51,599 nt of DNA from Phormidium yuhuli AB48. Its GTDB lineage: Bacteria; Cyanobacteriota; Cyanobacteriia; Cyanobacteriales; Geitlerinemataceae. The DNA is taken from the NCBI RefSeq assembly GCF_023983615.1, contig NZ_CP098612.1:1-51599 (forward strand), read 5' to 3'. The translations under genes were made by a program, and so were the position numbers. Shown here one piece after another: positions 1 to 51,599 of the stretch; position 1 is the first letter of the stretch; the number at the start of each line of letters is the position of its first letter. The notes beneath the pieces are model-generated. The model did no database searches, was not told the DNA's origin, and saw only the letters and a list, made by a program, of their open reading frames with translations.

Positions 1-1023
1 GAAGTCGCGACATACCTCCCGCTGGATAGTTTCCCAACTCCCAGCCGGGGGGAGTCGTTTTATCAGGCAGTTGCGATCGCGCACAACGAGGTTCTGCGGG
101 TTCCTGACTTGCTCCAGGTTTGGCGCTCTTCCCCATTACCCCAAATAGGAGATGTCTATGAACTGCTGTCGGGCGTTGAGGCAACAACATTGTCAGAGAT
201 TGAACAGCAGATTCAACTTCTGATTGAACCGGCCCGAGAACCGGAGAACGTTCGAGAACGGTGGCAACTTTGGGAGCTTCGCCAACTCCTCGAAACCGAA
301 GCCTATGCGAATGTTGGGATGTCTGGGCCCCCAGGGTCTATTGGGTTGAACTTTACTGGAAACCTCCCTGTGGTCAGCCCAGGTAACCTGGGTGGCATTG
401 TGGATGGCTTAACCCGAATTACCCAATTGTTCCTTGCCTTCTTCAGTAGCACGATTGTCCCAGGGGATGCGATCACAGCCATCGTCCAGGCAACCAATGC
501 CGTTGTTCTTAAGTTCTTCGAGGTGGGAGCGGGGAGTTTGGTTGGGGATTTGGCGGCGGCTGTGCTGCGTACCATTGATTTGCCGGCCATCTATTCCATC
601 ACAATGACGTTCGCTGGAACTTGGGCATTCCTCATGGCGTACGCCCCGCTGATTATCCTGGCCGCGATTTGTGCGATCGCCGTCATCCAGAACAGTCGTC
701 GGCTCAAGATTGGGGAACATCTTAATGTGTTCGCCGGTTTGCCGGGGTCGCCGTCGGCGATGGCATTTGGAGGGTTGGCTAATCCAAACCGGGCCACAAT
801 GAAGGCTGCCTTGATTGAGCTGGCCCAGGACTTGCGGAACGACGGGGCCAACTTTGAGCCGGTCATGGGGTTTGTGTTGGATTCGCGCGATCGCGTCGCG
901 ATGGTTCTCAACCTGACCAGCCTAGATGACCCCATTGAACTGTTTGGGCAGGCAATGGATGCAGCGGCGATTCCATATCAGGAGCAACTGGGCCGTTCGT
1001 TTGATGATTGGTGGAATGCTTAG
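1..1023 (+). CDS. membrane protein, 3' part of a gene cut by the window edge
   Basis: The frame is open from base 1, so the gene begins outside the left edge; it joins in frame to the gene that runs off the right edge, giving 434 residues if the molecule is circular. Family not recognised. The part here has a soluble helical start, a glycine/proline-rich stretch, then hydrophobic segments (LTRITQLFLAFFS and WAFLMAYAPLIILAAICAIAV) before a soluble C-terminus ending in DDWWNA. It is probably anchored in the membrane by one or more helices. The next gene starts 9 bases after its stop, with a ribosome site AGGAGG overlapping the stop, so it is co-translated with the polymerase-like protein. A TTG at 109 could be read as a start, but the frame is open upstream and continues the other fragment, so I do not use it. 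Confidence 0.75.
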   Translation, partial: EVATYLPLDSFPTPSRGESFYQAVAIAHNEVLRVPDLLQVWRSSPLPQIGDVYELLSGVEATTLSEIEQQIQLLIEPAREPENVRERWQLWELRQLLETEAYANVGMSGPPGSIGLNFTGNLPVVSPGNLGGIVDGLTRITQLFLAFFSSTIVPGDAITAIVQATNAVVLKFFEVGAGSLVGDLAAAVLRTIDLPAIYSITMTFAGTWAFLMAYAPLIILAAICAIAVIQNSRRLKIGEHLNVFAGLPGSPSAMAFGGLANPNRATMKAALIELAQDLRNDGANFEPVMGFVLDSRDRVAMVLNLTSLDDPIELFGQAMDAAAIPYQEQLGRSFDDWWNA

Positions 1024-1032
1024 GAGGTTGAT

Positions 1033-3669
1033 ATGCCGGAAATTCAAGAACCCAACATCTCCTGGAAAAACATCCTCATGGCTCCTGATGGCAGTCGGGG
1101 GAGGATTTACGTCACAACAACCTGGAGTGTTTATGACCTAGAGGAGCAACGGAAAGTTGGAGGCGACCCGGTGGTGCTGCGCAACATTCTGCTCACCGGG
1201 CTTCATCCTCGAAATGCCTTTGCCATTGGCCAAGTCTCGAAAACCCAAGACAGGCCCGGATATCTAAACCCCTTTTATCCATTCGCCCTGGAAGAAGGAG
1301 CCGAGCCAAACAGCCGAGAAGGTCCCAGGGTTGCCTTAGACTTAGCCTCCAATAGCCGGACTCATGGGCGCTTCACATTTACCGATAAACGAGTGGGCCG
1401 GCCCTATTTTGGTGCTGACTGGAAGCGCATCATTTACGGGTCAATCCTCCACACAGGTTGCCGGGCGCTGGTATATCGGCAGATGAGGTTTATCGTCACT
1501 GACGATGAACTCCGCGACTTCCAGGGGCAGCCCTACGACGACCCGGTGAACCAACGAAATTGGAACACCGGCGATTCCCATGCCACAGGGAGTACCGCAC
1601 TGATGGAACATTTGGGGATTGCAACTCAGAGTCCCGATGGTGAATACGAGCCGGAGGTGAACCGGCCCATCCAATTTCGCTGTGCAGAGTTTAAGAAATG
1701 GGTGGGCAAGGGGACGATTGCCCATAATCCCGCCCTTGATGGAGTGGCGGATATGGCCATTCCACTCAGTTCACTCAAAGGGAACAAACTTCCGCTGGGG
1801 AACCATGAGGCCAAGCTACTCCTCGGCTACGTCCATGGGGCTGAGCAGCGCCGGGCATCTCCGGGTTGGATGCTGTTTCAGTGGTTCGATTTCGAGACAC
1901 TGGAGCAAGACAATATCATTTCCAATTTGATTGCCAAGGCAAGAGACCTCGGCAGTGCATTCAACTCAATCCAGGATTTGGCCAGGATTCTCAGGGTCGA
2001 GCAAGGTGACGCCGAATCATTGGATGAAATGGAACGCCTCAACTCTGAGGCCCTTTATGTGAACACGATGATGAGCGTCGTCATAGCTGATGAGGCGGGG
2101 ATTCTTCTGCTCCATCCCTATGTGGTGCGCCGAGTGAAGGAGCGGTATCGGGCCATGTTCCTCAAGTTGGCCAAGGCAGCGGGTGTCCGCTTCTGGTCTG
2201 TGATGACCATGCCTGATGAGAGTTTGGCCCACTACTGGACTCAAGACCCCGACGGGCGCATCATCGGCGATAAGGTATTTTGCGCCGGTGAATTTCCACC
2301 AGGTGAATATATTGTGTTTGCGAATCCAATGAGACATTGGGGGGATATTCAACTCTGGGAAAACAAGCACGAAGGGCGTTTCACCGGGTCTCTGGGGGTG
2401 ATGGCTGCTCCCAGGGACTTGCTGTTGAGCTTGGGTCGGGATACGGATGGGGATTTTGTGCAGTTGATTCGAGCCGATACCTACCCGGCGATGGCCGAGG
2501 CAATTCGCAACTTTACCGATACCCCGAATGTGGCGAAATTCCCTAAGCGGGCGTTACAGGGCAACTTGGGAGAGATTGCTCTGGGCAGCATGAACGATTT
2601 AACTGGAGTCGTTGCTTCACTACTCGGCAAGGCGCGATCGCAGCTTGCAGAAAATATCGTTCTAGAAATCCCTCCCGGCGGCGAACAAGAGGAGACGATT
2701 GAGATGAGGATTATTGACTTCCTCAGCCAGGAACTCCAGATTGCCGTGGACTCTCTCAAATCTGCTTACCCCAATAATGAGGCTGGGCTCGAGGAAGTAT
2801 CGAAGTTCCTTAAACAGCGCAATGCTCAAGCTGGGATTTGGATTAAGGATTTGAAAGACCCCAACACCTACCTCACCCGACCAGTCGCCGTTGAGCCGGG
2901 CGCAATTGACACCGTTTCTCGCATTCTGCAAATCGTTAACTCCAACTGGAACGCTCCCAGCCTGGACGTTGACTCAAATCCTCGGTCTTACCAAAATGTC
3001 CTCTTTGGCAAAGAGCAGATTCCGTTTTCCCCATTTCAGGAGCAGGTTGCCTATGAAGCGAGAGACGATTATCGTGCGGCTATGGCGCAGGCGATCGCAC
3101 GGAAGGAACAAACCGGGGATGATACAGCTATCAAAGCCGTAGCGATGGCCACAAAGGAATCCAAGGAGGGGATTTTGGCTTTAGTTGACCCAGCAACAGG
3201 TGAACGATTCTCCCCTCAATCTTGGGTATCTGCGTTTTGGCACGTTTCCCACGATGCCAATACCGGCGATGCCGGTTTGGTATTCATGATGTTCGGCACG
3301 GAAATTGTTAATCGACTCCGGGAGTATGACCCAGAAGAGGTGAAGGTCTTTGACGTTTATGGTACTCAATTCAATGAATGGGCCCATCCGACTTGGCGAT
3401 GGGGGGGACAAACTGTACAGACCCGAGTTGAAATCGCCCAGATTGCTGGTCGTCAGCAGAAAGTTATCTATATGAAATGGAGTGGGGCTAATACCTTGAC
3501 TGGATGGCATTTGTTGGGGATTATTTCCGATGCACAAGCTGGAAATCTCGTTCCTGGTCAAGTCTCAACTCGGCTAGCTTATACAATCCGATTCAAGGCT
3601 GAACAGGGAACAACTCGCATCAGGTTCCTTGACCTCTCTCTTGAAGATGACTATATGCTGTATCTTTAA
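1033..3669 (+). CDS. putative single-chain two-barrel RNA polymerase (QDE-1/YonO-like)
   Basis: 878 residues, start fixed by AGGAGG 5 bases before ATG. Seen: residues 470-474 read D-T-D-G-D, the DxDGD metal-binding loop of the second double-psi beta barrel of cellular beta' subunits, eukaryotic RNA-dependent RNA polymerases and phage YonO. About 30-45 residues before it stands an NPMRHWGDIQ segment, like the NPCLHPGDI segment that precedes DxDGD in RdRP-type enzymes. Residues 213-227 (IQFR..., K226-G227) followed by a PLSSLKGNK segment near 244-252 resemble the first barrel (fQiR...KG..., then RPSMkKF) that supplies the active-site lysines. K226 to D470 is about 240 residues, of the order I recall for QDE-1, and total length is close to YonO (about 900). 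Role inferred: template-directed RNA synthesis. It lies between a membrane protein gene and an HU-like gene in one operon. No zinc finger or nuclease motif is seen. Alternative: an inactive relative; but all three aspartates are present. Confidence 0.72.
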   Translation: MPEIQEPNISWKNILMAPDGSRGRIYVTTTWSVYDLEEQRKVGGDPVVLRNILLTGLHPRNAFAIGQVSKTQDRPGYLNPFYPFALEEGAEPNSREGPRVALDLASNSRTHGRFTFTDKRVGRPYFGADWKRIIYGSILHTGCRALVYRQMRFIVTDDELRDFQGQPYDDPVNQRNWNTGDSHATGSTALMEHLGIATQSPDGEYEPEVNRPIQFRCAEFKKWVGKGTIAHNPALDGVADMAIPLSSLKGNKLPLGNHEAKLLLGYVHGAEQRRASPGWMLFQWFDFETLEQDNIISNLIAKARDLGSAFNSIQDLARILRVEQGDAESLDEMERLNSEALYVNTMMSVVIADEAGILLLHPYVVRRVKERYRAMFLKLAKAAGVRFWSVMTMPDESLAHYWTQDPDGRIIGDKVFCAGEFPPGEYIVFANPMRHWGDIQLWENKHEGRFTGSLGVMAAPRDLLLSLGRDTDGDFVQLIRADTYPAMAEAIRNFTDTPNVAKFPKRALQGNLGEIALGSMNDLTGVVASLLGKARSQLAENIVLEIPPGGEQEETIEMRIIDFLSQELQIAVDSLKSAYPNNEAGLEEVSKFLKQRNAQAGIWIKDLKDPNTYLTRPVAVEPGAIDTVSRILQIVNSNWNAPSLDVDSNPRSYQNVLFGKEQIPFSPFQEQVAYEARDDYRAAMAQAIARKEQTGDDTAIKAVAMATKESKEGILALVDPATGERFSPQSWVSAFWHVSHDANTGDAGLVFMMFGTEIVNRLREYDPEEVKVFDVYGTQFNEWAHPTWRWGGQTVQTRVEIAQIAGRQQKVIYMKWSGANTLTGWHLLGIISDAQAGNLVPGQVSTRLAYTIRFKAEQGTTRIRFLDLSLEDDYMLYL

Positions 3670-3672
3670 CGT

Positions 3673-4236
3673 ATGATGACTAAAGATATACGTTTGTTAG
3701 AAACTATGTTCGACCACATTGCAGAAGTAACTGGCTACTCCGAACAGTCAGTCGAAACGGTCATTCTCGCTTTTGTTCAATATGTCAAGACCTCCATTCA
3801 GAATGGAGAGGATGTGCAGATTACCGGTTTCGGAACCTACACCCATACTGACCTTAAGAAACGCCCTGGGCGCAATCCTCGGACGGGTGAAAGTATTACC
3901 CTGCCTCCATCTCGCCGTCCTCGCTTTAAGTTCAGCAAGAAATTTATTGAAGGAGTCCAACCAGACCCCAAGGTTAAACCCAAGCGGTCTAAAGCCAAAG
4001 CTGACAAATCTGAAGGGCCACAAGTTACTAACTCTGAAGTAGCCCCACCGCCGATTCCCAAACAGTTCCTTTCTCCAGTCGTTGAGCAGAAAATCTGGAG
4101 TGCGATTGTCGATGGTCAGGTGGTCTCGGTTCCTCATAAGGAAGCGACCCAACTTGACGGACATATCCCGGTTTGGGCTAAAGGGCGTAAGGGTTGGGAA
4201 CTGAAAGAGTCTGTCCCTGAACTGTCGGCATCCTAA
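3673..4236 (+). CDS. HU/IHF-family DNA-binding protein with a long C-terminal extension
   Basis: Residues 1-97 are a full HU domain: helical dimerisation part, then the beta-arm signature GFGTY...R-x-GRNPRTGE-x-I (GRNPRTGE at 66-73) and a basic F-K-x-S-K-K end. HU dimers bend DNA. The usual length is about 90 residues; here 187. Residues 98-130 are a lysine/proline-rich linker, and the rest (about 140-187: WSAIVDGQVVSVPHKEA...PVWAKGRKGWEL) looks like a small added domain with several tryptophans that I do not recognise. The start is 3 bases after the stop of the polymerase-like gene; two ATGs (3673, 3676) are possible. The location suggests it works with that enzyme or compacts plasmid DNA; this is inference. 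Confidence 0.9.
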   Translation: MMTKDIRLLETMFDHIAEVTGYSEQSVETVILAFVQYVKTSIQNGEDVQITGFGTYTHTDLKKRPGRNPRTGESITLPPSRRPRFKFSKKFIEGVQPDPKVKPKRSKAKADKSEGPQVTNSEVAPPPIPKQFLSPVVEQKIWSAIVDGQVVSVPHKEATQLDGHIPVWAKGRKGWELKESVPELSAS

Positions 4237-4238
4237 AA

Positions 4239-4372
4239 AATATCCACAGACTTTTTTGCCCAAGAGTGGGACTTGATAAAAGTCTGTGGATATTCCAGCT
4301 AACTCTTGCAAAAAAGTTAAGTCAGTTTAGTCTGTGGATATTTTCAACCTCCCCAAGATTTTATCCACAGAC
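4239..4372. repeat. four DnaA-box-like sites in two inverted pairs
   Basis: The 11-mer TATCCACAGAC occurs at 4241-4251 (+), 4282-4292 (-), 4330-4340 (-) and 4362-4372 (+). The last reads TTATCCACA, the consensus DnaA box; the others differ only at the first base or are equal on the other strand. The first pair forms a 14-bp inverted repeat (4239-4252 with 4281-4294). The outer pair lies at the 3' end of the small minus-strand gene. They may be DnaA sites of a replication origin, operators, or for the first pair a terminator of the polymerase operon; the T-run inside the loop is not in the usual terminator place. Confidence 0.6.
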
Positions 4373-4617
4373 AATTTCTCGTGCTTAATCCAGACTTGAA
4401 CTTGAGCGGCTTGGGAACGGGTTAATCGACAACTGTGAGTTTTCATCAATCGCTCGTCTTTCCAGGATTCCCAGCGGTAATACCAGTAACGGTATGTGCG
4501 CTTTTGTCCCGAGCTTAAAAGTTTGACCTTTTCCTGACATTCTATCCAGCCATGAACTTGGGTTTTGCGTCTGGATAATTTTCGTTCGCCTGAGATAGCA
4601 CGGATTTCGTAGGTCAT
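4327..4617 (-). CDS. small basic hypothetical protein
   Basis: 96 residues, rich in K, R, W and Y (YRYWYYRWESW at about 42-52). I do not recognise a named family. The arrangement, a GWI...K...YYYW segment followed by a predicted helix with RSQAAQVQVWIKHEKLSVDKIL, resembles small cyanobacterial plasmid proteins thought to bind nucleic acid. Its last 15 codons contain two of the DnaA-box-like sites, so coding and cis function overlap. ATG at 4617; reading frame supported by composition more than by homology. Confidence 0.5.
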   Translation of the reverse strand: MTYEIRAISGERKLSRRKTQVHGWIECQEKVKLLSSGQKRTYRYWYYRWESWKDERLMKTHSCRLTRSQAAQVQVWIKHEKLSVDKILGRLKISTD

Positions 4618-4681
4618 GACACACCACTCTTGAGTTTTCCTCAGGGTAGCGAAAACCGGAAACCAGTTACCGATTTTTTAG

Positions 4682-4939
4682 TCATGATTCCCTAACATTT
4701 GGACGGGTAGCCATGACCAGGTCGTAGAGGTTGCAACGGAGTAGTTGGCAAAGCTCCAGCGTCTCCTCGGGGGTCAGCCGGGGAGGATATCGATGGGCAT
4801 TCCACTCTCGAATGCTTTTAGGGCTTACTTTTCGAGAGCTACCAATTTCTGAAAATCGGCGGTTCAGGGCTTCGCAAAATTCCTTCTGGTTGAAGCCAGC
4901 ACCGGAATACAATTCCTGAATTGTCAATCCTGCTTTCAT
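4682..4939 (-). CDS. XRE-type helix-turn-helix regulator
   Basis: 85 residues. A single DNA-binding fold: helix-turn-helix with MKAGLTIQELYSGAGFNQKEFCEALNRRF, then SPKSIREWNAHRYPPRLTPEETLELCQLLRC, the pattern of Cro/XRE domains in which the recognition helix ends in W-N-x-x-R. It is transcribed divergently from the replication initiator, with 176 bases between the starts. A plasmid copy-control repressor is the natural guess. Confidence 0.72.
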   Translation of the reverse strand: MKAGLTIQELYSGAGFNQKEFCEALNRRFSEIGSSRKVSPKSIREWNAHRYPPRLTPEETLELCQLLRCNLYDLVMATRPNVRES

Positions 4940-5115
4940 TGCTGTCTAGTTGTAAATTGAACAAAATCGATAACTGGTGTACGCTTATCCTGAAGAAGAA
5001 CTTGAAAATAATTCTCAGTTCGCTGAAAACACCTAATACTTTCGTATCCTTCGAGGCTAAAGAATTTCATCAGCCTCAAGCGACGATAGCGCCAAAATTC
5101 AATAGAAAAATAAAG

Positions 5116-5931
5116 ATGCAGCAAAGAGTCCATAAAATCAAAGGAAAGTTTTATCCTTTGAAGCATCAAGAGTGGTTAGAGGCTTGCAGGAAGCTGAAGC
5201 CATCCGAGCGGGATGTTTTGTATTACGTTCGGACGCTAGACCCGAGGAACAACGGGATCTCGATACCCACAGCCAAAATTGCCCACGCATTGTCAACGCC
5301 AAAGCGAAAAGTTCACCCGCGGACGGTGAGCCGTGCGCTCAAGCGGCTAGATCAACTTGGGTTCCTGGATTTGGAGATTGTGGCGGCCCAAGTCAAACTC
5401 CGTGGTGGGGGCCTCTGGTCGAGCGATCGCCCCAATCCAGAGGTGGATCAAACGATCCACGGGGTGGATCAAACGATCCAGAGGGTGGATCAAATGATCC
5501 AGGGGGTGGATCAAACGATCCCGGAAGTGGATCAAATGATCCACCCTGAAATCGCTAAAATCCTTACTGAGAAGGGGATTCAGCGAAATGGCGATTTTAG
5601 AGATCTAATAGATCTAATAGATCTCTCAGAGGGAGAAGGGGAGAGTTTTAGGGAATTTTGTGAGAGAGAGACAGCCCATTTCGACCCACCTCTGAGAAGC
5701 TTGACCGATTATCTTGCTTCCCGAGATGCCAGCGGCCGGCCCCGATATTGGCCGTTGTGGCAGAAATACCAATCTGCTAATCGTGATTGGCGATCGCACC
5801 CCCATTACCAAGAATGGTCTGCTGCCATCGAGCGTGATGGTTACGGGTGGGTTGTTCAGCAATTTGGTCAACCCGAATATTCCGAGTTAATTGAATTCTA
5901 TAAGTGGTATGAACGAAATTCCTCGCTTTAA
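5116..5931 (+). CDS. candidate replication initiator with internal iterons
   Basis: 271 residues from ATG 5116. The frame is open further upstream but that part overlaps the divergent regulator and its promoter, so I take the internal ATG. Residues 10-90 look like a winged-helix domain (KLKPSERDVLYYVRTLDP...PTAKIAHALS...HPRTVSRALKRLDQLGFLDL), as in plasmid/phage initiators of the RepA or lambda-O type. Residues 110-144 are five heptapeptides of form VDQ[TM]I-x-x coded by five 21-bp DNA repeats. The C-terminal part is acidic then aromatic-rich (YWPLWQKYQSANRDWRSHP). The stop overlaps the next gene by 23 bases. Role inferred from fold, iterons and context; no direct match to a named Rep protein is claimed. 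A weak promoter is possible with TTGAAC at 4957 and TACGCT at 4980. Confidence 0.62.
   Translation: MQQRVHKIKGKFYPLKHQEWLEACRKLKPSERDVLYYVRTLDPRNNGISIPTAKIAHALSTPKRKVHPRTVSRALKRLDQLGFLDLEIVAAQVKLRGGGLWSSDRPNPEVDQTIHGVDQTIQRVDQMIQGVDQTIPEVDQMIHPEIAKILTEKGIQRNGDFRDLIDLIDLSEGEGESFREFCERETAHFDPPLRSLTDYLASRDASGRPRYWPLWQKYQSANRDWRSHPHYQEWSAAIERDGYGWVVQQFGQPEYSELIEFYKWYERNSSL
5443..5547 (+). repeat. five tandem 21-bp iteron-like repeats inside the initiator gene
   Basis: Units start at 5443, 5464, 5485, 5506 and 5527. Each carries the imperfect palindrome GGATCAAA[CT]GATC[CA], that is GGATC and GATCC around a 4-base centre. A spacing of 21 bp is two helical turns, so bound proteins would sit on one face. 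Placement within the initiator coding sequence is like the origin of phage lambda in gene O. Confidence 0.85.
5599..5626. repeat. AGATCT-rich palindrome next to the iterons
   Basis: AGAGATCTA (5599-5607) and TAGATCTCT (5618-5626) are perfect inverted arms, with a further TAGATCTA-type copy between them. It codes for RDLIDLIDLS in the initiator. It is AT-rich and 50 bases after the iterons, where an unwinding or accessory binding site would be expected; function is inferred. Confidence 0.45.
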
Positions 5932-6262
5932 TCGGAATCCCGTGGTCTCTCCAGACTCCGAAGCCTGGCGGCCATCGTGGACTTGTTACTGCTGCCGGGA
6001 TACTGGCTTGGTTCAGGATTACCTAATCAGGCGCATCATCCCGAATTACAACGCCTTCGAGGATAAGCCCGTGGTTTGCCAGCGGTGTGGAGCGTATCAC
6101 CGGGGCAATCCTGTTCGAGACCTCAACCACGATTGGCGCTTCAAGCGCGACCTGTGCGATCGGCTTGACGAAATCAGTCGCCGTGACTGGAAAACAACGA
6201 GACAGCAACACTTTCAGCACATCAAACGGATTATTGACGGGACGACAGGACATCCATTTTGA
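5909..6262 (+). CDS. small zinc-ribbon-like protein
   Basis: 117 residues from ATG 5909; the start lies inside the end of the initiator gene, so the two are translationally coupled. Residues 26-60 hold CYCCRDTG and, 30 residues later, VVCQRCGA: four or five cysteines in two CxxC knuckles, the layout of a zinc ribbon. The C-terminal half is helical and basic (RRDWKTTRQQHFQHIKRII). Function unknown; likely accessory to replication because of its coupling. Confidence 0.68.
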   Translation: MNEIPRFNRNPVVSPDSEAWRPSWTCYCCRDTGLVQDYLIRRIIPNYNAFEDKPVVCQRCGAYHRGNPVRDLNHDWRFKRDLCDRLDEISRRDWKTTRQQHFQHIKRIIDGTTGHPF

Positions 6263-6644
6263 AAGCTTTAAAACAAATCAACTACTTCTAATTTTTTTTT
6301 GAAAAGTTTTGATTTAGGTTGTCCCGGTTGTCCCAAATCGCTGAAACCCCCTTGATTTCGTTGATGTCAGGGGGGTTGTTATTGTCGATGACCTCATGGC
6401 CAACTCAACAGATTGGTTAATCTGGCTTTGACTGCTGCAAATCTTGGGTAGATTCTGGGTCTGATGCGATCGCCGGCAGCAGATTGAGGCAATCGGACAG
6501 CAAAAATCACCCAACTGTCCAAAAGTTGGGAGGAAATTAGGCGATCGCCACGAGGTAACACGATTTCAGACAAACGGCTCCAGTCCAGGGTCGAACCTGG
6601 ATAGAAGCGTATTCAATTCAAGGGTGTAGCTGGACGAGGAAGGG
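6263..6644. other. non-coding stretch between convergent replication genes
   Basis: Holds a hairpin at about 6344-6377 (AACCCCCTT and AGGGGGGTT arms, loop about 14) that can end plus-strand transcription after the zinc-ribbon gene. A second 18-base palindrome at 6581-6600 (TCCAGG and CCTGGA arms) lies just after the end of the minus-strand primase gene and may end its transcript. One HIP1 octamer is present. I see no gene. Confidence 0.5.
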
Positions 6645-8546
6645 TTATGTTGCCGGTTCAGGAGTCCAGGGAGTGGGCGGTCGATAACATCGCTGTCGTA
6701 TCCCGTTGAAATAACTCCGAACCGACTCCCATCCCAGCCGTTGGAATATTCGACTGACTCGCATCTGCTCTCGCCTGGTCTGTTGGATGGTATCGAGTTT
6801 CAGGCAGTTAGTAAGGATTTCAGCGTTTGAGACTTCACTTAGATTCTGAGCGTATTGTTCGACCCGAGCATCCCAGGGGTCGCTGATTTCGTACTCCCGA
6901 TTGGCCTCATTCTGGAGTTCTTGTTCTTCGGTAGTTAAATCGCAGTCTTCACCCGCTTCGTAGGCGGTGATCGCAGCAGCCCAAATCGCATCGCGATTCT
7001 GTTTCAGTTTCTTCAGGTTGATTTGGCCGACGGGAATGACCCAAAATCGGCGATTTCCGGTTGCATCCTGCAAAAACTCATCTTCATTGGTGGTGCCAGC
7101 GACGACAGTGCGCCGACGTAATAGCTCGTGTTTCCGTGCATAGGGGGCGCGAACGACATCAACCTGTTTTGAAAAGAAATCCTTGACTTCCCCGCTGGCC
7201 CGTTTGCCTGCGATCGCACACTCAATTTCAGCAATCTCACAAATCCAGTGGCGGTGCAGAGCGAGGATATGGTCTTTATCCCGGCAGTCGTGAATGGTAT
7301 CGGTGAAAAACTCACCACCTAGAATGCGTAGAGAGAGCGATTTTCCAATGCCCTGCTTCCCTTTCAAGATGAGTGCGTTATCAAACTTGCAGCCAGGTTC
7401 GTACACCCGTTTGACAGCTGCAATCAGCCATCGTTTCAGATAGCTGTTGTAGAGGGGCAGTAGAGGGTCGTTTTTATCGACTCCGAAATACTGTGTTGCC
7501 AGGTGGTCGATATTCACCTTTCGTCCACCCCGAATGGAGTCTAAATGTTCCTTCACCGGGTCATACTGATACTTCTGTGCTAGCCACTCAATCGCGTCAC
7601 ACGCCAGTGTTTTCGAGCATTCAATGTGATTTTCCAGCAGGTTTAAGTAGAAATGTTCAGTCCGGGTGGGTTCACCATCAATCTCAATTTCTCGCGTTCT
7701 GACATTGAGACGGGTGCGATTCCCCCAAATATGCCGGATATAGACAAATTTCTCTGTCTTCGACATCCTGGACTTCTTAGCCCATTTTGCAAACGGGATG
7801 GCACTCTCCATTAGCTGTTGTAGCTGTTTGGGTCGCCGCCGGGGGAGAAAACCACATAAATAGTCATCCAGACCCTTACCGTCTTCCTGCGACCACTGCA
7901 TCACATAGACACTCACGGTTCCCTTGGCATTGAGACATTCTCCCAATTTCTTCAGGGCGTGCTGGACTTGCCATTTTCGGATAATGTCTGAATCGAAGGC
8001 GAGGTAAATCGAACGACCAGGTTGGCAAAATGCCTCTAACTGGGGTTTTAGCTGTCCCTCCTTCAACCCACAATTTACACCGGGCAGTGAAATGGTGGCC
8101 ACGCCGTTGGACAAACCGCAGCCTGCCTTCTTCGCGCCCTCGGTGATGATGATGGGGATGTTGGGATTCTCCAAGACCCTGTTCCAATAATTTGGCTCCC
8201 CGGTGTCAAGGAATAGCGGCGTGGCTTCATATCCCGAAGCGCCAAGATATTTCCGAGCCTTGCCATCGTCACCAACGGGCGGATTGTCGGGTTTGTATTG
8301 GATTCCCAGTAATGTCGGCTCTCCAGTCTGGGGGTCAACCCCACGAACCGACCAGCCAGGGACGAGATGATTACTGTGCTTCCAGCGTCGATTGGTGTTT
8401 CGGCTCAGCAATTCGTCAACCTCGCGCCCATCCTTGTGACTTTGGATAGCGTTGACGGTGATTTCGCGGTCAACCCCTGAGTCTTCCCATTCGCTCAGGT
8501 GGTTGGTGTGGATGGTGTTGTAAGAATTTAAATCGGTGGCAAGCAT
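6645..8546 (-). CDS. primase-helicase: toprim-like DUF3854 domain plus VapE-type ATPase
   Basis: 633 residues from ATG 8546, which has GAGGAAG 5 bases upstream; the longer frame from TTG 8585 lacks a ribosome site. N-terminal part (about 90-210): IIITEGAKKA at 134 and YLAFDSD at 187, the glutamate and DxD of toprim-like DUF3854 domains of plasmid/phage primases. C-terminal part (about 300-560): P-loop GKQGIGKS at 396-403, then ICEIAEIE (Walker B-like) and the R-R-x-x-V-x-x-G-T-T-N and TGNRRFWVIP segments typical of the virulence-associated E / D5-like helicase family. It should prime and unwind plasmid DNA. Confidence 0.88.
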   Translation of the reverse strand: MLATDLNSYNTIHTNHLSEWEDSGVDREITVNAIQSHKDGREVDELLSRNTNRRWKHSNHLVPGWSVRGVDPQTGEPTLLGIQYKPDNPPVGDDGKARKYLGASGYEATPLFLDTGEPNYWNRVLENPNIPIIITEGAKKAGCGLSNGVATISLPGVNCGLKEGQLKPQLEAFCQPGRSIYLAFDSDIIRKWQVQHALKKLGECLNAKGTVSVYVMQWSQEDGKGLDDYLCGFLPRRRPKQLQQLMESAIPFAKWAKKSRMSKTEKFVYIRHIWGNRTRLNVRTREIEIDGEPTRTEHFYLNLLENHIECSKTLACDAIEWLAQKYQYDPVKEHLDSIRGGRKVNIDHLATQYFGVDKNDPLLPLYNSYLKRWLIAAVKRVYEPGCKFDNALILKGKQGIGKSLSLRILGGEFFTDTIHDCRDKDHILALHRHWICEIAEIECAIAGKRASGEVKDFFSKQVDVVRAPYARKHELLRRRTVVAGTTNEDEFLQDATGNRRFWVIPVGQINLKKLKQNRDAIWAAAITAYEAGEDCDLTTEEQELQNEANREYEISDPWDARVEQYAQNLSEVSNAEILTNCLKLDTIQQTRREQMRVSRIFQRLGWESVRSYFNGIRQRCYRPPTPWTPEPAT

Positions 8547-8622
8547 CACTCTTCCTCGGTAGTGGCGAGGGATGATGCTGTTCAATTCGGATTCTGGCTA
8601 AGAATTTTTTTTGGTCAGTCTC

Positions 8623-8650
8623 TTGCAAAGCTAGGGATTTCCCTTATAAT
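8623..8650 (+). promoter_or_regulatory. sigma-70-type promoter of a small RNA
   Basis: TTGCAA at 8623-8628 and a perfect TATAAT at 8645-8650, 16 bases apart. It points away from the primase gene and no start codon with a useful frame follows before the terminator. It is one of the clearest promoters in the window. Confidence 0.65.
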
Positions 8651-8656
8651 TAGGGC

Positions 8657-8778
8657 AATGACCCTCGGGTAAGAGGTATGTGACCACCGAATCTTCTAGC
8701 ATCAGTTCGGTTCTCGTAGTGCCCGCGTAATAGCCCTTTTGGGCGGCAAGCCTCCTACTGGTAATAGGAGGTTTTTGC
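8657..8778 (+). ncRNA. candidate small RNA of about 120 nt
   Basis: Bounded by the promoter at 8623-8650 and an intrinsic terminator at 8751-8776 (CCTCCTA, loop CTGGTAA, TAGGAGG, then TTTTTG). A second small hairpin (GCCC-TTTT-GGGC) is at about 8732-8743. It lies between two replication/recombination genes that are read on the other strand. Candidate roles are copy-number control or a trans-acting RNA; the sequence does not decide. Confidence 0.5.
8751..8776 (+). terminator. intrinsic terminator
   Basis: Seven-bp stem CCTCCTA/TAGGAGG with a 7-base loop followed directly by five T. Ends the candidate small RNA. Confidence 0.75.
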
Positions 8779-8865
8779 TTTTCTGCGTCTGGGCGAAAAC
8801 CTTTATTTCCCTCACAGTTTGCGTAATTCCCCTCACTCTACTGCGAATTAGTCCTAAGTGCAACG

Positions 8866-9858
8866 TTAAATTAGGTCTTCCAAAAGATTCGTTACATTTT
8901 CCTGATGGCCCTGCCGGTTGTCGTCGTACTGCTCCAGGGCGTTGAAGTTCCTATGCCGCGATAATCGCTGCACTTCTCTGAGATTGCCGCCAGTGATATC
9001 CAGAGCGGCTGTAATGCTTGCGTGGCGCAGTCTGTGGGGCGAAACTATCTTCTCAATCCCGGCAAGGTTTGCATAACGGCGAATCAATTTATATAACCCA
9101 TCCCCAGTCATTCTCCCGCCAATATTTAGCCCTTTCGTTCCCACGACCAGAGGTTCTGTCGGTTTTGGGTGGTTGCGGGCCGCCAAATAGTCCTGTATGG
9201 ATGTCAGGGTTTTCTGACCTAATGCCATCCAAATATCTTGCCGACCATAGCCCTTGCCGTAAATCCGTAGGCGCTTATTGGCGGCATCGACATCCCCAAC
9301 GTCACAGGTAACGATTTCGTTACGTCGTAATGCCAGCGTCCAGAATAGTCTCAGAATCACTAAGTCTCGCTTGCCTTTCAACGTGGCGGGGTTAACCGCC
9401 CGCATCATCTGCTCGAATTGCGCCGGCGATATACCGGAGGTGTCGCGGTAGGGGACGACTTTCTCGTTTTCGATGTCCTGTAGCGTGATTTCTGTCAGGT
9501 TTCGCCGCCGCGCATATTGGATGAGCGATCGCAATGCAGCCAGTCTTCGGTTAATGGTGGCCTCAGCCAGCGTCCCTCCAGTTTTCCGATTTGGTCGGGT
9601 CTTCAGATTCTGTTTGTATCGCAAGACCAGAGAAAACGCCTTAGCCTGGGGCAACTGTAGAAATTCTCTAATCAAGCCGTTCGTTGGCTCGGTATCGGGG
9701 TTAGAGGTCGCGAACTGGAAGAAATCTCTCAAGTCCTTGCGATATTCCCGTTTCGTTGTCTCTGACCGCTTATCCATCAGAAGCTCATCCAGGATGTCTT
9801 CCTCGTCCTGAACCATGACAAGTTGGGACTCCTGGACGCTGAGATTGTCTGATGCCAC
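8866..9858 (-). CDS. tyrosine recombinase (phage-integrase family)
   Basis: 330 residues with both domains: SAM-like core-binding part (about 30-125) and catalytic part. The active-site set is complete: R178 (LALRRNE), K202 (GKGYGRQD), H275-x-x-R278 (SPHRLRHA), H302 (LSRHRN) and Y311 (EQYDDN). It cuts and joins DNA at a specific site; on a plasmid it may resolve multimers (XerC-like) or integrate and excise the element. An upstream AT-rich region with partition repeats lies 70 bases before its ATG. No excisionase gene is seen. Confidence 0.93.
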   Translation of the reverse strand: MASDNLSVQESQLVMVQDEEDILDELLMDKRSETTKREYRKDLRDFFQFATSNPDTEPTNGLIREFLQLPQAKAFSLVLRYKQNLKTRPNRKTGGTLAEATINRRLAALRSLIQYARRRNLTEITLQDIENEKVVPYRDTSGISPAQFEQMMRAVNPATLKGKRDLVILRLFWTLALRRNEIVTCDVGDVDAANKRLRIYGKGYGRQDIWMALGQKTLTSIQDYLAARNHPKPTEPLVVGTKGLNIGGRMTGDGLYKLIRRYANLAGIEKIVSPHRLRHASITAALDITGGNLREVQRLSRHRNFNALEQYDDNRQGHQENVTNLLEDLI

Positions 9859-9929
9859 GGTTTTACTGTCTCGCTAATCATGCTTTTCAAGTGTACAAAC
9901 TTTCTTCCCCTCTTAGAATACTTTAGGGG

Positions 9930-10054
9930 ATTAGTCTCTTAAGAACTTAGTCTCTTAGTCTCTCGGGCAAATTTAAGAATCCTGTAATTCTTTACGGGCA
10001 AAGGGTTTGTAGCTCTAAGAACTTAGTCTCTCAAGAACTTAGTCTCTTAATCTC
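9930..10054. repeat. centromere-like repeat clusters upstream of parA
   Basis: The unit CTTAGTCTCTT (and TTAGTCTCTT, CTTAGTCTCTC, CTTAATCTCC variants) occurs at 9930-9964 (three overlapping) and 10022-10054 (three), often separated by AAGAA. Reverse-complement copies follow the parA/RHH genes. The nearest copy is just before the likely parA promoter (TATGCT at 10067), which suggests autoregulation by the RHH protein. Confidence 0.72.
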
Positions 10055-10097
10055 CTAAAATTCTGCTATGCTGGAGCGGTAATAATTCCCTGAGCCT

Positions 10098-10697
10098 ATG
10101 ATTTTGACTGTGGCTTCCTTTAAGGGAGGAGTTGGCAAAACTACTACGGCGCTTCATCTGGCGGCATTTCTCCAGGGTCATGCCTCAACATTGCTGGTGG
10201 ACGGCGATTTGAACCGTTCGGCGTTGCAGTGGGCGGAGGCCGGAAAGCTCCCGTTTCGGGTGTGCGATGAGCGCCAAGGCGTTCGCTATGCCCGTCAGCA
10301 CGAACATATCGTCATTGATACTGCGGCCCGTCCTGAGCCGGAGGATTTGAAGGCGATCGCCAAAGGCTGCGACCTCCTAATTTTGCCCTGTTCCCCCGAT
10401 GCTCTCGCTCTCAGTGCCCTATCTCAGATGGTGGATGCTCTGCAATCCCTCCAGACAAACTATCGAGTGCTGTTGACGTTGACCCCTCCCCGCCCCAGCA
10501 CCGCCGCTGATGATGCTCGGCTTAGTCTCGAAAATGTGGGACTTCCTCTGTTTTCAGGACAGATTCGTCGTCTGGCCGCATTCCAGAAGGCCGCCCTTGC
10601 TGGAGTCCTCGTTTCTCAAGTTCGGGGCGATCGCATGGCCCGCATCGCCTGGAATTGCTATGTCGAAGTTGGTAATGAGTTGCTGGAGTTCGTTTGA
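10098..10697 (+). CDS. parA: ParA-type partition ATPase
   Basis: 199 residues. Deviant Walker A motif FKGGVGKTT at 8-16 (signature lysines K9 and K14), Walker A' LLVDGD at 32-37, and IVIDTAARPE as Walker B. Short, without an N-terminal DNA-binding domain, so it fits type Ib ParA proteins that work with a small ribbon-helix-helix partner. It would move plasmid copies apart on the nucleoid. Its stop overlaps the next start (ATGA at 10694-10699 region), so the two are coupled. Confidence 0.9.
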   Translation: MILTVASFKGGVGKTTTALHLAAFLQGHASTLLVDGDLNRSALQWAEAGKLPFRVCDERQGVRYARQHEHIVIDTAARPEPEDLKAIAKGCDLLILPCSPDALALSALSQMVDALQSLQTNYRVLLTLTPPRPSTAADDARLSLENVGLPLFSGQIRRLAAFQKAALAGVLVSQVRGDRMARIAWNCYVEVGNELLEFV

Positions 10698-10906
10698 TGG
10701 CTAAATCAAAATTCGATGATATTCTCAATGCTCGAAATTCTAAGCCAAAGGCAAAGAGCAGGGACAATCAGTATATAAAGGCAGGGTTTTATATACCTAG
10801 AGACTTACATCGCAAGCTAAAGGCCTTCTCCGTTCAGGAAGACCGGGATATGAGCGAGGTTCTCACGACTATCTTGGAAGACTTCTTCGATGACCTGGGT
10901 TCTTAA
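10697..10906 (+). CDS. ribbon-helix-helix centromere-binding protein (ParB-like partner)
   Basis: 69 residues from ATG 10697, overlapping the parA stop. A basic disordered N-terminus (AKSKFDDILNARNSKPKAKSRDN) precedes a ribbon-helix-helix core: beta strand IKAGFYIP, helix RDLHRKLKAFSVQED, turn, helix DMSEVLTTILEDFFDDL. This is the layout of type Ib ParB/ParG proteins: an N-terminal tail that acts on ParA and a C-terminal DNA-binding dimer. It should bind the CTTAGTCTCTT repeats on both sides. Confidence 0.85.
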   Translation: MAKSKFDDILNARNSKPKAKSRDNQYIKAGFYIPRDLHRKLKAFSVQEDRDMSEVLTTILEDFFDDLGS

Positions 10907-11036
10907 GAGACTAAGTTCTTAAGAGACTAAGAGACTAGATTGAACTTGGGACGGCAAAAGCCCTTTAAAATCAAGGGTTTTACAGCTTTCTGTATCTGAC
11001 AAGTTAGGGGATTAAGAGACTAAGAGATTAGGGGAC
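10899..11036. repeat. centromere-like repeats downstream of the partition genes
   Basis: AAGAGACTAAG and close variants at 10905-10938 (three copies, TTCTTAAGAGACTAAG twice then AAGAGACTAGA) and 11012-11035 (two or three). They are the reverse complement of the upstream clusters, so the cassette is bracketed by inverted clusters. The last ones run into the 3' end of the next minus-strand gene. Confidence 0.7.
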
Positions 11037-11370
11037 TGGGGTTTTTCCGTTTCTTGAGCAGGTTGCGCTGCCGGCCCGTTTTGGCGATGGACACCTGGCT
11101 TTTTTGGTTTTCGATGCCGACATCATCGCCGATTGCCAGCAGGATTTGCTTGGCCGTGTTCGGGTGGATACCCACAGCCTCGGCCAGTTCCTGATACGTC
11201 ATGCCATTCGGGGCATTCTCCAATTCTTCTATCAGTGCGATCGCCGTTAGGATAGACCGGCTATGTTGCAGGAGTTCTGTGACAAACTCCCGGTCGTTAA
11301 CCCTAAGCTCACGGAATTTCTGGAGAAGCTGTCCACTGGCTCGAAGCCGGTCAATAGTGTCTTGGTTCAT
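11020..11370 (-). CDS. helix-turn-helix protein of plasmid type
   Basis: 116 residues. Middle part MTYQELAEAVGIHPNTAKQILLAIG (about 57-81) is a clear helix-turn-helix like those of MarR/IclR winged domains; the first half is helical (TELLQHSRSILTAIALIEEL). Lysine/arginine-rich tail. It is convergent with the partition cassette and divergent from the leader of CRISPR array 1. Probably a transcription regulator; its target is unknown. Confidence 0.62.
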   Translation of the reverse strand: MNQDTIDRLRASGQLLQKFRELRVNDREFVTELLQHSRSILTAIALIEELENAPNGMTYQELAEAVGIHPNTAKQILLAIGDDVGIENQKSQVSIAKTGRQRNLLKKRKNPSPLIS

Positions 11371-11682
11371 CGGGGGAAAAGTAACTGTCCCCTTTCAGGG
11401 TACGATACTCCCAGCAGCCAAGGAGACAATATGAAGTTTTGTACAAACAGTCGCGTTCTTCCGAAAAAGCGAGGAATTAGCAGAAAATGAGGACTTTAGG
11501 TTTTCTTAAGGCAAGAGAAGGTTGACAGGTCTTGGCAAACCTTGTACCTTTAAGTAGTGCGCTAAACCTAATGTTTTCAGTCGCCTTTCAAATCCTTATG
11601 GTTGGGACGTAACGGAATGTTAAGTACGTTCGCGCAAATGAACCTTGAAAACTCGACACAGCAATGGTTTCAAACCCATAGG
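11371..11682 (+). promoter_or_regulatory. leader region of CRISPR array 1
   Basis: About 310 bases without a convincing gene. The last 45 bases (GAACCTTGAAAACTC... to the first repeat) match the look of cyanobacterial CRISPR leaders. Array polarity (degenerate repeats at the far end, repeat ending in GGAAAC) puts the leader here. Confidence 0.6.
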
Positions 11683-12705
11683 GTCTTTCCCTACCTTTTC
11701 CCCGCAAGGGGACGGAAACGTCTCTCGCGAGATGTCACCTCAAGAGGGTTATGACAGTCTTTCCCTACCTTTTCCCCGCAAGGGGACGGAAACGCTCTTC
11801 GACGGGGTCCCAATCGATCATCATCAAATGTCTTTCCCTACCTTTTCCCCGCAAGGGGACGGAAACAGGTCAGCCCATAGTTTGTTCGAGATACCCTCGA
11901 CCCCGAAGGTCTTTCCCTACCTTTTCCCCGCAAGGGGACGGAAACCCTCTGGAACTCCTGCCAAGAGAAACAGGAGTTCCAGAGACGTCTTTCCCTACCT
12001 TTTCCCCGCAAGGGGACGGAAACACTTCTCGATCGTAATGAGTGAGTTCTCGGTAGATCGTCTTTCCCTACCTTTTCCCCGCAAGGGGACGGAAACACTT
12101 GGATTAGAGTTTCCTCTTCAAGATCTCGAAAGATGTCTTTCCCTACCTTTTCCCCGCAAGGGGACGGAAACTTTGCCCTGGAGTTGCAGGCTGGCGGTGA
12201 GCTCCGCGTAGTCTTTCCCTACCTTTTCCCCGCAAGGGGACGGAAACCTTGACGTGGGCTTCTCGTCTAGAATGGCTGTAGCAAGTCTTTCCCTACCTTT
12301 TCCCCGCAAGGGGACGGAAACATGAGCAAGGTTAACAACCTTACTAGGGTTGGCCCCGATAGCATTACATAGAAGTCTTTCCCTACCTTTTCCCCGCAAG
12401 GGGACGGAAACATGGTCGTTGAACCATCTTCGTTCAACGACAGGACAAGTCTTTCCCTACCTTTTCCCCGCAAGGGGACGGAAACAAGACGACACCTGCT
12501 TTAGCTTCTGAGGGGTAACAGTCTTTCCCTACCTTTTCCCCGCAAGGGGACGGAAACGTTATGTTGATACCCGACTTCCTTCCCGTTCTCCACGTCTTTC
12601 CCTACCTTTTCCCCGCAAGGGGACGGAAACCGTTAATGCCGTTGCCAAACGCAAGCGCAAACAACGACGTCTTTCCCTACCTTTTCCCCGCAAGGGGACG
12701 GAAAC
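11683..12705 (+). CRISPR. CRISPR array 1, 14 intact 37-bp repeats
   Basis: Repeat starts GTCTTTCCCTACC, has the stem CCCC-GCAA-GGGG and ends ACGGAAAC, the 8-base tag expected on crRNA. Copies start at 11683, 11757, 11830, 11909, 11987, 12060, 12135, 12211, 12285, 12375, 12449, 12521, 12594 and 12669. Spacers are mostly 35-41 bases, with one of 53 (12322-12374). A further intact copy at 13258 is cut off by two small genes. No cas gene is adjacent. Confidence 0.98.
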
Positions 12706-12792
12706 TTGCGTGGGAGAAGAGACAGCAAGCCGTATTCGGGGTTTATGTTGTGAGTTATTCTCTAAAGGGATTTACCCCCTAACACAGGAGTC

Positions 12793-13110
12793 ATGAAAAT
12801 CTGGAAGTCAAAAGCCTTGAGGCTAACCATCACCTACCCCGATGGCCCCGAGCCATTCCCCGCTGATAAACTCACGGTTAGGTCGGATGATGACCCATTC
12901 CTCGCGGATATGGCCCGCGAGGAAATAATCAACGCTCAGCTATATGGGTTCCCCGTGGACAAGGGAGGCGAGTTTGTCCCTTGGGAGATAGATGGTGTTA
13001 TCTCAGGTGTCTTTCATGATTCCTTCCGTGATTCGGGGGGTAACGGGTTTGAGCTTGTCCAAGGGGCGATCGCCCCCAAGCCTGAGTTACCCGAGGGGGC
13101 TGTACCTTAA
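12793..13110 (+). CDS. small hypothetical protein inserted in CRISPR array 1
   Basis: 105 residues, ATG preceded by AGGAG. Acidic, no membrane segment or known motif (MKIWKSKALRLTITYPDGPEPFPADKL...). It lies between the 14th and 15th repeats, in a 552-base stretch that replaces a spacer. TAATG overlap with the next gene. Unknown function. Confidence 0.6.
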   Translation: MKIWKSKALRLTITYPDGPEPFPADKLTVRSDDDPFLADMAREEIINAQLYGFPVDKGGEFVPWEIDGVISGVFHDSFRDSGGNGFELVQGAIAPKPELPEGAVP

Positions 13111-13304
13111 TGAGCAATAATATCCAACCCTTAAAAGATTGGTGGGGCGATCGCCCGGCTCGACCCCCCGGTTCCATACTCCCCCAATACCAGTCAATGA
13201 ACCTAGGGGGTAATCCTGGGGGTAAGCTGAGCAATCAGCAAGTCCTCAGCCAAGCCAGTCTTTCCCTACCTTTTCCCCGCAAGGGGACGGAAACTTTGCA
13301 ATGA
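13110..13304 (+). CDS. short protein whose C-terminus is coded by a CRISPR repeat
   Basis: 64 residues starting in the TAATG overlap with the gene before. The first 49 residues are proline/glycine-rich (KDWWGDRPARPPGSILPQYQSM). The last 14 (SLPFPRKGTETLQ region) are the translation of the repeat at 13258-13294. The true 3' end may have been lost when this stretch joined the array, so this may be a truncated gene. Confidence 0.45.
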   Translation: MSNNIQPLKDWWGDRPARPPGSILPQYQSMNLGGNPGGKLSNQQVLSQASLSLPFPRKGTETLQ

Positions 13305-13443
13305 CAACGTGCCGGAATACCCGAGCGGCAATTGAGTGATTCCTTATATCTTCCCCGCGAGGGGATGGAAACCTCACTAATTTCGTTGTTGGTTTTCCCA
13401 TTTAACCAAGTTTTTCTATATTTATCCCCGTAAGGGGACGAAC
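13258..13443 (+). CRISPR. end of CRISPR array 1: one intact and two degenerate repeats
   Basis: Intact copy at 13258-13294. Degenerate copies at about 13335-13371 (CTTCCCCGCGAGGGGATGGAAAC) keeps the stem and tail, and at about 13408-13442 keeps only TATCCCCGTAAGGGGACG. Decay towards the right supports a plus-strand array with its leader at left. Confidence 0.9.
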
Positions 13444-13651
13444 GAATGAGGTTTTGGTTGGTGAGTATTTCGGAGCGAAGCTCAAGACTAAGCTCTGTAA
13501 ACACCGATTTGTGTTCTGAGGCTCGATGCCTTATTGGGTAAGGGTTAGGGCAGTTTGGCGCTAGGTCAATCAATCGGCAGAGGAATGGTATTTCTTCAGC
13601 CTCGCATGACCCTGCTGTAATCCTCTCCCCATAAGGACTATAATCGGAACT
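13444..13651 (+). promoter_or_regulatory. leader region of CRISPR array 2
   Basis: Non-coding stretch between the decayed end of array 1 and the first repeat of array 2. A TATAAT at 13639-13644 lies just before the first repeat. No gene is supported. Confidence 0.45.
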
Positions 13652-14966
13652 GTCTCCACTCGCTGGAGATGTTATTGGATTGGAAACCCTTCCATATCTA
13701 GGTTGTCAGTGTTTGCCTCAAAAAAAGTCTCCACTCGCTGGAGATGTTATTGGATTGGAAACCATAGCCTTCGAGCTCGAGGATGATCATTTCACACGCC
13801 GTCTCCACTCGCTGGAGATGTTATTGGATTGGAAACAGGATGTCCTCGCGGGGAACTGATGCTCCCATCTGGAGATTGTCTCCACTCGCTGGAGATGTTA
13901 TTGGATTGGAAACAACAGCCTTCTTAATGTAATCTATTCTTTGCTCTGAAGGTCTCCACTCGCTGGAGATGTTATTGGATTGGAAACTCGTCTGGGGTAA
14001 GTTCGCACCGCGCATCAACCGTCACGTCTCCACTCGCTGGAGATGTTATTGGATTGGAAACCTTGTTCAATCAGTTGTTCTCTGTACATTTTTGCCTCGG
14101 TCTCCACTCGCTGGAGATGTTATTGGATTGGAAACCTGAACATCAAGCCTGTGCAAAACGATCTTAATGAAATCGTATTTGCGTCTCCACTCGCTGGAGA
14201 TGTTATTGGATTGGAAACTTCCCGCCGACCTTGCGGCCTTTCTGCCCCCGCATTAAACGCTTGGTCTCCACTCGCTGGAGATGTTATTGGATTGGAAACA
14301 ATTTGATTTGCTGATGTGGGTTTTGTCCCACATGGTCTCCACTCGCTGGAGATGTTATTGGATTGGAAACTATAGTACCGGCAGGTTGTTATCGTAGGCC
14401 AGCCTTGTCTCCACTCGCTGGAGATGTTATTGGATTGGAAACTCTAGCATCCACCTATCCACGAGTTTGTGGCCTAGGTTGGTCTCCACTCGCTGGAGAT
14501 GTTATTGGATTGGAAACCGTTCCACCAAGCCTCTATAGGAGACTCGATGTCGAACCCGTCTCCACTCGCTGGAGATGTTATTGGATTGGAAACATTATCA
14601 CCGCTATTAAAGCGGTGATCTTCTCTTCGTCTCCACTCGCTGGAGATGTTATTGGATTGGAAACAGATTTTCCCATTGCGCTTGATAGCGCAATCCAGGG
14701 TAGTCTCCACTCGCTGGAGATGTTATTGGATTGGAAACAACGCCCCATTGGGGAGGAATCCATCCACCACATCACGGTCTCCACTCGCTGGAGATGTTAT
14801 TGGATTGGAAACCTAGTCGGAACCCCACTAGATTTCGCTCACTGTCCGTGAGGGTCTCCACTCGCTGGAGATGTTATTGGATTGGAAACAAGGAATTGAG
14901 GGGAATCTCAGCCCCCATAGACTTGAGTGCGTCTCCACTCGCTGGAGATATTATTTAGTTGCAAAT
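13652..14966 (+). CRISPR. CRISPR array 2, 17 intact 36-bp repeats plus one degenerate
   Basis: Repeat starts GTCTCCACTCGCTGGAGATG and ends GATTGGAAAC; the stem CTCCA...TGGAG is internal. Copies start at 13652, 13727, 13801, 13878, 13952, 14026, 14100, 14183, 14264, 14335, 14407, 14482, 14558, 14629, 14703, 14777 and 14854; the last one at 14931 has a changed 3' half. Spacers 35-47 bases. Different repeat family from array 1 but same strand. Confidence 0.98.
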
Positions 14967-15238
14967 TGTAAGAAAAACTAATACAATGTACCCGAGCTAA
15001 TCATTTTCACCTGTTGGAGATGTCGTTAGCTTGAAAGCAATTCTCTTTTACCTAGCCGTCACATAAGACGGCCTAATGTAGATGCTTACCGTTCATGGGG
15101 TATTCTACAGGTTGTTCTTGAAAGCTGGGTAAGGGAGGATTTGTTTTCTCGGTTCATCCAACACGAGTTTTTTCCTACCTTCTTCCCCGCAAGGGGATAA
15201 TTTCGCTTTAGGGGGAGCATTCCCCCAGTACGAGTCAC
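14967..15238 (+). other. decayed repeat remnants after array 2
   Basis: At about 15009-15042 a diverged copy of the array 2 repeat (TTGGAGATGTCGTTAGCTTGAAAG) and at about 15168-15200 a diverged copy of the array 1 repeat (TTCCTACCTTCTTCCCCGCA, then AGGGGAT). No gene is seen. Old array ends of both families are side by side here. Confidence 0.6.
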
Positions 15239-15790
15239 TTAAATCTTGGGAAACGGCTGGCCCCAGAACTCCCAGCATTCCTTATTAAACGGCGGTTGCC
15301 ATTTCTGTATCAGGGCTTTCTCCAGGGTTTGGCGTGGTTTCCGTTCTGCGGGCGCACTAAGCCAGAATGCGATCGCCGCTCCAGACCGTTGCCCATTCCG
15401 ATACAACAGTGAGGCATAACGGCTGAGATAATCCTTACAATCATGTTCCCCACGCCATCGCCGTTCATGATTCTTCGATTCGCCGATATATAAAACTATT
15501 GGTACAAATAAATCCGTGACGAAGTAAATGCAGGGATGGCCCAGAGTTTTTCGGGGCATTCGGTAAAAGCTGAGGTTCTGATAGCCCAACGTGTAGGGGT
15601 TGATGGTGTCGGGGTCGATGGTCGGTTCCCCCAGGTCAAAGAGGCTGGTCTGTTTTGGTGATGGTGTTTTCAGAGCTTGGCGCTGATAGTTCGCAATCCG
15701 CCCCTGCCATTCGACCAGTTGAGCGCCCGTCATTTCTTGCCGGATTGGACGATTGTATGGAGTGTCAAATAAACTCAGTTGTTTGTTCAT
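15239..15790 (-). CDS. GIY-YIG domain protein
   Basis: 183 residues. The C-terminal part carries the GIY-YIG fold: IYFVTDLF (first strand, IYF for GIY) at about 94-101, LYIGES (YIG) at about 107-112, then the conserved R and H (ERRWRGEHDCKDYL) and a late NKE with the catalytic-type glutamate. These are nucleases of the UvrC/homing endonuclease fold. The N-terminal 80 residues contain two SLFD segments (QLSLFDTP, QTSLFDLG), like clamp- or partner-binding peptides. It sits directly after the CRISPR remnants. Confidence 0.72.
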   Translation of the reverse strand: MNKQLSLFDTPYNRPIRQEMTGAQLVEWQGRIANYQRQALKTPSPKQTSLFDLGEPTIDPDTINPYTLGYQNLSFYRMPRKTLGHPCIYFVTDLFVPIVLYIGESKNHERRWRGEHDCKDYLSRYASLLYRNGQRSGAAIAFWLSAPAERKPRQTLEKALIQKWQPPFNKECWEFWGQPFPKI

Positions 15791-15904
15791 TTATGGATGT
15801 CTGGGCTTAGGATTATCTTATCTACGATACCAATAAATCTGGTAGAATTACTGGTGGCTGACGAAAACTATTGATATACTAATGATAGGTTTTCTAGGAT
15901 AGTT

Positions 15905-16834
15905 ATGGATGAGAAGAAAATTTGGAAACAAAACTTAGTTCGGGCGCAAGAGGGCGACTTGTATAAACATCTGACCCAACGACGATTTCATAAAATTGGA
16001 GGATATGGACGATTTGATAGAGCCATTGCAGCAATATCAGCTTTGCTACAAGCTACAGTGAGAATGAAGCTGAAATTTATTCAAAGAGATGCAGGGCTTC
16101 ATCTTGGATGCCAGTTATTTGCTGATTTAATTATGACACCAAATTTCCCTGTGTTAGCAATTGATAGGACTTTATTAACTGCTCTGGAACAAACAGCAGT
16201 TCCACCAGATATTTTTACACTTAAGCCCGTTCTCAAAACAGGGTTGATTCTGCTGCCCCAAAAGACAATTCAGACACCGGATGGGGATTGGATTGACTGG
16301 ATTGCCTTTCGTCATGCTGAAGCAGGTCAGCTATTGACTTCATTACAGACAGCAGAGGGAATCAACCGTCCTACACGAATGGCAGAAGATTCAATTGGCT
16401 GGGCCACTCAACCATCGGTCGTCACTTGGGCTTCAAATCAGCCACTTAGCCGATGGGCTGATGAGGAAGCTCCGCCAATGTTTGGGGGAGATGTGACTGA
16501 CCAGGCATTATCCCTGCGCTTGTCAACGCTACTGGCCAATTTCTTGCTCTATCTTCAAACTTATCCGCAGGATATCCAGCCTGAGAATAATGCCACCGGG
16601 TTCAGTTCGGCAACCCAGAACACGAAACGGCGATCGCCCAAAATCTTATTCCCCCGCTGGGTCGGTCGAGGATATAAACAGCCTCAAGAGCGGCCGTCCC
16701 AGGGCCGCCATAGAAAACACACCTCACCTCAACCTCATTGGCGACGGGGCCATTGGCGGCGCGTTCCCGTCGGGAAAGGTCGGAAGGGTCGTGAATGGCG
16801 CTGGATAAAACCTGTACTCGTGAACCTCGAATGA
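15905..16834 (+). CDS. hypothetical protein with a basic HWRRGHWR tail
   Basis: 309 residues. N-terminal 240 residues are globular (TQRRFHKIGGYGRFDRAIAAISALLQATVRMKLK...) with no catalytic motif I recognise. The last 45 residues are very basic: PHWRRGHWRRVPVGKGRKGREWRWIKPVLVN, a tail that I have seen in plasmid and phage proteins of unknown role and that probably binds nucleic acid. ATG preceded by AGGAT. Overlaps the next gene by 4 bases. Confidence 0.7.
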   Translation: MDEKKIWKQNLVRAQEGDLYKHLTQRRFHKIGGYGRFDRAIAAISALLQATVRMKLKFIQRDAGLHLGCQLFADLIMTPNFPVLAIDRTLLTALEQTAVPPDIFTLKPVLKTGLILLPQKTIQTPDGDWIDWIAFRHAEAGQLLTSLQTAEGINRPTRMAEDSIGWATQPSVVTWASNQPLSRWADEEAPPMFGGDVTDQALSLRLSTLLANFLLYLQTYPQDIQPENNATGFSSATQNTKRRSPKILFPRWVGRGYKQPQERPSQGRHRKHTSPQPHWRRGHWRRVPVGKGRKGREWRWIKPVLVNLE

Positions 16835-17268
16835 GACGATTATTTGCTTTGACCCTACTGATTGCCGCGTGCGTTCCGACAAACTTGGCAGATTGGGGGG
16901 AGAATAACCCTGAGTTGGCCCCGGTCACATATCAAGTCCATACCCACAACACCTTGACCGTCCGCTACGAAGACGGCCATGAGGAGTTGATGCGCTTAGG
17001 CTGCACCGCTGACCTCGAACTGCCCCAGAGTGAGCAAGCCTTACAGCAATTGATTTACTTTTTGTCTAACTCGGAATATCTATTTGTGGATGATGCAGGG
17101 AACTTATGGGCGAGAAGTCAGCAGCGGGATTTGGAGTTGGTGTCGCTGACCATGGCCTTTGACGGCTGGGTGCTGCCCCAGGATGATTGCCCCTTCTATC
17201 CCACTGTGCTGGAAGCGGTGGAGGAAGCACGGCGGCAACAGCTTGGAATGTGGGATAACCAGGACTAA
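16831..17268 (+). CDS. secreted or lipid-anchored SNase-like protein
   Basis: 145 residues from the ATG that overlaps the previous stop (ATGA). N-terminal signal MRRLFALTLLIAACVPTNLA; the LIAAC stretch fits a lipobox. The rest resembles the staphylococcal-nuclease fold, most clearly in the end EAVEEARRQQLGMWDN, the usual last helix of thermonucleases (A..AR...GLW). The typical DGDT and catalytic arginines are not evident, so activity is doubtful. Confidence 0.6.
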   Translation: MRRLFALTLLIAACVPTNLADWGENNPELAPVTYQVHTHNTLTVRYEDGHEELMRLGCTADLELPQSEQALQQLIYFLSNSEYLFVDDAGNLWARSQQRDLELVSLTMAFDGWVLPQDDCPFYPTVLEAVEEARRQQLGMWDNQD

Positions 17269-17295
17269 GACAGTCTTGAAACATGAAATTAGCAA

Positions 17296-17325
17296 ATTAG
17301 CACTGACTTAAACGCCAGTGCTAAT
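17296..17325 (+). terminator. hairpin after the SNase-like gene
   Basis: Ten-bp perfect stem ATTAGCACTG/CAGTGCTAAT with a 10-base loop, 27 bases after the stop. The T-tract is weak (TGTGTTG). Confidence 0.55.
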
Positions 17326-17341
17326 TGTGTTGCTGTATGAA

Positions 17342-17600
17342 GATTTCCATTCATTCCGCTTTAGTTAAAGCGATGAGTTGAAAACTTTTACCAGCGCATC
17401 TGGCACTTCTTTTTCGGGTTTCCATACGTTCCGCTTTATTCAAAGCGATGAGCACAGCAATACGACGGAACCCATTACACTGACATCCAGAGTTTCCATA
17501 CGTTCCGCTTTATTCAAAGCGATGAGCCAAAAATGAATGTCAGTCCCATCGGCGTCAAACGCTATGTTTCCATACGTTCCGCTTTATTCAAAGCGATGAG
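17342..17600 (-). CRISPR. CRISPR array 3, three intact 35-bp repeats and one degenerate
   Basis: Intact copies at 17418-17452, 17492-17526 and 17566-17600; on plus they begin GTTTCCATACGTTCCGC and end AAAGCGATGAG. The reverse complement ends in ATGGAAAC, the expected crRNA tag, so the array is read on minus with its leader at right. The copy at 17342-17377 is degenerate and marks the trailer end. Spacers 39 bases. Confidence 0.95.
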
Positions 17601-17830
17601 GGCAGGCTCACAGAACCCGCTCCACGCCCCGATTGTAACCCCATCGATCCGGGGGGGGCAAGAAAGACCCCGCACAATTGAGAACTAAACCCAATAACTG
17701 GCCATCTCACCCCTCTCAAACCCAGTAGGCGTAAGAAATATGTGGCACTCAACGGCAGAATAAGGGTTTCAGCCATTGTCTAACCCCCGTGGATGCTTAT
17801 ACTTCGTACCAAAATCATTAGTCAGGATTA
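17601..17830 (-). promoter_or_regulatory. leader region of CRISPR array 3
   Basis: About 230 bases with no supported gene, on the leader side of the minus-strand array. Contains a CCGG-rich stretch with eight G (17650-17657). Confidence 0.4.
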
Positions 17831-18145
17831 TCATAAGTCTGTTGTCAACTGGTGCTGACAATACCGCCGCAAAATCTCCACAGACCATTCATCGGGGTGG
17901 GAGGCGTGTAAATGGGAAGTGAGGGGGCTGTGATACCAAAGCTGCCAATGATTCCGTAGCCAGAGTCCCAAGCTCCAGTGGTAATCGGTTAGGGATGCTG
18001 CCTGGGCCAGTTCCGTCTGGAGTGCCGGGGGCAGGAGTCGGTCGAGTTCGGTCATCGCCTCCTCAATGGTGCGGGGAATCATGACCCCAGTGGGTGAGTC
18101 TGGGTCGGGGGTAGGATTAAGCTGTAGTCTAGTCTGGGACATCAT
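17831..18145 (-). CDS. DUF6794-like small protein
   Basis: About 104 residues from ATG 18145; starts at 18142 or 18082 are also possible. The core IPRTIEEAMTELDRLLP...YHWSLGLWLRNHWQLWYHSPLTSHL...HPDEWSVEILRRYCQHQL fits the pattern of DUF6794 (a helix, then H-x-x-LG-x-W-x-R-x-x-W-x-LW). Function of that family is unknown; members sit beside toxin or immunity genes. Its start overlaps that of the divergent gene at 18144. Confidence 0.6.
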   Translation of the reverse strand: MMSQTRLQLNPTPDPDSPTGVMIPRTIEEAMTELDRLLPPALQTELAQAASLTDYHWSLGLWLRNHWQLWYHSPLTSHLHASHPDEWSVEILRRYCQHQLTTDL

Positions 18146-18353
18146 GAACAAGACTGTCGGATTGCTAGATGTCGTCGCTCTGGTCAATGATATACCTCAA
18201 TGTAACTTGTGCCGTGGCCAGGTTGGCACTGTCGTTGAGGTTTTGGCTGAGGGAGCAGCATTTGAGGTGGAGTTTGCTGACCAGAATGGGCGTACCTACG
18301 AATCTCTGGGGTTAAGACCTGAACAAATTATGGTTTTGCATTTTGAACCCTGA
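18144..18353 (+). CDS. DUF4926-family small protein
   Basis: 69 residues: LLDVVALVNDIPQCNLCRGQVGTVVEVLAEGAAFEVEFADQNGRTYESLGLRPEQI, an SH3-like barrel of the DUF4926 type (D-V-V-x-L...G-x-x-G-T-V-V-E...F-E-V-E-F). Such genes often stand beside putative toxins with DUF6883. Here its neighbour is the divergent DUF6794-like gene. Confidence 0.72.
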   Translation: MNKTVGLLDVVALVNDIPQCNLCRGQVGTVVEVLAEGAAFEVEFADQNGRTYESLGLRPEQIMVLHFEP

Positions 18354-18364
18354 CTGAGCCGTAG

Positions 18365-18544
18365 AAGACAGCCAACCAGAAAAGCGATGGCCGTCCCTGT
18401 AGCCGAGGGATGGAAATTCGGGTGTCTGATGTCCTGGAACTGTTTGCAATCGGTCTGAGCGTCGAAGGGATTTTCCGGGCAATGCCAGACCTTGAACCGG
18501 ATGACTTCACAGCATCCCTGGTTTATGCCTCCCGTAGACTTTGA
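18365..18544 (+). pseudogene. DUF433 antitoxin remnant
   Basis: The open stretch reads DGRPCSRGMEIRVSDVLELFAIGLSVEGIFRAMPDLEPDDFTASLVYASRR, which follows DUF433 closely (G-K/R-P-C-x-R-G...V-x-D-V-L-E...G-x-S...PDL...D). The frame begins after a stop at 18362, without a start codon, so the usual first 15 residues are lost. The toxin normally found next to it (PIN-like DUF5615) is not seen downstream. Confidence 0.65.
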
Positions 18545-18926
18545 CTTCGTTGACTCCGACCAGTGCTGGATGAGAGCGTCTGCCCCGAACGTCCATCAAC
18601 ATCACGTCTCGGGTGAAGTTGGGATGGGCCCCAGTTATGGCTCCCGTGTAATCCACGCTACAGGGAATTTCAGGGGTTCTGGGTAAAAAGTTAGCTTTTG
18701 GGTTTGACAGCGATAAAAATTTGCTAGACTGGGAGGGTCTATCTGTTTAGCGAAACATAAAACCTCATTCGTTAAATAGTTTTACAGCAAGAGTATTTGA
18801 CAGCTATCCAGTTGCTCATTTGCCGTAAGCACTAGTAGACACCTGAATGAAAACGTGGTTAGGATAAAGATATAAGACCATATCCGTGTAGCTATTTCTC
18901 AACGCTGAACAGAATCTATCAATCTC
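18545..18926. other. non-coding stretch after the DUF433 remnant
   Basis: No convincing gene. A 64-codon frame at 18492-18686 overlaps the remnant in another frame and has no RBS. The last 200 bases are AT-rich and should hold the promoter of the gene at 18927. Confidence 0.4.
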
Positions 18927-19591
18927 ATGACTAACTCTAAATTCAATTCATCTAATTTTGAAGTTAACATTGGAAACGCTGAAAGTGTCGCTGGGCAGGT
19001 CACAGGCGATCAAGTAAATGCCGAGACATATATTCAGCAGACTTCAAATTCAAACTATATCCAAAATGTTGAGGTAAATGGTAGCAGAGGTGGTCATGGA
19101 GGAGGGGGAAATGCTATTGGAAAATGGAGTAAGGTTATAGGTGCAAAGGGGGAGTTGGTGCGAATAAAGGATGTGGATGTGGTGGAGATGGCGGGGGCGG
19201 AGATGCTGTTGGAGATCACTCCATGGTTATTGGTGGAGATGGTGGAGATGCAGCAAGGTCAGATGGCAGGGGAGGGCGAGGTGGGATAAGTCCACTTAAA
19301 AAATTGTCTAAGGATACACTTCAAGCATTTGGTTTGTCTGGTTATGAGGGTTATGGCCAAGGTGGAAACGGACAGAATTCTATTCAGTATGACCGAGCTT
19401 TAAGAGTACTTTGTCAAATTAGTGCTGAGTATTTAGAAATAAACCCTGATGTTCCTATGTATCAGATGCCAGGAGTGTTAATGCCACCAGTCGAATGGGT
19501 AAATAGTTCCCTCGAAAAGAGGTGTGAGACTTTCCGTATCAAATTTATTGACAATGATACTGACTTTTTTATCCAAGACAATAATAACTAA
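18927..19591 (+). pseudogene. glycine-rich GVAG-motif gene split by a -1 frameshift
   Basis: Two frames make one gene: 18927 to about 19146 in the first, then to 19591 in the -1 frame, total 221 residues. N-terminus has NIGNAESVAGQVTGDQVNAETYI, the motif shared with three neighbours. The middle is glycine/aspartate-rich (GGDGGGGGDAVGD). The C-terminal 90 residues (SKDTLQAFGLSGYEGYGQGG...EWVNSSLEKRCETFRIKFID) are a compact domain I do not recognise. The switch point is GCAAAGGGGGAG, with the heptamer A-AAG-GGG in phase (19145-19151). It is either programmed slippage or an indel in a run of five G. Confidence 0.6.
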
Positions 19592-19833
19592 GGGAATATT
19601 CACCGAGCCAAATATGTAAATCATATGAGCCTATTCCCAAAAGGTAAGGTTTTTTGTCCCTCTTTCGTGTGAAGGTGTACACCGTTTAGGTCACCTATAT
19701 ATCCTGGTCTTTTATTGGGAGAGAAAGAGTTTTAAAGGGTAAATTATGGATACTGGACTGTATATCGAAAAGAGTATAGTCTTGACGGCTTTTACAAAAA
19801 AGCCCATAAATAAAATCTTGAGACTAATTTATG

Positions 19834-20685
19834 CTATGTGTTTATGTTTGTAACATTTCCATGAACTTTGGCTGCAACGGATCCTACCGATCCCGTAAAA
19901 GTCTGATTAATATTGATGTTTTGCATGAATTCATCGAGTGTTTGTATTGGTAGTTCTTCTTCATTTAAAATATCGCGTATTGCCCAAATAGCTGTATGAA
20001 GTGTTGGTTTTAAAAACATCATTGAATCATCGATGTCAAAAGTTCCGAAGTTTACTTCATTGTTCATGAAAACCTGGCGCAATGCAAAAACTATATTTCC
20101 TTGGGCTTGAAAAATTCTTCGAATTAAATCCCACCATGTAAATGTAATATAGCTAATGATTATAAACCATAAAAACTGATTTAGATCTTGTACGCCTCCT
20201 AAACCTAATAATACAACAAAGATAATAAACGAGATAACTGTCGTAAAACACTTTTTCAGAAAACTTTTCCACCTGATTCCCCCTAAAAAATAGGTATCAA
20301 CCCCTAGGTATAGATGAGATCCATATCCATGGAACCTTATAAAAACTGTGGTTTGTGTATTCTTGGGAGTTCGGCGAGTGATTACAATGTAAAGCCTTTC
20401 ATCTTTTAGAGGGGATAAGCTGTTTCGATTTTGGAATTCTTGAACATATTTGTTCAGGTAAAGCTTTGCATCACCTAAATTTCCGCCACTAACTTCACTT
20501 AACACCTTTTGATATAACTTCTGGCAAATTGTGTCAAGTCGATTACCCTGAACTTGATAACTTTGATACAGTCTGAAGCCCTCTAACTCTAATCCTGCAC
20601 CATCTGAAGGATCTCTCAACTGGAATAAATTTCCAATAGGGATTACCTTGTGAATCTTATCTTTCAGATAATCTTGCTTGTTCAT
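19834..20685 (-). CDS. two-helix membrane protein with a C-terminal GVAG-like motif
   Basis: 283 residues. N-terminal 130 residues soluble (FRLYQSYQVQGNRLDTICQKLYQ...LYIVITRRTPKN), then two membrane helices (about 146-165 TTVISFIIFVVLLGLGGV and 171-188 FLWFIIISYITFTWW). The last 25 residues, INQTFTGSVGSVAAKVHGNVTNINT, match the repeated motif of the neighbouring plus-strand genes (FTGSVSGVAGEVHGNQININ). Family not recognised; it may be the membrane partner of those proteins. Confidence 0.65.
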   Translation of the reverse strand: MNKQDYLKDKIHKVIPIGNLFQLRDPSDGAGLELEGFRLYQSYQVQGNRLDTICQKLYQKVLSEVSGGNLGDAKLYLNKYVQEFQNRNSLSPLKDERLYIVITRRTPKNTQTTVFIRFHGYGSHLYLGVDTYFLGGIRWKSFLKKCFTTVISFIIFVVLLGLGGVQDLNQFLWFIIISYITFTWWDLIRRIFQAQGNIVFALRQVFMNNEVNFGTFDIDDSMMFLKPTLHTAIWAIRDILNEEELPIQTLDEFMQNININQTFTGSVGSVAAKVHGNVTNINT

Positions 20686-21535
20686 GATTTCAATGAATAA
20701 AATAAACTATGAAAACGGAGTTTCACCTTGAGGAAATTCCCGAACTTTTCCAAAAACATTGCTATTTGAGCTTTGTCTTTAGGATTTACAGCATTCTAAA
20801 CTAGATAACTGTGTTGTAATTTTTATACTCTCGCGTTTTTGCTCAAATACAAACACACTTGTCCATCATCTCATGTAACTGTAGCTGATGTCAAGTAACT
20901 GTTCAGGGGCAGCAATTCTCATTTTGACCTGCATCCTGTCCAAGATGCCCAATCTTGAACGAAAGAATGCGGCTTTCAAGAATCCCTATTGAGACGATTC
21001 TCAATAAACTGGGGCAAAATTTCCATAATGAGAATTGCTGGGTGGGAGTCGGTCTAAACTAGATTATGGATGGGTTTATGGCCCAGTGTATCCCGTGCCA
21101 AGGATTTCAGGAGTTTTGTTTGAGATTCTTGACTTGCAGGCTTGACATGGGTCAAAATTTGCTATGCTGGGTGAGGAGGGCAACCACCAGGAATTGCCCC
21201 TACATAGTTTCTGTCCTATGCATCCCTGCTATTGCTATAATGCTTCAGATAACTTACGGCTTTGACGCCTTTACAGCCATGGGGGTTGTCCGTTATCCGG
21301 TTCTCTAGGTCAACTATTATCAATAAGCTCTGTGGATTGGTGTCTTAATGACAATCAGAAGCATCCCGATTTCATGAAGTTTGACCTGAGTACTATACTA
21401 GTACACAGTCTCTACTTGTTTGAAGGAAAACCAAAAACTTATTGAGAACTAGCTATAAAGATTAGTTAATTGAGGCAAATTAAGTTTTCGTCCTAGAAAC
21501 AGTTGAAAGTTTTTTTATTTGGTAGGAATAAAAAC
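20686..21535. other. long intergenic stretch with a decayed repeat
   Basis: About 850 bases. At 21174-21207 GAGGGCAACCACCAGGAATTGCCCCTACA is a small palindromic sequence of a kind common between genes in filamentous cyanobacteria (GGGCAA...TTGCCC). An 80-codon frame at 21066 has no RBS and poor composition; I do not call it. The end holds the promoter region of the 21536 gene. Confidence 0.45.
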
Positions 21536-21904
21536 ATGACGGGATCTGATAAAAAACCAGAATCAAAAATTACAATGAATTTTACAGGTTCTGTCTCTGG
21601 AGTGGCAGGCGAAGTCCATGGTAACCAGATAAATATAAACAAGCGCCAAGATTTATCCGAATCAATGCTTGAGATTCAAAAGATTTGGAAACAGTTTGTA
21701 CAAAACAGTCAAAGCATTAGTTTATCGCCAGGAGAAGAAGCTCAAGTTCAAGCAGCGTTAGTGAAAATCAACAAAAATCCTACCCTTCGGGAACGATTTT
21801 TATCTGCATTGAAATCTGGGAGTACCGAAACACTTAAGGAAGTGTTTCAGCATCCAGCCGTCAACATTGGTGTAGCAGTCTATGAAGGGTGGACAAATCC
21901 ATGA
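21536..21904 (+). CDS. small GVAG-motif protein
   Basis: 122 residues from ATG 21536. N-terminus MNFTGSVSGVAGEVHGNQINI (about 14-34) is the shared motif; then a helical middle and the end LRERFLSALKSGSTETLKEVFQHPAVNIGVAVYEGW. This layout is common in small cyanobacterial proteins of unknown role, often next to pentapeptide or NACHT-type effectors. Overlaps the next start by 4 bases (ATGA), so it forms an operon with the pentapeptide protein. Confidence 0.78.
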   Translation: MTGSDKKPESKITMNFTGSVSGVAGEVHGNQININKRQDLSESMLEIQKIWKQFVQNSQSISLSPGEEAQVQAALVKINKNPTLRERFLSALKSGSTETLKEVFQHPAVNIGVAVYEGWTNP

Positions 21905-23007
21905 ATTTAATGAATGACCCTATCCCTAATCAGAATGATATCGAGTTAAATACTGAAAAAGCTGGGGGTGTTGCGGGGAAAGTTGACCGTGACCAGATAG
22001 TTGCTGAGACTTACATCCAAGTCAATAATCCTGCTCCCACTGAGAATGCTGTTCTGACGCTTGATATTGACCCGTCGAAATACACGCAGGAAGAATTAGC
22101 AGCATTGATGGAAAATATAATGAAGTCGGTGAGCATTATAGGAGATGGAACATTAAAACTGGCATATTATAAGAAAGGAAGTATCAAATTATTTCTGAAT
22201 GGCTCACCAGAAGATATTGCGGAACTTCAGCGGTTAATAAACTCAAAAGAATCAACTCAAATAGAAGGTCATAATATTACAGAAATTCAGGAAACTACCC
22301 CAGAAGAAGACGCGAAAATTTCTCTGATTAAACAGGTTAAAGCAGGTAAAAAAAATCTGAGTGGAGCTGACTTAAGTGGTGCTGACTTAAGTGGTGTTGA
22401 CTTGAGTATTGCTAACCTCAATGGGACTAACCTGGATGGGGCTAACCTCAATGGGGCTTACTTGAATGGGGCTGACCTGCGTGGAGCTAACCTCAGTGCA
22501 GCTAACCTCAGTGGGGCTAACCTCAGTGAGGCTGACCTGAGTGGGGCTGACCTGCGTGAGGCTTACCTGGCTAGGGCTTACCTGTTTAGGGCTTACCTGT
22601 TTAGGGCCAACCTGAATGGAGCTAACTTGAATGAGGCTAACCTGATTAGGGCTAACCTGAGTGGGGCTAACCTCAATAGGACTGACCTGAATAGGGCTTA
22701 TTTCACTAGGGCTAACCTGGATGGGGCTAACCTGAGTGGGGCTGACCTGCGTGGGGCTGACCTGAGTGAGGCTTACTTGGCTAGGGCTGACCTGAGTGAG
22801 GCTGACCTGCGTGAGGCTGACCTGAGTGAGGCTTACCTGAGAGATGCTGACTTCACCGAGGCTAACCTTAAAAATGCCACGGTTATCCAAGCCCGGTTTG
22901 GACACAACCAAGGCATTGATGAAGCTCTAAAAACTGCTCTCATCACGAGAGGTGCCATCTTTGAAGATTCTCCAGGCGATCGCTCATCCGTCCCCACCCT
23001 CATCTAA
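21901..23007 (+). CDS. GVAG-motif protein with pentapeptide repeats
   Basis: 368 residues. N-terminus: GGVAGKVDRDQIVAETYIQ (shared motif, about 20-38). Residues 55-115: LDIDPSKYTQEELAALMENI...GTLKLAYYKKGSIKLFLNGSPEDIAELQRLI, an effector-associated-type domain with the K-x-G-S-x-K-L-x-L-x-G-S pattern. Residues about 140-325: near-perfect A[DN]L-x-[GER] pentapeptide repeats that form a right-handed quadrilateral helix, which can mimic DNA or act as scaffold. Coupled to the gene before. Confidence 0.9.
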   Translation: MNLMNDPIPNQNDIELNTEKAGGVAGKVDRDQIVAETYIQVNNPAPTENAVLTLDIDPSKYTQEELAALMENIMKSVSIIGDGTLKLAYYKKGSIKLFLNGSPEDIAELQRLINSKESTQIEGHNITEIQETTPEEDAKISLIKQVKAGKKNLSGADLSGADLSGVDLSIANLNGTNLDGANLNGAYLNGADLRGANLSAANLSGANLSEADLSGADLREAYLARAYLFRAYLFRANLNGANLNEANLIRANLSGANLNRTDLNRAYFTRANLDGANLSGADLRGADLSEAYLARADLSEADLREADLSEAYLRDADFTEANLKNATVIQARFGHNQGIDEALKTALITRGAIFEDSPGDRSSVPTLI

Positions 23008-23040
23008 ACCAACACCTTCCCACCGTTAGAAAGCGAATCC

Positions 23041-23120
23041 CCTTCCGATAACTGTCAGTTCCAACACTTATCGGAGCAAGCGGATAGCGGACTGTCAATG
23101 CACCTTCCGATAACTGTCAG
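23041..23120 (+). repeat. 18-bp direct repeat
   Basis: CCTTCCGATAACTGTCAG at 23041-23058 and 23103-23120, both followed by a similar CAACACTT/TGACACTT. It lies between the pentapeptide gene and the insertion sequence. Role unknown. Confidence 0.7.
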
Positions 23121-23234
23121 AGTTGACACTTCTTATCTTGCGAACCTGGACTAGATGCGATCGCCATTCAGAAAAACCCCACAGTTCTAGTTTTGACCCG
23201 CCGATGGAATCTTTAAAAAAGATGAATACCTGCA

Positions 23235-25007
23235 CCAAATCCTACATTCCGCAGGTTGACAGGGAATAAAAGATATGGTGCTAGTCTAGGCTAGAAAGGG
23301 TTCCTTCGAGCGGTAGGCTCTGGCGATGCAGATTAAAAATTTAGACCATCTGGGTTTAGTGGCTGGAGTGATTGACGAACTCGGCCTGGTCGAGTTGACG
23401 GATAAGCGGATTGAACCTCATAGCTTGGAGCATGTGAGTGCCGGACAAGTGGTTAAAGCCATGATTTTGAACGCCCTAGGCTTTCTCAGTGCACCGTTGT
23501 ATTTATTCAGCGAGTTTTTTGAGAGTAAAGCGGTGTCTCATCTGCTCGGAGAAGGGGTAGAGGCTCGTCACTTGAATGACGACCGCTTAGGTCGAGTGTT
23601 GGATGAACTCTACGCAGAAGGGACGACATCATTTTTTCTCCAGGTGGCGCTCCAGGCTGTGGAACGATTTGGAATTGATATTCAACAGCGTCATCTCGAT
23701 GCCACCTCGATCTCAGTAGAAGGGAAATATGAGCGGTGCTCGAAGGGGAAATCCGAGGTAGGACTTGAGTCAGCTCCCCAGGGTGAGACATCAGCAGAAC
23801 CCAGCCCAATTCGGCTGTGTCGAGGCTATTCCCGAGACCATCGTCCAGATTTGAAACAGTTTTTGATGACTCTAGTCTGTGCCGCCGACGGTGGCGTGCC
23901 GCTATGGTTGCAGTTGGCCAGTGGCAATGAACAGGACACTCAGCAGTTTGCAGAGGTGCTCAAGGCGTTTGGTGACCAATGGACTAGCGACGGTATCGTT
24001 GTGATGGATGCCGCCTTTTACACAGCAGCCAATCTGCAGCAGATGGAGACCACGGGGTGGCTATCACGGGTGCCGCTGACCCTAAAAGCGGCTCAAGAGC
24101 TGGTGCACAGCGATGTCACCCGACTGACTGAAGTCCCCTGCAACTCGAAGGATTACCGGATGTGGGAGATTGAGCAGACCTATGCCGGAGTGCGCCAGCG
24201 CTGGATCCTCGTCGAAAGCCAAACCCGCAAAGCCAATGCAGACCTCTGGCAACCCGAATTAGAGAAGCTCGAACACCGCCTCAACCGCCAATTGAAAAAG
24301 CTGACCCAGCGGGTCTTTGCTTGCAAACCCGATGCCCTCGAGGCCTTGATGCAGTTTCAAGATGGACTCGAGGTGCATCAGCTCACTCAGGTCTCCCTGG
24401 AGACGGTGCGGGCCAAGCGACCCCCCGATCGTCCCGCCAAATCCGCCGAACCCACCCCAGTTCAGGGCTATCGGCTCCAGGCCACGTTACAGCAGACCGC
24501 CACGGCCGAAGACCGCTTTAGCCGTCAGCGTAGTCGCTTTATTCTAGCCACCAATCAACTGGATCAATCCCTCTGGCCGGCTCAGACCTGCTTAAGCGAA
24601 TATAAAGGGCAACAGACCGTCGAGAGAGGCTTTCGCTTCCTCAAAGACCCCCTCTTCTTTGCCAGTAGCGTCTTTGTCAAAAAGCCGCAGCGGGTCGAGG
24701 CCTTAGCTCTCATCATGGCCCTAACCCTTATGGTGTATACCCTCGCCGAACGCCAACTGCGACAGGCGTTAGATGCTCAGAAGCAAACGGTGCGCGACCA
24801 ACGCCAACAACCCACCGCTAAACCGACCTTTCGCTGGATTATGCAGAAGTTTCAAGGAATCCACTGGGTTAATCTCGATGGGCAAAGGCAGATTAGCAAT
24901 CTCAATGATGAACGGCGATTGATTATTCACCTCTTCGGTCCACCCGTTGAGCGCTATTACTACGCATCCGGTTAATTATTTATCAACCTGCGGAATGTAG
25001 GCCAAAT
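23235..25007 (+). mobile_element. intact IS1634-type insertion sequence with target duplication
   Basis: Perfect 18-bp terminal inverted repeats CCTACATTCCGCAGGTTG at 23241-23258 and its complement at 24984-25001, flanked by the direct repeat CCAAAT (23235-23240 and 25002-25007). The element proper is 1761 bp with a single transposase gene. The perfect ends and duplication mean a recent insertion. Confidence 0.95.
23326..24975 (+). CDS. IS1634-type DDE transposase
   Basis: 549 residues, starting with the MQIKNLDHLGLVAGVIDELGLVE domain (DUF4277) typical of this group. Catalytic residues visible: HLDATSISVEGKY (first D), VVMDAAFY (second D) and the YREK-like YKGQQTVERGFRFLK with E and K (Q in place of R). 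Full length, no frameshift, so probably active. Confidence 0.93.
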   Translation: MQIKNLDHLGLVAGVIDELGLVELTDKRIEPHSLEHVSAGQVVKAMILNALGFLSAPLYLFSEFFESKAVSHLLGEGVEARHLNDDRLGRVLDELYAEGTTSFFLQVALQAVERFGIDIQQRHLDATSISVEGKYERCSKGKSEVGLESAPQGETSAEPSPIRLCRGYSRDHRPDLKQFLMTLVCAADGGVPLWLQLASGNEQDTQQFAEVLKAFGDQWTSDGIVVMDAAFYTAANLQQMETTGWLSRVPLTLKAAQELVHSDVTRLTEVPCNSKDYRMWEIEQTYAGVRQRWILVESQTRKANADLWQPELEKLEHRLNRQLKKLTQRVFACKPDALEALMQFQDGLEVHQLTQVSLETVRAKRPPDRPAKSAEPTPVQGYRLQATLQQTATAEDRFSRQRSRFILATNQLDQSLWPAQTCLSEYKGQQTVERGFRFLKDPLFFASSVFVKKPQRVEALALIMALTLMVYTLAERQLRQALDAQKQTVRDQRQQPTAKPTFRWIMQKFQGIHWVNLDGQRQISNLNDERRLIIHLFGPPVERYYYASG

Positions 25008-25038
25008 GAGTCGAGGACAATCACTTTATTCACACCAC

Positions 25039-25054
25039 CCTACATTCCGCAGGT
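25039..25054. repeat. solo copy of the insertion-sequence end
   Basis: CCTACATTCCGCAGGT, 16 bases identical to the left terminal repeat, 38 bases beyond the right end of the intact element and in the opposite orientation to it. It borders the HsdR remnant, so an earlier copy of the element probably removed the rest of that gene. Confidence 0.75.
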
Positions 25055-25247
25055 CGCTCATGTCCGTCGCAATGCTTCCATCGACTGGAACCTCAAGGAA
25101 AGCGTCCGCGCCCGCATGAAGATTATGGTGAAACGTCTCCTGCGACAATATGGTTATCCCCCCGATATGCAGTCCCTCGCGATTGAACTGGTACTGGAGC
25201 AAGCTAAGGTCTTTACTGAGTTTGAGGTGGAAACCCGTCATTCATAG
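25053..25247 (+). pseudogene. hsdR: C-terminal remnant of a type I restriction R subunit
   Basis: 64 codons without a start: VAHVRRNASIDWNLKESVRARMKIMVKRLLRQYGYPPDMQSLAIELVLEQAK. This is the conserved C-terminal block of HsdR (N-x-x-IDW-x-x-K-E-S-V-R-A...VKR-L-L-R-x-Y-G-Y-PPD...LEQA). The rest is missing at the solo insertion-sequence end. No hsdM or hsdS is seen. Confidence 0.85.
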
Positions 25248-25576
25248 GAGGCTTGAGTTTGGGGATGGGTCGAGTATGGAGTTTGGGCGATCGCACTCCG
25301 ATGGCTGTGGGTTTCGATGACCGACGACCTTTGCTGGATGCCAGATGCGATCGCACCTCATCAGTTCCTATACCTCACATGAGTTCGTGATAAGCGACAC
25401 AATTGAGCATTCTTGCCATCGTAGTCTGGTTAACTTCTGCGTCAACTTGCTCTGTGGCTTGATTGGCCACTGCCACCAGCCCAAGAAGCCTTCTCTTGAC
25501 TCAGACTAGCTTTTGCCTCGTTCGGCTTAACTCAAACTCACGTTAGCTATGAGATTGAACGTTTATCAATTTGAGG
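25248..25576. other. non-coding stretch
   Basis: About 330 bases with two HIP1-type sites. On minus, a short frame (about 25370-25510, [33 protein letters not shown]) has no clear start and may be a gene remnant; I do not call it. Confidence 0.35.
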
Positions 25577-26332
25577 TTAGGTCTGACTTTTTCCTCGTGG
25601 TACGATACGACCTTTCGGCATGGGCATTTCAAGATTAGGACTGATCACAATCTCGAAAGGATACTCTGCTTGTTCGAGGGCGAGGTCGCTACGACGAATG
25701 CGCTTCACCCACTTTTTCTCAATATATTGATTCCAGCGGAATCCTCGCGATTTCGCCTCGTCTTTCCGAAATCTTGGAATCTGAGCGATCGCATACACAA
25801 ACGGCTCCTGCGACCGGGCGATCGCATCTCCCAGAAGTGCCTCAAAGTTATCCACCCGGTCGAACAGTGCTCCAATCAACTGGCAATCGGTCAGGGCGCG
25901 GTGAGCCTGATTGACCCCGATGCCGTGATTGAGTGCCGTCTGTACCAGGTTTCTCGGCTTGTCATTCTCGGGCCAGCGGAAATCGTCGTAGGTGCAGAGC
26001 CAGGGCTTGTTGATGGTAGGGAGACCTCCCTGGCCAAACCACGGCTTATCAAAGCTGGCATTGTGGGCCACAACATAATCCACCCGATGGAGCCATTGCT
26101 GGAACTGGCCAACCACCCGATAGGCATCAGCATCAGTGACAGATTGTGCAGCCGCCGCTGGGATGTGGTTGACTGACTCGACGGGATTGGCTTGAACCGG
26201 AAATAAGGTCGATAGCTGCTGGAGAACGCAGCGGTGGGGAACCGAATACAGAATTGCACCCAGTTCGATGACGCGATCGCAGCTTGGGTCGAGTCCGGTG
26301 GTTTCGAGGTCGAGGATTAGTAACTTATCCAC
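25577..26332 (-). CDS. DnaQ-like 3'-5' exonuclease (DEDDh)
   Basis: 251 residues. Exonuclease motifs in order: D8-x-E10 (LILDLETTGLDP), the second aspartate region VVAHNASFDKPWF at about 87-99, and H-x-x-x-x-D in AHRALTDCQLIGAL. Residues 185-240 (FRKDEAKSRGFRWNQYIEKKWVKRI) form an added DUF3820-like tail seen in bacterial and phage exonucleases. Likely role in proofreading or DNA/RNA turnover. Confidence 0.9.
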   Translation of the reverse strand: MDKLLILDLETTGLDPSCDRVIELGAILYSVPHRCVLQQLSTLFPVQANPVESVNHIPAAAAQSVTDADAYRVVGQFQQWLHRVDYVVAHNASFDKPWFGQGGLPTINKPWLCTYDDFRWPENDKPRNLVQTALNHGIGVNQAHRALTDCQLIGALFDRVDNFEALLGDAIARSQEPFVYAIAQIPRFRKDEAKSRGFRWNQYIEKKWVKRIRRSDLALEQAEYPFEIVISPNLEMPMPKGRIVPRGKSQT

Positions 26333-26360
26333 AGTGTAATCTTTCTACCTAAGTCTCTTT

Positions 26361-27773
26361 TTAAAAATGCTCTAAAAAGGTCATCGCTTTTTCAACTCCG
26401 TGAGTTCTAACCCAAGTAGCTGCAATTCCTTGTGCTTTAGAGTTTGTTGATAAAGATATAAGAAATTGTTTTTTAGCATCTTCTGTTATAGAAAGTCCAG
26501 GGTTTTGTCTTAGATGTCTCTTGAATTTGTGTTGAATTCTTTTCTTTGCCTTTTTTCTTTGTTCTTCAAGACTTAAATTACTTTTTGGCTGTTGATTGGT
26601 TTGATTGGTTTGGTTAGTTGTATCTCCCATTAAAATTGCAAAAATTGCATCAGTTTGTTCGCGGGAAAAATATCTGTCATGACCATAGGAACGCTTATAT
26701 GTTAAACGTGCTTGTTGTTCCGCCATCGTTTCGGCCATCGCCTCATCCCAATGTGGTTCTTCTTCAAGGTCTCTAACGTTACTAAAACAAGTTTGAACCA
26801 AGTTTGAACCAGTATAGCTATCAATAAGACGAGCAACTTCTTTACAACATTCGAGAGGATGTTGAAGTGTTTGGCGTTCACTAAACAGCAGAACAAACCA
26901 GTCCTCAGATTGAAATGTTCTCAGACGGTTGTTATCTTGCCCAAGACAATGCAATAACCTTAAATATCCATTAGAATTTGGATATTGACGGGGAGTGTAT
27001 GGCTCGTTAATATCTATGACAATACTTAAATTCTTAGACTCATCAACGTAAGCAAAATCGGGAATATATCTATTTAAACGTCGAAGGGAATAAATTTTAC
27101 CACTAAAGTAATTGCGTAGCATACCAGGGAACCTAGAGTTAGACTCAAATTCAGGATATCCTCGCGGGTCAAACTGAGTTATATCAACTTTGTCTCCTAA
27201 TGATGTTGGTCTTACCACAACTGTCTGTAATTGTGATTGCCGCCACGCTGCAACCTTTTCTGGAGTGTGTAGCTGTGAACAAAGACGAGAATGTTCTTGA
27301 CGACGCTGTTGATTTTCTGCTTCAATCTCTTGACACCTTTTTTTATGATTTGATAACTGATACTCATAGTGTTTTCGTTGTTCAAATGCAAGGCGATTGA
27401 ACTTTTGTAAGTTCACTTGATATTCTTGTAAGGATTGACGATAATCATTTCGACGACTCGGAAACGTTAGTAATTCCCAAGCTGTAAAAAACACAATTAA
27501 ACCGAAGAAAAATAAACCAGCTTCTATACTAAATGCGCTAACCACCATTGCGATAAAGACACCAACACCTAGCAAAATATAATCACAACGTTCAGGTGCA
27601 TTTTTATTAAAAACAGGTTGCTGACCTGGAGCTGGGCATACTGGTTTATTGGGTAAATTCAGCAATGAAAGACTGGGTTCTGGAGGCATTCCTGTTTGAA
27701 TATCCTCAATTACTTTGGGATAAAGAAACGTAGGATAGTAGAGATTTGTGTCCTTTAGATTTTGAAAATTCAT
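26361..27773 (-). CDS. membrane, coiled-coil and nuclease-like protein (paralogue A)
   Basis: 470 residues. Order: proline-rich N-terminus (TFLYPKVIEDIQTGMPPEPSLSLL), two membrane helices (about 68-100), a coiled coil (105-190), then a domain with RYIPDFAYVDESKNLSIVIDINEPYTPRQYP, which resembles a PD-(D/E)xK core (PDF, then I-D-I-x-E-P-Y), and WFVLLFSERQ. Here the strand reads VIDINEPY; the paralogue has DIEIDEPY, so one acidic residue may be lost. An extra 80-residue C-terminal part (SNLSLEEQRKKAKKRIQHKFKRHLRQNPGLS) is absent from the paralogue. Function unknown; nuclease role inferred. Confidence 0.72.
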   Translation of the reverse strand: MNFQNLKDTNLYYPTFLYPKVIEDIQTGMPPEPSLSLLNLPNKPVCPAPGQQPVFNKNAPERCDYILLGVGVFIAMVVSAFSIEAGLFFFGLIVFFTAWELLTFPSRRNDYRQSLQEYQVNLQKFNRLAFEQRKHYEYQLSNHKKRCQEIEAENQQRRQEHSRLCSQLHTPEKVAAWRQSQLQTVVVRPTSLGDKVDITQFDPRGYPEFESNSRFPGMLRNYFSGKIYSLRRLNRYIPDFAYVDESKNLSIVIDINEPYTPRQYPNSNGYLRLLHCLGQDNNRLRTFQSEDWFVLLFSERQTLQHPLECCKEVARLIDSYTGSNLVQTCFSNVRDLEEEPHWDEAMAETMAEQQARLTYKRSYGHDRYFSREQTDAIFAILMGDTTNQTNQTNQQPKSNLSLEEQRKKAKKRIQHKFKRHLRQNPGLSITEDAKKQFLISLSTNSKAQGIAATWVRTHGVEKAMTFLEHF

Positions 27774-27814
27774 GTGTGGTTTTTAATCTTTAAAATAGAG
27801 TTGTTTTGAAAGTC

Positions 27815-28915
27815 TTAGTAATTGAGTCTAGCTCGGCGTTCTGCCATTTCTCGTGCTTCTTCTTCAGTCCAGCATCGTTCGGGTTCTAAATCAGGCACAC
27901 CCTGAAACTTTGTCTGAACTAGATTAGAGCCAGTAATTTCATCAATCAACTGTGCCAGAGCTTTACAGCAGGATTTAGAATGCCGGAGTGCCTGACGTTC
28001 GCTGAAAAATAAGACATACCAATCATTGTTCTGGAAAGTTTTGATGCGCTCACCATAGTTACTTTGTCCGATACAGTGAGTTACTTCTAATGATTTTGAA
28101 CTATTAGGATACTGACGAGGAATATAAGGCTCATCAATTTCAATATCAATGCTCACAGAGTTTTCGGTGTCAATATAGGAGAAATCGGGGATTTTGCCGC
28201 AAACATAATAAAGAACGTGGATTTTATCGCCAAAATATCGACGAAGTAATGATGGTAGCCGACAATTACGCTCATATTCGGCATATCCTCGCGGGTCAAA
28301 TTCATTGACATCCACCTCAAATCCTAGACCTGCTGGACTAAGAGTGATTGTCTTGATTTGCTCCTCTCGCCATTTCTGGATACCCTCTGGAGTTTTGAGT
28401 AAATCACATTGCCGACGGTGTTCTTTCCGAGTTTTCTGATTCTGTTGTTCGATGTCCTGACACCGCCTGCGATATTGTTCATAACGAAGTTGGTAATCCC
28501 GTTCTGCTCTCGCAACCTCCTCGTTGTATCCCGTCAGTTGATTTTGATGCGATCGCTCCTTCTCCCGATACTGCTCCAATCGCTTGGGATAATTTCGCCA
28601 TTGTCGCCAGAAGGCCACCCCGGTTCCGACCGCTGATAACCCGAACAGCAATGCCCCAGCGAGAAGGTCAACTGAGGCGATCGCACCCATGATGATAGCC
28701 AGAACCGCACTGACCCCTATCAACAAGCCGTAATTCAACCGTTTGGGGGGAGATTGATTAAAGACAGGAACAGCAGGAGTCTTTGGTTTCTCGGGCGGCG
28801 AGGGAAGCTGAATCAACGCCAACGCCGGTTCGGTCGGTGTCTCAGATAATATCTGTTCGACCTGTCTGGGGAGGAAGACGGCTGGGTAATGTGTTGGAGT
28901 GTCCGGTGAAAGCAT
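27815..28915 (-). CDS. membrane, coiled-coil and nuclease-like protein (paralogue B)
   Basis: 366 residues, colinear with the gene downstream: YPAVFLPRQVEQIL...PTEPALALIQLP, two membrane helices (about 62-105), a coiled coil (108-180), the nuclease-like core KIPDFSYIDTENSVSIDIEIDEPYIPRQYP and WYVLFFSERQALRHSKSCCKALAQLID. The core keeps all acidic residues expected of PD-(D/E)xK folds. The two genes are 41 bases apart and in the same direction, so they are a tandem duplication. Confidence 0.75.
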   Translation of the reverse strand: MLSPDTPTHYPAVFLPRQVEQILSETPTEPALALIQLPSPPEKPKTPAVPVFNQSPPKRLNYGLLIGVSAVLAIIMGAIASVDLLAGALLFGLSAVGTGVAFWRQWRNYPKRLEQYREKERSHQNQLTGYNEEVARAERDYQLRYEQYRRRCQDIEQQNQKTRKEHRRQCDLLKTPEGIQKWREEQIKTITLSPAGLGFEVDVNEFDPRGYAEYERNCRLPSLLRRYFGDKIHVLYYVCGKIPDFSYIDTENSVSIDIEIDEPYIPRQYPNSSKSLEVTHCIGQSNYGERIKTFQNNDWYVLFFSERQALRHSKSCCKALAQLIDEITGSNLVQTKFQGVPDLEPERCWTEEEAREMAERRARLNY

Positions 28916-29435
28916 CTGATATCAGGTCGGGGATTCATGTAAAACAACCTGGTCTAACGTTCAACCCAAAACCTCAAGGAGAAGCTGAATAAATCCTATA
29001 CCTCTAAACGAACTACTTACGTATTTTCACGCAGAAACCCAGAGGCTAAACCCGATAATAACTGCTGCATAAAGGGCTGAGCGGTTTTATTGCACTTCTG
29101 ACTGACGCTAACAGAATTATTGTCTGATTAGACTAGGATTTTCCTAGTTTAACCGTAAAATCTCCGTAAATGCAAGCAAATTTTAGAGCTTTATGACAAT
29201 TTTTCTAAAAATCGTTGTTTTACCTTTGATTTCAGACAAACTCACCTCGACTAAAAATACTCCTCTTATTCTCAATCTCTTAGTCTACAAACCCCTCAAA
29301 GCGATCAGATTATGGAGCAATTTTTGAAATGTTTTGATGGATGCGATTACCATCATAATTTGGTATTCAATTTTTAGCACTCGTCTCTAGCCATGAATTA
29401 ACAGCTAGAGACGGTGAATTCAACTACTAATGAGT
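28916..29435. other. AT-rich non-coding stretch
   Basis: 520 bases with no gene. TAAATGCAAGCAAATT at 29167-29182 is repeated before the next gene (30408-30422 region). Contains the promoter region for paralogue B near 28916-29000. Confidence 0.4.
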
Positions 29436-30245
29436 TCAGCGGTACTTACGACGTAGCATAAATACACCGAGTGTAGCCAATCCAAGTAAAGACGATGGTT
29501 CAGGAGTTGATTCAGTCGGAACCGTTGGTAAGGCGACATTACGGGAGTGAGATGCCGACCCCCACAAAACACCGGCAGAACTGTCCATGCCAGTAATGTT
29601 TTTCACAAATGTCCCAGATCCTGTATCGAGGTCAAGTGCAATTTGTTGGCCACTAGTGGTGTATCCAAAGAGAGTATTATCTTGGCCAAACGCAAGACCA
29701 TAGACAGAGCTATAGCCAATATTTCCAACTTTATTGGCTATACCGTCTTTGGAAATCGTCCATAATGAGTCTCCAGAAGATGTTGCCCAAAAGAGTCCTC
29801 GTGTTGCATCATACTCAATATCACCACTACTTGAAAATCCAAGAACTGACGCAATTTGTGATGCTGCACCAGTATTTATATCAATTGAATAAAATCCGTT
29901 TCCGCCAGTGCCATAAAGGTTGCCATCACTTGAAAAGCCAAGACCATTCATTCCTCCTACACCAAGACCACCAATTAAATTTGTAGTCTTGCTGGTTAGA
30001 TCTATCGAATACAAATTCGAAAATGTGATTCCCCATAAGTCTCCAGCCGAATCTAGGGCAATATCTGTAAAACCAATTGAGTTCAAAAGAGGTGTATATG
30101 CTCCAGTTGCCTCATCAACACTTCCGACTTCACCATTGGAAGTCGAAACATATAATGGGTTTGCCTTCACTGATATTGCACTCGTTGCAAGTATAGCTAC
30201 TGTTCCAATGACCGTAGACAAAGTTTTAAGGGTAATAACAAACAT
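29436..30245 (-). CDS. PEP-CTERM exported protein
   Basis: 269 residues. Signal peptide MFVITLKTLSTVIGTVAILATSAISVKA. The middle is a beta-propeller-like set of repeats (GEVGSVDEATGAYTPLL, NLYSIDLTSKTTNLI, GFYSIDINTGAASQI, QQIALDLDTGSGTFV). The end TPEPSSLLGLATLGVFMLRRKYR is the PEP-CTERM sorting signal: PEP motif, membrane helix, basic tail; it is recognised by exosortase. It would be exported and possibly processed into extracellular matrix. Confidence 0.92.
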   Translation of the reverse strand: MFVITLKTLSTVIGTVAILATSAISVKANPLYVSTSNGEVGSVDEATGAYTPLLNSIGFTDIALDSAGDLWGITFSNLYSIDLTSKTTNLIGGLGVGGMNGLGFSSDGNLYGTGGNGFYSIDINTGAASQIASVLGFSSSGDIEYDATRGLFWATSSGDSLWTISKDGIANKVGNIGYSSVYGLAFGQDNTLFGYTTSGQQIALDLDTGSGTFVKNITGMDSSAGVLWGSASHSRNVALPTVPTESTPEPSSLLGLATLGVFMLRRKYR

Positions 30246-30564
30246 GAAAAAATCTCCAAAATTAGTAGGTTTCCAGTAAATTCACAGTTGACTTGAGTAA
30301 ATACACGTAACCGAAGACTGAATACCCTCGATATGAAGGACTCACTTTTTTTATTCACTCAAATCTCAACACCTAGACATTTTCTATCTTAATCAGAAAC
30401 TTACAATAAATGCAAGCAAATTCCATATTTTCAAAAAAATCTCTGGATAGTTGAAAATCCCCATTTAAACCTATCGGTTGAAAAATCCTGATTTTACGGG
30501 AATCCCTGTAAACTGCAATGATTGTTTACATTTCTGATGTAACTTGTTACAAAACGGCTGATGT
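30246..30564. other. AT-rich intergenic region between divergent genes
   Basis: 319 bases with the promoters of the PEP-CTERM gene (minus) and cas6 (plus). Holds the second copy of the ATGCAAGCAAATT repeat near 30410. No clear -10/-35 pair stands out. Confidence 0.35.
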
Positions 30565-31626
30565 ATGAAAATCACTAATAGGGAACTGGTCACTATCGAC
30601 TTTGACATCGACCCCCAGGACAACGCCAAGCTTTTTCGCCAATACGTCATCGGACTTCATGCGTGGTTTCTGGATTGTGTGCGCCAGACTCGACCCGACC
30701 TTTCTGCCAAACTGCACGACTCGCCGGAGGATAAAGCCTTCACCATCTCTCCGCTATTGGGCGAGGTTCCTATCATTGGCCGCAAACTCCACATCCAGCG
30801 GCATCACTCCTATCATTGGCGGCTGACTTTGTTTTCCCGTCCCCTCGTCGCCTGGGCGCAAACCTGGTTAACCAACCCGCCCACCACTCTGAAGCTGCGC
30901 CGTCTCTGGTTTGATTTGCGATCGCCCCGAATTGAGCCTGGCCCGGCCACCTATGCCGAACTGTACGAGTTGCCTATCGAGCGACGCATCGCCCTCAGCT
31001 TCGTTTCGCCGACTAGCTTCCGTCACCGGGGCCATCACCTACCGTTGCCCAATCCCGTCAACCTGTTCCACAGTTACCTGAGACGCTGGAATCAGTTTTC
31101 CGAGATTCTGGTCGAACCTGACCCTTTCCTGGACTGGATAGACAGCTATGTGAGTTTATCGCGGCATGATATTCAATCCAGCAAAATCGCCGCTGGGAAA
31201 CGGGGGTCCGTCACCGGCTTCACCGGGTCGATTGAACTGACCCTCTCTGCCACCGGCGCACAACGGCATCCTGACTTTGCCCGACTTTATACTGCCCTCG
31301 CTCACTATGCCCCTTATTGCGGGACGGGCCACAAAACCACGTTTGGACTGGGACAAACCCGCCTTGGCTGGCACGAGTCTGGTTCTCTTAGTCCAGAAGT
31401 AAGTCTGGGCGATCGCATTGCCGAAATCACCGAGCAATTGCTGAGTCAGCAGAAACGACCGGATAATGACCGCGCCCGTCAGGTTTGCCAAACCCGGGCC
31501 ACCATCCTGGCCCGACGAGAATTGGGCGAATCATTGATGGCCATTGCAGCAGACCTGGAAATGCCCTACGAAACGGTCAAAACCTACGCAAAATTGGCCC
31601 GTCGTAGCCTCAAGAACCTGAAATAA
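30565..31626 (+). CDS. cas6: Cas6 CRISPR RNA endonuclease with a C-terminal helix-turn-helix
   Basis: 353 residues. RAMP fold of Cas6: VSPTSFRHRGHHLPLPNPVNLFHSYLRRWNQF (about 150-180), VTGFTGSIELTL, and the glycine-rich loop YCGTGHKTTFGLGQTR (about 252-267). Histidines in the N-terminal half (LHIQRHHSYHW) are candidates for catalysis. Cas6 cuts the precursor transcript within each repeat. Residues about 300-353 add a segment ARREL-GESLMAIAADLEMPYETVKTYAKLARRSLKNL, a sigma-4-like helix-turn-helix not present in usual Cas6. It stands alone, 142 bases from CRISPR array 4; no cas1, cas2 or effector genes are in the window. Confidence 0.88.
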   Translation: MKITNRELVTIDFDIDPQDNAKLFRQYVIGLHAWFLDCVRQTRPDLSAKLHDSPEDKAFTISPLLGEVPIIGRKLHIQRHHSYHWRLTLFSRPLVAWAQTWLTNPPTTLKLRRLWFDLRSPRIEPGPATYAELYELPIERRIALSFVSPTSFRHRGHHLPLPNPVNLFHSYLRRWNQFSEILVEPDPFLDWIDSYVSLSRHDIQSSKIAAGKRGSVTGFTGSIELTLSATGAQRHPDFARLYTALAHYAPYCGTGHKTTFGLGQTRLGWHESGSLSPEVSLGDRIAEITEQLLSQQKRPDNDRARQVCQTRATILARRELGESLMAIAADLEMPYETVKTYAKLARRSLKNLK

Positions 31627-31695
31627 AACATAGCTCCCCGAACGTAATAGGTTCGAGGAGCGTAGGTAAAATGCTTGGGCTTAGAGATAACCCTA

Positions 31696-32093
31696 TTTAT
31701 TCTGCTTTTGTAAAAAGAAGCAGTGAATTACTACAGGGATGACAACCCTGGTCGTAGCGCCAATGGGGTTTCCATTCATTCCGCTTCTGCAAAGAGAAGC
31801 GGCAGGAGCTGCTTTAACGGGATTAAGCAATGCTGTTGACCGTTTCCATTCATTCCGCTTCTGCAAAGAGAAGCGGCCCACCACCACCACCACCACCATC
31901 CGGGGGTGGCACTGTTTCCATTCATTCCGCTTCTGCAAAGAGAAGCGGCGGAGGTATCACTCACCCTGAAGTAGAAGTTGATCAAGTTTCCATTCATTCC
32001 GCTTCTGCAAAGAGAAGCGGCATCCTAGTGAAAGGTCCTCTTGGTACACCACCAACACGTTTCCATTCATTCCGCTTCTGCAAAGAGAAGCGG
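31696..32093 (-). CRISPR. CRISPR array 4, five intact 35-bp repeats plus one degenerate
   Basis: Intact copies at 31768-31802, 31842-31876, 31914-31948, 31986-32020 and 32059-32093; on plus they begin GTTTCCATTCATTCCGCTTC. The reverse complement ends ATGGAAAC, so the array is on minus with leader at right; the degenerate copy at about 31696-31722 is at the trailer end. Spacers 37-39 bases. One spacer (31877-31913) is mostly CCA triplets. The repeat is related to that of array 3. Confidence 0.96.
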
Positions 32094-32280
32094 CCCACCC
32101 CCATTGGAACACGCTCTGGGCGGGATGTCCACGGGGCAAAATCGACGAGGTAGAGATTTGTTAGTACAATGTACACGGGATTCATTATCATAACGGGCTA
32201 CACCCCTTACAGCGTAAGCAATCGACGGGGTCAACGAGATTCCAGGGGATACAGGAAATTCCTCACCCCGTCGCTGCTGG
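32094..32280 (-). promoter_or_regulatory. leader region of CRISPR array 4
   Basis: About 190 bases with no gene, on the leader side. TAGTACAATGTAC at 32162-32174 is palindromic (GTACAATGTAC) and could be a regulator site. Confidence 0.4.
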
Positions 32281-32559
32281 TCAGTCCTCTTTACCTCGCA
32301 CAGAAGCCAGTAAAGACTTAGCGAACAGGTCGTTTTGTTCCTCTAACCATCTTACCCGCTCAGCCTCCTTAGCTTTAATTTCCGCACGGTGAGCGAGAAT
32401 TTCCTTGGTGATTGCCACGATAGCTGAGAGGATAACTCCCGCAAGAGGAACCAACAAGTTACCGTCCCAGATAGCGTCGATGGGTTTCTGAGCTACTGGG
32501 GCTTGAATTTCAGTAAGCTCAGTGGTTGATTTTTTCTGGTTCAGGAGTTCATTGTTCAT
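32281..32559 (-). CDS. small one-helix membrane protein
   Basis: 92 residues with one membrane helix (about 33-50, LLVPLAGVILSAIVAITKE) followed by a charged helix (HRAEIKAKEAERVRWLEEQNDLF). Starts in the TAATG overlap with the stop of the nuclease gene, so the two are one operon. Unknown function. Confidence 0.7.
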   Translation of the reverse strand: MNNELLNQKKSTTELTEIQAPVAQKPIDAIWDGNLLVPLAGVILSAIVAITKEILAHRAEIKAKEAERVRWLEEQNDLFAKSLLASVRGKED

Positions 32560-33095
32560 TATCCATCCTCCCGGATTGCCCGTTTGTATTGATAAGGGAG
32601 AGTGAAATCTGGGTCAGCCCAGAATCCTACTCCTCTCTCTTTGGCTCGGGCGCAAGTTCCCAGAATCCCCTTAAAGAGGGCCAGGTCTCGTTTTGCCCGA
32701 AAATCATATTGCTGATAGGGTAGGCTATTGGCGGCCAGCCCATTCGCACAGAGCGCGATTTGGATATTGTTCGCAAACCCGACCCGATTCCAATACCAAT
32801 CAGCCAGCCAGCGCCCCCATTGGTCGCGTCCCTTTAATACCACCCTGATATATGGTCGGTTCTCTAACTGCGCTGTGAGCCAGTCAGTGGCCACTTGTCC
32901 CCAGTGCCATTGCCGCTGGTAGTCAATCGGCGCATTGTCTAAATCCTGTCCTGGGCGAGGAAGCTCCGGCGTGTCAATCCACCGACACCGCGTCACAAAA
33001 ACCTCGCTATGATACCTGAGCAGCAACGTATCGCCGTCGAAAACCTGGAGAATCGACGCTTTTAGGCTCTGGTTCTCGTAGAGTACTGACGACAT
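32559..33095 (-). CDS. thermonuclease-like (SNase) protein
   Basis: 178 residues with the SNase fold and its catalytic set: VFDGDTLLLR (D-G-D), TRCRWIDTPELP (R and E), and VVLKGRDQWGRWLADWYW (second R). No signal peptide, so it acts in the cytoplasm. It would cut DNA or RNA non-specifically or in a repair setting. Coupled to the small membrane protein downstream. Confidence 0.88.
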   Translation of the reverse strand: MSSVLYENQSLKASILQVFDGDTLLLRYHSEVFVTRCRWIDTPELPRPGQDLDNAPIDYQRQWHWGQVATDWLTAQLENRPYIRVVLKGRDQWGRWLADWYWNRVGFANNIQIALCANGLAANSLPYQQYDFRAKRDLALFKGILGTCARAKERGVGFWADPDFTLPYQYKRAIREDG

Positions 33096-33196
33096 TTTAA
33101 CTGGAAGAAGATGCGGTTCTTAATGCTACTTTACAATCAATATGATTGCCCACCGTGGTATTACCGATAACCATCAATCTTAAGGTTTTCTTAAGA

Positions 33197-33228
33197 TAAA
33201 AAAAGACGACTTCAAAGAGAAGCCGTCT
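33197..33228 (-). terminator. intrinsic terminator, minus strand
   Basis: Stem AGACGACTTC/GAAGCCGTCT with loop AAAGA, T-run (A on plus) at 33197-33204. Second of two in a row. Confidence 0.6.
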
Positions 33229-33271
33229 CCCTTATGTCACCTTATGCAAGTTTTTATTGTCCATTGTTAAT

Positions 33272-33300
33272 AAAAAAAAGACAACCCCACAGGGTTGCCT
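33272..33300 (-). terminator. intrinsic terminator, minus strand
   Basis: Stem GACAACCC/GGGTTGCC, eight A on plus at 33272-33279; 27 bases after the end of the next gene, which it should terminate. Confidence 0.7.
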
Positions 33301-33326
33301 TATTCGTTTCTAGTTGCTGTTAGCTG

Positions 33327-34010
33327 TTAGTTGCCTTCCGGTAGAGCTTCTTTCATTGGACTCAACCGATTCCGACATTGCTTGTCGTTTTCGACGAGCA
33401 TCGGGTCGAGACAGAAACTCGTCCCTGCCACCTGTTTTGCGGCTTCGAGCGCAGCCTTCTCCAGTTCAGACTCGGGTTTCTTCTCCGTGATTTCGATGAA
33501 GTAGTAAGGACCATAAGACCCCTCAGTCATGGTGAACTGGAAGCGGAAAATGTGGTTGAACTGTGCTTGCTGAATTTTCTCAAAAGCAACCTTATTCGGG
33601 TCGCCCTCCATGCCGCTGTTCACCCATTCAGTGAAGGCATTTTGGCTGAAGACTTCCAGTAGCCGTCCCAGGTTGTCCTTGCTGCGCCGGTGCAGCAGGA
33701 ACGTGCAGACTTGGCTGGCTTGTTCGGGAAATTGAGCCTTCATTTCCCCAGCGGTGGGGATGCCCCAAATTTCAATGAATGGCTCGTTGAGGTAATGCGG
33801 TTCAAAGGTTAGCATCCGCTCGTGAACGTCACAAAGTGCCATCTCCACAAACTCCCCTTTGGTCAGCCCAGCTTTCTCTGCTTTAGCCACATTCATTCCC
33901 TTGGTGTCACCATGAACAAAACAGCCCCACTCTTTGGAGCAGTTGGCACGATAACGGGCAGGCAATTCAGGAACACGAAAGGCAAATTTGTTGATTTGGA
34001 TAATGTGCAT
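33327..34010 (-). CDS. hypothetical protein
   Basis: 227 residues, not recognised. Starts MHIIQINKFAFRVPELPARYRANCSKEWGCFVHG; soluble, with a segment EGSYGPYYFIEITEKKPESELEKAALEAAKQVAG in the C-terminal half. Two cysteines near 24-30. Has its own hairpin-bounded transcription unit in the row of minus-strand genes. Confidence 0.65.
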   Translation of the reverse strand: MHIIQINKFAFRVPELPARYRANCSKEWGCFVHGDTKGMNVAKAEKAGLTKGEFVEMALCDVHERMLTFEPHYLNEPFIEIWGIPTAGEMKAQFPEQASQVCTFLLHRRSKDNLGRLLEVFSQNAFTEWVNSGMEGDPNKVAFEKIQQAQFNHIFRFQFTMTEGSYGPYYFIEITEKKPESELEKAALEAAKQVAGTSFCLDPMLVENDKQCRNRLSPMKEALPEGN

Positions 34011-34067
34011 GGTTCAATTTCTCGTTGTGTTTACAAGGTGGGGAGGTATGACCCTCCCCGGTGACAA

Positions 34068-34511
34068 TTACAGGTAGAATGACAGGTTAGGAACAAACTT
34101 GGTTGCCTGGTCTTGTGCCAGTTTCAGCCGTAGTTCCAGTCCTTTCAAATGGGGACTGTGCAAGAGAGCCAGTTTCATTTCCTCCAGAACTTCAACCTGT
34201 TCGCGATGAAACTGAATGCGCTTTTCCAGCTCCAGTAATTCCTGTTGGTTTGCCTCAAACAGACGGGTTTTCTCAGTGCTGATATCGCTCATTAGCCGAG
34301 AAACCTTGGGAGTTTCAATGACTTGGCGCCGATAGCGCAGAATGATTTTCTGCTTCGGCGTCTCAAAGACCGTCCGTTTGGCGCTGCGATCGCCCCCAGT
34401 AAGGTCAATCGCTTCGGCGACAGCATTAGGGATGATTTTTGTTTTCAATTCCTCCTCCCGTTTCTTGATATCAAGACGGTGATTTAGTGCCAGTTCAAGG
34501 TAGCTGCCCAT
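34068..34511 (-). CDS. coiled-coil hypothetical protein
   Basis: 147 residues from ATG 34511, which follows GGAGGAC; a longer frame to 34589 overlaps the gene upstream and is not used. Strongly helical: KKREEELKTKIIP and TEKTRLFEANQQELLELEKRIQFHREQVEVLEEMKLALL form a coiled coil. Could be a structural or adaptor protein. Two bases after the stop of the next gene, so the pair is an operon. Confidence 0.68.
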   Translation of the reverse strand: MGSYLELALNHRLDIKKREEELKTKIIPNAVAEAIDLTGGDRSAKRTVFETPKQKIILRYRRQVIETPKVSRLMSDISTEKTRLFEANQQELLELEKRIQFHREQVEVLEEMKLALLHSPHLKGLELRLKLAQDQATKFVPNLSFYL

Positions 34512-34513
34512 AA

Positions 34514-34708
34514 TTAGTCCTCCAGAATGCGGTTGAAAGTAGATTCGTCGTTGGAGAGAAGCACGGAGAATGCCTCTCGCAGACGACAAAATTCATCCAA
34601 GGATTGCGGGGTATCGGGTTTGCCCGTTCGCGCCAAAAATGTGTAATAGTCTAGTTCGTCAAATGCTTTGCTAATGCGCTCAAATACACTTATGGTGTCG
34701 ATTGACAT
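34514..34708 (-). CDS. short helical protein
   Basis: 64 residues, acidic and helical (ISVFERISKAFDELDYYTFLARTG...LDEFCRLREAFSVLLSNDES). ATG preceded by GGAGG. The conserved AATCCGGTAGGG element is 27 bases upstream. No family recognised. Confidence 0.65.
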   Translation of the reverse strand: MSIDTISVFERISKAFDELDYYTFLARTGKPDTPQSLDEFCRLREAFSVLLSNDESTFNRILED

Positions 34709-34735
34709 GAGAACCTCCAGTAAGAATCGACACCT

Positions 34736-34754
34736 AATCCGGTAGGGTTCGGTG
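34736..34754 (-). promoter_or_regulatory. conserved element copy 1
   Basis: AATCCGGTAGGGTTCGGTGG on plus, read on minus before the gene starting at 34708 (27 bases). Preceded on plus by AATCGACACCT, matching the AATC-N6-AATCCGG layout of the other copies. Confidence 0.65.
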
Positions 34755-34755
34755 G

Positions 34756-34784
34756 ACTCTCCCCCAATAGCTGGAGGAGAGTTT
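34756..34784 (-). terminator. hairpin before the conserved element
   Basis: ACTCTCC and GGAGAGT arms around CCCAATAGCTGGA; lies between the SLOG gene's end and the next unit. Confidence 0.45.
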
Positions 34785-34790
34785 GACTGG

Positions 34791-35285
34791 TTAGAGCAGG
34801 GTCAGCTGAGTGGGGGCGATGTGTTGATGAAGTTGGCCCGTTTCAGGGTTAATCCAGTAGAGTGGCCGTTCTCGTGCGATCGCCCGTTGGATTGTGTAGC
34901 GCGTGCCTCCCCCGCGCCGGTGGTCGAAGATTGCAATGCCCATCTCACAGACCTCGACCATGTGCCGGTTGCGATGGTGGTTGCAGCCCATCTCGTACTG
35001 CTGGTGCAGCCATAGGATTTCCTCGGCCCCATTCAGCAGTTCCCAAAACACCCGCTGCTGGGACTTTGACCAGCGACTTTCGTATCCGTGGCAGGGGATT
35101 AACGCTTTCCAGGGAAGGCCCCGGCGCGTCCATTCCAGCGCGGCGAGTTGGTCGGTTCCCAGTGCCATGCCCGTATAAAAGCGAGTTGCCCCGTGGGCGA
35201 TCGCAAGGTCTGTCAATTTGGCCAGATACCGGGAAGTGTGACCCAGGTGGACTCGGCGATGTCCGGTCACAAAGCAATTAACCAT
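34791..35285 (-). CDS. SLOG-fold protein (YpsA/DprA-like)
   Basis: 164 residues: CFVTGHRRVHLGH (strand and glycine loop), FYTGMALGTDQLAALEW (the GMA-x-G-x-D block), ALIPCHGYESRWSKSQQ, NRHMVEVCEMGIAIFDHRRGGGTRYTIQRA. This is the YpsA/DUF1273 form of the SLOG (Rossmann-like) fold that binds nucleotides or their derivatives. Overlaps the next gene by 8 bases. Its ligand here is unknown. Confidence 0.85.
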   Translation of the reverse strand: MVNCFVTGHRRVHLGHTSRYLAKLTDLAIAHGATRFYTGMALGTDQLAALEWTRRGLPWKALIPCHGYESRWSKSQQRVFWELLNGAEEILWLHQQYEMGCNHHRNRHMVEVCEMGIAIFDHRRGGGTRYTIQRAIARERPLYWINPETGQLHQHIAPTQLTLL

Positions 35286-35724
35286 AGTGTTCTACTGCCT
35301 CCTCAATGAATCCATTAACCCCGGCAACGAAGCGCCGTCCCCAGGCTGCATTGCGAGAGTCGCTGATTCGGTAGCGTCGCAGGCTTGCCCGCACTAAAAG
35401 CTCTTGAACAAGCTCCTGGTTTTGGATACACCATTGTTGAATCAGTGCCTCCGTCGCCGGTTTGACGAATTGTTCCCGGACTCCACGGCTGCTGTATTCC
35501 AGCAGCACAGGTTCGGCAGTCAATTCATCAGTGGAAATGCTCCGGGCAAAGTCCCGCAGAAACTCATGGGTCAGGGTTTGCAGCATTTCACTCATTTCCT
35601 CGGTGAAGGGATGCACTGAATCGTCACACCGAGTTAGTTTCATGTGTTCTGGCTGAAAGCGATTGTCCTTGCCAATGTCGTAGCCTTTGCGATGATAGTA
35701 CAGTTGGATAACTTGGTTGTTCAT
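35278..35724 (-). CDS. hypothetical protein
   Basis: 148 residues, helical (MSEMLQTLTHEFLRDFARSIS, ALIQQWCIQNQELVQELLVRASLRRY). No motif recognised. The stop overlaps the start of the SLOG gene, so the two are translated together. Confidence 0.65.
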   Translation of the reverse strand: MNNQVIQLYYHRKGYDIGKDNRFQPEHMKLTRCDDSVHPFTEEMSEMLQTLTHEFLRDFARSISTDELTAEPVLLEYSSRGVREQFVKPATEALIQQWCIQNQELVQELLVRASLRRYRISDSRNAAWGRRFVAGVNGFIEEAVEHYG

Positions 35725-35749
35725 AGTTTTCTTGGTGTGCTAGTTGGTG

Positions 35750-36148
35750 TTAGTTGTTAAACTTCTGGCAATACTCAATCAACGCCGCTGCCAATAACGC
35801 AGCATGGTCGAGTTCAGAACCAGCAGTGTTTTTGTCCCACAATTGCTTATTGTGAGACCCCGCAAGGATAATTAACTCCTTGGCAAGACGTTCGTTCTGC
35901 TCAAGCCAAATAACCAGGAGTTCACGATAAAAAGCTTTACAAATTCCAACCTTGTCAACTTTAAGAGCAATGCTCAGGGTTAGGTCGGTTTTAGCTTTCA
36001 GCTTGGAGACCTCCATGAGTGTCCCAATATGGTTCCAGATATTTCCTACAGTTCCGTGAAAGTCAATAGTCATGAAGGTGGAACAAAATCGCTTATCCCC
36101 ATCTAGGGAAATGTCGTAGCCATTTTCGTCGGCTTGGAAGATATACAT
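35750..36148 (-). CDS. hypothetical protein
   Basis: 132 residues. Begins MYIFQADENGYDISLDGDKRF; the second half is helical and ends in AALLAAALIEYCQKFNN. ATG has AAGGAGAA before it and the conserved element 33 bases upstream. Some likeness in plan to the gene before it (a first strand with YDI, then helices), but I cannot show homology. Confidence 0.65.
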   Translation of the reverse strand: MYIFQADENGYDISLDGDKRFCSTFMTIDFHGTVGNIWNHIGTLMEVSKLKAKTDLTLSIALKVDKVGICKAFYRELLVIWLEQNERLAKELIILAGSHNKQLWDKNTAGSELDHAALLAAALIEYCQKFNN

Positions 36149-36180
36149 AATTCTCCTTGGAAGAATGAAAATCAGAAGCT

Positions 36181-36200
36181 AATCCGGTAGGGTTTGATGG
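36181..36200 (-). promoter_or_regulatory. conserved element copy 2
   Basis: AATCCGGTAGGGTTTGATGG, identical over 20 bases to copy 3; 33 bases from the start codon of the gene at 36148. Preceded on plus by AATCAGAAGCT. Confidence 0.7.
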
Positions 36201-36201
36201 T

Positions 36202-36236
36202 AAAAAAGACCCTCCTTTCTGGCAGGAGAGTCTTTT
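36202..36236 (-). terminator. intrinsic terminator, minus strand
   Basis: AAGACCCTCCT/AGGAGAGTCTT stem with T-run on minus (six A at 36202-36207). It lies 4 bases before the next gene's end and directly abuts the conserved element: terminator then promoter-like element. Confidence 0.75.
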
Positions 36237-36239
36237 AAG

Positions 36240-36764
36240 TCAACTGGTTTTCATTTGATTTAACAAGAGACCAAGTTGGGCTGGTGGACTCCACCCATTA
36301 AGGGTGACTTGGTTGTAACGGGCATCCACCCAACGAATGTGTAAGCTATACTGCTTGGCATAGTCTAAGGACTCTTTGACCCGTCCTTTGCTCTCCCCAT
36401 CCCAAATCGCCAAAGCCCCGGCACTGCGCCGAATCATAAATAAGGTCATCAGAGTTTCATCCGATAATGCCTTGTCGCCATGCTCCTCAGCAATAGCAAT
36501 CTGTTGGTAGGTTGCCTTCTCTAAGATGTCACGGTCATGGCGACTCAACCGCTCTCGATTCTGCAAACTTGCTGCACTCCAGCTTGGAGGATGTACAATA
36601 CACAATTGCCCATTCCAGGCTTCAGCAAATGCTTTCTCTGGCTCGGTTGATGCCGGGGTAATAACTGAGCTTGCCTGAAGATTATAGGCTTCCTCTTTTA
36701 AGACCCGTAGGGCTGACTCTGTGATAGCAGGATTGTAGTTCTCCGCTACAAATAAATACTGCAT
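36240..36764 (-). CDS. SLOG-like hypothetical protein
   Basis: 174 residues from ATG 36764. MQYLFVAENYNPAITESALRVLKEEAYNL at the start, LCIVHPPSWSAASLQNRERLSRHDRDI in the middle, and MIRRSAGALAIWDGESKGRVKESLDYAKQYSLHIRWVD at the end. The last block has the W-D-G-x-S-x-G-x-x-x-x-x-x-x-A-K pattern of SLOG/YspA proteins. Similar in plan to the other two SLOG proteins here but more diverged. Confidence 0.58.
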   Translation of the reverse strand: MQYLFVAENYNPAITESALRVLKEEAYNLQASSVITPASTEPEKAFAEAWNGQLCIVHPPSWSAASLQNRERLSRHDRDILEKATYQQIAIAEEHGDKALSDETLMTLFMIRRSAGALAIWDGESKGRVKESLDYAKQYSLHIRWVDARYNQVTLNGWSPPAQLGLLLNQMKTS

Positions 36765-36876
36765 AGTCTGTAAAAACAATAACTTTTTGCGTCTGTTTAG
36801 TCAAAAAAACACGACTTTTTCTCGCGTATGTAATACGACGTATTACAACGGTTATAGACATTATACGGTTTCTTGA

Positions 36877-36906
36877 TAAAAAAAGACCCCCTAAGTCGGG
36901 AGTCTT
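36877..36906 (-). terminator. intrinsic terminator, minus strand
   Basis: AGACCCCC/GGGAGTCT hairpin, seven A on plus; 12 bases after the stop of the 59-residue gene. Confidence 0.7.
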
Positions 36907-36917
36907 GTAACATTTTT

Positions 36918-37097
36918 TTACCACTCATCATCAGGGAAGCACTCTAGTTCTTCTTCTGATAACTCGGGTTCAGGAAGGGTAGAAGCTGGGCAAATATAAT
37001 GCCCCTTCCCGTCCTCTCGGGGATAATAATAAACCTCGTCCCATATATCTTCAGGATGAGGTTCGTAGCGGTCATCAGTCGGGGGTAATGAGTACAT
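36918..37097 (-). CDS. very acidic 59-residue protein
   Basis: Starts MYSLPPTDDRYEPHPEDIWDE, ends ELSEEEELECFPDDEW-like acidic tail (ELSEEELECFPDDEW). ATG preceded by GAGGAAATT. Net charge is strongly negative. It has its own terminator 12 bases downstream, which supports a real gene. No family recognised; DNA mimicry is only a thought. Confidence 0.6.
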   Translation of the reverse strand: MYSLPPTDDRYEPHPEDIWDEVYYYPREDGKGHYICPASTLPEPELSEEELECFPDDEW

Positions 37098-37115
37098 AAT
37101 TTCCTCAGTTAAACA

Positions 37116-37376
37116 TCAAGAATCAATCTGGCAAGGTTTCTTCATCCAACGGTTGATTAGTCCCATGTAGATTGATTTCTCATTGCAATTCATGCGATGG
37201 AGTTGAGGGGTTCCCATTTGTCCAAACGAGAAGCGCAGCCGGTCAAGCTGTGCAGCCTTGCGGAATTGATACCGGTGAAGTTCCCGGCGTTGGTCGGGGG
37301 TCAGGTGGCGAGGGGCGCTCAACTGGCAGAAATGGGCGTAGGCGCTGGCAATGTCTAATCGGTCGAAACTGAGCAT
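37116..37376 (-). CDS. hypothetical protein, short paralogue of the 38015 gene product
   Basis: 86 residues. SAYAHFCQLSAPRHLTPDQRRELHRYQFRKAAQLDRLRFSFGQM matches SAYYRFSRLPMPDFLTGAEQRKLRVYQACKAEQIERIADRLKFDW of the larger gene in both spacing and key residues, and both end this block with a KSIYMGLINRW/WKVYIKLIQKW segment. GGAGGAATC before ATG. Helical; unknown function. Confidence 0.7.
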   Translation of the reverse strand: MLSFDRLDIASAYAHFCQLSAPRHLTPDQRRELHRYQFRKAAQLDRLRFSFGQMGTPQLHRMNCNEKSIYMGLINRWMKKPCQIDS

Positions 37377-37390
37377 GATTCCTCCATAAG

Positions 37391-37422
37391 AAAGCCCCCA
37401 TCGGTGTCATCGATGAGGGCTG
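37391..37422 (-). terminator. hairpin 15 bases before a start codon
   Basis: AGCCCCCATCG/CGATGAGGGCT stem (one wobble) just upstream of the RBS of the 37116 gene. Confidence 0.55.
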
Positions 37423-37501
37423 TTTGTACGTGATACTGTGGGTTTGGATTACGAGTCAGCCGGGCCACCGGGAGGATAAGCTCCTCGATGGCCCATTTTG
37501 G

Positions 37502-37936
37502 TTAGTTGAGGCGATAGACCAGGCATTTCATGCCCAATCCTGTTTCGATTTCTTCCCGTAATTCTTCTAGAATTACTTGGACATCGTCGGGGTCGATGTC
37601 TTCGAGCAGATTCTCCTCGTTGTCATAGAAAGCCAGGAAATATCCACGGCCATATGCACCGATGGCATCATCCACAAACTGGTCGATGTCCTCAATGAGT
37701 TCGTGAAATGCAGCATTGGCATCAGTCTCGCATAGCCCTTGTTGGATTGTCAGGATGACATCTGCTGACAACACTTTGCAGTGTTTTGCGATGAAATCTG
37801 CATTGAAAGCCCATAGGGAGTCTTTGATGTATTCCTTGGCGGCTTGGTTGGCGGCCTTTTCGGTGAAGGCGATCGCAAACTCGCAGTCTTCGTTGTCAAC
37901 GATGGGTAGCCCGTAATGTGTATTTTCGTTCTCCAT
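37502..37936 (-). CDS. acidic hypothetical protein of the GYFLA family
   Basis: 144 residues, acidic. Contains YGRGYFLAFYDNEENLLEDID and ends CLVYRLN; the gene at 39694 has MGCGYFLATHDHKEVVCKF and ends FWMYRLH. The two are probably diverged paralogues. No enzyme motif. Confidence 0.68.
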   Translation of the reverse strand: MENENTHYGLPIVDNEDCEFAIAFTEKAANQAAKEYIKDSLWAFNADFIAKHCKVLSADVILTIQQGLCETDANAAFHELIEDIDQFVDDAIGAYGRGYFLAFYDNEENLLEDIDPDDVQVILEELREEIETGLGMKCLVYRLN

Positions 37937-38014
37937 GGTTTTTCTCCAATAAACAGCCCTCCCATTTCCAGGAGGTTCCGGGTGTTGTTTAGCGGTCGCA
38001 CGCTTGCCTTGGAG

Positions 38015-38845
38015 TTAGAACGTGAAGCCAAGACTTTCGATATCGCAGCGGAACTCACCAAGCAATGTCACTAAACGGCCCAGTAACCATTCGGGGTCAC
38101 ACAATTGTTCCGCTGTCGCATCAGGGGCGATCGCAGACCGTCGCGCCGCCTCCAAGTCGGCCACCTTTTCAGTGCGATCGTCAATTTTCAGGAACAGGTC
38201 GCGTTGGGGATTGAGGGCGATCGCCTCCTCCGCTTTCCAGATTTCCGTGTAGGCGATACACCGTTGGGACATCTTCAGCCCCCCAGCAAGTTTGCCCTCG
38301 CGCTCATACAACCAGCCATGAGTTGGTAGATTCTGCCGCGCGTGGTACATCGTGTTTGCAATGTAATGGAGTGGTCCATCAGCACTGCACAGATGCCATT
38401 TCAGCAGATGGGCATACTCAGGAAATGCCTCGGCAAACTCATCATGACAGCAGCCAAACATTCCCTGTTCGGGGATGTCGGCGGTGATGGCAAAGGTGTT
38501 GTGGCCATTGCCGCATTCATCGTCATACCGAATTTCGGCATTGATGCGGCTGCCATCGTTGAGTGTTCCCTGAAGCTTCAATTTCTGGAACTTGACCAAT
38601 TTGGTGGGAATCAGCCATTTCTGAATGAGCTTGATGTAAACCTTCCATTCACCCCACGGGATTCCCGCAGGGTGGTTGATTTCCTCCCAGTCAAATTTCA
38701 ACCGGTCGGCGATGCGCTCGATTTGCTCAGCTTTGCAAGCTTGATAAACCCGTAGTTTGCGCTGTTCAGCCCCCGTCAGAAAGTCTGGCATCGGTAAACG
38801 GGAAAACCGATAGTAGGCAGAAACGATGTATGTTCGATTCATCAT
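38015..38845 (-). CDS. hypothetical protein with an N-terminal duplicated domain
   Basis: 276 residues, ATGATG start with GGAG before it. Residues 1-85 are the domain shared with the 86-residue gene at 37116; residues 85-200 contain YDDECGNGHNTFAITADIPEQGMFGCCHDEFAEAFPEYAHLLKWHLCSADGPLHYIANTMYHA, with conserved-looking Cys/His (GCCHDE, WHLCS, H-Y-x-A-N-T-x-Y-H). Unknown function; the Cys/His set may bind metal. Confidence 0.72.
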   Translation of the reverse strand: MMNRTYIVSAYYRFSRLPMPDFLTGAEQRKLRVYQACKAEQIERIADRLKFDWEEINHPAGIPWGEWKVYIKLIQKWLIPTKLVKFQKLKLQGTLNDGSRINAEIRYDDECGNGHNTFAITADIPEQGMFGCCHDEFAEAFPEYAHLLKWHLCSADGPLHYIANTMYHARQNLPTHGWLYEREGKLAGGLKMSQRCIAYTEIWKAEEAIALNPQRDLFLKIDDRTEKVADLEAARRSAIAPDATAEQLCDPEWLLGRLVTLLGEFRCDIESLGFTF

Positions 38846-38864
38846 GAGTTTTCTCCAATAAGAA

Positions 38865-38888
38865 AGCCCCCCTGTTTCCAGGAGGGCT
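38865..38888 (-). terminator. hairpin 20 bases before a start codon
   Basis: AGCCCCCCTG/CAGGAGGGCT, loop TTTC, directly before the RBS of the 38015 gene. Same position as in other genes of this row. Confidence 0.6.
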
Positions 38889-38923
38889 AGGGTTCTGTGT
38901 GCGGATTTGTGGTGGGCGATTAG

Positions 38924-39643
38924 CTAGGCTCCTTTGAGCATCCGTTGGAACCGCAGTTTGGCTCCTTTGGTTAAGAGTGGTTCGATGGGATGCTCAAACA
39001 AACATTGTTGCCGTGTGTAATACCAGCAAATCGACTTCAGTTCATATTTATTCTCGAAGTCCAACAAGTAATACCCGACCTGTTGGATAATGCAATCCAG
39101 GTCAAGTGGATATTTACGACCTGTTGTACGAATATCCCACAAGGTATTATTGATAATGAGATTTGCATCCGCGCCTCCCACTTCAAAAGACCCATCAAAT
39201 TGTGGGTTAGCGATGAGATTTGTGGCTTCGACTTTCCCCAGTACATGGGAAAAAATCGCCGTAATGTTTGCGACATCCTCCACTGTTGGAGATAAGTCAG
39301 GAGGTAATTTCTTGATGCTTTTAGGCATATCGCCTGTACGAAGCTGGGAATCCATCAATCCCATAACCACCCATTTAGCTGGCTCTGGAACATTATGGGG
39401 GTACTTGTGGCAATATCCAGCTACTGTTTGTTCCCAGATTTCCTCCCCACCTAGAAAATCACGCACAGCGTAAATGGTTGACATACCGGTTAGTGGGTAA
39501 TTCGTCCCAGTAACGGGCGCATGGATGACAGGACCACAGTCTTGATGGTGGTCAACAAGGGCCCGGCAGTAGTCAAGGTTCAACATTGCCATCAATTGCC
39601 AGTAGATGACAGTCTTTTTCTTGATGTGATAAGTTAGTGACAT
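38924..39643 (-). CDS. PD-(D/E)xK-like nuclease
   Basis: 239 residues. The block FDGSFEVGGADANLIINNTLWDIRTTGRKYPLDLDCIIQQVGYYLLD (about 148-195) has the order expected of a PD-(D/E)xK core: D in GGADANL, then L-W-D-I-R-T-T in place of D-I-K-T, then a helix with Q and GY. The N-terminal part is an added domain (TNYPLTGMSTIYAVRDFL). Likely a DNA-cutting or DNA-processing enzyme; K of the motif is R here, which may weaken catalysis. Confidence 0.65.
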   Translation of the reverse strand: MSLTYHIKKKTVIYWQLMAMLNLDYCRALVDHHQDCGPVIHAPVTGTNYPLTGMSTIYAVRDFLGGEEIWEQTVAGYCHKYPHNVPEPAKWVVMGLMDSQLRTGDMPKSIKKLPPDLSPTVEDVANITAIFSHVLGKVEATNLIANPQFDGSFEVGGADANLIINNTLWDIRTTGRKYPLDLDCIIQQVGYYLLDFENKYELKSICWYYTRQQCLFEHPIEPLLTKGAKLRFQRMLKGA

Positions 39644-39693
39644 GACACTTTTCTCCCTAGTAGAAGCCCCGCAAGGGCAGGGCGTGTAATCAA

Positions 39694-40203
39694 TTAGTGC
39701 AAGCGATACATCCAGAATTTATCGGGATTGGGTTCGATAAGCTTAAGAGTTGCCAGGAACTCTTCTGAGTTGATTTCTGGAACAAGCTCATCGCGATTGA
39801 TATATTCATTATCGCCGACAATGGATTCCTCCTTCTCAAGGGCTGTATATAGCCCATCAGTGAACTTGCAGACTACCTCTTTGTGGTCGTGAGTTGCCAG
39901 GAAATAGCCACAGCCCATGTATTCGGCTTGGAACCAAACCAGACTTAGGAAGGCGCTGTCTTCCATGGTCTGCCGCAAGTTATGATTTCCGTCATGCCCA
40001 AGGGTTTGGAGGAGGGCAATCCCCTTTGCGTCAAGACATGAATATGGTTCAATGTCCTGTGAAGGAATCAAAAACAGCGACTGCTCCACAGCTAGTTTCA
40101 TTGCATGGCGGCGATGTCCGTCGCTTGGAGCAACTGCCCAAAACTCAGAAGTTCCTGTAGAGAAAATCGGGAGAATGAAATGGTGGCGGTTAGTAAATTT
40201 CAC
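39694..40203 (-). CDS. hypothetical protein of the GYFLA family
   Basis: 169 residues from GTG 40203. KFTNRHHFILPIFSTGTSEFWAVAPSDGHRRHAMKLAVEQSLF at the start; CGYFLATHDHKEVVC and end WMYRLH as in the 37502 gene. Conserved element 29 bases upstream. Function unknown. Confidence 0.68.
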   Translation of the reverse strand: MKFTNRHHFILPIFSTGTSEFWAVAPSDGHRRHAMKLAVEQSLFLIPSQDIEPYSCLDAKGIALLQTLGHDGNHNLRQTMEDSAFLSLVWFQAEYMGCGYFLATHDHKEVVCKFTDGLYTALEKEESIVGDNEYINRDELVPEINSEEFLATLKLIEPNPDKFWMYRLH

Positions 40204-40231
40204 GACTTACCTTGATAAACAATCAAGAGAA

Positions 40232-40251
40232 AATCCGGTAGGGTTTGATGG
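40232..40251 (-). promoter_or_regulatory. conserved element copy 3
   Basis: AATCCGGTAGGGTTTGATGG; 28 bases from the GTG start at 40203. Preceded on plus by AATCAAGAGAA. Confidence 0.7.
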
Positions 40252-40334
40252 CTGAGTGGTTTATAGTAAAGTTGCCCCATTGGTTCCGGTGATGGTTTTT
40301 ATAAGTTATCGTTTCAATAAATAGTTATCATAAT

Positions 40335-40369
40335 AAAAAACCTCCCCCCGAGACAAGAAGGGAGGAGGT
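40335..40369 (-). terminator. intrinsic terminator, minus strand
   Basis: CCTCCCCCC and GGGAGGAGG arms, six A on plus before the stem. First of two terminators between 40251 and 40447. Confidence 0.7.
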
Positions 40370-40405
40370 AACAGATTCAGCTTGTCGTTCTATTGCCATT
40401 TTATC

Positions 40406-40441
40406 TAAAAAAAGACCCTCTCGCAAAGGAGAAGGTCTTTT
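40406..40441 (-). terminator. intrinsic terminator, minus strand
   Basis: AAGACCCTCTC/GAGAAGGTCTT stem with seven A on plus; 6 bases after the stop of the 52-residue gene. Confidence 0.8.
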
Positions 40442-40446
40442 GTCGA

Positions 40447-40605
40447 TTAGAATGGAGGAATCATGTCAATTTCCTTGAAGGACTCAATCGCCCATTGCTC
40501 CTCTTTCGCAAGTTCCTCAGGAGTCAAGTCCTCTATTTTAGGAAAGAAATGGTCATCCGCCCATTCGAGGGCTTTGACTTGCTCGGGACTGAGTTGTTCG
40601 CTCAT
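40447..40605 (-). CDS. 52-residue acidic protein
   Basis: MSEQLSPEQVKALEWADDHFFPKIED, then LTPEELAKEEQWAIESFKEI. Helical and acidic. A strong terminator follows the stop and the reading frame fills the gap exactly between two units, so it is likely real. No family recognised. Confidence 0.55.
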   Translation of the reverse strand: MSEQLSPEQVKALEWADDHFFPKIEDLTPEELAKEEQWAIESFKEIDMIPPF

Positions 40606-40679
40606 GGGATTTTCCAAAAAACATCCAACCCCATGAGCGGAAGCGATTTATTGATTATTGGTTCGTTAGTCTATTGGTG

Positions 40680-41177
40680 CTAGGCGTAATTGTTCGGACC
40701 ACGGATGATTTTCAACAGGTCTTTCTTGCGTCCACGAGCCGCACCTTTGATTTTTAACCGCGCTCCAAGTTTCCGAAGCTGTGTAGCGGTTAAATCCTTC
40801 AATTCCTTGTCTCCCAGTCCCAAGGCGGCGAGATGATAAGCCAGCGGTTCGGTAACCGGTTTCTTGGCGGGATAGAGTGCAGTAATCTCACCCAGCTTGT
40901 CGGGATAGCCTTCGGCAACGTAGTGCTTGACCGTCTTACTGGCGTAGAGAGGTCGCGGCAAGTGGTCTTGGTCTAGTTTGGTGTCGCTTTGCGTGTCGGG
41001 TGCGATCGCCAAATGGTTACCAGCCGAAACCGTCTTGCTCGTACAGTCTTTGGCAAATTCGCGGAATTGGCCCCGGTGAATGGACTGGATGAGATGAGCC
41101 AGGTCGATGGCCCAACAGAAAACGAGAGGAGCAATCGTCAGGGCGATCGCAAATTCAAAGACAAGATTAAGTTCCAT
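40680..41177 (-). CDS. membrane protein with a SAP-like C-terminal motif
   Basis: 165 residues. N-terminal membrane helix (MELNLVFEFAIALTIAPLVFCWAIDLAHL). The last 35 residues, LKDLTATQLRKLGARLKIKGAARGRKKDLLKII, look like a SAP helix-hairpin-helix that binds DNA. Thus a possible membrane-DNA tether. Conserved element 28 bases upstream of ATG. Confidence 0.7.
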   Translation of the reverse strand: MELNLVFEFAIALTIAPLVFCWAIDLAHLIQSIHRGQFREFAKDCTSKTVSAGNHLAIAPDTQSDTKLDQDHLPRPLYASKTVKHYVAEGYPDKLGEITALYPAKKPVTEPLAYHLAALGLGDKELKDLTATQLRKLGARLKIKGAARGRKKDLLKIIRGPNNYA

Positions 41178-41204
41178 TTTGATTCTCTGTAAAAGTCGAG
41201 AACC

Positions 41205-41219
41205 AATCCGGTAGGGTTT
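41205..41219 (-). promoter_or_regulatory. conserved element copy 4
   Basis: AATCCGGTAGGGTTT, 28 bases from the ATG at 41177. Preceded on plus by AGTCGAGAACC. Similarity ends after the TTT. Confidence 0.65.
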
Positions 41220-41305
41220 CTCGTGTCTCGCGACTCACCCCTCGATTCTCTGAGGGGGCGGCGGCGGACGGGGACGGCGAGGAGCCGCCGCGCCCGGCTG
41301 CTTTG

Positions 41306-42106
41306 TCAGTTTGCACTTTCAGTCAAACGGAAAATCCCCTTGAACTGATGTCCAATGGGCCGTTGAAGCTGTTTTCCAGTGTGCGGCATTTGTCGCATTG
41401 CCTCAGTGCGATCGCCTGGTGGCAATCTCCAAAATTGGAGTGGAATTAAATCTGATGTCGGCGGGGGTGGCGGTGGTTCTAGCTCGGGTTCCGGTTCTGG
41501 TTCTGGTTCCGGTTCTGATGTCGGCGGTGGCTCCGGTTCCGGTGTGAACATCACGATGGATTCGATGCGATCGCCCACTTCAATCGAGTCCATAACCGGC
41601 AGACCATTGGTAATGGCCCCAAAGACCGCATAATCCCCATCCAGAAAGTGGTTGTTCACCCGGTTGAAGTAGAACTGGGAGGATGCAGAGTTGGGGTCAT
41701 TGCCTCGGGCCATGGCGATCGTGCCACGACTGTTTCGCAGTACCGGCGGCACCGTAATTCCTGCATCCCGGAATCGCTCACCGACAAGCGGTTCATCAGC
41801 TCCTTGGGGCTTAATCTCCAGAGGAATCGTGCGCCTTTCCCCAGTTTCTGGGTCAGTGAATCCCTCCCGACCCAGCATATTGGTTGGAAAATCCGGGTCT
41901 TTGCTGTTGGGATCACCCGCCTGAAACACGAAATTTGGCACCACCCGATGGAAGGTGATGCCGTCGTAGAACCCTCGTTGAATTAAATCAACGAAGTTGC
42001 CCACGGTCAGGGGCGCGTGTTCGCCGTTCAGTTCCAGTTCAATCGTGCCTCGGTCTTCAATTTGGAGCCGGGCATAGACCGTTTCGTTCACTGGGGTTGG
42101 CATCAT
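41306..42106 (-). CDS. cyclophilin-type peptidyl-prolyl isomerase with an E/P-rich tail
   Basis: 266 residues. Residues 10-190 are a complete cyclophilin: HAPLTVGNFVDLIQRGFYDGITFHRVVPNFVFQAGDP, GTIAMARGNDPNSASSQFYFN, YAVFGAI. F-H-R-V and Q-F-Y-F-N are the catalytic strands. No signal peptide. After it, about 35 residues of Pro-Glu repeats (PEPEPPPTSEPEPEPEPEPELEPPPPPP) lead to a 45-residue C-terminal part. ATGATG overlaps the TGA of the next gene. Confidence 0.92.
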   Translation of the reverse strand: MMPTPVNETVYARLQIEDRGTIELELNGEHAPLTVGNFVDLIQRGFYDGITFHRVVPNFVFQAGDPNSKDPDFPTNMLGREGFTDPETGERRTIPLEIKPQGADEPLVGERFRDAGITVPPVLRNSRGTIAMARGNDPNSASSQFYFNRVNNHFLDGDYAVFGAITNGLPVMDSIEVGDRIESIVMFTPEPEPPPTSEPEPEPEPEPELEPPPPPPTSDLIPLQFWRLPPGDRTEAMRQMPHTGKQLQRPIGHQFKGIFRLTESAN

Positions 42107-42540
42107 TGACCCCCAGCGGCGATTGCCTCAAGCACCGATTCAAGTCCAGCCAACTTCACGTCTAGTTGAGGAGGAGATGGCACAATCCAAATTTCGCATT
42201 CTGAGTCTGTGGGGAATTGCTGAGTGCGATCGCCCCATGGCCCATCCCACACTTCCAGAGATAAGAGGATTCGTTTGACCTCGCCGGTAAAGTCGTCTGG
42301 CTTTCCCGGTAGAGGGACAATCGATGGATTGAAGTTGACCATGGCCGCCTCACCTGCCATTCGGAATGTCCGTTGCCCAATCACAAAGTCTTCTCCCTCA
42401 CTGGCTGCCTGAGAGCGAATCCCTCGCCGAATCAAGGTCACATACCGAGTGTCTGTGCCGTCTTTGAGTAAGACCAGCCCATTCTTAAGCAATTGGCCCC
42501 TGTCTGTCATTAAGACTTTCTCATGCTGAAATCTAACCAT
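42103..42540 (-). CDS. hypothetical protein coupled to cyclophilin
   Basis: 145 residues. Mostly beta (GQLLKNGLVLLKDGTDTRYVTLIRR, FVIGQRTFRMAGEAAMVNFNPS, IWIVPSPP). Not recognised. Overlaps the cyclophilin start by 4 bases, so they share an operon. Confidence 0.66.
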   Translation of the reverse strand: MVRFQHEKVLMTDRGQLLKNGLVLLKDGTDTRYVTLIRRGIRSQAASEGEDFVIGQRTFRMAGEAAMVNFNPSIVPLPGKPDDFTGEVKRILLSLEVWDGPWGDRTQQFPTDSECEIWIVPSPPQLDVKLAGLESVLEAIAAGGQ

Positions 42541-42644
42541 GTCACTTGCTATTTATACGATTAAATCTATTATAAAAGCCGGTCTTTCCCCCAACCCAGA
42601 AGTATGAGTTCCGGGTGCTTGTGGTAGGGCGATCGCCCATCGGT

Positions 42645-42676
42645 AAAAAAAGACCCACCCCTTGCAGGGCAGGTCT
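42645..42676 (-). terminator. intrinsic terminator, minus strand
   Basis: AGACCCACCCC/GGGCAGGTCT with seven A on plus; 9 bases after the SLOG gene's stop. Confidence 0.75.
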
Positions 42677-42684
42677 CAATTTCA

Positions 42685-43185
42685 TTATTTACTCAGATTT
42701 ACAGAGCGAAGAATGGGCTTCTGACGGCAATCCAACCAGACAATCGGTTTCTCATTCTGACGGGCATAGGAGAGACAATGCTTTGTTCCTCCGCGTTGCC
42801 GTCCATCAAACAGACCGAGAACCAAGTCCGAATGATTGACCATAAACTCATTTCGTTTATTCAAGCAACCCCGTCGATACTCCGGCATCAGGACTTTCAC
42901 CTTCATTGCCTTCTTTGCCAACTCATCTCGTCGGGCAAGCAACTGAGGAGACCAGACTCCCTCACCATGATTTCCACACGGCTTCACGAGAACCCAGTCC
43001 ACTCCCATCTCAGACCAGACTTCGGCAGCCCAGAGGTCAACTCCAGGAGCGCCGCCACAGATGAAGATGGCATCGGAATGGAGCCTCAATGCCATCTCTG
43101 ACATGGACTGAATCCAAGCCTGCACTTCCTTCTTACGGAGATTGGAGAAGCGACGGTGACCGGTGATGGCAATAACTTTACGCAT
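42685..43185 (-). CDS. SLOG-fold protein (YspA-like)
   Basis: 166 residues: VIAITGHRRFS (first strand and loop), IFICGGAPGVDLWAAEVW (GGAxGxD block), WVLVKPCGNHGEGVWSP, NKRNEFMVNHSDLVLGLFDGRQRGGTKHCLSYA (second nucleotide-binding block). A clear second SLOG family member on this plasmid, about 30% like the one at 34791 by eye in motif blocks. Ligand unknown. Confidence 0.87.
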   Translation of the reverse strand: MRKVIAITGHRRFSNLRKKEVQAWIQSMSEMALRLHSDAIFICGGAPGVDLWAAEVWSEMGVDWVLVKPCGNHGEGVWSPQLLARRDELAKKAMKVKVLMPEYRRGCLNKRNEFMVNHSDLVLGLFDGRQRGGTKHCLSYARQNEKPIVWLDCRQKPILRSVNLSK

Positions 43186-43631
43186 GATTACCTCTTTGGT
43201 AATGGACTGCGCTTAATTGGCGGTAGCCTACTTCACTGTCGCGGCCCCATGACTCGCCCCATCCAGTTAGCCCTTGGCCTCGCCGCTCTCATCGCTCTCA
43301 ACGTTAGACAGACATTTTTCATGCGGCGGGGGCAAGGGCGGACTTTCAGCTTTCGCCGGGGCCACGACTCTCTAGCGGTCTTTGCCCGCTTCTGTGATTT
43401 CTTAGCTTTGGCAGATAGCGTTTATGGCGGGCAAAGAGAGCGGCCGAATAGCACCGGGGTCGCACCTGTCCCTTCGTCCGTGCGATCGCCTGTAATATGG
43501 ACAGAAAAAAAAAGCCCGCCGATTGGCAGGCCCGAGCAGATTGGCAATACCCGTTAAATCACTCACGAACTATACGAGTGTAGCGGGTTGATAAAAAAAG
43601 ACCCACCCTTTGCAGGGCAGGTCTTCTTCAT
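43186..43631. other. GC-rich non-coding stretch with conserved block A
   Basis: No gene is supported. Block 43219-43272 aligns without gaps to 44078-44131 (about 40 of 54 identical, with GGCGGTAGCC, GCCCC and CAGTTAG kept). Terminators on minus at 43504-43533 and 43592-43625. Confidence 0.55.
43592..43625 (-). terminator. intrinsic terminator, minus strand
   Basis: AAGACCCACCC/GGGCAGGTCTT with seven A on plus; 7 bases after the stop of the 43632 gene. Nearly identical to the one at 42645. Confidence 0.78.
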
Positions 43632-44015
43632 TTAGAACTCGTTGTCGTCACCGAGGACGGAGGGTTCGTACTTCTGATTGAGTTCAACCTGGAGGTCTTC
43701 CTCAAACTGAATTGCCATCTCTAGCAATTTGACGATGATGTTTGACCAATCGTTTGTAACCCGTTGAGACTGGTGCTTTTCACACCATTTCTGGTTATAG
43801 AGGATATTGTCATTTTTCATGATGTCCCAGTGGACTGATTGTTCACAGAACTTGTTAAAGTCCCAGACAAATAATTCGCGTGTCCCCTGGTGCTCCATTT
43901 CCTCCCAAATCAACTGAGCATGACGAGCAATCCGGTTATCTCCTGCCACGCCGGAACTTCCTTTGTGGTGGCGGATATAGGTTGCTGAGAAGAGAAGTTG
44001 AGTCATGGTGAACAT
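43632..44015 (-). CDS. hypothetical protein
   Basis: 127 residues; GAGGTAATTCATC-ATG supports the first ATG (a second lies 9 bases in). Helical with RHAQLIWEEMEHQGTRELFVWDFNKFCEQ and a C-terminal acidic part. Not recognised. Confidence 0.65.
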   Translation of the reverse strand: MFTMTQLLFSATYIRHHKGSSGVAGDNRIARHAQLIWEEMEHQGTRELFVWDFNKFCEQSVHWDIMKNDNILYNQKWCEKHQSQRVTNDWSNIIVKLLEMAIQFEEDLQVELNQKYEPSVLGDDNEF

Positions 44016-44452
44016 GATGAATTACCTCGTGAAGTTTGCAAGTCCGGCATCCCTTGATACTCGAACCAAACTCCCATGGCGGTAGCCTCCACAATGTTCG
44101 CAGCCCCGCCACTCGCCCCTTGCAGTTAGCAGTCCCCCCGCTAGTCCGGGGTGTTGTGGATGGGCAAGAGATATTCGCTCTAGCGGGGGAACTGCGGTGT
44201 TGTGGTTTGGTCAGGGCCCGAATGTGGCGCTATCCCTCTGGAACGGTTGGGGGCGATCGCTCAACCTTAATTCCGCCTGATTTGTGACCGTAATTGATTA
44301 CGGAGGCAAATCTGTGACCTGTGCCATAGTTCTCGGTCGAAGTGGGAGATCGCACGGTTTTCACGGTTCAGCACGATTCACCCCTGGACTGAATCGGAGT
44401 CATAAAAAAAGACCCATCCCTTGTGGGACAGGTCTTCGGGGTTAGTCAAATC
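44016..44452. other. GC-rich non-coding stretch with conserved block B
   Basis: Block 44078-44131 matches block A at 43219. A CCGCTAG...CTAGCGGG hairpin (44138-44145 with 44179-44186) follows. Terminator on minus at 44404-44437. No gene is seen. Confidence 0.5.
44404..44437 (-). terminator. intrinsic terminator, minus strand
   Basis: AGACCCATCCC/GGGACAGGTCT stem, seven A on plus. 16 bases after the stop of the 44453 gene. Confidence 0.78.
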
Positions 44453-44908
44453 CTAGAACGGTGATTCCTCCGGGTTAGGCTCGTCAGTCACAAACTGCTG
44501 AGGCTGCTGAGGAATGGGTTGAGCGTAGTAGGGCTGCTGGTACATCGGCTGCTGGTACATCGGCTGTTGCATTGGTTGCTGCTTAGCTTCAGCCGCCGCC
44601 CGTGCTTGGTCACGCAACTCGTAATAACGATTGCGGGCTTTGAGCAATTCAGCGGCACTATAGCCCAGCTCATCAGCAAATTGACTCATCTTCTGATAAT
44701 CCCAGCCCTGAATCTCGTGTTTCTTCCAGTCTTCCTCAAATACCGCGTACAGGTTTAGACCAGTCAAGTCACCTCGGTATTCCTGTTTAAACTGTTTCCA
44801 AGCCATAATTCGGAAACAGTCCCGCAAGCGCCCCTCATCGCGTTTTGCACGACTGGGGAACACGATGGAAGAAGGGGTATTGCTATTGTTAGCACGAGTG
44901 TTAGCCAT
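44453..44908 (-). CDS. hypothetical protein with a Q/P/M-rich tail
   Basis: 151 residues from ATG 44908 (AAGGAAA before it). Residues 20-110 form a soluble domain: RDCFRIMAWKQFKQEYRGDLTGLNLYAVFEEDWKKHEIQGWDYQKMSQFADELGYSAAELLKARNRYYEL. The tail has repeats of QPMYQQ and ends DEPNPEESPF, the acidic end typical of single-strand-binding proteins that recruit partners. I do not see an OB fold. Confidence 0.7.
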   Translation of the reverse strand: MANTRANNSNTPSSIVFPSRAKRDEGRLRDCFRIMAWKQFKQEYRGDLTGLNLYAVFEEDWKKHEIQGWDYQKMSQFADELGYSAAELLKARNRYYELRDQARAAAEAKQQPMQQPMYQQPMYQQPYYAQPIPQQPQQFVTDEPNPEESPF

Positions 44909-45591
44909 GATGAGTTTCCTTATAAAAGTCACACCCGACTCGTGGTAACGACCCGCCTGGAGGGAAACAAGCTCAAGCTTTTCTCAGAAGACTCTATGCA
45001 GTTAGTCTTGTCCCGCTCCAGCGGGGCAGGACGGTGTCGAACCCAAACCAGAATTTTCACAATCTACAAACTCTGCAACCCTACAAACCTTTCCCCCAGG
45101 GGACAATTCCCTGCGCCACACAAGCCCCTCCAATTATGGGTGCGATCGCCCGAGTCTGTTTCTGTTGGGATGCACTAGATTCTGGAGCTTGGCCCAATCG
45201 CCGCCCCTGAGTTTTTGCAAGCGGGGGCAGCGCCGGAGTCTATGTCGTGGCCAGTTTGGAATCTCGTTCAAACTATCGGGCGATCGCACCACATCATTGG
45301 AGGGGTTTGTGTGGCGCTCACTGAATCAGCCCAGTTTGCCCCAGCAGGAATCAGAAACCTGCCAATAGGAAGGAGAAACCTCCAGGTGGGCGGGCGGGTG
45401 GGGGTGGTGGTGGAAAAAAATTAGCCCCCCTCGATGGCGAGGGAAGGCAAGCCCAATCATCATCCACGGTGAGGAAGTGATTGTGTTCATTATTGCATTA
45501 TTTCCCAGCAAATAGCCCCTCCGGTTAGCGGGCAGCAGTTAGGAGAGGCTATTCATCGAACTGTTGGCCAGTCAAGGTTGGAATTGGCGCA
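44909..45591. other. long non-coding stretch
   Basis: About 680 bases, GC-rich in the middle, with several hairpins, for example CCCGCTCCAGCGGG at 45017-45030 and a terminator-like CCCTCG/CGAGGG pair at 45427-45442 with eight A before it. GCAGTTAG occurs at 45000, as in blocks A and B. No frame looks coding. Confidence 0.45.
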
Positions 45592-46152
45592 TTACAATTC
45601 TAACCTGAGCTGGTTTACTCTGTCGTTATCGGACACGGGAAACAAACTGAGTGGATCGCAGTAATATACTACCCCAGTGCGTATTGATTTCACAACAGCC
45701 TGGTTGCGTTGTTGGTCAATTCCTAAGTAAATTCCTTCAATACAACCTTGTCGGACGCGCTGACCATGAGTAAATGGTGACTCCACTTCAATCGCTGTTA
45801 GGCGTGAGTGCCGCCGTCCATGAATATCGTCCCACTGCACCAGCGTTGGGGGTTTGATGATGTTGATGCCCCGCTTGCGTAGGGCATTGAGTTGTTTCTC
45901 CAGCGGGGAAAGCTCATAATCCTTGACCTCGAATAAATCCAGTTGTTTCTGGGGCTTCCGGCTTTCATGCCACTCTGCCCAGTGCGATTTAATCCATTTC
46001 TCCAACACTGGCCGCGTGTTGTAATAAGTCGGATTCAGTTGGTTGTAGCCTAAATGGTCAGCCATGCGCCATTGAATGGCAAACAGTTCTGACTTGGGAT
46101 ATGGGCGTAATGATGGGAGCTTAGGGCTATCCCAACTATCGAAAATCTCCAT
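45592..46152 (-). CDS. hypothetical protein
   Basis: 186 residues from ATG 46152 with GGAGGC before it. The first half, MEIFDSWDSPKLPSLRPYPKSELFAIQWRMADHLGYNQLNPTYYNTRPVLEKWIKSHWAEW, resembles a small helical domain; QKQLDLFEVKDYEL is a possible clamp-binding peptide (QLDLF). The end is beta-rich (IEGIYLGIDQQRNQAVVKSIRTGVVYYCDP). Unknown. Confidence 0.66.
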   Translation of the reverse strand: MEIFDSWDSPKLPSLRPYPKSELFAIQWRMADHLGYNQLNPTYYNTRPVLEKWIKSHWAEWHESRKPQKQLDLFEVKDYELSPLEKQLNALRKRGINIIKPPTLVQWDDIHGRRHSRLTAIEVESPFTHGQRVRQGCIEGIYLGIDQQRNQAVVKSIRTGVVYYCDPLSLFPVSDNDRVNQLRLEL

Positions 46153-46161
46153 ATTGCCTCC

Positions 46162-46195
46162 AAAAAAAAGTCCCCCCGCCAATGGCAGGAGGACT
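46162..46195 (-). terminator. intrinsic terminator, minus strand
   Basis: AGTCCCCCCGCC/GGCAGGAGGACT stem with eight A on plus, 10 bases upstream of the 46152 start codon and 25 after the DUF488-like gene. Confidence 0.75.
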
Positions 46196-46219
46196 CGAAT
46201 GGAACAAACCGCGACCCAA

Positions 46220-46564
46220 TTATTTCATCTCAGGAATCTCCCAAGATGGACACTGAGCCTGGATCCACTCAGCGAACAGTCGCCGGTGGCAAAACTGACC
46301 TGGCGGCTCGTAACAGAGCAGGATTGGGTCCAATTGACCCGTCAACTTGAACAGGTCGCACAGCACCTCTACCGGGTCTAATTGGCTCAACTGAGCAAAG
46401 TACCGCCGTCGGTACTCCTGCTCATCGACTGACTTGAACCAAGGACCAGGAGCGAGGGGCCAATATCGCTTATATTGTTTCCCCCGAGGCATTCCCCGCG
46501 AGATGCAGATGGACCGGGGACCCGGTGGAACCTTGGAGTAGCAGGATGTTTGGATTCTCAGCAT
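46220..46564 (-). CDS. DUF488-like protein
   Basis: 114 residues. ICISRGMPRGKQYKRYWPLAP, YRRRYFAQLSQLDPVEVLCDL, DPILLCYEPPGQFCHRRLFAEWIQA follow DUF488 (I-S-R-x-x-P..., then L-L-C-Y-E-x-P...C-H-R...A-x-W). The CYE and CHR blocks are the conserved set of that family. Function not known. Confidence 0.85.
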   Translation of the reverse strand: MLRIQTSCYSKVPPGPRSICISRGMPRGKQYKRYWPLAPGPWFKSVDEQEYRRRYFAQLSQLDPVEVLCDLFKLTGQLDPILLCYEPPGQFCHRRLFAEWIQAQCPSWEIPEMK

Positions 46565-46588
46565 AGTTTTCCTGAAGAAACATCAACT

Positions 46589-47644
46589 TCAAAGGGCGGT
46601 AGCGCCTCTTAGCCCCTTTGTCCGAAACTCATCAGCCCATTGGAACTGGACATTGGCCGCCCGTGCAGCCGCTTCATCCTCTGGGCGATCGCCAATCATC
46701 ATTGAATCTTCTGGGTTGGCTCCAGCCAAGCTCATGGCGATGAATAGCATTCCCGGCCCAGGCTTCCGAAAACTGTGGATGGTGGCGTGGGGATAGTCAT
46801 CTGAAATCCTCCAGAATCGGTCCTGCTGAACGCACCAGCAGGTTTCCCCGTCATCAGGACAAAACAGGATGGCATTCAATTTGGGGAACAATTCCAGCGT
46901 TCGCTGCTGCTCTCGCACAGTGTCCATTAGGGTCTTGTGCTTCAGTTTCACCCCGAGTTGGTTTGTACAGCCAATGCACTCGTAAGGCACAGTATTTAAC
47001 GCTTCAACTGCACCGGCCATTGCCTCTTGGTCATCAGGGTCATTGATGAACGTTTCCCCGGAGACGGTCTGCCGGAGGCTCCCGTCCAGGTCAGCAATCA
47101 AGACCCCTTTCCCTCCGGACTGTTGATAGTTCTGGAGGGCTTGCAAGATGTCCTCTCGATTCTCAATCCACCACTCTGCTCCAGTGGGAATCTTGGGGGC
47201 GGGAGTCGTCCGTCGAACGATGGCTAATGCCTCAATCCCTTTGGGCGATTGCATCAAATCAACCGCCCAACGAATCTGCTTGACGCTGCCAACCTGGATT
47301 CGCGTTTTCAACAGAATGTGCTGAGCATCAGCAAATTCGCAGTCATTGACTGCTCCATCCATCCATTCGTCTCGTTGGGCCAGTAGCCAAGTTAGAAAGT
47401 CCTCAATCCCGGTACATCGCCGGTCTGTGGCATATTCCCAGTGAATGGCATCAGGGCGATGCCAACCATGCCAAGATGCAATCACCTCTTGGTCTTCTGG
47501 GGTTCGGCAGTGTTCAGAAGCTGCCTTGATGAGCCGCTTGGCTAGCTCATGGCGTTTTCGGGCCAAGGCGGCACGAGGTTGTGACCCTTGGGGGCGCTCA
47601 GCCCACAAATCATTTAGTCGTTGTTCAAATTCAAGTGCATCCAT
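46589..47644 (-). CDS. HAD phosphatase fused to a WWIENR domain
   Basis: 351 residues. C-terminal part (about 190-351): VLIADLDGSLRQT (D-x-D-G-S), FRKPGPGMLFIAMSLAG (lysine) and SMMIGDRPEDEAAA (last acidic motif), a HAD hydrolase of the polynucleotide 3'-phosphatase or HisB type. Before it, residues 110-175 (GSVKQIRWAVDLMQSPKG...IPTGAEWWIENREDILQAL) match the next gene's C-terminal domain. Operon with the two genes behind it. Confidence 0.85.
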   Translation of the reverse strand: MDALEFEQRLNDLWAERPQGSQPRAALARKRHELAKRLIKAASEHCRTPEDQEVIASWHGWHRPDAIHWEYATDRRCTGIEDFLTWLLAQRDEWMDGAVNDCEFADAQHILLKTRIQVGSVKQIRWAVDLMQSPKGIEALAIVRRTTPAPKIPTGAEWWIENREDILQALQNYQQSGGKGVLIADLDGSLRQTVSGETFINDPDDQEAMAGAVEALNTVPYECIGCTNQLGVKLKHKTLMDTVREQQRTLELFPKLNAILFCPDDGETCWCVQQDRFWRISDDYPHATIHSFRKPGPGMLFIAMSLAGANPEDSMMIGDRPEDEAAARAANVQFQWADEFRTKGLRGATAL

Positions 47645-47645
47645 G

Positions 47646-48215
47646 TCAAGAAATATCTCGTAGTGCTACAAACAGGTTGCCGCGATTTTCAATCCACCAG
47701 GCAGCTTGGGTTGGGAGTTTTACATCAACTCCCTGTTTCCATAGCATGGCCAGGGCATCACGCCCATTTAAGGCAATGCTGCGGGCCCAGTTGATTTGCT
47801 TGGGACTCCCCGTGAATGCGATCGCATCCAGGGCATGGTAAGCATCCTCTAGGTCTGACTCGCTGGGGAGTGCCGGGTCGGTGATGGGGGTGTGTGTCCT
47901 GGCTTCATCCAATTGACCGGACATCCAGATAACTGCCTGTGCCAGCCCTTCATGCCGCACCTTCATGTGCAGAAATGTCCAATCTTCGACAGCCAGGTTC
48001 GTCCAGCCAACCCACAAGTCGAAGGTTTCCAGCAGTCCAGAACGTCGTTCTTCAGACTGATGTTGTTCAAAATCCTTGTTGACTTGACGACAGATTTCAT
48101 CGACCAACTGATAGACCAGAGGTGTCCGTCGCCGGGCCACACCGCCTTCTAATCCTTCGGTGGAATGTTGGCTCCACTTGGTCAAAACAGATTGTTTGAA
48201 TTCGTTGATGTTCAT
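47646..48215 (-). CDS. WWIENR-domain hypothetical protein
   Basis: 189 residues. C-terminal 60 residues, AFTGSPKQINWARSIALNGRDALAM...LPTQAAWWIENRGNLFVAL, match the middle of the HAD gene product; KQI-x-WA is also found in other cyanobacterial proteins of unknown role. N-terminal part helical. One base from the next start, so co-transcribed. Confidence 0.75.
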   Translation of the reverse strand: MNINEFKQSVLTKWSQHSTEGLEGGVARRRTPLVYQLVDEICRQVNKDFEQHQSEERRSGLLETFDLWVGWTNLAVEDWTFLHMKVRHEGLAQAVIWMSGQLDEARTHTPITDPALPSESDLEDAYHALDAIAFTGSPKQINWARSIALNGRDALAMLWKQGVDVKLPTQAAWWIENRGNLFVALRDIS

Positions 48216-48583
48216 TAGCTCGGTTTTTCAAAGCGATAAAGGACTTTAATTAGCCATTCAGAAGGCAGTTCCAAAAGGTGGAGGGTGTCGGTAGTGTCAA
48301 CACTGAGAAGTTTCCCCTTAACTTCTTCTCGGATGAGACAAGCTGGAGTCGCGTCTGCACTAGGTGGAAATAGCTTGAGAACAACTCGCGACAGATACTT
48401 TGATTTGTCACTCTTGGAAAACTGAGTGTTAATCAAGATATTCCACTCTTTGCGAAATGGATTCACAACTGGAGAACTAACCCGTAGCAAAGATGTTTTT
48501 GAATCTTCAAATAAAAACCGTTCTCCTTTTTGCCGTAGGGCAATGTAGTTTTGTTGTTCAGGCAATGTTGCTCGAAATTTCAT
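48215..48583 (-). CDS. hypothetical protein
   Basis: 122 residues, mixed alpha/beta (QQNYIALRQKGERFLFEDSKTSLLRV, KYLSRVVLKLFPPSADATPACLIREEVKGKLLSV). TAATG overlap with the gene downstream. First gene of a three-gene operon. Unknown. Confidence 0.65.
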   Translation of the reverse strand: MKFRATLPEQQNYIALRQKGERFLFEDSKTSLLRVSSPVVNPFRKEWNILINTQFSKSDKSKYLSRVVLKLFPPSADATPACLIREEVKGKLLSVDTTDTLHLLELPSEWLIKVLYRFEKPS

Positions 48584-48614
48584 GATTTTCTTGATGGAAA
48601 GGCTTGCAAACGGA

Positions 48615-48636
48615 GGGGAGACTTTATAATCTCCCC
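48615..48636 (-). terminator. hairpin
   Basis: GGGGAGA/TCTCCCC perfect stem, 8-base loop. Between two operons on minus; weak T-tract. Confidence 0.5.
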
Positions 48637-48644
48637 GGATTCGG

Positions 48645-49646
48645 CTAGCTTAATAGCCTTAAGCGTTCCATAGCTTGTTGATTAAGCTCCACATCCAGGT
48701 GAGAGTTGGCAAACTCTCCCAGTGAAACAAACCATGGTTTATCCCACGGTTTATCACCAATCAGAACTTTCCAGGGGAAAGACTCTAGTTCATGGGACAA
48801 CTTGGTGTTTCGCAGAAGTACAAGGACTTCTACGAGGTCGCTGTGGATGCGGGCTGTGGCAACTTCCCGTCCAAGAGTTTGCTGCAATGATTGATAGAAC
48901 AATTCGTTCCTGTGCCGCCATTTATTGGCAACTTGCTCATTGGGATAATGACCCACCCCTCTGAAGAAAGTTCGTAGTTGATATCGCAAATTTTGATTGG
49001 GAATCATGTCTGCGATAGCCTTTTCAACCACGAGAATCGGCTGAAGTGGGAATGCTTGGTGATAATTCTTGCGAATCTCAACCAGTAATCCTCGTTGTAA
49101 TCCCTCCCAGATTAGGTTCTCTGGAGTGTTTTCTAAAGTTGAATCAGGATTCATTCCCAATGTTGCGAATGAAACCTCTCCAGCACGTTTCTGATAGATA
49201 CTGGGAAGTCGAAACTCCTCATGGAAGTAAGGGCAACTGGGGCTGCGCTCCCAGCTAAATCCTCCTGCCGTCACATCAATTTGCCAGGCTGTAATCCCGG
49301 CATCTCCCCCTGGGAATTTGGAAGGGGTAGAGGAGTTGAGCCGTTGGCGGATAGCTTGCTTCCGATAGTAGCTGTGCGCTCCATACCGCAGCTTATCCAT
49401 AATTTCTGGGTCATAAGCTGTAGAGATTTCTGGATTGCTTGTGATGACATCCACAGCCAACTGTTCCCAATCGGAGTATTGGGGATTGGATAGAGAGAGG
49501 TTCCGTGTTACAACTGTTTCGATTGCTTCACGCAACGTTTGGAAATTGCTGACATTTTGCGGAATGTCACTCAGTGAAGTTTGTCGAAGTTCCGTTCCTT
49601 GTTTCCAGTAATAAACTTGTCCCATGTTTGTTAATCCAATAGTCAT
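48645..49646 (-). CDS. hypothetical protein
   Basis: 333 residues from ATG 49646 in the TAATG overlap with the gene before. Segments such as YDPEIMDKLRYGAHSYYRKQAIRQRLN and RNELFYQSLQQTLGREVATARIHSDLVEVLVLLRNTKLSHELESFPWKVLIGDKPWDKPWFVSL. Not recognised; soluble. Confidence 0.66.
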   Translation of the reverse strand: MTIGLTNMGQVYYWKQGTELRQTSLSDIPQNVSNFQTLREAIETVVTRNLSLSNPQYSDWEQLAVDVITSNPEISTAYDPEIMDKLRYGAHSYYRKQAIRQRLNSSTPSKFPGGDAGITAWQIDVTAGGFSWERSPSCPYFHEEFRLPSIYQKRAGEVSFATLGMNPDSTLENTPENLIWEGLQRGLLVEIRKNYHQAFPLQPILVVEKAIADMIPNQNLRYQLRTFFRGVGHYPNEQVANKWRHRNELFYQSLQQTLGREVATARIHSDLVEVLVLLRNTKLSHELESFPWKVLIGDKPWDKPWFVSLGEFANSHLDVELNQQAMERLRLLS

Positions 49647-50386
49647 TAGCGTTTGGCATTCCATTGATGAAATTCTTGCCCTGAAATGGGAAAATACTTT
49701 TCGTAGTCTTCAATCCATTGTTGCGATTGTCTTGGTGATATTCCTTGGCTTTCCGCTAGATATTCCCATAAAGCTTCAATCACTTTAGCTGACCCCCAAA
49801 ATTCACCTTGCACGGTGCTTTGCGGAATCTTGTAAAGAACTCCTAGGGGTGTACTTGCCGACACCAGCCTTCCCCCTTTTGTGACAGGAGTCCACTCCAA
49901 ATTCCATTCTCGTGGAAATACAACTGCCGTCTCTCCTGAATAAGCAAGATTTTCGTCCTCGATGATTTTAGACTCGGCAAATTTCATTGCAATCAACCAA
50001 CGTTGCTCTAACGTTTTTGTGAGGTCAGGCTTAAGGTTCAATTCTTCCTCCCAAGGCTGAACAGGATAACCTTCCTCTGGGATAATTGCAACAATTTGAC
50101 AAGCTGCATCTCCAATTTTTCCGTCTTCCCAACGCATAGTAAAGAATTGGATTTGGTAGGAACCTTTCCAGGAACGGTGAGTAGGGCGGCATTCCACAGA
50201 ATCAAGTTGTTTTCCCTTGAATCCTGTGTTTTTGATTATGATGCTTGTTGGTGTGACTACGGTGTTTTCATGCTGTACATGATACAGTCCTTGTGGAATT
50301 GTATTTTCACCTTCTGTGAAATCTGAGGGAATTTGTAAGGTGAAGCCGCTGTCAGTTGTTGACGTTACAGGAATAGTGAAGTGCAT
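49646..50386 (-). CDS. hypothetical protein
   Basis: 246 residues. Beta-rich N-terminal half (TLQIPSDFTEGENTIPQGLYHVQHENTVVTPTSIIIKNTGFKG) and a C-terminal helical end (QSQQWIEDYEKYFPI). First gene of the pair with 48645. Not recognised. Confidence 0.66.
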   Translation of the reverse strand: MHFTIPVTSTTDSGFTLQIPSDFTEGENTIPQGLYHVQHENTVVTPTSIIIKNTGFKGKQLDSVECRPTHRSWKGSYQIQFFTMRWEDGKIGDAACQIVAIIPEEGYPVQPWEEELNLKPDLTKTLEQRWLIAMKFAESKIIEDENLAYSGETAVVFPREWNLEWTPVTKGGRLVSASTPLGVLYKIPQSTVQGEFWGSAKVIEALWEYLAESQGISPRQSQQWIEDYEKYFPISGQEFHQWNAKR

Positions 50387-50415
50387 GGTTTTCTCTTGTG
50401 AGTGTTTGAATTTGT

Positions 50416-50438
50416 GCGGGATGTGTTGTCCATCCCGC
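50416..50438 (-). terminator. hairpin
   Basis: GCGGGATG/CATCCCGC perfect stem with a 7-base loop, 8 bases after the stop of the next gene. No T-tract. Confidence 0.45.
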
Positions 50439-50445
50439 TTTGCTG

Positions 50446-50781
50446 TTAGAGTGATTTCAAGAATTTCACTTCTTGAGTAAGAGCGCCATAAAAGGCTGCC
50501 CCGGATGTTTCTACCAAAGACAGTTTTTCAGGGTCATCTCCATCAATTCGTCCCAAAGTAAACTCGGGACAGTTGCCAATACTAGAAATAGACTCTCCGA
50601 CTCCCAAGACAAAACCAGGGACAAGGGTTTTTAACTGTCCAGTATAATAGTCTTGGTGTCCCGAAACATTAACAGCAGTAAATTTGCAGTGGAATGGAAC
50701 TTCGGGATATTTGTGCCTCGAAAGTGAAACTGACATTTGTTTTGAAGCAATTAGTAGCTTCAAAATTTTCTCTGTGTACAT
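50446..50781 (-). CDS. hypothetical protein
   Basis: 111 residues, beta-rich (KYPEVPFHCKFTAVNVSGHQDYYTGQLKTLVPGFVLGVGESI). AGGAGGATAAAGT before ATG. Not recognised. Confidence 0.62.
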   Translation of the reverse strand: MYTEKILKLLIASKQMSVSLSRHKYPEVPFHCKFTAVNVSGHQDYYTGQLKTLVPGFVLGVGESISSIGNCPEFTLGRIDGDDPEKLSLVETSGAAFYGALTQEVKFLKSL

Positions 50782-50799
50782 ACTTTATCCTCCTACATC

Positions 50800-51186
50800 T
50801 TAGCAGTTAATGAAATTATAGCTTAGAAGGCTAGGGATTGTCTCGGGGGTGAGTCCACGAATCTTGCATTCGAACTTGTAAGTTTTGACCCGTTGGGCTT
50901 TTCGGAGCTTCTCGTTGCGGTAATTGAAGTAACCCCCCTGGTTGCCAATCCAGGCATAGAACTGCCGCAGTTCATCCTGGAACCCCAAGACCGTGGACTT
51001 CAGACCGACATAGGTGATGAACGACTCAAAGTCAGAGTCTGAATCGTGGCTCTCTTCCCAGCAGAACTGGTTGCTGTATGTCCCACAAATCACAACTCGA
51101 CGGGTCAGCCTGACCACAAGAAAGTTGCCGTGAGGTGACTGCTCAATCACCGTTCCTTCGATGCCGTTAAATGTTAATCTGGACAT
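50800..51186 (-). CDS. hypothetical protein
   Basis: 128 residues: MSRLTFNGIEGTVIEQSPHGNFLVVRLTRRVVICGTYSNQFCWEE, then RNEKLRKAQRVKTYKFECKIRGL. Mixed beta. Conserved element copy 5 lies 69 bases upstream. Divergent from the membrane protein/polymerase operon. Confidence 0.65.
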   Translation of the reverse strand: MSRLTFNGIEGTVIEQSPHGNFLVVRLTRRVVICGTYSNQFCWEESHDSDSDFESFITYVGLKSTVLGFQDELRQFYAWIGNQGGYFNYRNEKLRKAQRVKTYKFECKIRGLTPETIPSLLSYNFINC

Positions 51187-51254
51187 GACGCTATTCTCCT
51201 TGGTTGTGTCTAGTGGGGCGGAGACTCCTACCTCCGTCCTATCAATCAGGAGAT

Positions 51255-51268
51255 AATCCGGTAGGGCT
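51255..51268 (-). promoter_or_regulatory. conserved element copy 5
   Basis: AATCCGGTAGGGCT followed by AAATGGTG. Preceded on plus by AATCAGGAGAT. Between the divergent genes 50800 (minus) and 51318 (plus), at 69 bases from the minus start, so more distant than the other copies. Confidence 0.6.
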
Positions 51269-51317
51269 AAATGGTGAGTTTATTCAGTAGCCGGTATCAA
51301 TTAGGCAGGATGGTAAA

Positions 51318-51599
51318 ATGTCGGAGCGATTTAGCCGATTACAATCTCAAATACAAGGAAATACCTGGCTAGGAAATTCAGTATTTCAACTAAACTCACA
51401 CTTCCAGGAGTTGATGTCTATTGATACTGAGTGGGTACTGGGACTACCAGCATTCCAGGCAGTAGAGAATATCCCTGCCTTTGCCTCCCTATTCGATTCA
51501 ATCCGTGCCGTTGAGAATTTCACAGAAATTGCCAGGCGGGCCTGTTTGCTCTTTGCTGAGACAGCGCATGGCATCAACCAGCGGTACAACGCAATGGCA
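51318..51599 (+). CDS. membrane protein, 5' part of the gene cut by the window edge
   Basis: 94 complete codons from ATG 51318 to the last base with no stop. MSERFSRLQSQIQGNTWLGNSVFQLNSHFQELMSID..., soluble and helical. The frame continues without interruption into base 1 if the ends are joined. First gene of the polymerase operon. Confidence 0.72.
   Translation, partial: MSERFSRLQSQIQGNTWLGNSVFQLNSHFQELMSIDTEWVLGLPAFQAVENIPAFASLFDSIRAVENFTEIARRACLLFAETAHGINQRYNAMA

Follow-up and report, generated by a model that had tools for sequence, protein, structure and literature searches.

A single-chain two-barrel RNA polymerase and candidate promoter sites on a cyanobacterial plasmid

Described single-chain polymerases and the plasmid gene

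Bacterial plasmids are generally assumed to rely on the RNA polymerase of their host. Phage RNA polymerases of the T7 type, one-chain enzymes with a short site by the start, resemble in their working the system proposed here but have an unrelated fold. YonO of Bacillus phage SPbeta (PMC5467207) is closer in architecture to the plasmid polymerase reported below; both are single chains of ~100 kDa with two barrels, a DxDGD-type motif, and a later D..K pair. An HU-family gene, yonN, is next downstream of yonO on the same strand. YonO belongs to Firmicutes phages and has no tblastn link to the plasmid polymerase, the two being connected by profile comparison only. PMC5467207 left the promoter recognized by YonO open in 2017 and mentions YonO-like proteins in cyanobacterial genomes; the enzyme class is therefore not new. 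Of the eukaryotic silencing polymerases QDE-1 and plant RDR2 (PF05183), QDE-1 is the closest solved fold to the plasmid polymerase, and RDR2 has similar D.hGKiS..QfR and NPxxHxGDIx..D.DGD stretches in a non-significant alignment. Unlike them, the plasmid polymerase has no PF05183 match and has an HU neighbor and no recognized silencing genes. Other solved single-chain two-barrel RNA polymerases (8f5m P74 gp62, 8f72 P32 gp64, 6vr4 crAss-like phi14:2, and 8h2n P23-45 gp96) are phage-encoded and match its fold more weakly than QDE-1 does (E 2e-8 to 1.5e-4).

The window analyzed here is a whole contig of 51,599 nt from Phormidium yuhuli AB48. Its polymerase gene (1033..3669, + strand) encodes 878 aa and opens with ATG, with AGGAGG 5 nt ahead. 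No Pfam or NCBIfam family was matched by the protein, and a T7-type or sigma-type identity was dropped on that basis. A sequence search of the PDB gave a best match at chance level (E 1.9), and the only strong PHROG match was to phrog_34895, of unknown function (E 2e-44; one further PHROG at E 0.12).

All residues named in the initial annotation are in place and are conserved beyond chance in an alignment of 16 members, 15 of which are 21–54% identical to the window protein. The first-barrel basic motif (QFR...KGT, with IQFR at residues 213–216) includes K226-G227 (1708..1713, +), invariant in 16/16 members. The second basic residue of this barrel lies in PLSSLKG (residues 244–250; 1762..1782, +), where K249-G250 is invariant. 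NPMRHWGDIQ (431–440; 2323..2352, +) aligned with NPCLHPGDIRVL of Arabidopsis RDR2 in a family profile comparison that covered both barrels at E 0.078, which is not significant on its own (an unrelated protein reached 0.07). DTDGD (470–474; 2440..2454, +), an instance of the invariant DxDGD, is the predicted metal-binding motif of the second barrel, and D573..K576-S577 (2749..2763, +) is the counterpart of YonO D625..K628. Invariant columns include Q214, R216, K226, G227, T228, D240, K249, G250, P432, N444, D470, D472, G473, D474, K505, Q569, D573, K576, and S577. D.DGD occurs in all 19 proteins of a wider listing, one of them YonO-like; a shortened relative outside the 16-member set (L018, genome G213) has DTDGG. 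Among the 16 closest pairs of relatives, dN/dS is 0.05–0.18, showing purifying selection on the polymerase among close relatives; pairs involving the window protein itself are saturated at silent sites and yield no ratio.

An AlphaFold model was compared with 350,542 PDB chains using Foldseek. QDE-1 was the best match (E 4.7e-11, prob 1.00; 938 alignment columns, gaps included) and filled ranks 1–8, followed at ranks 9–14 by phage single-chain RNA polymerases, the crAss-like phi14:2 enzyme among the phage matches. TM-scores were moderate (0.40–0.45). In hhalign, the family aligned with five YonO-type proteins over both barrels (prob 96, E 4.7e-9, 415 columns). PF05183 matches occur in 4/16 aligned members at E values up to 1, and the relative L005 exceeds the gathering score. 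The fold match, the YonO profile match over both barrels, and the PF05183 matches in relatives together identify the 878-aa product, at the level of model and sequence, as a predicted single-chain two-barrel RNA polymerase, as had been proposed. It has the marks of the YonO/QDE-1 class (DxDGD, the first-barrel lysines K226 and K249, and, at the level of the Foldseek alignment, both barrels in one chain) and would be expected to carry out template-directed RNA synthesis.

Within this class, the window polymerase is not a member of the YonO family proper by tree. The five YonO-type phage proteins group with one from genome G297 in a separate clade (support 1.000), which excludes 20 other proteins, the window polymerase among them, and attaches beside the L005 group (support 0.865) in an unrooted tree. 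The PF05183 cut-off is passed in 8/386 genomes, in one of them, G297, through a YonO-like gene. A claim that the plasmid family is closer to eukaryotic RNA-dependent RNA polymerases (RdRPs) than YonO is was dropped: the G297 gene scores 30 bits on PF05183, and a YonO profile picks QDE-1 among PDB sequences (E 0.011), whereas the larger family profile A7 reaches no RdRP there, only a coat protein (E 0.42).

Conserved membrane-protein and HU neighbors

The genes flanking the polymerase, a membrane-protein ORF and an HU gene, are genuine, as first annotated. The upstream ORF has 434 aa and spans the contig end, with codons 1–94 at 51318..51599 (+) and codons 95–434 at 1..1023 (+), directly upstream of the polymerase; the 51.6-kb contig is therefore circular, as a plasmid should be. 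A fold search with the upstream membrane protein of one relative (L032) found nothing (best E 0.28). Downstream, the gene for an HU-family DNA-binding protein extended at its C-terminus (3673..4236, +) starts 4 nt past the last base of the polymerase stop codon. Across 24 distinct polymerase loci, the membrane protein is directly upstream in 20, an HU gene lies within 1.5 kb downstream in 16, and 14 have both. Anabaena sp. WA102 and Planktothrix agardhii are among the carriers of such a polymerase. An HU/IHF-type gene is also found at most three genes downstream of YonO-type polymerases in 6/6 records examined. The conserved membrane-protein/polymerase/HU module is new here, as is the HU gene shared with YonO-type phage polymerases. 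The initial annotation could point to no described cyanobacterial plasmid member with these partners; the partner set is indeed conserved in many relatives, but PMC5467207 and PMC10770324 already mention cyanobacterial YonO-like proteins and "plasmid single subunit RNAPs," respectively.

A plasmid-restricted, oriented motif

A minus-strand block of small genes diverges from the polymerase operon (32559..51186, –; 26 ORFs of at least 100 aa listed), and six of its genes have homologs in at least 8/9 related contigs. Its first gene (50800..51186, –) has homologs in 8/9 and matches phrog_29376. A motif that reads CCCTACCGGATT-N6-YGAYT in gene sense (also given as TACCG-N10-YGAYT) stands ahead of five gene starts, all on one strand. 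The copy at 51255..51266 (–), divergent from the polymerase operon, is 68 nt before the start of that first gene. The others are at 41205..41216 (–), 27 nt before 40680..41177; 40232..40243 (–), 28 nt before 39694..40203; 36181..36192 (–), 32 nt before 35750..36148; and 34736..34747 (–), which has one mismatch to the 15-mer and lies 27 nt ahead of the ATG of a 64-aa ORF that has a ribosome-site-like string. The 12-mer AATCCGGTAGGG has five copies in the 4.8-Mb genome, all on the plasmid and on the same strand, and its exact form is missing from the genome's other contig. This plasmid-only, one-strand motif is also new here.

Most of the relatives examined that have polymerase plasmids carry GCTAYCGCTT-N8-TGNTK; the window motif is a diverged variant, and the window genome has 0 matches to this consensus. 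On eight contigs, 58/59 exact sites lie on the majority strand of their own contig and 54/59 lie outside called ORFs. At 27/59 sites, but not at the other 32, a start codon accompanied by a ribosome-site-like string follows 10–60 nt downstream, compared with 1383/16,000 random positions, 1526/16,000 random noncoding positions, and 1/59 of the same sites reversed. Upstream, conservation around the sites runs out close to the edge of the motif. TATAAT-like hexamers nearby are fewer than in letter shuffles (12/55 observed vs 25.2). The motif is thus specific to the element, oriented, and often close to starts.

We surveyed 386 genomes for the consensus. At least four copies occur in only five genomes, all polymerase carriers (Fisher 1.8e-8, a value inflated because four of the five, G245, G072, G127, and G255, partly supplied the consensus). 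The 13 carriers have 49 matches (3.8 per genome) versus 58 in 373 non-carriers (0.16 per genome). Six carriers that did not feed the consensus (G000, G118, G064, G119, G131, and G213) have five matches in total, and only G064 has at least four. Copies outside the motif derivation include four in G064, all on its main contig and at most 55 kb from an integrated polymerase, and three within 10 kb of a polymerase remnant on G245:C1. With a looser pattern, ten unused clade I loci gave 5 vs 0 sites by strand at L039, 6 vs 3 at L040, and few or none at the other eight; sites in G116 are oriented the same way as the polymerase. A search of ten contigs for contig-specific strings found no site in G255C3 (80,000 of 93,983 bases searched) or G118C88. 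The short core GCTAYCGCTTA is less specific: 5/6 genomes with matches have some off polymerase contigs, and G039 has none on its polymerase contig. HIP1-like background repeats were considered as a source of the motif and rejected, given the absence of the 12-mer from the other contig and the 0.16 vs 3.8 consensus matches per genome.

Proposed transcription of the plasmid

We favor, as probable though far from secure, a DNA-dependent single-chain polymerase of the YonO/QDE-1 class that transcribes its own plasmid's genes from the motif sites as promoters. The host RNA polymerase would read the operon of membrane protein, polymerase, and HU; the plasmid polymerase would then recognize the short bipartite sites just ahead of start codons in the divergent block. 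HU may assist by bending promoter DNA, and the membrane protein may anchor or regulate the complex.

That something else reads the motif is unlikely but deserves weight. The polymerase or primase would then serve plasmid replication, and the motif would be an operator read by the host RNA polymerase with a plasmid regulator, or would act in the mRNA leader. The motif is linked to the element by computation, and its binding by the polymerase is what we infer; a repressor could bind the same sites, and a leader element is also expected close to start codons. Possible readers are three core block genes of unknown function (44456..44908, 34071..34511, and 50803..51186) and a small gene read as HTH-like (4682..4939), although homologs of the latter occur in 4/9 related contigs versus 9/9 for the polymerase. 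Also against this reading, the motif has no obvious palindrome, TATAAT-like hexamers are depleted around it, the exact 12-mer is restricted to the plasmid, and the plasmid has a separate candidate replication protein (6645..8585).

We consider it quite unlikely that the enzyme is instead a QDE-1/RDR-like RNA-templated polymerase that makes double-stranded RNA from RNA of plasmid or foreign origin, in the service of silencing or defense. QDE-1, its best fold match, has solved structures with templates of either kind, RNA or DNA (PDB titles), some relatives pass the PF05183 gathering score, and the family profile aligns, non-significantly, with both RDR2 barrels. However, YonO, similar by profile over both barrels, is DNA-dependent (PMC5467207), and the operon is shared with HU, a DNA-binding protein. 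Among 35 window proteins compared with Pfam, no Argonaute or Dicer-like gene was recognized, save that 19834..20685 matched ArgoMid below threshold (E 0.045). The preference for a DNA over an RNA template comes from HU and the promoter-like sites, not from sequence.

A dormant virus with unrecognized particle genes, its polymerase serving late genes as YonO does in SPbeta, is improbable, and this reading is compatible with the favored one rather than exclusive of it. A polymerase and HU gene facing a block of small genes have the look of the late region of a phage, several products of the block match PHROGs without known function, and one relative was found in a viral collection; there are also a weak Rz-like spanin match (E 0.0046; 27815..28915) and, below threshold, a match to Mu Gp48 (E 0.041; 49646..50386). 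Yet no terminase, portal, or capsid match was found (35 window proteins with Pfam, 25 entries with PHROGs), and 50,697 phage records gave no polymerase match. An ordinary phage origin was dropped on the latter result and because scans of viral contigs gave one locus, found twice; scans with queries from other cyanobacterial groups found none. Decay to a non-catalytic relative is scarcely credible: broken relatives exist (the Synechocystis B12 copy in pieces, G119 in two parts, and L018 with DTDGG), but the window gene is unbroken and keeps every catalytic residue, and close relatives show low dN/dS.

Returning to transcription of the plasmid by its own polymerase, we lean, by somewhat better than an even chance, toward the wider view that a family of cyanobacterial plasmids and integrated elements runs private transcription, with a one-chain two-barrel polymerase helped by its own HU and a membrane protein, co-evolving promoters, and a divergent block whose control is independent of both the polymerase and the sigma factors of the host; the enzyme would be a DNA-reading plasmid relative of eukaryotic silencing RdRPs. 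The candidate promoters make the recognition question for YonO-like polymerases, left open in PMC5467207, directly assayable, and the adjacent HU gene points to HU as a possible cofactor of YonO too. If true, the system would be a test bed for a simple form of the enzyme class that includes cellular RNA polymerases and eukaryotic silencing polymerases, and would give photosynthetic bacteria an orthogonal transcription system that could be used as a tool.

A predicted RNA polymerase on the Phormidium yuhuli plasmid

The 4.80-Mb genome consists of two contigs, the second of which is, in its entirety, the window (51,599 bases). The ORF upstream of the polymerase gene reads across the contig ends, and the contig is therefore circular. 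The polymerase ORF (1033..3669, +) encodes 878 amino acids, and all residues named in the initial annotation were found in its sequence at the positions assigned there. The protein matched no family in Pfam or NCBIfam, only a chance match was obtained against PDB sequences (E 1.9), and the one PHROG it matches is of unknown function. Invariant residues in 16 diverse family members are Q214, R216, K226, G227, T228, D240, K249, G250, P432, N444, D470, D472, G473, D474, K505, Q569, D573, K576, and S577.

An AlphaFold2 model built from 20 sequences (mean pLDDT 77.9, pTM 0.66) was compared with 350,542 PDB chains using Foldseek. The eukaryotic silencing polymerase QDE-1 occupied ranks 1–8 (E 4.7e-11 to 6.3e-10), followed by four phage RNA polymerase chains (8f5m, 8f72) and then the crAss-like phage RNA polymerase and P23-45 gp96; subunits of multi-subunit RNA polymerases appeared only at E > 1e-3. 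TM-scores against QDE-1 are moderate (0.38–0.45), with a full-length rmsd > 10 angstrom. In a library of viral models, the best fold match is annotated as an RNA dependent RNA polymerase. Fold match, strand order, and motifs together point to two barrels in the model. Between a profile of 20 members and five proteins of the type of YonO, the RNA polymerase of phage SPbeta, the alignment takes in both barrels and is 415 columns long (E 4.7e-9). This alignment, the invariant residues, and the fold match to QDE-1 and phage polymerases support the initial annotation, which had claimed a single-chain RNA polymerase with two barrels and had proposed such structure and profile comparisons. By sequence and model, the window protein is a predicted two-barrel RNA polymerase.

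The RdRP family of QDE-1 and RDR2 (PF05183) scored at E up to 1 in four of 16 members. Across 386 genomes of the phylum it was detected in 10 at E up to 1e-3 and in eight above the cut-off, one of these through a YonO-like gene, and in none of 14 controls. The 16-member profile matched RDR2 motifs of the two barrels within a single alignment, at a non-significant E of 0.078 (an unrelated protein reached 0.07). A larger family profile found no RdRPs among PDB sequences.

YonO activity was reported by Forrest et al. 2017 (PMC5467207), who also mention YonO-like proteins in cyanobacterial genomes. "Plasmid single subunit RNAPs" are named in PMC10770324, and the polymerase class is reviewed in PMC7824862. 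Earlier surveys cited by these three sources may treat cyanobacterial members; in the open-licence papers covered by our searches, we recognised no description of a cyanobacterial plasmid RNA polymerase, its promoters, or a link to HU.

Relatives, gene neighborhood, and shared genes

The polymerase matched 26 plasmid records by tblastn, all with the underlying feature labelled "hypothetical protein," and none of 50,697 phage records. From their names, we take the 26 to be cyanobacterial. A more distant query (L024) found 83 plasmid records. In the phylum survey, a single-sequence search matched 18 of the 386 genomes, the window's own among them, and the profile built from 16 members matched 39. 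A close group of proteins of about 880 amino acids, clade I, is present in 13 genomes at ≥44% identity, including the window's own, and the closest relatives found share about 50–55% identity with the window protein. Cyanobacterial proteins outside clade I, mostly 900–2200 amino acids long, fall into two or more groups. A tree (unrooted; 26 proteins, 708 columns) joins its four clade I proteins with full support, adjoined by a Pseudanabaena protein (L004), and sets apart five YonO-type phage proteins plus one from G297 as a distinct, long-branched clade. Values of dN/dS were 0.05–0.18 in the 16 closest pairs of relatives, indicating strongly purifying selection; pairs with the window's own gene were saturated at silent sites.

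The Pseudanabaena plasmid (locus L004) carries two paralogues 1.7 kb apart, at 1731–6224 (a 1498-aa frame) and 7953–10313 (787 aa). Giant relatives (L115–L119, about 1590–2210 aa) have DFDGD, and one of them (L119, G305:C2) lies on its genome's 5.7-Mb contig. The YonO-like gene of G297 (L066), a genome placed distantly within the same phylum, has an HU gene downstream. A shortened clade I relative (L018, in G213) has DTDGG instead of DTDGD and is perhaps decaying.

Gene neighborhoods were compared in 28 clade I loci, of which 24 are distinct; broken or partial copies in G119 and G213 were left out, and some flanks are short, one with 2 bases downstream. Of the 24 distinct loci, 20 have a membrane-protein gene immediately upstream of the polymerase, 16 have an HU gene no more than 1.5 kb downstream, and 14 have both, so the partner set singled out in the initial annotation recurs. 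Neither partner was found in loci of the other groups (L100–L119; flanks of at most 8 kb, in several cases less). By hydropathy, all 15 membrane-protein sequences contain at least one hydrophobic stretch; helices dominate the model of the protein from one relative (L032; pLDDT 74.1), which has no fold match. An HU/IHF-type gene also occurs within three genes downstream of the polymerase, on the same strand, in all six YonO-type records examined (SPbeta, Perkons, PMBT24, BUCT082, TR-TP1, and a Bacillus pumilus plasmid), at least three of which are SPbeta-like and hence non-independent; five calls were confirmed by an HU model and TR-TP1 rests on annotation. Because HU lies near the polymerase in these records as well as in clade I, the link is common to members of the class from phages and from plasmids.

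Homologues of 72 window entries, two of which represent the membrane gene, were sought in nine related contigs, which include close relatives and one contig of only 18 kb. Nine window genes have homologues in at least eight of the nine contigs. The polymerase and 44456..44908 are found in all nine; the others are the membrane-protein and HU genes, 50803..51186, 34071..34511, an SNase-like gene (32562..33095), and two SLOG-type (YpsA-like) genes in the minus-strand block (42685..43185 and 34791..35285). Elsewhere, nucleotides or NAD serve as ligands of SLOG-type domains. A VapE-like and DUF3854 protein (6645–8585), a candidate plasmid replication protein, has homologues in four of nine contigs, as does an HTH-like gene.

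The 51.6-kb plasmid also carries four CRISPR-like arrays, at 11667–13372 (about 16 repeats), 13643–14965 (about 18), 17343–17605 (about 4), and 31686–32094 (about 6), with a spacing of 71–90 bp except for one 589-bp gap in the first. A Cas6 gene (30565–31626; PF10040, E 3e-20) adjoins the six-repeat array, and no other cas families were found among 35 window proteins scanned with Pfam.

A promoter-like motif on the plasmid and its relatives

A repeat search identified five intergenic copies of one sequence in the window. The genome as a whole contains its 12-mer, AATCCGGTAGGG, at five places, always on the window contig and in one orientation (about 0.6 expected genome-wide if bases are equally likely). 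A 15-mer version with up to three mismatches gave eight matches in the window vs 1.7 in shuffles; the three extra matches were excluded from the described pattern. In gene sense, all five copies take the form CCCTACCGGATT-N6-YGAYT. The distances from the end of the 12-mer to a start codon accompanied by a ribosome-site-like string are 27, 32, 28, 27, and 68 nt. The polymerase operon has one copy ahead of it, in the divergent region, but this copy points away from the operon.

Similar motifs on relatives' contigs bring the total to 59 exact sites on eight contigs including the window, 58 on the majority strand of their own contig and 54 outside called ORFs (≥80 aa). Sites point away from the polymerase operon in seven of the eight contigs, the exception being G116. 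At a distance of 10–60 nt downstream, 27/59 sites have a start codon accompanied by a ribosome-site-like string, compared to 1383/16,000 random positions, 1526/16,000 random noncoding positions, and 1/59 sites read backwards; the share per contig ranges from 2/9 (G245) to 4/5 (window). When the 54 non-window sites are aligned, a common 8-nt spacer is followed by TGNT, matched by 49, 49, and 44 sites at its first, second, and fourth positions, and then by a stretch rich in T. Upstream of the motif, conservation drops away over roughly four bases, and fewer TATAAT-like hexamers occur than in letter shuffles (upstream 12/55 vs 25.2; downstream 11/55 vs 21.1); both observations argue against a host-type promoter behind the motif.

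The relatives' consensus, GCTAYCGCTT-N8-TGNTK, has at least one match in 57 of 386 genomes. Five have at least four: G245 (14), G072 (11), G127 (10), G255 (6), and G064 (4). Each of the five carries clade I; the Fisher value for this, 1.8e-8, is inflated, since all of them except G064 contributed to the consensus. Among six carriers outside the derivation, G064 has four matches, G118 one, and G000, G119, G131, and G213 none. In total, 49 matches occur in 13 carriers vs 58 in 373 other genomes. Of 44 carrier matches with listed positions, 40 are on a polymerase contig or no more than 55 kb from an integrated polymerase gene, three are within 10 kb of a polymerase remnant in G245's main contig, and one is elsewhere; thus, even in consensus-deriving genomes, the motif is concentrated on the polymerase element. 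Copies were seen near an element integrated in a main contig (G064:C1, about 4.05–4.11 Mb) and near a decayed remnant (G245:C1, about 3.76–3.77 Mb).

Among clade I loci unused in the derivation, a looser pattern gave five sites on one strand vs none in L039, six vs three in L040, and few or none in the remaining eight. With an added TT requirement, 11 matches fell in the unused clade I loci (149 kb) vs two in loci of the other groups (343 kb); the strict pattern gave three vs none. The window's own genome has no consensus match, and its motif is a diverged variant.

Proposed transcription of the divergent block

Only the polymerase and HU, among the shared genes, have a recognised role in transcription or DNA architecture, making the polymerase the natural candidate to read the shared motif; three shared genes, however, are without known function, and one of these could be the reader instead. 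What the computation establishes is the protein family, the gene module, purifying selection among relatives, and the motif statistics; enzyme activity, template, promoter function, and cofactor roles are inferred. If the polymerase is the reader, the host would transcribe the membrane protein–polymerase–HU operon, and the polymerase, possibly with cofactors, would then recognise the motif as its promoter and transcribe the divergent block, its presumed template. Late genes of SPbeta are transcribed by YonO (PMC5467207, PMC8270828), and the plasmid polymerase acting on the divergent block would be a parallel.
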